Source: a virus
Virus record (IMG/VR): IMGVR_UViG_3300025115_000037
Location: 1 to 33,381 of that record
Reading direction: 5' to 3' (one strand)
Length of the DNA stretch: 33,381 nucleotides
The stretch's first letter is position 1. Each line of letters opens with the position of its first letter. The notes under the pieces are model-generated. The model saw only the letters and a program-made list of their open reading frames with translations, was not told where the DNA came from and made no database searches. A program made the position numbers and the translations under genes. Positions 1 through 33,381 of the stretch are shown in pieces.

Positions 1-26
1 TAGAAAAAGAAAAAGGAAAAGAAGCC
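1..26 (-). terminator. Oligo-T stretch at end of leftward mini-gene operon
   Basis: Read on the minus strand this is a pyrimidine run with T4-T5 blocks separated by single or paired C, lying 29 nt past the stop codon of the last leftward mini-gene. Archaeal transcription ends at oligo-T without needing a hairpin, so it is a plausible terminator. It sits at the very edge of the window, so what lies beyond is unknown. Confidence 0.4.
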
Positions 27-54
27 ATCGTTCCTCTGATTGCGTAGCCATCGG

Positions 55-237
55 TCACCTCTCCCTCCGTTTTCTTCCTTTCTCGATTGAATACTTCGGC
101 ATTCTCTTTCCACGAAACGGCTTCCACACCTTGACAGGCGGGATAAGCCTCTCGCGCTCAGCCTTTATCCGTTCCGCCAACTCCTTCAAGGGTATCCATT
201 TTCCCTTTATGAGGACGGAAGACGGATTGTCCGACAT
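55..237 (-). CDS. Small basic hypothetical protein (60 aa)
   Basis: Not recognised. The protein is lysine/arginine rich, with a central amphipathic helix (around residues 18-32) and a strongly basic tail, so nucleic acid binding is possible but unproven. The chosen ATG overlaps the stop of the upstream gene as TGATG and has a GAGGTGG ribosome site five bases before it; a TTG one codon earlier sits too close to that site. It is the last gene of a leftward cluster in which every gene overlaps or abuts the next, which supports it being translated. Confidence 0.6.
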   Translation of the reverse strand: MSDNPSSVLIKGKWIPLKELAERIKAERERLIPPVKVWKPFRGKRMPKYSIEKGRKRRER

Positions 238-521
238 CAAACCACCTCAATTTCAAAAATATCATAGACTTCTTCCACGGTTAGTTCCCTGCCGCACGAG
301 CCGCAGTAATAGCCTGATACGTTGTCGTCGGCGTTGAAATCCATTTCGTCGTAGGCTAGGCATTTCCCGTCGATAGCTCGGCTTACTTTGTAGTAAGCTG
401 CCCCAGATTGGTAATGCTTCACCTCGGGGAATTTCGCGCCTTTAATGCAGTGTTCGCACACGCATACGTGTTCGGCATCCTGTTTTCTGTCCAATTCATC
501 CATTATCTCCTTCATGGTCAT
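237..521 (-). CDS. Small zinc-ribbon-like protein (94 aa)
   Basis: Two cysteine pairs are visible: C-x-C-x-x-C near residues 20-25 and Y-Y-C-G-S-C-G around residue 73, the arrangement of a zinc ribbon with a ~45-residue insert. The tail is acidic. Such proteins in viral early operons often bind host transcription or repair proteins, but no partner can be named here. Its ATG overlaps the stop of the preceding 49-codon gene (ATGA) and follows the GAGGTGAAACC leader that also precedes other genes of this operon. Confidence is good that it is a gene, low for function. Confidence 0.7.
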   Translation of the reverse strand: MTMKEIMDELDRKQDAEHVCVCEHCIKGAKFPEVKHYQSGAAYYKVSRAIDGKCLAYDEMDFNADDNVSGYYCGSCGRELTVEEVYDIFEIEVV

Positions 522-667
522 GGTTTCACCTCACCGTCATCTCCAACCCAACCAGATTTAACATTGTAGCACTTGCCGCACTCAGGGCATTCAAAATACT
601 CAGACACCAAATCTACCCCAAGCTCATGCTCGGTCAGTGTTTTTCCACAGTCGCATATCACGTTCAT
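518..667 (-). CDS. 49-aa double-CxxC/CxC mini zinc protein
   Basis: An open frame of 49 codons starts at an ATG preceded by GAGGTGAAACAA and ends in a TGA that overlaps the next ATG (ATGA). The product begins MNVICDCGK and contains ECPECGKC further on, so it has a C-x-C and a C-x-x-C-x-x-C cluster: a compact zinc-binding fold is likely. It fills the otherwise unexplained 150-bp gap between two genes exactly, with overlap on its downstream side, which is strong evidence for reality. Function unknown. Confidence 0.65.
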   Translation of the reverse strand: MNVICDCGKTLTEHELGVDLVSEYFECPECGKCYNVKSGWVGDDGEVKP

Positions 668-677
668 TTGTTTCACC

Positions 678-902
678 TCACTCACTTAATCTCCTTTCCT
701 TTTCGAGAAGGTCAAGGTCGTGTTCGGCTTCGATGCTCTGCCCTCTCATTGAAGCGAATACCAGATTGGCGACTGCCTCAATAATCGCCTCCTTGTTCGG
801 ATGGTCGCCGATTTGGCGGTGAAGCTCTACAAGGGCGTTGCCGAATTTCTCGTCGGATTCCTTGATGGCTTCCTTATAGGATTTCTCGTCGTCGTCGTCC
901 AT
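678..902 (-). CDS. Acidic helical hypothetical protein (74 aa)
   Basis: Not recognised. It starts with MDDDDEK, is rich in Glu/Asp and is predicted to be almost entirely alpha-helical, so it could be a DNA-mimic or protein-binding factor, though nothing shows this. The ATG follows GAGGTGAAACC, the leader used repeatedly in this operon. Its stop codon lies inside the ribosome site of the next mini-gene, implying coupled translation. Confidence 0.65.
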   Translation of the reverse strand: MDDDDEKSYKEAIKESDEKFGNALVELHRQIGDHPNKEAIIEAVANLVFASMRGQSIEAEHDLDLLEKERRLSE

Positions 903-906
903 GGTT

Positions 907-1014
907 TCACCTCTTTACCTTATAGCTTCTTACCTTTGCGTGGAGTTCAAGAAGCTCGTTGCAGTTCGGGCAGAATATCAGGGAGATGTGGCGTTTGCGT
1001 TCCATCATGGTCAT
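907..1014 (-). CDS. 35-aa mini-protein with CPNC knuckle
   Basis: A 35-codon frame begins MTMMERKRH and contains F-C-P-N-C-N-E-L, a single zinc-knuckle-like pair, followed by a basic tail. Its TGA stop lies within the GAGGTGA ribosome site of the next gene, the same architecture as its neighbours, and it fills the gap between two genes. The start may be the first ATG at 1014 or the third one at 1006; the upstream ribosome site (AGGGCG) is weak. A single Cys pair would need dimerisation or a partner to bind metal. Confidence 0.5.
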   Translation of the reverse strand: MTMMERKRHISLIFCPNCNELLELHAKVRSYKVKR

Positions 1015-1019
1015 CGCCC

Positions 1020-1226
1020 TTAATTGCCTTTGCTGGCTTCGGGAGCGGGGATTAGCTTCTTGACGTTGAATCCCATTCCCGCGAGGTCGTCGAGGCTCCA
1101 GATGCGGTCATCGAACCTGATGTCCGCAGTTTCCGCGATGGCGGCAGTTCCGAGTTCCTCCCTGACTTTGCCCTCAGAGAGCAAAAAGCTCCTGAAGGTC
1201 TTGGGTTTTGCGTTGGCTTCGTTCAT
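1020..1226 (-). CDS. Hypothetical protein, first gene of leftward operon (68 aa)
   Basis: Not recognised; no motif seen. Mixed charge, with a conserved-looking core around residues 35-58 containing two Asp pairs. A ribosome site GGAAGGATGAGAAA precedes the ATG. About 35 bp upstream on the minus strand is a CTTTTAAG element that could serve as its TATA box, making this the promoter-proximal gene of the mini-gene operon running down to position 55. Confidence 0.6.
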   Translation of the reverse strand: MNEANAKPKTFRSFLLSEGKVREELGTAAIAETADIRFDDRIWSLDDLAGMGFNVKKLIPAPEASKGN

Positions 1227-1654
1227 TTTCTCATCCTTCCCTCACAATTCCGCCCTTAAAAGAGCGGTTGTAAGCGTGAAAAGCCATGTTTTGCATCCGT
1301 CAGCGACGCGCTGAGGTTTTGGGGACGAAAAATGGCTCAAAAAAAGTGTGTTTTATAGGGAAAAGGTGTGGAAAAAGTGCGGAAAATGTTAAGAGTGGTA
1401 TAGTTGGGTGTGTTCGTTGGTGTGGGCTTCGTTTAGGGAATTGTTTGGTTGGAGTGTTGGCGGGAATGTCTTGAATGGCTGGACTTGGTATAGTTCGCCT
1501 TTAATGAGGAGATATAGAAGGGTCAATCTTTGCAGGTGAGACAAACTCGTATATTAGCTTTTATAGCCTGATAGAATATATTAGGGCTATATACTAGTAT
1601 TTTAGCCATGTAGAGGGGTATCTGCAAAAATTGCCCCTTTAATATAGGTATAGT

Positions 1655-1752
1655 ATATAGAGTATATAGAGGACAAGTCTAAATAACCAGGCCTCTTTTT
1701 CTCAATATAGAGTATATAGAGGACTAAATAACCAGGCCTCTTTTCTCAATAT
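1655..1752. repeat. Tandem direct repeat, two ~48-50-bp copies
   Basis: Copy one (1655-1704) and copy two (1705-1752) both read ATATAGAGTATATAGAGGAC, then TAAATAACCAGGCCTCTTTT and CTCAAT. They differ by a 4-bp insertion (AAGT) after GAGGAC and one extra T in the T-run. Each copy carries an AGAGG...CCTCT inverted pair followed by a T-run, and a TATATAG word resembling an archaeal TATA box. Copy one is preceded by an additional partial TATATAG unit. Confidence 0.85.
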
Positions 1753-1800
1753 CTCCCTTCTTATACTTGCCTTCTTAGGAAAAAGTCCAGCAATTACACT

Positions 1801-1820
1801 AAAAGAAGGGGCATCCCCTT
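1801..1820 (-). terminator. Hairpin plus T-run terminator
   Basis: On the minus strand AAGGGG and CCCCTT form a perfect six-base stem with a three-base loop (1806-1820), followed by CTTTT (1805-1801). It lies 16 bp beyond the TAG stop of the leftward open frame 1836-2303, which fits a terminator for that transcript. Confidence 0.5.
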
Positions 1821-1835
1821 TCCAGCCTGCTTCAT

Positions 1836-2303
1836 CTAACAGGTCGGGGTTTTCTTCGTTTCTTCACAGATGCCTTCCCTAATGGGCTCTCGGCTATTCT
1901 CAGTTGGAAGAAGTGCGAGACGAGCCAGAAGAGCATTAACTTCTTTTTCTTCTTCTGGTGATAAAGTAAGAGAGAGGCAGGAGATTATTCCGACTTTAGC
2001 AAGTGCCTTCCTGCCTCTCTCTTGGAAAAAGGCGAGCTTGTGCATTTTCCGGTTTTCCTCTCGGAGAGTGCTATATTGAAATGTGGTTTTATTTGGAAAT
2101 CTTGAAAAATTATGCCTGAAAGAAGAGACCCGAATATCCGCCTTATTTTGATTGACCATTTTTTCCATTTTCAAAATTCTTTTTTCTCTCGGAAGATAAC
2201 GATATTTCCCGCATCTTCTTGGAGATGAAAAAGGAATTTTCTCATATTCCGTTTTGTTTTGCATCATTTTGAAAACCTGTCTTTTATGTCTTTTTTGTCT
2301 CAT
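1836..2303 (-). CDS. Doubtful basic hypothetical ORF (155 aa)
   Basis: Long open frame without a clear ribosome site; the start region is a tandem ATGAGACAAAA duplication, and internal ATGs near codons 13, 14, 46 and 49 are equally possible. The N-terminal 95 residues are Lys/Arg/Phe-rich and low in character; the C-terminal 60 residues (with S-L-S-P-E-E-E-K-E-V-N around residue 115) look more protein-like. A perfect 15-bp inverted repeat lies inside it. It sits downstream of a T-rich terminator of the next gene. It may be a decayed gene or contain a structured RNA. Confidence 0.35.
   Translation of the reverse strand: MRQKRHKRQVFKMMQNKTEYEKIPFSSPRRCGKYRYLPREKRILKMEKMVNQNKADIRVSSFRHNFSRFPNKTTFQYSTLREENRKMHKLAFFQERGRKALAKVGIISCLSLTLSPEEEKEVNALLARLALLPTENSREPIREGICEETKKTPTC
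1968..2023. repeat. Perfect 15-bp inverted repeat with 26-nt loop
   Basis: AAGAGAGAGGCAGGA at 1968-1982 is the exact reverse complement of TCCTGCCTCTCTCTT at 2009-2023. Inside the loop, on the minus strand, ACTT-GCTA-AAGT can add a second small stem. This is far longer than expected by chance in 60 bp and lies within the doubtful ORF. Confidence 0.8.
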
Positions 2304-2314
2304 TTTTGTCTCAT

Positions 2315-2338
2315 AAAAAAAAAAGAAAAAAGAAAAAA
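2315..2338 (-). terminator. Oligo-T terminator
   Basis: On the minus strand this is T6-C-T6-C-T10, beginning five bases after the stop of the 2343-2798 gene. Long T-runs at this position are the archaeal termination signal, and it separates that gene from the doubtful ORF further left. Confidence 0.65.
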
Positions 2339-2342
2339 GGGT

Positions 2343-2798
2343 TTAGGCTTCTTTTGCAAAAATGGGCGCTTCTTTCAGAAGGCTAACTTTTGCTCTCCTA
2401 AAAGTAGAGCCGTCCTGCCGTATGTAGTGCCTTGTAGCTACTTGGAGCATACACACATTCTTACTTTGCGCTTCAAATATTTTTGTGAATTTCAGGTAGT
2501 CGGCTTCTATATTTTCGGCTTTCACTATTAGAGGCGCTTGGGAATTTCCGATTATGAAAGAGGCTGCCCTGCTCGGAAATTTCACCAAAACAGAGCAAAC
2601 AAATCTCCGCATCCCTGGCGTCTTTGAGAGTGCTCTGGCGGGGTTTTCTTTCATATCCTCATATTCTACCTCTATGCCTGCTCGCTTTATTAGGTCGGCA
2701 ATTTCATCTCTTCCCAGCGTCTTGGCAAGAGAATAACCTTCGGGCATGGTTATCTCCTGTGCCTGTGCTTGTACTTGTTCCTGTTGTGCCTTCGTCAT
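2343..2798 (-). CDS. Hypothetical protein, operator-controlled (151 aa)
   Basis: Not recognised. The N-terminus is Gln-rich (residues 5-14), followed by a helical segment and a mixed alpha/beta C-terminal half. The ATG has a clear AAGGTGAAAAT ribosome site. It is transcribed alone: a TTTATATA box lies about 80 bp upstream, an eight-base-arm dyad lies in its leader, and a T-run follows its stop. Being divergent from the ribbon-helix-helix gene across the dyad suggests it is a regulated early gene, perhaps repressed by that regulator. This is inferred from position. Confidence 0.65.
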   Translation of the reverse strand: MTKAQQEQVQAQAQEITMPEGYSLAKTLGRDEIADLIKRAGIEVEYEDMKENPARALSKTPGMRRFVCSVLVKFPSRAASFIIGNSQAPLIVKAENIEADYLKFTKIFEAQSKNVCMLQVATRHYIRQDGSTFRRAKVSLLKEAPIFAKEA

Positions 2799-2826
2799 AT
2801 TTTCACCTTCGTTTTTTTAGTCAATC

Positions 2827-2846
2827 ACTCCGATAATAATCGGAGT
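2827..2846. promoter_or_regulatory. Operator-like dyad in leader of the leftward gene
   Basis: ACTCCGAT and ATCGGAGT are perfect eight-base arms separated by AATA. After one mismatched pair, three more pairs (AAT/ATT) extend the symmetry to 2823-2850. It lies just downstream of the predicted start of transcription for the 2343-2798 gene, where a bound dimer would block initiation or elongation. The best candidate ligand is the ribbon-helix-helix protein encoded immediately to the right. Confidence 0.65.
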
Positions 2847-2876
2847 TATTGCCAAGCTTACTTATACTAATCATTC

Positions 2877-2884
2877 TATATAAA
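2877..2884 (-). promoter_or_regulatory. TATA box for the leftward gene
   Basis: TTTATATA on the minus strand matches the archaeal TATA consensus. Initiation about 25 bp downstream (near 2855) would give a ~55-nt leader carrying the dyad and the ribosome site. The sequence reads TATATAAA on the plus strand, so it could also act in the other direction. Confidence 0.55.
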
Positions 2885-3052
2885 GCTAATGTATAACTAA
2901 AATAATGCTTGTTATAGTTAGTGGGTTTTTTATCGTCGTGAGGGGTGGGAGAGTTAGCGAAAATGGGGTTGGGTGATACGATAGCGTCCGTCGGATTTCT
3001 ACACCAAAACCATTAACTTTCATATATATGCTCGTCGTGCATACTACACCCA

Positions 3053-3060
3053 TTATAAAT
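3053..3060 (+). promoter_or_regulatory. TATA box giving a leaderless transcript
   Basis: TTATAAAT is centred 25 bp before the ATG at 3081, and no ribosome site lies between them, so transcription is predicted to start at or next to the start codon. A second TATA-like word (CATATATATG, 3021-3030) precedes it. Confidence 0.55.
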
Positions 3061-3080
3061 ATGCTACTCGCATTATCATC

Positions 3081-3263
3081 ATGCAAGCCAAGACCCTCAT
3101 CAACTTCTCGACGACAACCGAAAAGAAACTTGCCTACGCCCATGCCTGTTCCATCCTTGGCATAAGTGTCTCCGACGTCTGCCGCAAAGCCCTCGACAAT
3201 GCGGTTCTTCTTTCCCAGAAGTTCGAGACATCCGCGTCATCGAAAAAGGAGGCTGACCCATGA
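3081..3263 (+). CDS. Ribbon-helix-helix transcriptional regulator (60 aa)
   Basis: Length and pattern fit the Arc/MetJ/CopG fold: a short strand (residues 3-9, K-T-L-I-N-F-S), helix A (about 13-25), the turn L-G-I-S-V-S (26-31), then helix B (about 32-44). Such proteins dimerise and insert the paired strand into the DNA major groove at inverted repeats. It has a leaderless promoter and overlaps the next gene by ATGA, so it leads the early rightward operon. The dyad at 2827-2846 is the obvious candidate target. The basic/acidic Ser-Lys tail is probably disordered. Fold assignment is by pattern only. Confidence 0.7.
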   Translation: MQAKTLINFSTTTEKKLAYAHACSILGISVSDVCRKALDNAVLLSQKFETSASSKKEADP

Positions 3264-3913
3264 TTACCCTCGACATAGAGACCACCGGCTTGTATCCCTC
3301 TCCTCCCGAAGGCTCCCTGGAAACGGAGGACTTCATCGTCGCCATCGGCGTGATGGACGAGTTCGGCATGTCAATCTTCACCGTTCCCTTCGAGGGCTTC
3401 AAGACCTCCCTCGAAGCGGCGGAAATCAATATCCTCCGCACCTTCTCCAACTGGTTCTTCGACAATCCAATCGGACAAGAGGAGCCGATTCTTCTCACCT
3501 ACAACGGCTTCGAGTTCGACATTCCGTTCATCTCGACGAAGCTCCTCAAATACTCCAAGGACAACCCGCAATTCTCCGCGTGCGCCAAGCACCTCGTCGA
3601 CACGCGCAACATCGACCTCATCCGCTACGCGAAGTTCGCCTGCGGTCGCCGCCTCGGAAAGGAGGACGCCTGCCGCAAGCTCGCCAACCTTTACGTTCCC
3701 CGAAAGACTGAAGGTCTGTGGAACGCACGAATCTACAAGAACCCGTCGCTTCTCACGGAAAACGACCACGTGGAGATGCTCCAGCACAACGCGACCGACC
3801 TCGCGGCGACGGCTCGCCTTCACAACGTCGTTTCGCGCTTTCCCGATTACGACAGATGGAGGATGGTTGAGTTCAGGATGGAAACGGTTGAATCGGAGGA
3901 GATGAAGCCATGA
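3260..3913 (+). CDS. DEDD-family 3'-5' exonuclease (PolB-exo-like)
   Basis: Exo I is L-D-I-E-T-T-G (Asp5, Glu7), Exo II is Y-N-G-F-E-F-D (Asn82, Asp87), and Exo III is Q-H-N-A-T-D (Asp180). The Y-N-G-x-x-F-D form is typical of family B DNA polymerase proofreading domains and related stand-alone RNase H-fold exonucleases. The usual Exo III residue is Tyr three positions before Asp (DEDDy) or His four before (DEDDh, HxxxxD); here a His occupies the Tyr position (H176-x-x-x-D180). At 217 aa it is a free-standing nuclease without polymerase domain, likely acting in viral DNA repair, recombination or host DNA degradation. ATGA overlaps on both sides. Confidence 0.75.
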   Translation: MITLDIETTGLYPSPPEGSLETEDFIVAIGVMDEFGMSIFTVPFEGFKTSLEAAEINILRTFSNWFFDNPIGQEEPILLTYNGFEFDIPFISTKLLKYSKDNPQFSACAKHLVDTRNIDLIRYAKFACGRRLGKEDACRKLANLYVPRKTEGLWNARIYKNPSLLTENDHVEMLQHNATDLAATARLHNVVSRFPDYDRWRMVEFRMETVESEEMKP

Positions 3914-4179
3914 GCTGGATGCGCCGCAAGATAACCCTCGTCCTCTCCGAGAAGGAGCTTGCCGAGGGTTCCTGCAGGCGGAAGCTCACCTTCGCGAAGT
4001 TCTACCACATCGGAGACATCCGCAAGTCGGTGAGCCGCAAGACGCACAGCTCATACGGGAAAAAGGTGCGGATAGAGTCGATAGTTCCTGAGACGCGGAG
4101 GTTCATGCGCCTGTTCTTTTCCGTCATCGACGAGGGAGAACGGATAATAAGTCTGAAGCCCATTGTGCTTGGGGGGTAA
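3910..4179 (+). CDS. Hypothetical protein (89 aa)
   Basis: Not recognised. Basic, probably alpha/beta, with no Cys pairs except one Cys and no membrane segment. It starts inside the stop of the exonuclease (ATGA) and is followed two bases later by the glycosyltransferase fusion gene, so it is co-translated with them. Its codon use matches its neighbours. Confidence 0.65.
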   Translation: MSWMRRKITLVLSEKELAEGSCRRKLTFAKFYHIGDIRKSVSRKTHSSYGKKVRIESIVPETRRFMRLFFSVIDEGERIISLKPIVLGG

Positions 4180-4181
4180 GA

Positions 4182-5666
4182 ATGCCGACGATAAACGAAA
4201 TCATAGATGCTCCAGGGATACGGAAGGTTGCGCTTCTCGTCCCCATGCGCGGGAAGATAGACTCGATTTTCATGCAGACCTACCTCTCGCTTTTCATCCA
4301 TCTCCTGAAGAAGCGCGGCATCGTTGCCCAGCCCGTCTTTTCCGACATGATGCCTCTCGACAAGGCTCGCTGTTCCCTCGTGAAATCGGCAATCCTAAAC
4401 AAATCCGACTACGCGCTGTGGCTCGATTCCGACGTGGTGATAAAGGAGGCGATGTTCGACCAGCTCTGGGAAACCATCCACGAGAAGGACGGCACTCCCG
4501 ACGAGCGTTTCATCGTTTCCGGCATCTACTACGAGCGCGAGATTCCCTACGACGCCGTGATACGCCGCAAGAACGAACTCGGTCTCTACGAGAAAATCAT
4601 GCAGTTCCCTGACAAACCGTTCACCGTCGACGGCATAGGCTTCGGCATGGTTCTGATGAAGATTAAGCCGATGAAGGACGCCTTCGTCGCCACGAAGGGC
4701 TATCCCTTCCGTTGGACGGACAAGGTTTCCGAAGACCTTTTCTTCTGCGACCTTGTGACCGGAGGCGGCTCGACCGAGGACGGCAAGCCTCTTTCCTATA
4801 AAATCTGGGTCGACCCGCAGGTTCAGGTTCCCCATTACGGCTCATACGTCACCCAATGGCACTACCTCCACAACAAGCTCGACGAATACTCCGACGTGAA
4901 GGAGATTTCCAGGTATCTCAAAATCCCACTTGAGGAGTGCTACCAGCGATGCCTCGGCGGTGCGCTTGCCATGTGCAAGGAATGGCAGAAGACGTTCGGC
5001 AAGGACAGGAAGGAGGACACCATCCCAGAAGCGGAAATCCTCGACTTTTACAGGAAGACCGAAATCTACCTCTACGACCTAACCTGGTTCTGGTCCCACA
5101 ATAGAAGGCAACGTGAGGAGATTATGGGAAGATGGAAGGACTCCAAGCAAGTCCTGGACTTCGGATGCGGGATAGGCGACTACGGCTTGGCATACGCCGA
5201 AGACCACCTGGACGCCCATGTCGATTTCTACGACATCAACAAGCCGAACGTCGACTATCTCAAATACCGCATAAAGGTGCGCGAGACGCAGGGAACAATA
5301 AATCCAGGGAACTGCAAGGCTCACGACGAAGCGAGCTTCCTTGAGCGCGAGGAGCATTACGACCAGATATTATGCCTCGACTTGCTGGAACACACCAAGA
5401 ACCCGGAGGTCTACGCCTCGAAACTCAGGAGGATGCTGAAGCGCAACGGAACCCTCATCGCGGTTGTCTCTCCGAAAGGCATGTTCCAGCCGCAGCATGT
5501 CAGCGAAATCGACCTTTCCAAGTGCGGCTTCCTCCAGATAGACACATATGTGTATATACGCACCGACAGCGACACAGCCAAGAACTACGCCAAGATTGTC
5601 CAGAACGTCAAGGATTCGATGACGACCTCTCCGATGGAGAAGGTCAACGACAGGAGGGGGGATTGA
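4182..5666 (+). CDS. Glycosyltransferase-SAM methyltransferase fusion (494 aa)
   Basis: Two enzymes in one chain. Residues ~13-220 look like a GT-A glycosyltransferase: L-V-P-M-R-G near the start, L-W-L-D-S-D (79-84) as the metal/nucleotide-sugar DxD motif, V-D-G-I-G-F-G-M (149-156) and S-E-D-L-F-F (183-188), the usual acceptor/base region. After a helical linker, residues ~320-430 are a class I methyltransferase: V-L-D-F-G-C-G-I-G (324-332) binds SAM, F-Y-D-I-N (349-353) has the acidic ribose contact, and L-D-L-L-E-H (399-404) follows. A GGGGGG ribosome site precedes the ATG. The pair would add a sugar and methylate it or a nearby group; the acceptor is unknown (DNA, virion glycoprotein or host surface). 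Confidence 0.75.
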   Translation: MPTINEIIDAPGIRKVALLVPMRGKIDSIFMQTYLSLFIHLLKKRGIVAQPVFSDMMPLDKARCSLVKSAILNKSDYALWLDSDVVIKEAMFDQLWETIHEKDGTPDERFIVSGIYYEREIPYDAVIRRKNELGLYEKIMQFPDKPFTVDGIGFGMVLMKIKPMKDAFVATKGYPFRWTDKVSEDLFFCDLVTGGGSTEDGKPLSYKIWVDPQVQVPHYGSYVTQWHYLHNKLDEYSDVKEISRYLKIPLEECYQRCLGGALAMCKEWQKTFGKDRKEDTIPEAEILDFYRKTEIYLYDLTWFWSHNRRQREEIMGRWKDSKQVLDFGCGIGDYGLAYAEDHLDAHVDFYDINKPNVDYLKYRIKVRETQGTINPGNCKAHDEASFLEREEHYDQILCLDLLEHTKNPEVYASKLRRMLKRNGTLIAVVSPKGMFQPQHVSEIDLSKCGFLQIDTYVYIRTDSDTAKNYAKIVQNVKDSMTTSPMEKVNDRRGD

Positions 5667-5668
5667 AC

Positions 5669-6091
5669 ATGGAACATGAAGAACGGTTATTCAAGCCATT
5701 GGTGAACTTCGCAGCGTTCACCAAGCTTGAGATGCAGATATTCATGTTTCTGTTTTATTGCATGAGTTCAAATGCTTGGGTAGTCTATCATAGGATTGTG
5801 CAAGCGCATTATCCTAAAAGACCAAAAACAAAACTCACCTTCGAATCTGAGCTAAAGCGAGACGGTATCGAAAAAATCGCATCCAGACTTCGTGAACGGG
5901 GAAAGAGAATCCCAGCATTCACAACCATCCAATCGACTCTGAACAATCTCCACGACGCCGGAATCCTCTCCAAAAGAAAGGTGAGTGGGAAGATTCACTA
6001 TTTTATCTCAGACAATATAATTTCTCAGATAAACACATACAACCTGCTTAATGTCCCAATAAACTATGGGACTTTGGGGGATTTTATATGA
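5669..6091 (+). CDS. Winged-helix-like regulator (140 aa)
   Basis: The open frame extends further upstream, but the ATG at 5669 follows a strong GGAGGGGG site and starts right after the fusion gene. Residues ~85-113 (T-I-Q-S-T-L-N-N-L-H-D-A-G-I-L then a K-I-H-Y-F hairpin) have the recognition-helix-plus-wing pattern of winged-helix DNA-binding proteins. The N-terminal half is hydrophobic and helical (residues 17-32), perhaps for dimerisation. It may switch early to late transcription, given its place before the packaging genes. AT-richer than its neighbours, which hints at separate acquisition. Confidence 0.6.
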   Translation: MEHEERLFKPLVNFAAFTKLEMQIFMFLFYCMSSNAWVVYHRIVQAHYPKRPKTKLTFESELKRDGIEKIASRLRERGKRIPAFTTIQSTLNNLHDAGILSKRKVSGKIHYFISDNIISQINTYNLLNVPINYGTLGDFI

Positions 6092-6258
6092 AAATGGAAA
6101 ACGTAAGGAGATGCCTTGTAAGGGAAGCCAGGCGCATAGCCAAAACCGAGAAGGGAACGCGGTTTTCCCACGTCAACGGGGTGAGCAGGGCTAACAAGCT
6201 GAAATCAGGAGAATATGAAATCGGCTTCGAAGTCGTGTTCATCGTCGAGAAGTGCTGA
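6088..6258 (+). CDS. Small basic hypothetical protein (56 aa)
   Basis: A 56-codon frame beginning MKMENVRRC starts within the stop of the regulator gene (ATGA) and ends two bases before the ATG of the putative small terminase. The first 40 residues are strongly basic (many Arg/Lys), then a hydrophobic beta-like end (E-V-V-F-I-V). Not recognised; size and charge would suit a nucleic-acid-binding accessory. The exact fit between neighbours argues that it is real. Confidence 0.6.
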   Translation: MKMENVRRCLVREARRIAKTEKGTRFSHVNGVSRANKLKSGEYEIGFEVVFIVEKC

Positions 6259-6260
6259 AC

Positions 6261-6758
6261 ATGCCGATATACCAGGGCAAGGCATACAAGCAGTTCCTGG
6301 TCGACCGCTACGCCATGGGCTTCGACCCAGTGGCTATCGCCCAGGAATTCGAAAAGACCATGGGCGTCCCCATAACCGAGCAGGAGATAGAGCAGATTCT
6401 CAAGGGCTGCGAGAACGAAATCCGCGCACGCGAGGACGAGCTTTACAAGGAGCTGAAATCCCAGAACGTCATCTCCGCGCTTCTCTCGATACGGGACGAG
6501 CTGGGCGAGGTCGCCTCCCTTGCCAAGGCGGAGAAGGACTACAAGACCTTCGCCCAGCTTTCAAACTCCTCGATGAAATCCATCGAGGTGATAATCTCCA
6601 TGACCGAGAAGTTCCGCGACCGCGAGAAGACCAAGCACATATCGGCAGTCCAGAACAACTACTACGCCATAGAGGTTCTCGTGAAGGACGGCTTGATAGA
6701 GGTCAAGGACGAGGAGAAGCTGAAGAAGATTTTCGCAGGTGATTCCGATGGTCAGTAA
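6261..6758 (+). CDS. terS: Putative terminase small subunit (165 aa)
   Basis: Called by position and architecture. It lies upstream of the large terminase. Its N-terminal ~60 residues are helical with a helix-turn-helix-like stretch (G-F-D-P-V-A-I-A-Q-E-F-E, residues ~20-31) suited to recognising packaging DNA. The rest forms long helices (55-125) for oligomerisation, and the acidic C-terminus could contact the large subunit. In-frame GTG/CTG codons upstream are possible, but the ATG giving M-P-I-Y is the natural start. The HNH gene begins before its stop. Sequence similarity to known TerS families cannot be claimed by eye. Confidence 0.6.
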   Translation: MPIYQGKAYKQFLVDRYAMGFDPVAIAQEFEKTMGVPITEQEIEQILKGCENEIRAREDELYKELKSQNVISALLSIRDELGEVASLAKAEKDYKTFAQLSNSSMKSIEVIISMTEKFRDREKTKHISAVQNNYYAIEVLVKDGLIEVKDEEKLKKIFAGDSDGQ

Positions 6759-7074
6759 GCCGAGGCGCTCTTCAAAATGGAAATCCTTCCGCGACAGGTT
6801 CCTGAAAGGAAAGGTCTGCGCGATATGCGGCGGAACGAAAGACCTTCAGGCTCATCACATCATTCCATTCTGCATGGCTCCTGAGAAGGAACTTGACGAG
6901 AAGAACGTCATCCCGTTGTGCGAGGGAAACCGATACTGCAACTGCCATCTCGTGTTCGGTCACGGCTTCAGCTACGACGACTACAATCCACATATCAGGA
7001 AATCGGCGCGCTACATGACGTGGCTCAGGAAATGCCGACAGAGGATAAAGGTGAAAAAATCGCAGACCTTATAG
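6748..7074 (+). CDS. HNH endonuclease (108 aa)
   Basis: C-x-x-C (Cys24, Cys27), H-H-I-I-P (36-40), N-V-I-P-L-C (53-58) and C-N-C-H-L-V-F (64-70) give the His-Asn-His catalytic core on a zinc-bound beta-beta-alpha fold. HNH proteins beside terminase genes in HK97-like phages assist terminase cutting at DNA ends, the likely role here; a free-standing homing nuclease is the alternative. The ATG at 6748 has an AGGTGA site; a GTG at 6739 is also in frame. It overlaps both terminase genes, which favours a packaging role. Confidence 0.8.
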   Translation: MVSKPRRSSKWKSFRDRFLKGKVCAICGGTKDLQAHHIIPFCMAPEKELDEKNVIPLCEGNRYCNCHLVFGHGFSYDDYNPHIRKSARYMTWLRKCRQRIKVKKSQTL

Positions 7075-8450
7075 AGTCCCTCACCAAGCCCAGCTTCGAA
7101 TACTTCTGCAAGGTTGTTCTCCGGCAGAAACTCGGAGCCATGCACAAGGAATGGATACGCGCCGCACTCGACCCTTCGAAGCATCTCGTTATAATGTCGG
7201 CTCGCGGGCATTTCAAGACGACGATACTTTCGGTTGCCTTCCCCCTCTGGATAATGATGAGGGAGAAAAAACCGAAGATGATAGTCATCCTCTCAGCGAC
7301 GCTGGAACAGTCGACGGAGATAATGGGATTGATGAAAAGGCAGATAGAGGAGAACGAGATTCTCAGGGAGGTGCTTTATCCTGAAAACATACACGAGACC
7401 AAATGGAGCGAAACCCAAATCCGAACAAGGAACGGGCATCGAGTATTATGCCTTCCTTTCGGAGACACCGTTCGTGGGAAGCACCCCGACTACTGCATCT
7501 GTGACGACGTTCTCAAAGCGGAAGTTTCGAGCGATGTCGAGGATGCGAAGCGGGTCTTTTACGGCATTGTGTATCCCATTGTCCAGGCAAGACGAGGCAA
7601 GGTTATCGTCGTCGGAACACCCGTATCTTATATCGACCTCCTTAATGACCTATCGTCTAAGCCGAATTTCACCTTTCTCAAGTATCCCGCCGTGGTATTC
7701 AACGAAGACGGAAGCTGGAAGGAGCCTCAGTTTCCTGAACATTTTGATTTGGAACAGTTGCGCTCGATACGTGACACCATGCCTTCACATCTCTGGGCTA
7801 GGGAGTATCTTTGTAACCCTGCCTCCAGCGACACGTCGATGTTCCCGCAAGGCGTCCTCGACAAGGCGACCTCGCTTTACGAAAAGACGAGAACCGCAAT
7901 CGACACCGCGAAGGCGAACGGGGTTGGAATTAGACGGGTCATCGGTTGTGATATAGCCGTGTCGCAGGGTGCGAGGGCTGACTGGAGCGTCTTCACCGTC
8001 CTGGACTACCTTGAAGGTCATCCCATCCTCCTGCGCGACCAGATAAGAAAGCACCTCACTGCAGAAAACAACGTCGAGGAAATCCGCCACCTCAACGAGT
8101 TCCACAAGCCAGCAAAAATCCTCATAGAGAAGACAGGCGTCGGCTGGGGGGTTGCAGAAGCCTGCCTCAAAGACCCAGTTCTCAAGCCGGTCTCCCTCGA
8201 CTTCGACACCAAGATGGCGAGCCGCGAGAAAATCCTATCGCGCCTTGAGGTGACCATGCGCAACGGAAACCTCGCAATCCCAAAGAACGACGTCCTTCTT
8301 TCAGAACTCGGACAATGGGCATACATGAAGATGAAGGATGGGCGCATGGCATACCATTCGCTTGGTGAGCATGATGATTGCGTAATATCCCTTGCAATAG
8401 CTTTGGAAGCCGCTTCAACACGCTCTTTCGCAAGTGTCTCCATCGTCTAA
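7032..8450 (+). CDS. terL: Terminase large subunit (472 aa)
   Basis: The ATPase-nuclease motor that translocates and cuts viral DNA at the portal. The N-terminal ATPase has a variant Walker A, S-A-R-G-H-F-K-T-T (56-64), a Walker B Y-C-I-C-D-D (154-159) and a coupling segment V-V-G-T-P (193-197). The C-terminal RNase H-like nuclease shows I-G-C-D (304-307), A-D-W-S (316-319) and a late D-D-C (448-450) as metal-binding acids. The frame is open further upstream, but the ATG at 7032 inside the HNH gene is preferred because an upstream extension would overlap that gene heavily; the ribosome site (CAGGAA) is modest. Length is normal for the family. Confidence 0.9.
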   Translation: MPTEDKGEKIADLIESLTKPSFEYFCKVVLRQKLGAMHKEWIRAALDPSKHLVIMSARGHFKTTILSVAFPLWIMMREKKPKMIVILSATLEQSTEIMGLMKRQIEENEILREVLYPENIHETKWSETQIRTRNGHRVLCLPFGDTVRGKHPDYCICDDVLKAEVSSDVEDAKRVFYGIVYPIVQARRGKVIVVGTPVSYIDLLNDLSSKPNFTFLKYPAVVFNEDGSWKEPQFPEHFDLEQLRSIRDTMPSHLWAREYLCNPASSDTSMFPQGVLDKATSLYEKTRTAIDTAKANGVGIRRVIGCDIAVSQGARADWSVFTVLDYLEGHPILLRDQIRKHLTAENNVEEIRHLNEFHKPAKILIEKTGVGWGVAEACLKDPVLKPVSLDFDTKMASREKILSRLEVTMRNGNLAIPKNDVLLSELGQWAYMKMKDGRMAYHSLGEHDDCVISLAIALEAASTRSFASVSIV

Positions 8451-8493
8451 GCCCAAGTCATTCAAGACACTCGCGTCGCCTGATTAACTACTC

Positions 8494-8501
8494 TTATATA
8501 G
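8494..8501 (+). promoter_or_regulatory. TATA box before portal (late promoter)
   Basis: TTATATAG is centred ~28 bp before the portal ATG. No ribosome site lies in the intervening AT-rich stretch, so a leaderless or very short-leader late transcript for the head genes is predicted. A CATATAT word closer to the ATG could be an initiator-proximal element. Confidence 0.5.
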
Positions 8502-8524
8502 GAGTATGCTCATATATCAATGCA

Positions 8525-9964
8525 ATGGCTAGCGCAAGAAAGGTGCCAATCTCGGCACGTCTCATTGATGACTACGTTCCAACGGGTCAACCCCAACCGA
8601 CCCCAGCAGTGAACAACGTCATAAGAGACAGCCTATATGACTGGTTCTATAAGATGCCCGAAGTGCGAGCCATCGTGTGCGGAATGACGGTTGATGTTTT
8701 CGGAGACGGCTATGGCATCGACGGAGACAGGATGCGCCAGCAGAAGACCAACCGCTTCCTCCGCCAGAACAACTTCAACCGATACGGAAAATCGGTATTG
8801 CGCGACGCGCTCATCTCAGGAGACGGCTATCTCGGAAAGGCATCCCTTACCGAATCGCAGGTTCTTGAGGCGATGGACGCCATATATTCAGACGTGTTCC
8901 ACAAGTCAGCCGACCAGATTACCAAACGGATGCTTCTTAGCAAGATAACCTCGATAAAACCGGACATCTACTCCCCCCGCGTCCTTTTCCCCCTCATGTC
9001 GCGAAGCATCAAAATCAATTACGACATGCACGGCAAGGTGACCGGATACACTCAGCGTGTCAAGAACAACATGACCGCGTTCGCAACAACCAATTATCCT
9101 GACGATGACAATCCATCAACATACACCTATGGAACGATGGGCGCGTCTGGGCAGATTGAGTTCCTTCCTGAGGAGGTAATCCACTTCCCATACGAGCCGA
9201 TAGGCGACCAGATTTACGGAACCTCGCCCCTCCAGACGGCAATCTACGACGTGATTTCACTCTGGTATGCGAAGACATACGGAGGTCTCTTTTTCCAGAA
9301 CGACGCAACGCCGTCATTCATCTTCAGCCTTCCAGACGATTCCCCAGATTCCGAGAACTACAAGAAGTTCTGCGACGTTCTCGACAAGCACAGGCGGAAC
9401 CCGCACAGGCATCTCGTCACAACCGGAAACGTTGAAATCAACAAGGTGGCATCGCTCACGAAAGACCTCGAATTTTCTAATTTCATCGACAAGTTCACAC
9501 AGCGCGTGATGCTCGCCTTCGGCGCAACCGCAAGGTTCAATCATCTGTTTTCAAACAAGCCAGACACCCCAGTCTCGATGGAGAGCTACTACAAGACCAT
9601 AAACAGCATCCAGACAGAGTATGAGGACATACTCAACACGGAGCTTTTCGACCACTTCGGAGTCGAATTCTACTTCAATCGCGTCTACAAGCGCGATGAG
9701 ACGAGAGAGGCGGATATTGCCGTTAAGCTGACGAACCTGGTATGGACAGTCAATGAAGCCAGGGAATACCTCGGATTCAAGCCTTTGCCGAATCCGATGT
9801 TCGACGAACTCACTTCTGCCCAGCAGGATGAGTTCACTGGGCAAAGGAAGAAGAAGGAGGAGGTCGCCTCGGCTGACGCAAGGACAGAGCAGAACGCCGT
9901 TGCCATGACCTCGCGCAATCAGATGAAGGGCGACAAGCCGGTGAATGGTGATAAAAATGATTAG
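8525..9964 (+). CDS. Portal protein (479 aa)
   Basis: The dodecameric ring at the capsid vertex through which DNA enters. Family features include the early segment with P-E-V-R-A-I (around residue 44) and V-F-G-D-G-Y-G, the G-D-G-Y segment, E-V-I-H-F-P-Y-E-P-I-G-D-Q-I-Y-G-T-S-P (about 218-236), the classic portal clip/stem signature, and a helical T-Q-R-V-M-L-A-F-G region near residue 330. The C-terminal 50 residues are charged and flexible. The ATG giving M-A-S-A-R-K lies just after the predicted TATA box; the upstream extension of the frame overlaps terL and looks non-coding. It overlaps the start of the next gene by 8 bp. Confidence 0.88.
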   Translation: MASARKVPISARLIDDYVPTGQPQPTPAVNNVIRDSLYDWFYKMPEVRAIVCGMTVDVFGDGYGIDGDRMRQQKTNRFLRQNNFNRYGKSVLRDALISGDGYLGKASLTESQVLEAMDAIYSDVFHKSADQITKRMLLSKITSIKPDIYSPRVLFPLMSRSIKINYDMHGKVTGYTQRVKNNMTAFATTNYPDDDNPSTYTYGTMGASGQIEFLPEEVIHFPYEPIGDQIYGTSPLQTAIYDVISLWYAKTYGGLFFQNDATPSFIFSLPDDSPDSENYKKFCDVLDKHRRNPHRHLVTTGNVEINKVASLTKDLEFSNFIDKFTQRVMLAFGATARFNHLFSNKPDTPVSMESYYKTINSIQTEYEDILNTELFDHFGVEFYFNRVYKRDETREADIAVKLTNLVWTVNEAREYLGFKPLPNPMFDELTSAQQDEFTGQRKKKEEVASADARTEQNAVAMTSRNQMKGDKPVNGDKND

Positions 9965-11537
9965 GGAACTTTTCGCATGGAGCCTTGCGGTTCTCATGCT
10001 CGTCGGAATGGGCAACGCCGTCCTGGTGGAGAAGACTCTCACCTCGGCGAACACAATCTTTTCGCTGAACACGTTCAATGCCGGTCAGCAGACCGGAACG
10101 AACACGTTCGTAGTCCTCAACAGCACGAACGCTTCAGACACGCAAAGCCTGGTAATCTATTACATGGATGCCAACTTCACCAAGAAGACCGCGAACTATA
10201 CTCTCACAGGGCAGACCGCGATAAACACAAGCGGCTACAACTCCCAATATCTAGTGAACAACTCCACGTCGGCAGGCAATCTGACGCTCACCCTCTCGAA
10301 CTGGTCTCTCTCATCCGCCGGATTCGGAGTGAACAAATCCTGCCCCAACTACACCAACGTCTACTATGTCTATTATCCTGCCGCGAACTACACCACCAAC
10401 ATGTCGGCATTCACAGCCACAAGCGATTTAACCCAGACGGATGACGGAACCTTCGCGACGCTCACCGGAATAACCCTCAGCAGGTTCTCATTCATAAACA
10501 ACACATATCCGACAGCCCTCTATTACTACTTCAATCCTGCCCTCAACCTTACGGGTGAAATCAACTCGACGAACCTTGTCCTTCCAGATGGGCAGTTCTT
10601 CGCGTCAACCGATGCCTTCGTGGCAACTTCGAGCATGCCCTTTGCCGTGACTGTGAGACCAAACGACAACCGCACCTACAACCTGACAGGCAACGTCACT
10701 TCGGCATCGAACGCAACCGCGCTCACGAACGCCAACTCAACAAGGACGCTTATCCTCAACCAGCCAAGAAAGAGGTCTGAATACACAGCCACAATGACGG
10801 TCACCGCCCAATATAAGTCGACTGTGACGACCAGCGTGAAGATAGGCGACACCGTTCTGGGACCGCTTACCGGAACCTCGACGACATTCACGTTCGACGA
10901 GTCGCTTCTCGCACCTACCCTGGTTGTAGGATTCTCGTCAAACGGTGCTGGAACGAACATCACGAATATCGTGGTGAACTACGTTCCATCAGGCTGGTAT
11001 GCGATACCTTCCAACAGGCTTGTCCAGAACATGCGGGTTGTGGCTGATGTCACGAAGCTGTCCTATTGCAGGAACGCTTCCCTCACTTCGGCTTCCGCAA
11101 CCAACAACGTGGTGACCAACAAGTTCACCAAGCAGACAACCAAGCTCTCAGGAAAGGGAGACTTCGCATACATCTACGACGCGGCTCTTTCAAGTGCTGC
11201 GATTGGGGTGGTATCAATCAGGTCCAATGCAAACGTCCTCCTATACAACATTACTGCTGGAAACACCAAACCAGCATACAACGGAGAGCTTTGCACGATA
11301 CCTAACGGATGCACCCTGAAGAACGTCATCTACGGTGGCGACACGAACCAGAGATTCTGGGCGAATGTGACCTCCATAGCCGGAGTGAACCGCGTGATAT
11401 ATTCCGCGTTCAACCTTGGCTACACCACGAACCAATACCAGATTCCGATGAAATGGGGGATTGGCGAGAGGCTTCAAATCCTCAGCCGCTCCGCAACAGC
11501 AGGCGGAAACGTGAGCATATACTACGAGGTGGGCTGA
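9957..11537 (+). CDS. Secreted, sequon-rich protein inside the head gene cluster (526 aa)
   Basis: Not recognised. Residues 1-20 are a clear signal peptide: basic M-I-R, hydrophobic core W-S-L-A-V-L-M-L-V-G-M-G, then N-A as a likely cleavage site. The mature protein is beta-rich, Thr/Ser/Asn-rich, lacks a C-terminal membrane anchor, and has about 25 N-x-S/T sequons, so export and N-glycosylation are predicted. Start: GGTGAT before the ATG at 9957 (an ATG at 9945 is also in frame). It is translationally linked to portal (8-bp overlap) and protease (TGATG), so it is made late with head proteins. A virion decoration protein or a host-surface protein are both possible. Confidence 0.75.
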   Translation: MIRELFAWSLAVLMLVGMGNAVLVEKTLTSANTIFSLNTFNAGQQTGTNTFVVLNSTNASDTQSLVIYYMDANFTKKTANYTLTGQTAINTSGYNSQYLVNNSTSAGNLTLTLSNWSLSSAGFGVNKSCPNYTNVYYVYYPAANYTTNMSAFTATSDLTQTDDGTFATLTGITLSRFSFINNTYPTALYYYFNPALNLTGEINSTNLVLPDGQFFASTDAFVATSSMPFAVTVRPNDNRTYNLTGNVTSASNATALTNANSTRTLILNQPRKRSEYTATMTVTAQYKSTVTTSVKIGDTVLGPLTGTSTTFTFDESLLAPTLVVGFSSNGAGTNITNIVVNYVPSGWYAIPSNRLVQNMRVVADVTKLSYCRNASLTSASATNNVVTNKFTKQTTKLSGKGDFAYIYDAALSSAAIGVVSIRSNANVLLYNITAGNTKPAYNGELCTIPNGCTLKNVIYGGDTNQRFWANVTSIAGVNRVIYSAFNLGYTTNQYQIPMKWGIGERLQILSRSATAGGNVSIYYEVG

Positions 11538-12418
11538 TGGAGATTCCAGAGATAGTCAATCTATGGGCGCCGATTTCCAAGATAGACGAGGAAAAGCGCA
11601 TGGTGTTCGGATACGCCACAACGCCAACCAAGGACAGCCAGGAGGAGGTAGTCGACCTGGAGGCTTCCTTCGAGGCGGTTGATGAGTGGAAGAAGTGGGC
11701 GAACATCAAGGAAATGCACCGTGCAGAGACGGCTGTCGGCATAGCTCCAATCATAGAGAAGCATGTCGGAGTGGGCGTCTATATAGGTGCTGAGATTGTG
11801 GACGACCAGGCATGGAGGAAATGCCAGAAGAAGGTCTACAAGGGCTTCTCCATAGGTGGGCGTGTAATCGAGAAGGAAGGGAACAAGATAAAGAAATACC
11901 GGCTGCTTGAGGTTTCCCTGGTCGACAGACCGGCTAACCCAGATGCAGTATTCATGGTCGCAAAGCGTGACGACACAGACGCCTCTGCAACGGAGGCGCA
12001 AGGAGGGGTTTCAGTGGAAAAGACCGAGACCGTCTCCAATCCCGTTGCTGGGGAAGCGACTGGAACGCCGCCCGTAGCCGTAACAGAGGCGCCGGTGACC
12101 AAGCAGGAGGAAAAGATTGAGGCTAAGCCTCTCGAAAAGCCTCCCGAGGAAACAGTCACTATGACGAAGGCGGAGTTCGAGAAGCTTCAAAGCCAGCTTA
12201 AGGATTTGGAGATGAAGAAGAAACTTGAGGACATGGCGCAGGAAGCCATACTCAAGGCAGTTGAAAAGCTGGAGCCGAAAATAAAGAAGGCATACGAGGA
12301 GGTCAAGCCCAAGACCGATGAGGAAAAAAGGGCAGAAGAAGCAGAGATGATGAGGAAAATGAGTGTTGGTGAGCTGACGGCAGCGATGCTGAAACGCGCC
12401 ACCAGCTCGGAGGAATAA
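11537..12418 (+). CDS. XkdF-type prohead protease fused to a scaffold-like tail (293 aa)
   Basis: Residues ~1-145 match the herpesvirus-assemblin-like prohead protease fold of the XkdF type: E-M-H-R (His61), Y-K-G-F-S-I-G-G (Ser105) and L-L-E-V-S-L-V-D-R-P-A-N-P-D-A (123-137), which supply the catalytic His, Ser and a third acid. Residues ~165-293 are Glu/Lys-rich coiled coil, like the delta/scaffold region needed to shape the prohead before digestion. It therefore probably serves as both scaffold and maturation protease for the capsid protein encoded next. The ATG overlaps the preceding stop (TGATG) with GAGGTGG before it. Confidence 0.82.
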   Translation: MEIPEIVNLWAPISKIDEEKRMVFGYATTPTKDSQEEVVDLEASFEAVDEWKKWANIKEMHRAETAVGIAPIIEKHVGVGVYIGAEIVDDQAWRKCQKKVYKGFSIGGRVIEKEGNKIKKYRLLEVSLVDRPANPDAVFMVAKRDDTDASATEAQGGVSVEKTETVSNPVAGEATGTPPVAVTEAPVTKQEEKIEAKPLEKPPEETVTMTKAEFEKLQSQLKDLEMKKKLEDMAQEAILKAVEKLEPKIKKAYEEVKPKTDEEKRAEEAEMMRKMSVGELTAAMLKRATSSEE

Positions 12419-12428
12419 GGTGATAGCT

Positions 12429-13355
12429 ATGGCGAACCCAGAGAGTTTGCTCAAGGCTCTGAACGAGAACACCAACACCCAAGGAGGGTATCTCGTCCCA
12501 GAGATTTGGGCTTCAAAGATATACGACCTGATACTGGCGAAATCGACAGCCATCCAGCTTTGTGAGAACATCACAATGACCACGGACACGCTGTATTTCC
12601 CCAAGGTCACGGCGGCAAGCACAGCCTACTTTACCGAGGAGGCTGGCACAATAACCCAATCCCAGCCGACCTTCGGTCAGCTTGTTCTGCACCCGAAGAA
12701 GGTTGCAGCCCTCTCCAGGCTCTCAAGCGAGGTCATGGAGGACAGCAACCCGAGCGTCATGGACGTGGTGGTCAACCGCCTTGCGGAGGACATAGCCCTC
12801 AAAGTGGACTATGAAATCTACAACGGAACCACATCCACAGGAGGCTTCAACGGGATGAGGGACACCACCGCAGACACGGCAATCCTTACTGTGGCTGTTG
12901 GAGGCGAGATTACCACGGACAAGCTGTCTGATGCCATCGCGGCGATGCGCACCCAGAACATCTACCCGACAGACCTGATAATCCACCCGAAGCTCACGAA
13001 CAAGCTCAGGAAGCTCAAGACCACAACGAACGGCTACGAGCCTCTCCTGAACATCAACACGTTCGGTGCTGCTCCGCTTGGAAGCGGGATAATCGGGAAG
13101 ATTTGGGGCATCAATGTCATCGAGACGACCCAGCTTCCGACCGCCCTCTCAGGTGGAACCGCCACAACGGCAACCGAGGCACTCCTCGTGTCCAGGGGCA
13201 AGTGCGGAATATTCGCCAACCGCAGGGAACTTCGCCTCAACAAGTTCTACCTGATAGACACCGACGACTGGAAAGTCCAGAGCAACATGAGATGCGCCTT
13301 TGCGGTGAATTACTCGAAGGCAATCTGTGTCCTCCAGGACATCCAGTGCGAGTAA
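12429..13355 (+). CDS. HK97-fold major capsid protein (308 aa)
   Basis: Family pattern: helical/Asn-rich N-terminal arm, then G-G-Y-L-V-P-E (about 19-25) typical of mature HK97-like capsid starts, P-K-V-T-A (E-loop strand), K-V-A-A-L-S-R-L-S-S-E-V-M-E-D (spine helix), D-Y-E-I-Y-N-G-T, and a C-terminal P-domain with G-I-F-A-N-R-R-E-L-R-L. It is shorter than HK97 gp5, as it lacks the ~100-residue delta region. That fits scaffolding by the protease tail encoded just upstream. An AAGGTGATAGCT site selects the ATG at 12429 over a GTG three codons earlier. Confidence 0.88.
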   Translation: MANPESLLKALNENTNTQGGYLVPEIWASKIYDLILAKSTAIQLCENITMTTDTLYFPKVTAASTAYFTEEAGTITQSQPTFGQLVLHPKKVAALSRLSSEVMEDSNPSVMDVVVNRLAEDIALKVDYEIYNGTTSTGGFNGMRDTTADTAILTVAVGGEITTDKLSDAIAAMRTQNIYPTDLIIHPKLTNKLRKLKTTTNGYEPLLNINTFGAAPLGSGIIGKIWGINVIETTQLPTALSGGTATTATEALLVSRGKCGIFANRRELRLNKFYLIDTDDWKVQSNMRCAFAVNYSKAICVLQDIQCE

Positions 13356-13358
13356 GTG

Positions 13359-13910
13359 ATGGCGATGCTGTCCTTGCTTGACTTCGTGCGCGGGCTTGCC
13401 GCCCGCGCCGGAGTCGTGCGCGAGAAGGGATTCCTTTCTGAGAAGATGGCGAAACTAATCAGGAAGGAAGCCTCGGAAGATGCCATGATTAGTGGCAACT
13501 TCAGCGCACGGCATATCAGGGACGGCAGGGTCATAGCCACCATCGAGACGCCCAACTACATAGTGAACGCTGGGCTGAACGAGGTGGCGTCGCTTATCTC
13601 CACGAGTGGAACCGGAAGCAAGTTCTCAGCCATATCGGTTGGAACCAACTCCGGAGCTACTGCGGCGACACAGACCGCCCTGCTTGGCGAAAGCCACAGG
13701 GCTGTCTTTGCCGATGCGATAGCCTCCAATACCGCAACGTTCACCGCGACATTCAACTTCACAGGGACCTATACCCTGTATGAAGCTGGCATATTCAACC
13801 ACACAACCACAGGCGGGGATATGTTGTCACGGAGGACGTTCAGTGCGCTCAATGTGGAGAACGGTGACAGCCTTGTCATCACCTGGTCCATCACGGTGAA
13901 CAGAAGCTGA
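13359..13910 (+). CDS. Head-associated beta-sandwich protein (183 aa)
   Basis: Starts three bases after the capsid gene. Residues 1-45 are helical and basic; the rest follows a pattern seen in many phage structural proteins: N-Y-I-V-N-A-G-L-N-E, I-S-V-G-T-N, L-L-G-E-S-H-R, T-L-Y-E-A-G-I-F-N, M-L-S-R-R-T-F, L-V-I-T-W-S-I. This beta-rich module occurs in capsid or tail-associated fibres. Directly after the capsid gene, a capsid decoration or head-fibre role is most likely, with the basic helix as anchor. A T-run follows its stop, so it ends the head operon. The start could also be the ATG two codons later. Confidence 0.65.
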   Translation: MAMLSLLDFVRGLAARAGVVREKGFLSEKMAKLIRKEASEDAMISGNFSARHIRDGRVIATIETPNYIVNAGLNEVASLISTSGTGSKFSAISVGTNSGATAATQTALLGESHRAVFADAIASNTATFTATFNFTGTYTLYEAGIFNHTTTGGDMLSRRTFSALNVENGDSLVITWSITVNRS

Positions 13911-13919
13911 TTTCCCTTC

Positions 13920-13936
13920 GTTTTTTCTTTTTATAG
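13920..13936 (+). terminator. T-run ending the head operon, overlapping a TATA box
   Basis: Shortly after the last head gene stop the sequence reads T6-C-T5 and then ATAGT. The T-run fits an archaeal terminator. TTTATAGT (13929-13936) is centred ~21 bp before the next ATG and may also act as a weak TATA box for the 13953 gene. Confidence 0.5.
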
Positions 13937-13952
13937 TATCGGGGGTTGTTGG

Positions 13953-14243
13953 ATGGAAGACGTTACCATACGCGAGGTTCTTAGGGAACTTCGCGATTTC
14001 AAGGAGAGGCATGTTGAGTTCCAGACTGATGTGAAAGCGAGATTCACATCGATAGACGCGAGCCTGTCGTCCCTCTCTCCAATAATCACAGCCCATCAGG
14101 AGAGGTTCAAGTCGCTTGAATCTAACATAGAGACGAACTGCAAGCGGCTTGACAGGGCTGAACAGGGGGTGTTCGGCGCATTGGTGTTCATAGTGGTAGC
14201 CGTGTTCACCACGGCTTGGAACCTGTTGTTCCCATCGAAGTGA
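13953..14243 (+). CDS. Coiled-coil protein with C-terminal membrane anchor (XhlA/holin-like, 96 aa)
   Basis: Residues ~8-70 form a coiled coil (V-L-R-E-L-R-D-F-K-E-R, later L-E-S-N-I-E-T-N-C-K-R-L-D-R), followed by one membrane helix (about 73-92, ending W-N-L-L-F-P). This is the layout of XhlA/haemolysin-type proteins that work with holins, and also of membrane-tethered viral assembly factors. It starts the operon carrying the secreted lipoprotein-like and giant proteins, so it may instead help present or retain them at the membrane. GGGGGTT before the ATG is a ribosome site. Confidence 0.6.
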   Translation: MEDVTIREVLRELRDFKERHVEFQTDVKARFTSIDASLSSLSPIITAHQERFKSLESNIETNCKRLDRAEQGVFGALVFIVVAVFTTAWNLLFPSK

Positions 14244-14247
14244 TAAC

Positions 14248-14544
14248 ATGAAAAAAATTGTGTTCGCAATCGCCGCGATAATGTTCCTTTTCGGATGCGT
14301 CTACAAGACGCCAATGATGACTGGGAATACCGTAATGGTCGAGCTATGCACAACCCACATGATTGAGAAGGAGATGCCGTGCGATTACACAGCTACACTC
14401 GGCGACCAAATCTGGTTCGTGAGGCAGAACTGCACAATGCCATATCCTGAGGATTCGTGCCATACGGAGCCTCTGGGAGACAGGATATGCACGGAAGATG
14501 GCTACCTGGAAGGAGATATTGAGACTAGATGCCAGGTGGTCTGA
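14248..14544 (+). CDS. Lipoprotein-like small Cys-rich secreted protein (98 aa)
   Basis: Signal peptide M-K-K-I-V-F-A-I-A-A-I-M-F-L-F-G then Cys17, a lipobox-like L-F-G-C. After it come six cysteines (E-L-C, M-P-C, Q-N-C, D-S-C, R-I-C, T-R-C), enough for three disulphides in an extracellular domain, with one N-C-T sequon. Not otherwise recognised. GTGAT precedes the ATG. Its stop codon abuts the TTG start of the giant secreted protein, so the two are probably made together; it could be its membrane partner or anchor. Confidence 0.65.
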   Translation: MKKIVFAIAAIMFLFGCVYKTPMMTGNTVMVELCTTHMIEKEMPCDYTATLGDQIWFVRQNCTMPYPEDSCHTEPLGDRICTEDGYLEGDIETRCQVV

Positions 14545-17500
14545 TTGAAAACGCTCCCAATCCTGTTGTTTCTTCTGGTGGGGATGGCTGGACTTTCTTA
14601 TAGCATAGATGCAGGAGACTGCTCTTGGACTTCGGCTCTGACAACAAACAATACTTACTGGACTATTCCAAGAAATCAGACTGTTACAGAGAATTACAAT
14701 GGGATATGTTATAGCTTCGGTGGAACCAATTCTACAGTAGATTGTCAAGGTTATACTATTAAATGTGTTGGAGATTGTAGTTGGGGATTTGAATTCTGGG
14801 TAGGTAAGGAACCAAATAACTTTACATTTAAGAACTGTAAGTTTGAAGGATTCACTGGATTTAAATATGGAATAGTTGTTTCAGGAGCTAACCTCACCTT
14901 CATGAACAGTTCGCTGATGGGGGTATATTCGTATGCAATGACCGACGTCTTATTTGTGAACACAAGTGATTCTAAGAGCATCGAGCTTACTACTGATAGT
15001 AGAATTAGGATACGGAATTCAAATATAACCAATATGGTTACGGGTTATTGTGGAAACAAAGTATCCAACATAACGATAGAAAATTCTAATGTAGGTTATC
15101 TTAATGTGTGTGGGAACATCCTTTCGATTGTCAATTCAACTTTTAATTCATCAAGCAAACTATTGACATCCGAAATCTCAAATGTCACAATCATCAATTC
15201 TACCCTTTATTCATCAAATACTACTTTAGCCGATATAGGAAGCAATTCGACAATTACAAACACCAAGATTATTGGAAGTGGAAGCAACACTGGTCTAAGG
15301 GTCATAGGAACAAACAACAGATTTTATCTAAACAACTTCACCAACTTGGGGGTATATATCAACGATACGAATGGAAGCAATTTCTATAACGCCACCTACG
15401 ATAGCAAAAATCAAGGCAACATCTATGCTAATGTTCTGAACGGAAGCGTTGGGGTGTATGGCTCAGTTTCATCATCTGTCCCGGGTCTGTATATCGGTAG
15501 TGGCGGAACAGGCTACCCATACAACCACTCAACATCCGGAGGCAAATTCGTCTGCAACTTTGCTGGTTGTGGCGACTATGCGCCATTGACAAACCGATTG
15601 CCGCCAGGAAACCTCACAGTCAACGCCACAATCGGCGGCACTGCAATCGGCAACAATAGCACATTCACTCCTCCTGCAAACCTCACGATAAACGCAACTG
15701 CAAGCACAGGCTATTATTTCATCAACTGGACAGTCACAACGGGAAATGCCACCGTAAATAATATAACCAATCCCAACACATTCGTGACCGTCTACAACAC
15801 CACGCGTGCAAACGTGCAAGCGAACTTCGGGAAATACGGGAACCTCACCGTGAATTCTACCGTCGGCGGTTCGGCAATCGGCAACAACTCTACGTTCATC
15901 CCTCCTGCAAACCTCACGATAAACGCAACTGCAAGCGCAGGCTATTCCTTCGTCAACTGGTCAGTCACCGAAGGGAATGCAACCGTTAGTAATGTCACAA
16001 ACCCCAACACCTTCATCACGGTCTACAACACCACGCGTGCCAATGTGCAGGCGAGATTCCAAAGTTCTTATGCCCCTCCGAATATCACCAACATAACCTC
16101 CTACGTCACCACCAAATACGGCAACGCAACCTGCAACGTCACGGTTGTCGGGAACGCCTCCGCCTACAACGTCTCGTATGAATGGTATTTCAACGGAGTG
16201 AACCAGACTTCTCTTGCCGGAACCTATGTTGGGGCAGCCAACAACACCAACACCCAGATAAGCCTCCTGACCTCAGGCAACCTTTCCTTCCCATTGAACG
16301 TTTCCTGCAGGGCGAGAGCCTATGACGGCACCAACTATTCCAACTGGTCGTCAAGCGGAAACGCATCAATCCAACCAATAGGGTGCGGTTCATATTCCCA
16401 GAGCATAGACCTTGATGCGAACATACAGGTCAACGGTTCCACATGCATCAACGTGGTAGGTTCCAACGTGGTGGTGGATTGCAAGGGCTTTTCGATAACA
16501 GGCAACAACACCACATCCACCTACGGGATTTATTCAAATCAGGTCAACACCACTATAAGGAACTGTATCGTCTCAACTTTCTACAACGGAATATACATGG
16601 ACACTTCATCACAGAACGGTTCGCTTCTCAACAATACCGTTGACGTATCATTCAGTGCGGCGGCAGCCTATTCCATCTACATGCGAGGAAACCGAACAAC
16701 ACTCAGCAACAACATAGCCTACAATTCCAACGTTTCGTCGTATGCGGCATACATTACAGGGAGCTTCAATACCGTCCAGCAACTCGATGCCGTTCCTAGA
16801 ACTGGAGGAACCTACGGAATATATCTATCCGGAACGAACAATATAATGGAGAACTTCCAATATTGCAACTCGTCATACTGTGTCTTTCTTGCTGGCAACA
16901 ATAATCTGTTAAGGAACTTCAATGTCATGTCGGGAAGCCGCTCCCTTGCTTTGATTTACTCAGGAACGAATCACACTGTAGAAAACAGCAACGTTAGCGG
17001 GTCTTCTTCCGGACTCTATATATATAGCACGTCAAAGGTGATTGTGCGAAACAACAGGATAACTTGCACCTCATCGACAAATGGAGCCATACTATACAGG
17101 ACTGTTTCAGGAGCAGAGATATACGGCAACCGGATAAATTCTACAATAGAGCCAGTTTTTAAGGCAGCCGGAAACTCTTTCATCTCAAGCGGATTCCAGA
17201 TATATAACAACACCTTCATTTCAGGGGATAACTACACAAGCATATGGTTCATCATGAACTCAACGAACCACACCCTATACTGGAACAATTTCACAGGAAC
17301 GACGCCCTATTGGATAGTGGATGAGAATGCCTCAAGCGGAAGCAGATTCAACACCACCGAAGGAAATATCTATCAGGACGTGATGAATAAGACCGTGATG
17401 ATAGCCGGTTCTGCAAACTCAAGCTATGCCCCAGGTCTCATGATAGGCGACAGGGGAGCAGGATACCCATACACAGCAAAGATGGTCAATGCGGTTGATT

Positions 17501-20500
17501 ATGCTCCACTCACAACGGAGAGCCCCCCTACTACATGGGTTGTGGCTTCGGTTGGGAACAAATACAGCAACGCCACATGCAACGTCACCTCAATAGACAG
17601 CGACAACAGAACGATGAATGTAACCTATGAATGGTATTTCAATGGAAACAATCAGACTTCCTTGGCTGGAACCTACCTCAATCTCCCATCCAACACCCCA
17701 ACCATAATTTCAACACTCACCCCAGGCAATCTATCGTTCCCCCTCAACCTCTCGTGCCGTGTGAGGACATACAACGGATTCTCCTATTCGAATTGGTCAG
17801 AAGGTAACACGTCAGTCTCCCCTGTAGGATGTGGAAGCTACAATCAATCCATATTAGAACTAGATACGAACCTCCAGATAAACGACTCGACCTGCATAAA
17901 CATAATCGGGGCTAATACTGCAGTAGATTGCAAGAGCTTTATACTGACAGGAAACAACGCATCCGCAACTTATGGTATCTATTCAGCCCAAAACAACACC
18001 ACTATAAGGAACTGTGTAATCCGCGACTTCGCCTCGGCAATCGCAACCACGAGCGCAATCACAGGGCTTTCAATAAACAACGTGACCGGCATCGGAAGCC
18101 TCAACAACACCAACATATTGAGCATCGCTTCGGCAGTTTCCCCAAGAATAACCAACTCCCTTTTCAACCACACCAACGCAAGCGCAACCGCCGGAGGCGC
18201 AATCACAATCACCGGAAGCGGAGCCTTCGTGGAGAACGTCACGGCATCCACCGTGAACGTAGGGACATTCGTCACATCCTCAACCGACGCGGTATTGAAC
18301 AATGTGACGGTTTACATGACCGCCACAGGCAGATATGCCTTGACCGTGAGTGGGGCAAGAACCAATGTCACCAATTCAGCAATCATAGGCGGAGGAAGCT
18401 CGTATGGCTTTAGCATAGGGGGAACAGACATTCTCGTAAGCAACACCTCGGTAAGCGGAACATCAATAGCGATTGTCTTTGGAAGTGCCCATAGGGCAAT
18501 CATAGCCAACAACAACTTTTCGGCGGCACTTGGGACAGGAACGTTCTACTTCAATGCGGACATAAACAATACGACGGTAAGAAACAATCTAATAACGACA
18601 GGCGCATCGGGAGTGAACATTTACGTCGCCACAAATAGGAATGTAGACAGATTAATCTACGTCAACAACACCGCACAGGTTGGAGTTAGAGGATTAATCG
18701 TCGCATCAAACGGCATCCTCAACAACTCAATCATAGCGAACAGCACATTCAACCAAACGGCGGCAAGCTCAACTCCACTCATGACGCTCGGCGGGACGAA
18801 TACCTCACGGATTTCCATGAACAATACCTTCATCAACAACACGTTCTCAAGCACGTCGTCAACACTGGTCTTCGTAAACAACTCCGCGAGGAACACTTTC
18901 TATTGGAACAACTTCAGCAGGACAAGCGGGCTGTATGTGAACGACACCGATGGCACTTCGCTATACAATTTATCCGAAGGCAACCTGTGGCAGAATGTCC
19001 TCAACGGTTCGGTGGTGATGTATGGGTCTGTTCCCTCACAGTATGGCGCGGGGTTGTATATCTCGACGGTTGGAATACCATACAACAACTCGACAAGCCA
19101 GGGCAAGTTCCTGTGTGGGTTCGAAGGCTGCGGAGACTACGCTCCATTGAGCTATCCAAGATACGCCAATCTTTCCATAAACGCTTCGCCCCAAGACTAT
19201 GGAAACTATACTGGAAACGGAACCTACGTAGTTCCAACAACCGTGAATATCACGGCAACCCCGAATGTCACCAAACTGTTCTCCAACTGGACAAGCGAGG
19301 GGAACTGTTCAATAGCCAACACGACAAGCAACGAAACCAACGTGTCGCTTTATTCGAACTGCAACGTCACAGCCAATTTCATCAACTACACGGTAACCGA
19401 GGATTGTCGTGGGATAAGTAGAGACACAGACCTGCTTGGAGATACTTATGCGACAGCAGGAGGCATATGTTACAGTTTCGAGGCTTCGGACATATACCTT
19501 GATTGTCACGGTTACTCGATATACGGGGTGAATGCAAGCGAGTCTATTGGAATAAATGTTGATAATAACAATGTGGTAATCCGTAATTGTAACATATATA
19601 ACATGAGCATCGGAATCTTCAATAATCGTGGTTTTTATCAAACTTACCAGGACAATGGGATTTATTCTGAGGAAGGAAAGGCGGGGATAAATACTGGTGG
19701 TGGGTCGTTGGTCATTACTGGAAATGAAATAATACTCGGAACTGGTGCTGGCATCAATTTCCAGGATAATGTGCTTACTTTCGTCATAGCCAACAATACG
19801 ATAATCTCAACCTTAGATAACGCCAAGCCTAGGCTTTATATGCAATCTGGTGCTGGGGATGGGGTGATAACTGGAAACATTTTCGACACATACGAACATG
19901 ACGATGACGCCATATCTGGAGACAGTTCGACGCTTTTGGATATAGTCAACAATACCATTAATGGAAGGATAAACTTCATTACCACCACATACACAAATAT
20001 AAACGAAAACAATATCTCAACAGGAGCAGTTGATTTCGCATTGTTCCTTGTAGATTCAAGCGATATGCATTTCTACAATAACAACGTATCTTCAAACGGA
20101 AGTTATGTGTATAACAGCGGTGCGGATTTGAAATTCTGCAACGGAGATGGAAATGTGTGGGCGCCCGTGATGAATGGGACCTGGGACGTGAAGGGAAATG
20201 ACCTTTCAACGCATTTCCCTGGCTTATATTATGGTTCCGGAGGAGACGACTATCCTCTGTCTGAGCAAACCACCGGCGGGGCTTTCAACGGGACGATGAA
20301 GGATTCTTGCGCCATAACTCCTTTCTTGGGAGAACCTGGGACGTTCATATGGATTTACAACGGTTCTTCCTGGGTGGAATATAATGAGAGTTCCAAGATA
20401 AACTTCAGGTGTTCCAACCCATTTCCGTCATACTGTCAGCCACAGAATCAGGATAACGAGACATCCAAGCCTATATTTAGGAATCAGAACAACGGAACCG

Positions 20501-20733
20501 TGATACGCGATTGGCAAGCCATCAAGACCAATGTTACGTGGGAAACAGCAAATCTTACCTGCGGCACTTCTAGGTCTCCTACGAGTAACATAAATCTCAC
20601 CATGGAATATAAGAACTATTCGTTGACTCCTATTTCTTCAGGACTGAACGAGTCTCTATATTGTTGGTTCTATATAGAAAGTGTCCCTGCAGGATTCGCC
20701 AGGGACTTCGCTATAGATTTCACTGGAGGATGA
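14545..20733 (+). CDS. Giant secreted modular beta-helix glycoprotein (2062 aa)
   Basis: Start: a TTG with GGTGGTC before it; residues 1-20 form a signal peptide (L-L-F-L-L-V-G-M-A-G-L-S-Y-S). The rest is built from repeated modules: right-handed parallel beta-helix blocks of NosD type, each opening with a C...C-x-(S/N)...V-D-C-(K/Q)-G-F/Y strand pattern. Each block is closed by a shared element beginning G-N-(I/L)-(Y/W) with V-(L/M)-N-(G/K), and the first three end in D-Y-A-P-L. Between blocks lie InlB-like repeats (two near-identical, one diverged) and two Ig-like Y-E-W-Y-F-N-G modules. N-x-S/T sequons occur about every 12-16 residues. No C-terminal membrane anchor. Parts near both ends are AT-richer than the middle. 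Likely an adhesin, receptor-binding spike or host-surface coat. Confidence 0.85.
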   Translation: MKTLPILLFLLVGMAGLSYSIDAGDCSWTSALTTNNTYWTIPRNQTVTENYNGICYSFGGTNSTVDCQGYTIKCVGDCSWGFEFWVGKEPNNFTFKNCKFEGFTGFKYGIVVSGANLTFMNSSLMGVYSYAMTDVLFVNTSDSKSIELTTDSRIRIRNSNITNMVTGYCGNKVSNITIENSNVGYLNVCGNILSIVNSTFNSSSKLLTSEISNVTIINSTLYSSNTTLADIGSNSTITNTKIIGSGSNTGLRVIGTNNRFYLNNFTNLGVYINDTNGSNFYNATYDSKNQGNIYANVLNGSVGVYGSVSSSVPGLYIGSGGTGYPYNHSTSGGKFVCNFAGCGDYAPLTNRLPPGNLTVNATIGGTAIGNNSTFTPPANLTINATASTGYYFINWTVTTGNATVNNITNPNTFVTVYNTTRANVQANFGKYGNLTVNSTVGGSAIGNNSTFIPPANLTINATASAGYSFVNWSVTEGNATVSNVTNPNTFITVYNTTRANVQARFQSSYAPPNITNITSYVTTKYGNATCNVTVVGNASAYNVSYEWYFNGVNQTSLAGTYVGAANNTNTQISLLTSGNLSFPLNVSCRARAYDGTNYSNWSSSGNASIQPIGCGSYSQSIDLDANIQVNGSTCINVVGSNVVVDCKGFSITGNNTTSTYGIYSNQVNTTIRNCIVSTFYNGIYMDTSSQNGSLLNNTVDVSFSAAAAYSIYMRGNRTTLSNNIAYNSNVSSYAAYITGSFNTVQQLDAVPRTGGTYGIYLSGTNNIMENFQYCNSSYCVFLAGNNNLLRNFNVMSGSRSLALIYSGTNHTVENSNVSGSSSGLYIYSTSKVIVRNNRITCTSSTNGAILYRTVSGAEIYGNRINSTIEPVFKAAGNSFISSGFQIYNNTFISGDNYTSIWFIMNSTNHTLYWNNFTGTTPYWIVDENASSGSRFNTTEGNIYQDVMNKTVMIAGSANSSYAPGLMIGDRGAGYPYTAKMVNAVDYAPLTTESPPTTWVVASVGNKYSNATCNVTSIDSDNRTMNVTYEWYFNGNNQTSLAGTYLNLPSNTPTIISTLTPGNLSFPLNLSCRVRTYNGFSYSNWSEGNTSVSPVGCGSYNQSILELDTNLQINDSTCINIIGANTAVDCKSFILTGNNASATYGIYSAQNNTTIRNCVIRDFASAIATTSAITGLSINNVTGIGSLNNTNILSIASAVSPRITNSLFNHTNASATAGGAITITGSGAFVENVTASTVNVGTFVTSSTDAVLNNVTVYMTATGRYALTVSGARTNVTNSAIIGGGSSYGFSIGGTDILVSNTSVSGTSIAIVFGSAHRAIIANNNFSAALGTGTFYFNADINNTTVRNNLITTGASGVNIYVATNRNVDRLIYVNNTAQVGVRGLIVASNGILNNSIIANSTFNQTAASSTPLMTLGGTNTSRISMNNTFINNTFSSTSSTLVFVNNSARNTFYWNNFSRTSGLYVNDTDGTSLYNLSEGNLWQNVLNGSVVMYGSVPSQYGAGLYISTVGIPYNNSTSQGKFLCGFEGCGDYAPLSYPRYANLSINASPQDYGNYTGNGTYVVPTTVNITATPNVTKLFSNWTSEGNCSIANTTSNETNVSLYSNCNVTANFINYTVTEDCRGISRDTDLLGDTYATAGGICYSFEASDIYLDCHGYSIYGVNASESIGINVDNNNVVIRNCNIYNMSIGIFNNRGFYQTYQDNGIYSEEGKAGINTGGGSLVITGNEIILGTGAGINFQDNVLTFVIANNTIISTLDNAKPRLYMQSGAGDGVITGNIFDTYEHDDDAISGDSSTLLDIVNNTINGRINFITTTYTNINENNISTGAVDFALFLVDSSDMHFYNNNVSSNGSYVYNSGADLKFCNGDGNVWAPVMNGTWDVKGNDLSTHFPGLYYGSGGDDYPLSEQTTGGAFNGTMKDSCAITPFLGEPGTFIWIYNGSSWVEYNESSKINFRCSNPFPSYCQPQNQDNETSKPIFRNQNNGTVIRDWQAIKTNVTWETANLTCGTSRSPTSNINLTMEYKNYSLTPISSGLNESLYCWFYIESVPAGFARDFAIDFTGG
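15610..16071 (+). repeat. Tandem 231-bp repeat (two InlB-like modules)
   Basis: Unit one starts at 15610 and unit two at 15841, a 231-bp period (77 residues). Both encode N-L-T-V-N-(A/S)-T, G-N-N-S-T-F, P-P-A-N-L-T-I-N-A-T and V-Y-N-T-T-R-A-N-V-Q-A. DNA identity is high over long stretches, for example around CCTCCTGCAAACCTCACGAT, indicating a recent internal duplication. A diverged third unit is near 19160-19390. Confidence 0.8.
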
Positions 20734-20737
20734 TGAG

Positions 20738-21322
20738 ATGCCATACGGTGGTGGAGGACACATTGGATTCGACTATACATACAGCGCAGACGAATCCATG
20801 TATTTCTCTGAAACCTTCCAAAAGGTTCTGTCGAAGGTTCTTTCCGAAAGAATCTACATAACGGAGAGCGTCTCAAAGAGGCTTTCAAGGATAGCTTCGG
20901 AGAGCATCTATCTTTCAGAAACCATGCGAAGGGCTACCCGCAGGTCTGTCTCGGAGGTCTTGTATGTCTCGGAATCCATGACACGCAAGACACTCAAGAC
21001 ACCATCAGAGGCGGTTGTTCTTACCGAGCAGTTCACCATTTCAAGGGTCAAGGAATTCCCAGAAGACGTATTTCTTTCAGAATCATTCATCGCCAAAATC
21101 TACTATGGAAGGACATTCCAGGAAGACATCTATCTTGCTGAGGAGTTCTCAAAGGAACATTACAAGGAGGCGATACGCGCCTTCGAACGACCTTACATTC
21201 TTTCCGTGATTACGGTTCCGATAATGGCTAAGGTGAACAAGAACGCACCTGAGATGACAAAGGTGAATATGAACTCGCCAGTCATACGCGGTGTGCGTGG
21301 GTTCCAGGAGAGAGGTGGTTGA
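20738..21322 (+). CDS. Protein with exact 18-residue Ser-Glu repeats (194 aa)
   Basis: After a Gly-rich N-terminus the chain repeats a motif of the form (S/D/E)-E-x-(V/I/M)-(Y/V/F)-(L/V/F/I)-(S/T)-E. The final Glu of each unit falls at residues 25, 43, 61, 79, 97, 115 and 135, which is five steps of exactly 18 and one of 20. Basic linkers (K-R-L-S-R, R-R-A-T-R-R) lie between. Such a period suits a fibrous beta-solenoid or trimeric shaft. The last 40 residues are different (V-P-I-M-A-K-V-N then V-N-M-N-S-P). GGAGG precedes the ATG. Lying before the neck genes, it may be a fibre or collar component. Not assigned to a family. Confidence 0.7.
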   Translation: MPYGGGGHIGFDYTYSADESMYFSETFQKVLSKVLSERIYITESVSKRLSRIASESIYLSETMRRATRRSVSEVLYVSESMTRKTLKTPSEAVVLTEQFTISRVKEFPEDVFLSESFIAKIYYGRTFQEDIYLAEEFSKEHYKEAIRAFERPYILSVITVPIMAKVNKNAPEMTKVNMNSPVIRGVRGFQERGG

Positions 21323-21323
21323 C

Positions 21324-22118
21324 GTGGTGAAGAAATACATAACTTGGGTGGCTCCTGATTCAAACCAGGCATACACCCATACAGAGGTATGGAAAAGCAC
21401 GAATCAGGGCGTTAGCTGGACTGAGTTCACTGCTTCCAACGACCCTAACTATGGTGCAGACGGTATAGTCATAGTCAACAGTTACTGTGTTGACAATGCC
21501 GGAGATTCCGGTCACTGGTATAAGATTCGTTTCTATGACAATGTAAGCGCCGTCTATTCGGATTGGTCGGACTACATGACAGGTTCCGACTTCAGGGGAT
21601 ACTGCTCCATAACCGATGTCCGGAACTACACCAACGTCCAATCAGCAGAGTATTCCGATGCCGCCGTGCAGATGATGATTGACACAGTAACCAAATCCAT
21701 AGACAGGTTCACAGGAAGGACGTGGCAGGGCATCCAGACCGTCACCGACAAGTATCTCGATGGAGACGGAACCAACTATCTGTTCGTAAGCAACGACCTA
21801 AAAACAGTCACAGGGGTAGCCATAGACCAGGGAAGCGGAACCTTCACCACCATTTCGCTTGCCTATGTCTTCACCTATCTCGACAAGGGAACAATCTATC
21901 TTGACCCGAACAATGCAGAACTGTTGACCTTCCCGAACAAAAGGCGGTCTGTGAAGGTTTCCTACACCTATGGGAATGCCGACCCGACAGATGACGTCAG
22001 GCACCTGGCTGTCCTTATGGTCGCGAACATGATGAAGATGGATGCCACCAGGACTTCGGTCATAGCTGAGCTTAAGGCTGCGCTTAGGACTGATTCCTAC
22101 TACAATACAACGACGTAA
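21324..22118 (+). CDS. Head-tail connector with N-terminal FN3-like domain (264 aa)
   Basis: Two parts. Residues ~3-90 look like a fibronectin type III/Ig-like sandwich (I-T-W-V-A-P, T-E-V-W-K-S-T, H-W-Y-K-I-R-F-Y-D, Y-S-D-W-S). Residues ~95-264 resemble gp6/adaptor-type connectors that sit under the portal: D-V-R-N-Y, D-A-A-V-Q-M-M-I-D, a helix with S-I-D-R-F-T-G-R-T-W, and a helical end around D-D-V-R-H-L-A-V-L-M-V-A-N. The start is a GTG (21324) spaced correctly from AGAGGTGG; an earlier in-frame ATG overlaps the previous gene. The extra sandwich domain probably decorates the neck. Confidence 0.7.
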   Translation: MVKKYITWVAPDSNQAYTHTEVWKSTNQGVSWTEFTASNDPNYGADGIVIVNSYCVDNAGDSGHWYKIRFYDNVSAVYSDWSDYMTGSDFRGYCSITDVRNYTNVQSAEYSDAAVQMMIDTVTKSIDRFTGRTWQGIQTVTDKYLDGDGTNYLFVSNDLKTVTGVAIDQGSGTFTTISLAYVFTYLDKGTIYLDPNNAELLTFPNKRRSVKVSYTYGNADPTDDVRHLAVLMVANMMKMDATRTSVIAELKAALRTDSYYNTTT

Positions 22119-22128
22119 TAACAACGCA

Positions 22129-22194
22129 TATATAGGTAAGCGCATAAATAATGACGTCGCCTGGTTCTCCAGGTGGAAGTGTCTCGTAACGAGA
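22129..22194 (+). promoter_or_regulatory. Internal tail promoter with two leader dyads
   Basis: TATATAG at 22129-22135 (and CATAAATA at 22143-22150) lie in an 84-bp gap between connector and tail genes. The predicted leader contains CCTGG-TTCT-CCAGG (22160-22173) and TCTCGT-A-ACGAGA (22182-22194). The right arm of the second dyad runs directly into the AGAGGCG ribosome site, so it could be an operator or mask the site in RNA. Confidence 0.5.
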
Positions 22195-22202
22195 GGCGTA
22201 AA

Positions 22203-22643
22203 ATGGGGCAGATTACCGTTGCCAACTGCTTGTCCGAAGCTCAATCCAATCTCTGGACTCTCATTAAAACAAACGCTACAGTCCTGAGCTACACCAAGAA
22301 TGTCTTGGATGGCGTTCCTCTCGGTCTCACCAAAGGAACCGGTTTCCCCTACGTCATAGTTCCAACTCCTGAGATACAGGCTGGGGAATGGCAAACGTTC
22401 TCCAAACGTGACGAGACAATCACCTTCAAGGTCGAGGTGTTCGACAGGAAGGAGAGCGTCCTTCGTTCCCTATGCGATGCCATAAGGAATGTTGCGGAAT
22501 CAAACCGAGTTCTCTTTTCAAACAGCTATGGGATGTATCAATACACGAATGTCTCAGGAACCTTGAGCTATGTTGTTGAGGAAGACAATAGTGTAGTGTA
22601 TAACTACACTTTGCTATTGTCGTATAAATGGTGGGATTGCTAA
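22203..22643 (+). CDS. Tail terminator/completion-type protein (146 aa)
   Basis: Size, order and alpha/beta pattern fit the tail-terminator/DUF3168-like group: an N-terminal helix with a short P-Y-V-I-V-P strand, T-F-K-V-E-V-F-D, a helix L-R-S-L-C-D-A-I-R-N-V, then beta strands ending Y-N-Y-T-L-L-L-S-Y-K-W. Such hexameric rings cap the tail tube at the neck. The chosen ATG follows GAGAGGCG; an earlier in-frame start lies inside the leader dyads. Its stop overlaps the next start (TAATG). Assignment is by context. Confidence 0.6.
   Translation: MGQITVANCLSEAQSNLWTLIKTNATVLSYTKNVLDGVPLGLTKGTGFPYVIVPTPEIQAGEWQTFSKRDETITFKVEVFDRKESVLRSLCDAIRNVAESNRVLFSNSYGMYQYTNVSGTLSYVVEEDNSVVYNYTLLLSYKWWDC
22584..22621 (+). 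repeat. Imperfect hairpin at end of tail-terminator gene
   Basis: GACAATAG (22584-22591) pairs with CTATTGTC (22614-22621) and TGTAGT (22592-22597) with ACTACA (22603-22608), leaving a five-base loop and a five-base bulge. It ends 21 bp before the next start codon and is followed by a TATAAAT word. It could be an RNA stability or processing element, or a protein binding site. Confidence 0.65.
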
Positions 22644-23491
22644 TGGTAATAGCTGTTGAAGTGAACATAAAGCCTGCAGCTTCCAAGCTCAATAAAGTGA
22701 AGAAGCTAGTAAGCAATCCCTTTACACCATACTTCTGTCTGAAGGTCAAGCAGGAACTCATTAATCGCATCAGGGATGCCCAGGGAGAGCGTCCTCTTCC
22801 ATACCACACTTATCCCCATACTCCAAGAATAATGGAAAATTTGGCATACGTTGAGCCCTACGGAAAGAATTCCATAATCATCGGTGACAATGCGCCATAT
22901 GCCTCTGTCCTTGAGACTGGTCGTAGGAAGATGAACAGATACAAACATCCGTTCGTTTTCGAAGGTTACTATCCAAACCCAAAGGCTGTCCGTTATCTTC
23001 TTAAGAACAGCAGGGTTCCCTGGCTCACCAGCAGGCATGGCTACTTCACACAGAAAGGAAAGCATGGAGAGAGGTTCTATTCCAGATACGAAGCAAGCGA
23101 GGACATCTCTCCAAAACAGAGAAAGAAGATGAACATCGATGCTGTTGTAGGAACCCTGGAAAACGACATAGACATCATGCGCTCATCATACAAGACATAT
23201 CGTGATGACACCCAGAAAATGAGGGTCAGAAGGAGCGCGGCAAGGACTTGGAGCAGGATTGCTGGGAAGTTTCGCGACAATCTCATGTATCATCGCCTAA
23301 GGTCTTTCCAGATTCCTCGCGGGTCAAGCACCAAATACAAATATGGCGCTTACACGGTCTTCGCTTATCATTTGAAGGCGATACCGCCGTATCAGATATT
23401 CACTGAAACAGCCGAATGGGCGAAAAAAGAGCTTAGGCGTAGGATAAGCTCAAAGATAGCTGAGATAAACAGGGGAGAAATAATGACGTGA
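22643..23491 (+). CDS. HK97 gp10-like tail completion protein (282 aa)
   Basis: The gp10-type signature is visible: a helical segment K-V-K-Q-E-L-I-N-R-I-R, A-Y-V-E-P-Y-G, then D-N-A-P-Y-A-S-V-L-E-T-G-R-R-K (about residues 85-99), the loop conserved in HK97-gp10 tail completion proteins. It is longer than the family (usually ~120-150 aa): a ~170-residue basic C-terminal extension with no recognised motif follows. The ATG at 22643 overlaps the previous stop and has GGTGGGAT before it. Likely joins the tail to the neck. Confidence 0.65.
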   Translation: MVIAVEVNIKPAASKLNKVKKLVSNPFTPYFCLKVKQELINRIRDAQGERPLPYHTYPHTPRIMENLAYVEPYGKNSIIIGDNAPYASVLETGRRKMNRYKHPFVFEGYYPNPKAVRYLLKNSRVPWLTSRHGYFTQKGKHGERFYSRYEASEDISPKQRKKMNIDAVVGTLENDIDIMRSSYKTYRDDTQKMRVRRSAARTWSRIAGKFRDNLMYHRLRSFQIPRGSSTKYKYGAYTVFAYHLKAIPPYQIFTETAEWAKKELRRRISSKIAEINRGEIMT

Positions 23492-23500
23492 GGTGGAAAC

Positions 23501-24145
23501 ATGGCAATAGGAACTTTGTGGTATGCCCAGCAGGCGGCTGTGAAAATCCTTCAGGGAACACTCGCCGAAGGCACGGCTACCACCCAGGTGGGTTGCACGA
23601 CTGCCGCTTTGAGCCAGATTATAGTCAATGCAACCACGACAACGACAGGAAGCGGAAGCATAAGAACCTGGACTGGAAGGGTGAACAACCTTACAATCAG
23701 GGGAGGCTCAAGGGATGGGACTGCGGTCAACACCTTCGGGATAAACCAGCTCATGCACCATGGGCGACCAGAGGTTATGACGGCAGAGTTCACCCTGCTT
23801 CTTGAGAACGCACAGGGAGCCGAGTATATATCCGGGCTTCCGATGGTGACAACGGTCTCCGTGGCGAACTACACCGGAACATACACCAGCACGTTCACCA
23901 GGTGGCAGTATGGTGAGAAGTCGACAAGCGCGGCAGACAGACCGACACTGGCTGTCCTTTTCACCCTGAACGATGCGGTTGCGACCGCCTCGAACAAGAC
24001 GATGAACGTCCTCATGAACAACTCCTACCTGACGAACAGGGAGATGAGCCTTGCGGCAGACGGCACGGTTGAGGAGAAATGGACCCTCAAATGCCTCGCC
24101 CAGGACTACTACGAGGAGGACAACTTCGCCAACGCGGGAACGTGA
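23501..24145 (+). CDS. Major tail tube protein (214 aa)
   Basis: Assigned by order (after completion proteins, before chaperones and tape measure) and by beta-rich composition with Thr/Ser/Gly repeats. Strand-like segments include T-W-T-G-R-V-N-N-L-T-I-R-G-G-S, V-M-T-A-E-F-T-L-L-L-E and E-E-K-W-T-L-K-C-L-A, compatible with the tail tube beta-barrel. No sheath gene is seen beside it, so the tail should be non-contractile. GAGGTGGAAAC precedes the ATG. Confidence 0.65.
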   Translation: MAIGTLWYAQQAAVKILQGTLAEGTATTQVGCTTAALSQIIVNATTTTTGSGSIRTWTGRVNNLTIRGGSRDGTAVNTFGINQLMHHGRPEVMTAEFTLLLENAQGAEYISGLPMVTTVSVANYTGTYTSTFTRWQYGEKSTSAADRPTLAVLFTLNDAVATASNKTMNVLMNNSYLTNREMSLAADGTVEEKWTLKCLAQDYYEEDNFANAGT

Positions 24146-24179
24146 TTGTGATGAAGAAGAAAAGGTGCAGGTGATTTGA

Positions 24180-24566
24180 TTGGTTGAGAAAGGCGAAAAA
24201 GCCGAACTCCCTACCTTGGGAGACGTGGCAGAGATGAACACCCAGATGGCTAAGGAACAGAACGAAGCCCTCTCGAAACGGACTCTCAAGATTTGGGATG
24301 TGCCTACCGAGATGGCGAACAAGTTCATAGCCGTCACAAGGGGAAGCTATGCGAACAAGTCGTGGCTTTATCTCCAGGATTTGATGCGCAAGGCTGAACA
24401 GTATGACCTTATGGTTTCCTCCGGAAAGCTGGAGGAGCTTGAACGAAGGGTTGTGAACCTGGAGGAGTTCGCCAAAAGGATGAACGACCTCACCCAGGAA
24501 GTGCAGGAGAACATGGAAAACGAGGAGGCGAAAAAGACGCCGAAAACATTCGGAGGGGATGGCTGA
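24180..24566 (+). CDS. Helical tail assembly protein (128 aa)
   Basis: Mostly alpha-helical, with a C-terminal coiled coil (L-E-E-L-E-R-R-V-V-N-L-E-E-F, about 84-97) and an acidic end. The middle T-E-M-A-N-K-F-I-A-V-T-R-G-S-Y may be a short ordered core. The start is a TTG at 24180 spaced from AGGTGA; no ATG fits. It overlaps the next gene (TGATG). Between tail tube and tape measure, an assembly chaperone or minor tail role is likely, but it is not recognised by sequence. Confidence 0.55.
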   Translation: MVEKGEKAELPTLGDVAEMNTQMAKEQNEALSKRTLKIWDVPTEMANKFIAVTRGSYANKSWLYLQDLMRKAEQYDLMVSSGKLEELERRVVNLEEFAKRMNDLTQEVQENMENEEAKKTPKTFGGDG

Positions 24567-24892
24567 TGGGTAAGTTCGACAGGTATGTCGGCAAGTTGAA
24601 GTTCAAGGCTGGAGGGGAGGACTTCGAGGTGGCTTTCCTTGTCGAGGACAGGATTGCCATAGCTTCCGTCTATGACCACAAGGATATGGAAACCCGATAC
24701 AAGATGCTCATAGACATATGCTCCAGGATAATCTCCAGAAGCTATCCTGACGAAAGCAAGGAGAGCATAAACGGCTTCCTTGTGAAATACGTAGATGAGT
24801 TCTACACCAGGCTCATGGTGGCTTCGGGAATAACGACAGAACAGGAGATGGAGTCGGCGAAGGAAGCGGTAAAAAAAGAGAAGCTCCAATGA
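24566..24892 (+). CDS. Tail assembly chaperone, gpG-like (108 aa)
   Basis: Position (two genes before the tape measure) and fold pattern (strand pair K-L-K-F-K-A-G-G-E-D-F-E-V-A-F-L-V, then helices) fit the G protein of siphovirus tail chaperones. Near its 3' end the zero-frame codons GTA-AAA-AAA form an A AAA AAA heptamer, where -1 slippage would extend it into the next gene, as in lambda G-GT. GGAGGGG precedes the ATG. Confidence 0.6.
   Translation: MGKFDRYVGKLKFKAGGEDFEVAFLVEDRIAIASVYDHKDMETRYKMLIDICSRIISRSYPDESKESINGFLVKYVDEFYTRLMVASGITTEQEMESAKEAVKKEKLQ
24871..24877 (+). promoter_or_regulatory. Predicted -1 ribosomal frameshift site A AAA AAA
   Basis: Seven adenines whose phase is exactly X-XXY-YYZ in the frame of the gene starting at 24566 (GTA AAA AAA GAG). 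After a -1 slip reading continues AGA GAA GCT CCA ATG, which is the open frame of the 24889 gene, with no stop. The product would be 185 residues (104 plus 81). An SD-like GAAGGAAG lies about five bases upstream of the heptamer. Confidence 0.6.
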
Positions 24893-25122
24893 CCCGCGAG
24901 GAGTTTAAACGGAGGCTGATGGCTCAGAGGGTTGGAAGCGCGTCGGATGCGCTTGTCGAAGCCTGTCTGGAACTTCAGATAATCTTCGGAGAACTCGACG
25001 CGGACAGGATACTGAAGATGCCTTCTACGAGGTTCGACCTCCTGGCAAAGAGGATTGTGGAGAAAAGGGATACGAAACAACCGGTTGGTCGCAAAGAGGT
25101 AGGTGTGTTTGGCTACCGTTAA
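24889..25122 (+). CDS. Tail assembly chaperone C-terminal part, gpT-like (77 aa)
   Basis: In the -1 frame relative to the preceding chaperone and overlapping it by ATGA. Short, helical and charged (M-T-R-E-E-F-K-R-R-L, then A-C-L-E-L-Q-I-I-F-G). Such T-domains recruit the tape measure protein and are normally made only as the frameshift extension. The ATG at 24889 has no good ribosome site in front of it (only AGAAGCTCCA), which supports expression by frameshift or coupled re-initiation. Its end overlaps the tape measure start. Confidence 0.6.
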   Translation: MTREEFKRRLMAQRVGSASDALVEACLELQIIFGELDADRILKMPSTRFDLLAKRIVEKRDTKQPVGRKEVGVFGYR

Positions 25123-26284
25123 CATAAATCTGCAGGCGGAAGACAATGCTTCCAATGTCATCAATAGGCTGAACGCTACCCTTAAGCATACCGAGATGCT
25201 TGGGAAAAGCCTTGGGAAAAGCATACGAAAGGAATTTGTCGGGATGCCAAACTTCATATTTCCTGCAGGCAGACCCGCCCCAGTTAATATGAGGCAGCTG
25301 GAATTCTTTACCAACCGAATGGAACAGATGAACGCCGCCGCAGGAGACCCGTTGAAAGGAATAGAAATGCTTGAGTATGAACGGCGCGAACGAGCCAAGC
25401 TTATGGATGTCCTTGACAAGAATAGGATGAAACTCCTTTTCTTCGGCTTGGGTGTGATGTTCGCAGGGATGGCTATCGAGAGAGCCATGAAAGGTTTTCT
25501 TAAGCCAGCCCAGGATGCCGTTGGAATAAGCGAGATATTCGGAGCCACCTTGGAGTTGTTGTTTCTTCCAGCCATGCTTGCCATTCTTCCAGTATTTCTC
25601 TGGTTGCTTGATGTGGTGAACAAGATACCTGATGAACTGAAACTGGGAATTGGATTGCTGGCTATGGCTGTCCTTGGCATAGGAATGATTATGGCTACTT
25701 TCGGTCAGGCAGTCACCCTCATAAGCAGCATAAGCCAGGCTGGCGAAGCCATGGAAGGATTAAATGCATTCATAGAACTCCTAAAAACTGGGGAAATTGC
25801 TGGTAAAATCAGCGACATGACCTCAAAATTGCAAACATTTATGAATACCCCCATCGGTTTTGCTGTAACTCTAGCCACTCTCGCAGTTACAACCCTTGAG
25901 GTTGGAAGCATAATCTGGAAACAGAACGAAGAACAGATAGCTAAAAAATATCCAGAGTTCTATGCTGCTAAAGAAGGTGCCGTTGCGATAGCTCAAAACC
26001 TAGCTCCTGGTCCCATTGGTAAGACTATTGGTTGGGGAGTTGAAGGATTATTTGGTCTGTCCTACGCCATTGGAGAAGCATTGTTTAGCGAAAAAGGATT
26101 GCTTCACGACTCCATTGTAAATTTACTTGCCGACCCACTTAGTGGGATGCAGAACTATGGAATGAGTGGAGGAAATCCAATCATGTATGTCTATCTCAAC
26201 ACCGCCATGAACACCAATGTCAATGCAAAGGGAGTGATGGCGAACAGCCAGATAGAGCAGGCAGTTGCGACAGGAGGTTCTTGA
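25109..26284 (+). CDS. Tape measure protein, short (391 aa)
   Basis: N-terminal M-A-T-V-N-I-N-L-Q-A-E-D-N-A-S followed by long helices is typical of tape measure proteins. Hydrophobic segments at about 108-124, 147-171, 179-200 and 250-270 are candidates for membrane insertion during DNA delivery. Start chosen as TTG (25109) because GAGGT lies eight bases upstream; a GTG two codons earlier is too close. It overlaps the preceding frame by 14 bp. Tape measure length scales with tail length, so 391 residues implies a short tail of very roughly 60 nm. Base use is more AT-rich after about 25800. Confidence 0.72.
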   Translation: MATVNINLQAEDNASNVINRLNATLKHTEMLGKSLGKSIRKEFVGMPNFIFPAGRPAPVNMRQLEFFTNRMEQMNAAAGDPLKGIEMLEYERRERAKLMDVLDKNRMKLLFFGLGVMFAGMAIERAMKGFLKPAQDAVGISEIFGATLELLFLPAMLAILPVFLWLLDVVNKIPDELKLGIGLLAMAVLGIGMIMATFGQAVTLISSISQAGEAMEGLNAFIELLKTGEIAGKISDMTSKLQTFMNTPIGFAVTLATLAVTTLEVGSIIWKQNEEQIAKKYPEFYAAKEGAVAIAQNLAPGPIGKTIGWGVEGLFGLSYAIGEALFSEKGLLHDSIVNLLADPLSGMQNYGMSGGNPIMYVYLNTAMNTNVNAKGVMANSQIEQAVATGGS

Positions 26285-26285
26285 C

Positions 26286-26891
26286 ATGGCTTTGGCATTA
26301 TCAGAAGTGGTTCTGATTATAGGGAGGCGGCAGACGCAGACCAGCGTCTATGATTGCGTAGCCATAATCCCAAGCAAGTCTGCCAAGTTCGCCTTTTCAG
26401 ACCCTCCAATAGCCGTCCCAATCCCAAGCACAAGCACCAGCACCACGAACGATACCAAGATGGTTCCTCTTAGGAGAGTTACCAGGAAGGTCACCATAAC
26501 CGGCGAGATAATGGATGGAAACGATGTATTCAGCAAGACCGGTGTGACCCTGAGCGATGCGAATGGAACAATAAGTGGAGGCTCAAGTGTCACCAGCGTC
26601 CTGAAGAAGAAGTGGATTCTTGAGGAGATATTCGCACAGGGAGCGGCAGGGGAAGGCATGACAATGCAATACAGGGGAGTGATTGCTCCTTCAGCCAATC
26701 CACAAACCAGCCCTCCAACGGCTCCTTCCGACGAAACTAAGAACATGTGGCACAAGCTCGGCAAGATAATCGACCTCCAGATTACAGACGACGGTGCCGT
26801 GGCTACCATGCCCCAGGGTTCATTCACAAGGTATCTTCCTGAAAAGATGGATGTCTCGATAACCATTCAATGGGGGAGTGTGCAGACATGA
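26286..26891 (+). CDS. Probable distal tail/baseplate protein (201 aa)
   Basis: Beta-rich protein directly after the tape measure and directly before the hub gene, the usual slot of distal tail (Dit) proteins that start the baseplate. Strands are suggested by S-E-V-V-L-I-I-G-R-R and V-T-R-K-V-T-I-T-G-E-I. A Pro/Ser/Thr loop (about 45-60) and a second Pro-rich loop (about 140-153) break the fold. AGGAGG precedes the ATG. Its stop overlaps the hub start (ATGA). No direct sequence recognition. Confidence 0.55.
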   Translation: MALALSEVVLIIGRRQTQTSVYDCVAIIPSKSAKFAFSDPPIAVPIPSTSTSTTNDTKMVPLRRVTRKVTITGEIMDGNDVFSKTGVTLSDANGTISGGSSVTSVLKKKWILEEIFAQGAAGEGMTMQYRGVIAPSANPQTSPPTAPSDETKNMWHKLGKIIDLQITDDGAVATMPQGSFTRYLPEKMDVSITIQWGSVQT

Positions 26892-29800
26892 CGAAGACCG
26901 ATTATGGAATCACCATAGTTTCGACAGCCTACGATAAGTATTGGGTGAATTGCGACATCAGGGAAACGATAGGTTCGCCGACAACGTTCAATGCCGTTCT
27001 CAATGGAACAGGAACAGGCGACTTCTCGACCATAGCAATCGGCTCAGATTTCAAGCTATACGAATACGACTCTGCCGGTTCAGGAACGCTTCGCTTTCTC
27101 GGAACGATAAACTCCGTCAAGAGAAATGCCTTCAACCAGATTGAGATTTCGGGCTATGATTATGGGGGCAAGCTCATCAATTCAAACGTCAATGCCAACA
27201 CCACCGCAAGCCTGAAACAGTTCGAAAGCGGGGATACCGATACTCTCGGAACGATAGTCAACAAACTCTGTTCGACGAATCTTGACGGCGGGTCTCCGTG
27301 GATTATAACCGTCGGAACGATTGCCGACGATACCAGTATCATAGGGAAGTTCACGGTTCCTTCCGTATCACGATGGGAAGCCCTGTCGCTTCTTGCCGCC
27401 AGGGCTGGCAAGGAACTCTATATTGACCTTCTTACAGGAACCCTTAACATGTCCACGAAACGAGGAAACTCCTCCTCTGTCAAGACGTATTACATCACAG
27501 GGGCGAACACCAACGCATATTCCTCAAGCCATGAGTTCACGAACAACAATGTCTACAACGACATCATAGCCTACGGAACAAGCAAAGACCTGACCACAAG
27601 ATACCAGGACATGTCCACCACGTTCTGCAAGACGACCTTCTCCGATACTAGGGTATCAACGGCTGTTGTCGGAGCAGGTGGAGGGTCCATCACAACCAAC
27701 CCGATAACCATAAACGTCGTATCCACAGACGGCTTTCCAAGCACAGGGCGCGTGGTGATAAAACAATGCACGACCGGCTCGGGCGTTGGCAACATCTACA
27801 TGGACTACACATCCAAGACGGCTACTTCAATCACCGGTTCACTTGGTCTACCTGCGGCAAATTCTATCCCAACAGGCGCACCAGTTCTTCTTACAAGCGT
27901 GATAAAGGTGGATGACAATTCATCGTTCCCTTCAAGCGGTTCGATTGTCATAGGTGAGGAACTCATAGACTATTCTGCAAAGCCTGATAGCACTACATTT
28001 ACCGTAAGCCAGGTTCTCTATCTCGAGAACTTCCGATATAGCCGAGACTATTCTCTGTCTTCAGGAACTCACACGGAAACCTCAACCACTATAGCCGTAG
28101 CAGATGCAAGCGGTTTCCCGACAACCGGAGTATTGGAAATCCACGTTACAGGCTATCCTTACGAGCTTGTCCAATATACTGGCAAGTCAGGCAATTCCTT
28201 CACAGGTTGCATAAGGGGCGTTGAAGATACAAAGCGCCTTGCCATACCTGCTTCTTCAACGGTCATCCTCCACGGTCATGAGGGTATACATCCGAAGGGA
28301 GTCCTGGTCTATAAGTATGTGGCTTCGGCTGATGCCAGTTCATCAATCGGTCTCAAGGGAAGAAGAACCTATACCTTGAAGTTGGAACGTGCATCCAGCA
28401 TAGAAGATGTAGAAGCACAATGTTCCCGTTTCCTGGAACTCCACAAGTGGGGCGACCAGAACGCAACAATCAGCGTTCCGACATACTTCGATTATGGGGC
28501 TGTCGCAATCGGGGATAAGATAACCCTGAATGACAGCACTCTCTCCTGGAGCAGTTATGCTGTCAGGGTTCTTGAGAAGCGCCTTACCCTGGATAGGGGA
28601 GGCGGAAGCTATGAGCTTGGTTTCGTTGTGGCTACATATTCAGACAATCCTGCCGAGGGAAACGTATCGAAGGAACTTCAGCAATTCATTATGCGCATGA
28701 GTGGAGCCAAGGAAGGAACTGTCGCTCAGCTTGGCAAGGACAACGATGTCCTTTCAACTGGAGAAGGCAGGTCAGGTGGCGGATTGAACTACGGTTTCCA
28801 ACCTCCAAGCGGAGTAGGGATGTTCACCAACGAAAACAAGAATGGGTTTGTGTTCAGCAATAACATATGGGGAGATGCCACTTCCGGTGCTTCGCATTGG
28901 GGAACGCCGTTCTATTTCTTCGGAGTTTCCATAGACAGCACCGGCTTGTTCTTCCCCTGGCAGAAAGACGACCCAGACCCAACTGGTGTAGAAGGTGCGA
29001 TATACTACAACACCACTTCGAATACTCTCAGATGGTATAACGGAAGCGCGTGGGCTGATGTCGGAGGCGGAGCAGGATATTGGACTTTGAGTTCTGGGAT
29101 ATTGTCTCCAACTACGATGACAAATTCCCTATTGATAGAAGGGGGAGATGGAGATGGAACCTGTCAGATGCACTTCTACAAGAACGACGACACCAACTTT
29201 GTCTTTGAATCAACTGGGAGTTCGGATAACATAGACTTATGGATAGGGGCTAAGGGAACTGGTGGGATACATCTAGGTGGGAACACCACACCGACTACAA
29301 ACAACATCTATACGAATGGGGGTTCTTCCTATCGCTGGTCTACCATATACGGAGTGAATGCAAACATAACTGGAACTCTGTCTGCCAATGGTGGTGTTGG
29401 TTCTGCTGGTCAGGTATTGACAAGCAACGGCGCGAGTGCGGCTTATTGGTCTACTCCTTCTGGTAGTTGTGTTTGGACGGATGCTGGAACATACATTTAT
29501 CCTACTGGAAATGAAGATGTCTGCCCTCAAACTAATCTCGGGGCTGATTTAGGAACGATGAACAGAATCTGGTCTGTCTTGTATTGCGAACAACCTATTG
29601 TCTTTGATGGAGTTCACAATGCCTCACTTCAAATGAATGTCGATACAGATAATGCGTATTTACGGGTATGGTGTACTTCCGGAACAGCCAATCTTAACAT
29701 AGGACCAGACGGCGGAGATATAATTTTCCTCGACTCTCGTGGCGGTGGGTTGGATTATATTCGTCCCGAATCGAACGACGTCACTTATTTGGGTCATTCT

Positions 29801-30463
29801 TCATACAGATGGAAAAACGTTTATGCGAAAAAGGTTGATATTTCTGGAACTGGCACGGAGCTTCTTGTTGCCTCTGGGGGTGATGTTGAATTCGGAGGAA
29901 CGAGCGATACGTTCTATTGCTATAAAAAAGTAGGGACAGACCTCCTTCCGGATTCAACCTCGGCGTTCACACTCGGTTCATCTTCCTATAAATGGTCAAC
30001 TGTCTATTCGAATAGTTTCGGAACTGCGAGTTATCGTGGGAATGTCTATGCCGATGCCCTTTCGAAGAACTCAGGTTCTTTCCAGATTCATCATCCTCTC
30101 GACCCAAAGAACAAGTGGCTGTTTCATTCGTTTGTCGAATCGCCTGACATGATGCTCATATACAAGGGGAGAGCTAAGCTTGAAAACGGAAAAGCCACCA
30201 TACACATGCCTGAATGGTTCCATGCACTCAATGGAAAATGCGACGATGCGGAATATTCCCTGACTCCGATAGGAAAGTTCTCCAAATTGTATGTATCGAA
30301 AACGATAAGTGATTTTGAATTTGAGGTTTCTGGGGACGTTGATTGCGATTTCTCTTGGATTGTGTATACCGTGCGTCATGACGAATACGCAGAGATGCAT
30401 CGGATACCTATCGAGAGGGAGATGACTGAACAGGAAAAGGCTGATTGGCAGCCATATAGGTGA
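26888..30463 (+). CDS. Baseplate hub fused to fibre/tip domains (1191 aa)
   Basis: Residues ~1-240 resemble the gpD/gp27-type hub (early strands, then a helix around V-S-R-W-E-A-L-S-L-L-A-A-R). Three small beta modules follow (I-N-V-V-S-T-D-G-F-P, I-K-V-D-D-N-S-S-F-P, I-A-V-A-D-A-S-G-F-P; 27700-28290), then the hub resumes to about 28690. The C-terminal half is fibre-like, with S-Y-(R/K)-W-(S/K)-x-(I/V)-Y repeats near 29330, 29800 and 29980, and a diverged R-I-W-S-V-L-Y near 29570. The last ~130 residues (from F-Q-I-H-H-P-L-D-P) are a terminal domain I recognise from many fibre-like proteins. The fibre part is AT-richer than the hub. Likely receptor binding at the tail tip. Confidence 0.75.
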   Translation: MTKTDYGITIVSTAYDKYWVNCDIRETIGSPTTFNAVLNGTGTGDFSTIAIGSDFKLYEYDSAGSGTLRFLGTINSVKRNAFNQIEISGYDYGGKLINSNVNANTTASLKQFESGDTDTLGTIVNKLCSTNLDGGSPWIITVGTIADDTSIIGKFTVPSVSRWEALSLLAARAGKELYIDLLTGTLNMSTKRGNSSSVKTYYITGANTNAYSSSHEFTNNNVYNDIIAYGTSKDLTTRYQDMSTTFCKTTFSDTRVSTAVVGAGGGSITTNPITINVVSTDGFPSTGRVVIKQCTTGSGVGNIYMDYTSKTATSITGSLGLPAANSIPTGAPVLLTSVIKVDDNSSFPSSGSIVIGEELIDYSAKPDSTTFTVSQVLYLENFRYSRDYSLSSGTHTETSTTIAVADASGFPTTGVLEIHVTGYPYELVQYTGKSGNSFTGCIRGVEDTKRLAIPASSTVILHGHEGIHPKGVLVYKYVASADASSSIGLKGRRTYTLKLERASSIEDVEAQCSRFLELHKWGDQNATISVPTYFDYGAVAIGDKITLNDSTLSWSSYAVRVLEKRLTLDRGGGSYELGFVVATYSDNPAEGNVSKELQQFIMRMSGAKEGTVAQLGKDNDVLSTGEGRSGGGLNYGFQPPSGVGMFTNENKNGFVFSNNIWGDATSGASHWGTPFYFFGVSIDSTGLFFPWQKDDPDPTGVEGAIYYNTTSNTLRWYNGSAWADVGGGAGYWTLSSGILSPTTMTNSLLIEGGDGDGTCQMHFYKNDDTNFVFESTGSSDNIDLWIGAKGTGGIHLGGNTTPTTNNIYTNGGSSYRWSTIYGVNANITGTLSANGGVGSAGQVLTSNGASAAYWSTPSGSCVWTDAGTYIYPTGNEDVCPQTNLGADLGTMNRIWSVLYCEQPIVFDGVHNASLQMNVDTDNAYLRVWCTSGTANLNIGPDGGDIIFLDSRGGGLDYIRPESNDVTYLGHSSYRWKNVYAKKVDISGTGTELLVASGGDVEFGGTSDTFYCYKKVGTDLLPDSTSAFTLGSSSYKWSTVYSNSFGTASYRGNVYADALSKNSGSFQIHHPLDPKNKWLFHSFVESPDMMLIYKGRAKLENGKATIHMPEWFHALNGKCDDAEYSLTPIGKFSKLYVSKTISDFEFEVSGDVDCDFSWIVYTVRHDEYAEMHRIPIEREMTEQEKADWQPYR

Positions 30464-30469
30464 TATACT

Positions 30470-30688
30470 ATGGGAGAAGAAGAACTTAAAGTGACAGTAA
30501 GCGACAATGTATTTAAAGTTGTCAAAGAGAGAGCCGAGCTTAATAAGGCGCAAACCGACGTGCTAAGGAATGATTTATGCAATGATAGAGCCAGGTTTGC
30601 TGCAGTCGTAGCAAAGATTGAAGCTGATATAAACAAATACAATACCGCCCTCGGATACGACGAGGACGATTTCGACGTGAAGGAATGA
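30470..30688 (+). CDS. Small helical hypothetical protein (72 aa)
   Basis: Not recognised. One short strand (E-L-K-V-T-V), then a long helix pair (residues ~14-58) and an acidic tail (D-E-D-D-F-D). AGGTGATACT precedes the ATG, which starts six bases after the hub gene. Probably a minor structural or assembly factor of the tail tip by position only. Confidence 0.6.
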   Translation: MGEEELKVTVSDNVFKVVKERAELNKAQTDVLRNDLCNDRARFAAVVAKIEADINKYNTALGYDEDDFDVKE

Positions 30689-30762
30689 AACAGCAGTTCC
30701 ACCGTTGCTGCAAGTGCGGCTGTGAACAACTCGTGCGTATAGGCGCAAAGCTCGTCTATTGA
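30685..30762 (+). CDS. 25-aa Cys-cluster mini-protein
   Basis: Starts in the stop of the previous gene (ATGA) and encodes 25 residues with H-R-C-C-K-C-G-C-E-Q: four cysteines in six positions, a metal-knuckle-like cluster. Too short for most gene finders. The overlap and the composition suggest it is translated by coupling; an identical role to the Cys mini-proteins of the leftward operon cannot be claimed. Confidence 0.4.
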   Translation: MKQQFHRCCKCGCEQLVRIGAKLVY

Positions 30763-30782
30763 GCTGAAGCCGGAGGGAGAAT

Positions 30783-30974
30783 ATGGAACGTGACATAACC
30801 AAGAATGCCGACGGAACCTACAAGGTCGTCGAGAGGAACGTCGTGGAGAGCGTGACCAGGGAGAACCTTGTCCTTTTCAGGGATAAGGTGAAGGAGGACA
30901 TAGAGAGGCTGGAGAAGAACGTGAAAGACCTGAAAGGTCAGCTTGAGCGGGTTGACAAGATACTCGCGGAGTGA
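30783..30974 (+). CDS. Coiled-coil hypothetical protein (63 aa)
   Basis: N-terminal beta hairpin (D-G-T-Y-K-V-V-E-R) followed by a continuous amphipathic helix (about 25-62: F-R-D-K-V-K-E-D-I-E-R-L-E-K-N-V-K-D-L) that should form a coiled coil. Strong ribosome site GGAGGGAGAAT. It lies four bases before the transglutaminase-like gene, whose product also begins with a coiled coil; the two may pair. Confidence 0.62.
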   Translation: MERDITKNADGTYKVVERNVVESVTRENLVLFRDKVKEDIERLEKNVKDLKGQLERVDKILAE

Positions 30975-30978
30975 GAAT

Positions 30979-31929
30979 ATGTTTGGATTCCTATGGAAGA
31001 CGTGGCAGGACGTGGCTGGGATAACCGCCCTTAGGGGGGAGATTGCCCTGCTCACAGCCAAGGTTAAAGCCCAGGACGACATCCTTTACCAGGTAGGAAA
31101 GGACAAGCTCACCCTTGCGCAGGACAAGATAGAGCTTCAGAGGAAACTCGCCGCGCAGATTGAGGTCGCGAATGTCCTCAATGTCCGGCTGCTCGAACTG
31201 AACTCCAACATAGACAGCCTCAAGACAGAGCTTGCCCAGAACGGAGTTGAGGTTCCAACCACCAAGCCTTCTTTCATAGGCACAGGCTACTGCTACAGAC
31301 CGAACATACAGGTAGAGGGAACCGACGTGTCTGTCTCAAATCCATGCGACATCTACACCAGAAGCGACCTTTTGTGCCGTTCTTTGGGCATATCTTCGCT
31401 GAAAAGCCTGCCTAAAAGCCAAAAAGTCAGGAAGATTTGGGAGTATGTAATCAAGGCTATCGAATACCGATACGACAAGCAGGACAACTGGCAGCTCCAT
31501 CCCATAACCGTCCTTAGGAGGTATGGCGATTGCGAGGATGGCACAATCCTGTTCCTTGATTGTTGCCGTGCGGCAGGCATACCCGCTTCCGAGGTGTTCA
31601 ACTTTGTCGGGAACACCAGCTTCGGCTATCATTCCTATCCCTGTGTTTATTTCAAGGGGGACGAGGCTGATTCCGGAGAAGGATGGTATATCTTCGAGAC
31701 GACCCTCGACTTCCTTCCAGACAAGCCTAAGAAGCTTAATGGAAGCAAATACTGGTGCGAGGGCGGGATACAGAACTGGCTCTACTTCGGAAGCGTGAAG
31801 CCCGAGTTCGCCACTTCCTTCAACGGAGTGACGATGCCTTCTACAAGGGCTTCACCACAAAAGATGAAGATAGAGAACAACAAGGAGAAGCGCGAGATGA
31901 TAAAGAAACATTGGAGGGGAGAAACATGA
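30979..31929 (+). CDS. Transglutaminase-like cysteine enzyme with N-terminal coiled coil (316 aa)
   Basis: Residues ~15-90 are coiled coil; residues ~120-260 are a transglutaminase-like papain-fold domain: Y-G-D-C-E-D-G (Cys185), F-G-Y-H-S-Y (His218) and W-Y-I-F-E-T-T-L-D (Glu240/Asp244) supply the triad. In archaeal viruses the same fold is used by pseudomurein endoisopeptidases (PeiW/PeiP), and in other phages by tail or lysis proteases. With a membrane protein two genes downstream, cell-envelope cleavage at entry or exit is a fair guess; host walls of glycoprotein would make an S-layer protein the target. GGAGTGAGAAT precedes the ATG. Confidence 0.72.
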   Translation: MFGFLWKTWQDVAGITALRGEIALLTAKVKAQDDILYQVGKDKLTLAQDKIELQRKLAAQIEVANVLNVRLLELNSNIDSLKTELAQNGVEVPTTKPSFIGTGYCYRPNIQVEGTDVSVSNPCDIYTRSDLLCRSLGISSLKSLPKSQKVRKIWEYVIKAIEYRYDKQDNWQLHPITVLRRYGDCEDGTILFLDCCRAAGIPASEVFNFVGNTSFGYHSYPCVYFKGDEADSGEGWYIFETTLDFLPDKPKKLNGSKYWCEGGIQNWLYFGSVKPEFATSFNGVTMPSTRASPQKMKIENNKEKREMIKKHWRGET

Positions 31930-32255
31930 GTAGGGAAATGAGCATAATCACAAAGGATGCGGCAGATACGTTCGAGGAGGAGATGATTGCGAAGAACTTC
32001 GTCGTCGGAAAGTATGTCCTTATGGCTACTGCCGTGAACTTCCTAATCGTTTCAAAGGAGGAGGAGATGCTCAAACATGCGGCTGAATATGACGCGAAGG
32101 TGAACCGAGTATGGTCCATTCCTTTCTTCGTTGTCAAGTCGAATGTCGTGAAGTCGGTTCTCCATAAGGAAGTGAACCAGGTCAACAAGCAGATAACCTA
32201 CATGTTCCAGAAGGATGGAAGCACCGTGGTTAAGCTCACGGTGCAGATACAATGA
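31926..32255 (+). CDS. Hypothetical protein (109 aa)
   Basis: Not recognised. Starts inside the stop of the transglutaminase-like gene (ATGA) with GGAGGGGAGAAAC before it. A hydrophobic stretch V-L-M-A-T-A-V-N-F-L-I-V (about 30-41) may be a buried helix or a weak membrane segment, and the C-terminal half is alternating alpha/beta. Being between the enzyme and a two-helix membrane protein, it could belong to a lysis cassette. Confidence 0.6.
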   Translation: MSREMSIITKDAADTFEEEMIAKNFVVGKYVLMATAVNFLIVSKEEEMLKHAAEYDAKVNRVWSIPFFVVKSNVVKSVLHKEVNQVNKQITYMFQKDGSTVVKLTVQIQ

Positions 32256-32264
32256 GGTGAGACG

Positions 32265-32528
32265 ATGGGTTTTGAGGAGATAATGGCTTGGCTCGACAGG
32301 CACCACACCATCCGGAAGTTCGGGTTGGTGATGCTTGCGAGCGCAGTTGGATTCTTCGTCAGCAACCAGGCGGAGATAATGGCTGCAATACCGCAGACGG
32401 CTTATGGGTTCCCAGTGGCTCTGGTGTTCCAGATTGCCCTTGTTCCCCTGATAGTCGCCCTGCACAACTGGCTTAAATACAACACAGACACGCCATACGT
32501 CGGAAAGAAGGCAAAGCTCAAGGCATAG
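32265..32528 (+). CDS. Two-transmembrane holin-like protein (87 aa)
   Basis: Two membrane helices are visible: F-G-L-V-M-L-A-S-A-V-G-F-F-V (about 19-32) and a longer one F-P-V-A-L-V-F-Q-I-A-L-V-P-L-I-V-A-L (about 49-66). A charged N-terminus precedes them and a Lys-rich tail (K-K-A-K-L-K-A) follows. Size, topology and tail are those of class II holins, and the upstream transglutaminase-like enzyme would be its partner. GAGGTGAGACG precedes the ATG. Last rightward gene; its end overlaps the convergent nuclease gene by 11 bp. Confidence 0.6.
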   Translation: MGFEEIMAWLDRHHTIRKFGLVMLASAVGFFVSNQAEIMAAIPQTAYGFPVALVFQIALVPLIVALHNWLKYNTDTPYVGKKAKLKA

Positions 32529-32853
32529 ATAGATTGTGCCAAAGGATTGCGTTCTTCCTCCCTTCCTTTACCTTTACGGCTACGAAGCAGTTTATTCCTT
32601 CGAAGCCGTATTTCTTTACCCAATCAACAAGAACCTGCTTCTCCTTCCCATACATCTTCCTGCTCTTGCACTGAACGAACATCCACGAGACCTCATTGCC
32701 CGACCTCTTGATGGCGACAATGTCCCAAATGGCATCAAAGTCTATCTGTCCGAAGCGGACATACTGACTCTTGAATGCAATATGATAGCCGAATGTCTCA
32801 AGCGTTTTGGCAACCAGATTCTCGAACCGCTTGCCTTTAGATTTTGAACTCAT
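32518..32853 (-). CDS. Holliday-junction-resolvase-like PD-(D/E)xK nuclease (111 aa)
   Basis: K-G-K-R-F-E-N-L-V-A (Glu11), then I-W-D-I-V-A-I (Asp44) and F-V-Q-C-K-S (Gln61, Lys63) give the E-D-Q-x-K catalytic core of archaeal Hjc and related restriction-fold nucleases; Gln in place of the usual Glu occurs in some families. Likely resolves branched DNA before packaging or takes part in recombination. The ATG at 32853 follows AGGAGGGGAAACA; a longer frame to 32895 exists but overlaps the methyltransferase. ATGA overlap with that gene shows they form one leftward operon. Confidence 0.72.
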   Translation of the reverse strand: MSSKSKGKRFENLVAKTLETFGYHIAFKSQYVRFGQIDFDAIWDIVAIKRSGNEVSWMFVQCKSRKMYGKEKQVLVDWVKKYGFEGINCFVAVKVKEGRKNAILWHNLSMP

Positions 32854-33371
32854 TGTTTCCCCTCCTTTTTCTGCCACTTGCGTTCCACTGTGCATATTGT
32901 ATCATTATGTCCTCCTCCGTGTGCTATCAACATTATCTCTATTATCTCAAAGCCTCGGTTCTTTCCAAGTCCTGACGAATTCCAGCCAAACGAAATACAT
33001 AAGCCACCATTCCTTATTTTTCTTGCTATCTCATCCTTTATCTTGCTCTTTACTTGTGTGTCCTCCATCGTCACTTCTCTGCCTATCTTGTTGTAGCACT
33101 CCATCACCTGTCGTGGTGAGTATGGTGGGTCAAATAAAACCCCATTCAAACTCCAATGTTCAAACGAGCTTATAAAGTCTAATGCATCTAAATGGCTATT
33201 GGCATTGGTGCTTGTATCTAAATCGTTGGTGTATTCTGCTAAAATGCTGTTCCTTGCGAATGGGTCTGCCCAACCTTTCCCATCCATAATATATCTACTA
33301 ATTAGTTTGGCAATCGGCTTTATTGAGAACGTTTCGTGACTTGGCATAGCCCACTCCCTTGTTAGTTTCAT
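32850..33371 (-). CDS. DNA adenine methyltransferase (173 aa)
   Basis: Phage-type N6-adenine methyltransferase: A-D-P-F-A-R-N-S (35-42) as the SAM-binding motif and D-P-P-Y-S-P (81-86) as the catalytic motif IV, with P-S-H-E-T-F-S-I-K-P-I near the start as seen in many viral members. Met9 (33347) has a better ribosome site (GGGAG, six bases upstream) than Met1 and may be the true start; the window ends ten bases upstream. Probably protects viral DNA from host restriction or marks it. Co-transcribed with the resolvase-like nuclease. Confidence 0.78.
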   Translation of the reverse strand: MKLTREWAMPSHETFSIKPIAKLISRYIMDGKGWADPFARNSILAEYTNDLDTSTNANSHLDALDFISSFEHWSLNGVLFDPPYSPRQVMECYNKIGREVTMEDTQVKSKIKDEIARKIRNGGLCISFGWNSSGLGKNRGFEIIEIMLIAHGGGHNDTICTVERKWQKKEGKQ

Positions 33372-33381
33372 CCCATCTCAC

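Follow-up and report, generated by a model that had tools for sequence, protein, structure and literature searches.

A group of uncultured tailed viruses, probably archaeal, keeps amid its capsid genes a gene for what is very probably a secreted, sugar-coated protein. The gene lies in a window of 33,381 nt, the whole stretch of DNA analysed here (IMG/VR virus record IMGVR_UViG_3300025115_000037), where ORF 9957-11537 encodes a 526-aa product, referred to below as X. To our knowledge, no tailed-virus scheme has the gene for a secreted N-glycoprotein inside the capsid operon, and nothing in the literature searched describes exported proteins rich in sequons from the head operons of tailed viruses. 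What, then, might such a protein do? The best explanation, still a tentative one, is that X works at the surface of infected cells.

A gene held between portal and protease

The head operon runs from TerL (~7065-8450) through the portal, X and an S78/XkdF-like protease to the HK97 major capsid protein (Table 1); small structural proteins follow 3' of the major capsid gene, and after them a 98-aa protein whose signal is of the lipoprotein type, a 2062-aa exported beta-helix protein, a protein made of repeats and the head-tail adaptor. The first-pass annotation, made from the sequence alone, had described X as locked between portal and prohead protease by overlaps on both sides, and this is what is found: its start overlaps the portal stop by 8 nt, while its stop and the protease start have 1 nt in common (TGATG). 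The Shine-Dalgarno motif lies 5' of the ATG at 9957, with identical spacing in two relatives.

Relatives were found via portal and family alignments, a single-sequence search with X having given the identical contig only, and some of the relative contigs are short. The gene after the portal is visible in ten IMG/VR contigs (L002, L004, L005, L007, L008, L009, L010, L011, L012 and L014), which yield nine distinct members, as L002 is identical to the window and L014 almost identical to L008. In 10/10 of these contigs, the first gene after the portal encodes a signal-peptide homologue of X, and in most of them the protease follows directly. L005 has a 951-aa exported beta-helix protein between X and protease, and in L007 a 427-aa exported protein comes next after X. 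Three of the contigs (L008, L009 and L011) come from IMG 3300025698 and 3300035698, which are Antarctic Ace Lake metagenomes (PMC8542988). In L015, a more distant contig with a portal 37% identical, the position of X (11572-12654) is occupied by a 360-aa fibre-like protein without a signal peptide; its C-terminus has a similar ending, the pattern LTIVYE.

An artefact of the reading frame was rejected, since nine divergent homologues keep the frame and pN is below pS. The divergence is nevertheless large. The alignment of all nine members is highly variable, and identity to the X of the window spans 27-41% across the family; for the closer relatives, identity to the window is 76-78% in the portal and 84-87% in the capsid protein. 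Among distinct members, pN is 0.30-0.54 for X versus 0.10-0.36 for the portal, with synonymous sites near saturation. Such fast divergence, together with the gain and loss of domains described below, is as expected of a surface contact protein. The X of the window matched 0 families above the cut-off in Pfam and PHROGs, tblastn of X and of its short core against phages gave nothing credible and no tower or turret match, and a profile search of PDB sequences produced a chance-level match only.

Table 1. Features of the head module in the window and the evidence for each
Feature	Position	Strand	Evidence
Portal protein	8522..9964	+	Phage_portal E 1.6e-19
X, predicted exported, sequon-rich protein, 526 aa	9957..11537	+	ORF; conserved Shine-Dalgarno GGTGAT; nine distinct homologues at the same locus
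X, predicted signal peptide, about residues 1-21	9957..10019	+	n/h/c pattern, AxA-like site; 9/9 members
X, N-module, about residues 22-94: first strands of beta domain 1 (GTNT..LNST..SD..YM..GTT)	10020..10238	+	conserved in nine members; AF2 short-form model
X, variable sequon-rich insert, about residues 95-397, flanked by conserved Cys129 and Cys371	10239..11147	+	alignment, cysteines
X, C-module, about residues 398-526: rest of domain 1 and the whole of beta domain 2; Cys446/Cys452 invariant	11148..11534	+	alignments; AF2 short-form model
S78/XkdF-like prohead protease, scaffold-like C-terminus	11537..12418	+	phrog_9427 head maturation protease E 2.5e-19
HK97-fold major capsid protein	12429..13355	+	Phage_capsid E 9.2e-34
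98-aa protein, lipoprotein-type signal (MKKIVFAIAAIMFLFGC, FLFGC)	14248..14544	+	sequence; hydrophobicity KD 3.1
2062-aa predicted exported beta-helix / InlB-B-repeat protein	14545..20733	+	145 sequons vs 62±6 expected

Predicted export and N-glycosylation

The N-terminus of X reads MIRELFAWSLAVLMLVGMGNA, then V, with an h-region of KD 2.4 and an AxA-like site near residue 21. Signal peptides were called by hydrophobicity and the -3,-1 rule, and by this measure a hydrophobic n/h/c N-terminus is found in all nine distinct members (11-residue KD 2.4-3.1, small residues at -1/-3); its residues diverge, and the segment is kept. The export signal on which the first-pass annotation had staked its reading is therefore present in every locus homologue, and none of these is an ordinary cytoplasmic capsid protein, all being signal-peptide-bearing and sequon-enriched. 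Its view that X is without a membrane anchor holds as well: no C-terminal anchor was found, the last 35 residues reaching KD 0.49 at most, and the only later hydrophobic stretch, residues 403-421 (KD 1.5), is a predicted conserved beta strand. Within the family, Cys446 and Cys452 never vary, and in the insert-bearing members a further conserved Cys lies towards either end of the insert; the X of the window has exactly four Cys, at precisely those conserved positions. These conserved cysteines fit folding outside the cytoplasm.

The count of N-X-S/T sequons in X, put at about 25 in the first reading, is 26, against 13.2±3.0 expected from composition shuffles (z 4.3), and sequons exceed the shuffle expectation in every member of the family (z 2.1 to 7.6). 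Ser or Thr stands at +2 after 26 of the 56 Asn residues of X, compared with a 24% background (binomial p 4e-4). Across the family this holds for 52.6% of 418 cases on a background of 25.8% (binomial p about 2e-31, with related sequences counted as independent), the values at the other offsets after Asn being 24% (+1), 20% (+3), 29% (+4) and 25% (+5).

This bias at +2, a mark of selection for sequons, is confined to signal-peptide proteins. It recurs in the 2062-aa neighbour (0.516) and in other signal-peptide proteins of the relatives (0.505), and is absent from the portal, capsid, protease and tail proteins of these viruses; the non-exported proteins of the window have a +2 frequency of 0.164 versus a background of 0.156, i.e., no bias. 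When ORFs of at least 150 aa were scanned in the window, in L003 and L005 and in the early regions L022 and L023, every sequon-enriched ORF turned out to be a signal-peptide protein of the head module. An artefact of composition was rejected, because L007_695 and L015_362, which are rich in Asn, Ser and Thr and carry no signal peptide, show little +2 bias (0.33 vs 0.25 background).

An ORF scan of a further eleven tailed-virus records, all but one archaeal (BJ1, psiM2, HSTV-1, PhiCh1 (50 kb), HFTV1, HCTV-2 (50 kb), HRTV-29, HRTV-4, HSTV-2 (50 kb), BLv36 and one environmental Caudoviricetes record), found no comparable protein and returned one antisense artefact only. Haloarchaeal virus proteins are acidic and have few Asn. 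Since the controls are mostly haloarchaeal, with Asn-poor proteins, this contrast is weaker than that within the viruses, which is the main evidence; the sequons of X mark a glycosylation potential, not occupancy.

With a signal peptide in 9/9 locus homologues and sequon enrichment in all of them, Sec export of X followed by N-glycosylation is a well-supported prediction. General N-X-S/T glycosylation is an archaeal trait and is not common in bacteria, and for this reason the host is likely to be archaeal. Capsid- and portal-based scans of genome contigs found no provirus.

Modular architecture and exported neighbours

The minimal form of X has no insert and measures 225 aa in L005 and 223 aa in L007; in the longer forms the insert occupies one loop of the first beta domain. 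Because the AF2 model of the 526-aa protein was poor (pLDDT 57), a short form was modelled with the N- and C-modules as separate rows, and this gave two beta domains (pLDDT 81.5). As modelled, the core of X comprises two beta domains, to which the variable insert is added.

Searched against BFVD with Foldseek, the short form found its best matches, over the whole core, in uncharacterised proteins of uncultured phages (E 2e-9, TMq 0.58). Among PDB structures (VIA), XepA of PBSX (6i56) came first (Z 10.9, 96 residues, rmsd 2.4); the two are 12% identical, with no sequence relation detected, and the fold is a common beta sandwich. The match to one HFTV1 turret chain is weak (Z 7.8) and within the generic beta-sandwich range, as GOLD, C1q and other beta sandwiches match the core at Z 7-10. 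Foldseek/PDB matches to Cry toxins, PHM and CBM22 were judged to be generic beta-sandwich noise. For residues 245-346 of the insert, taken from the low-confidence full-length model, the VIA list is led by GH86, BcsB, GH2 and CBM35/36 (Z 7-9), and one family member matches BetaGal_ABD2 (E 1e-3); as a lead only, this segment may be a CBM/GH2-like sugar-binding jelly roll.

Lipoprotein-type signals, as in the 98-aa protein of the window, are also found on structural-module proteins of L004 (6949-7845, FLFGC) and L005 (9575-12415, LLLCGC). The 951-aa beta-helix protein of L005 combines the latter signal with the C-module of X, which was recognised at its C-terminus by a profile match (E 1.8e-18). 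A lipid-anchored partner fits the cell membrane and not a lipid-free tailed virion, and the presence of the C-module in an operon neighbour with a lipoprotein signal favours a complex on the surface of the infected cell. As for other neighbours, the 2062-aa protein has a TTG start and is the richest in sequons of all the proteins of the window, and the 427-aa protein of L007 has, by eye, a C-module-like ending.

Infected-cell surface or virion

The first-pass annotation had left a choice between a new virion coat protein added outside the cell and a late host-surface protein. The export and N-glycosylation that both readings share are borne out as predictions; between the two, the neighbours with lipoprotein-type signals tilt the balance to the host surface, and the virion half is kept as a rival, possible if not probable, by the head-operon position and by the parallel of the HSTV-1 tower. 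We therefore infer a location on the cell surface. X would be made late from the head operon and exported through Sec; its signal peptide would be removed, and outside the membrane it would be N-glycosylated and probably disulfide-bonded. The small two-domain beta core would bear, in a loop of domain 1, a variable domain that probably binds a ligand or a glycan, and X would work at the cell surface, probably together with its exported, sequon-rich neighbours in the operon, i.e., the beta-helix proteins with lipoprotein signals. There, we conjecture, it masks or competes for a surface receptor, thus limiting superinfection and the re-adsorption of progeny to debris. T5 Llp provides a functional precedent, as it is encoded by a virus, exported and active at the receptor (PMC9586334). 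Superinfection-exclusion lipoproteins of this type resemble X in being exported virus proteins, and X has neighbours with lipoprotein-type signals, but X is larger, modular, probably N-glycosylated and encoded in the head operon; the two are likened by function, not by sequence. Two points count against the cell-surface reading: in the relatives seen, the X gene never lies outside the head operon, where a superinfection-exclusion protein need not sit, and there is no enzyme or receptor homology, the fold matches being generic beta sandwiches.

That constant position, immediately behind the portal gene in each of the nine distinct members, is what most invites the thought that X belongs to the virion, as a tower, turret or decoration glycoprotein that is exported, waits in the envelope space and docks through its core on capsids or necks at lysis, to give a sugar-coated particle with an aid to attachment. 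We regard this main rival as the less likely of the two, although it has parallels. In HSTV-1, the gene annotated as "tower" (gp12, NC_021471) is, like that of X, directly upstream of the head maturation protease and the major capsid protein, and its product reads as a beta helix, as does the 951-aa exported protein next to X in L005. The HFTV1 turret (TBP gp30 / THP gp31) is likewise a surface protein among structural genes, and carries a proposed glycan-binding domain (PMC12494034); to this can be added the matches of the X core to uncultured-phage proteins and, weakly, to one turret chain, as well as the glycoprotein staining of HRTV-DL1 virions taken up below. However, capsids of the HK97 type are built in the cytoplasm, to which a Sec substrate does not come back, so that an exported X could join the capsid only at or after lysis. 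Unlike X, the HSTV-1 gp12, for which no homology to X was detected, is a cytoplasm-made virion part with no signal peptide and 6 sequons versus 7.8 expected; gp30 and gp31 of HFTV1, with genes after those for tail completion, are also without signal peptide and sequon excess. X thus shares with the tower and turret proteins the place in the head module, and departs from them in that they are made without export. Unrelated beta sandwiches match X as well as the turret chain does, and the lipoprotein-type signals on some partners speak against the virion too. The spikes of pleolipoviruses such as HRPV-1 and HFPV-1 are, as predicted for X, exported and N-glycosylated archaeal virus proteins, but they sit in a membrane-enveloped budding virion, whereas the virus of X has terminase, portal and HK97 capsid genes.

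Other readings are less probable. An uncleaved N-terminal segment would leave X anchored in the envelope, as an assembly platform or adhesin, and not freed; a hydrophobic segment can indeed persist as an anchor even when small residues occupy -1/-3, but cleavage-site-like residues come right after the h-region in all members, which makes this improbable. It is quite improbable, too, that X is exported in order to bring about lysis or disrupt the envelope, weakening the surface layer at a late stage of infection. The thought comes from XepA, the best fold match, an exported prophage protein of the PBSX lytic cassette, which contains a C2-like domain and shows cytotoxicity in plaque assays (PMC6834076); yet the beta-sandwich fold is common, X sits among head genes and not in a lysis cassette, and a heavy sequon load and a variable insert are unexpected for a membrane disruptor. 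Finally, X might be a cytoplasmic virion protein, rich in Asn, Ser and Thr, with an N-terminus that merely resembles a signal peptide, as the non-exported fibre-like protein in the same position of L015 might suggest; this is scarcely credible, given that the +2 sequon bias is absent in window proteins without a signal peptide and strong in every group of proteins that have one.

The X family is a candidate for virus remodelling of an archaeal cell surface, and it also offers a concrete gene for asking how N-glycans could come to be on a particle assembled in the cytoplasm. N-glycans are added outside the membrane, which makes their presence on a tailed virion puzzling. HRTV-DL1 virions are reported to show glycoprotein-stained bands, though tailed virions exit by lysis (PMC10384203). 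One conceivable answer, which we consider rather doubtful, is an outside-in glyco-decoration, in which a secreted coat glycosylated by the host docks on cytoplasm-built capsids only at lysis; were it true, lipid-free tailed virions would thereby be coated with N-glycans and equipped with a variable lectin domain.

Some minor observations concern other genes of these viruses. The protease at 11537-12418 consists of its domain and an Ala/Pro/Glu-rich, coiled-coil-like C-terminus that may act as a scaffold, and the protease of L010 has an additional N-terminal extension. Before the head-tail adaptor lie repeat proteins (20738-21322 in the window, 16657-17502 in L005) with the short repeats ESIYLSETMRR / SEAFAKSIRFAGSSEAAAF. 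Upstream of the terminase, the product of window 4182-5666 (L007 1-1366) has a C-terminal methyltransferase domain and an N-terminal part like uncharacterised cyanophage proteins, glycosyltransferase-like by eye; it may have a part in glycan or DNA modification. Lastly, L022 (contig G001, a 43.7-kb relative) encodes at 2500-9112 a Ku-domain protein, an ATP-dependent DNA ligase and a MoxR/CobT-VWA pair, possibly a virus end-joining set.
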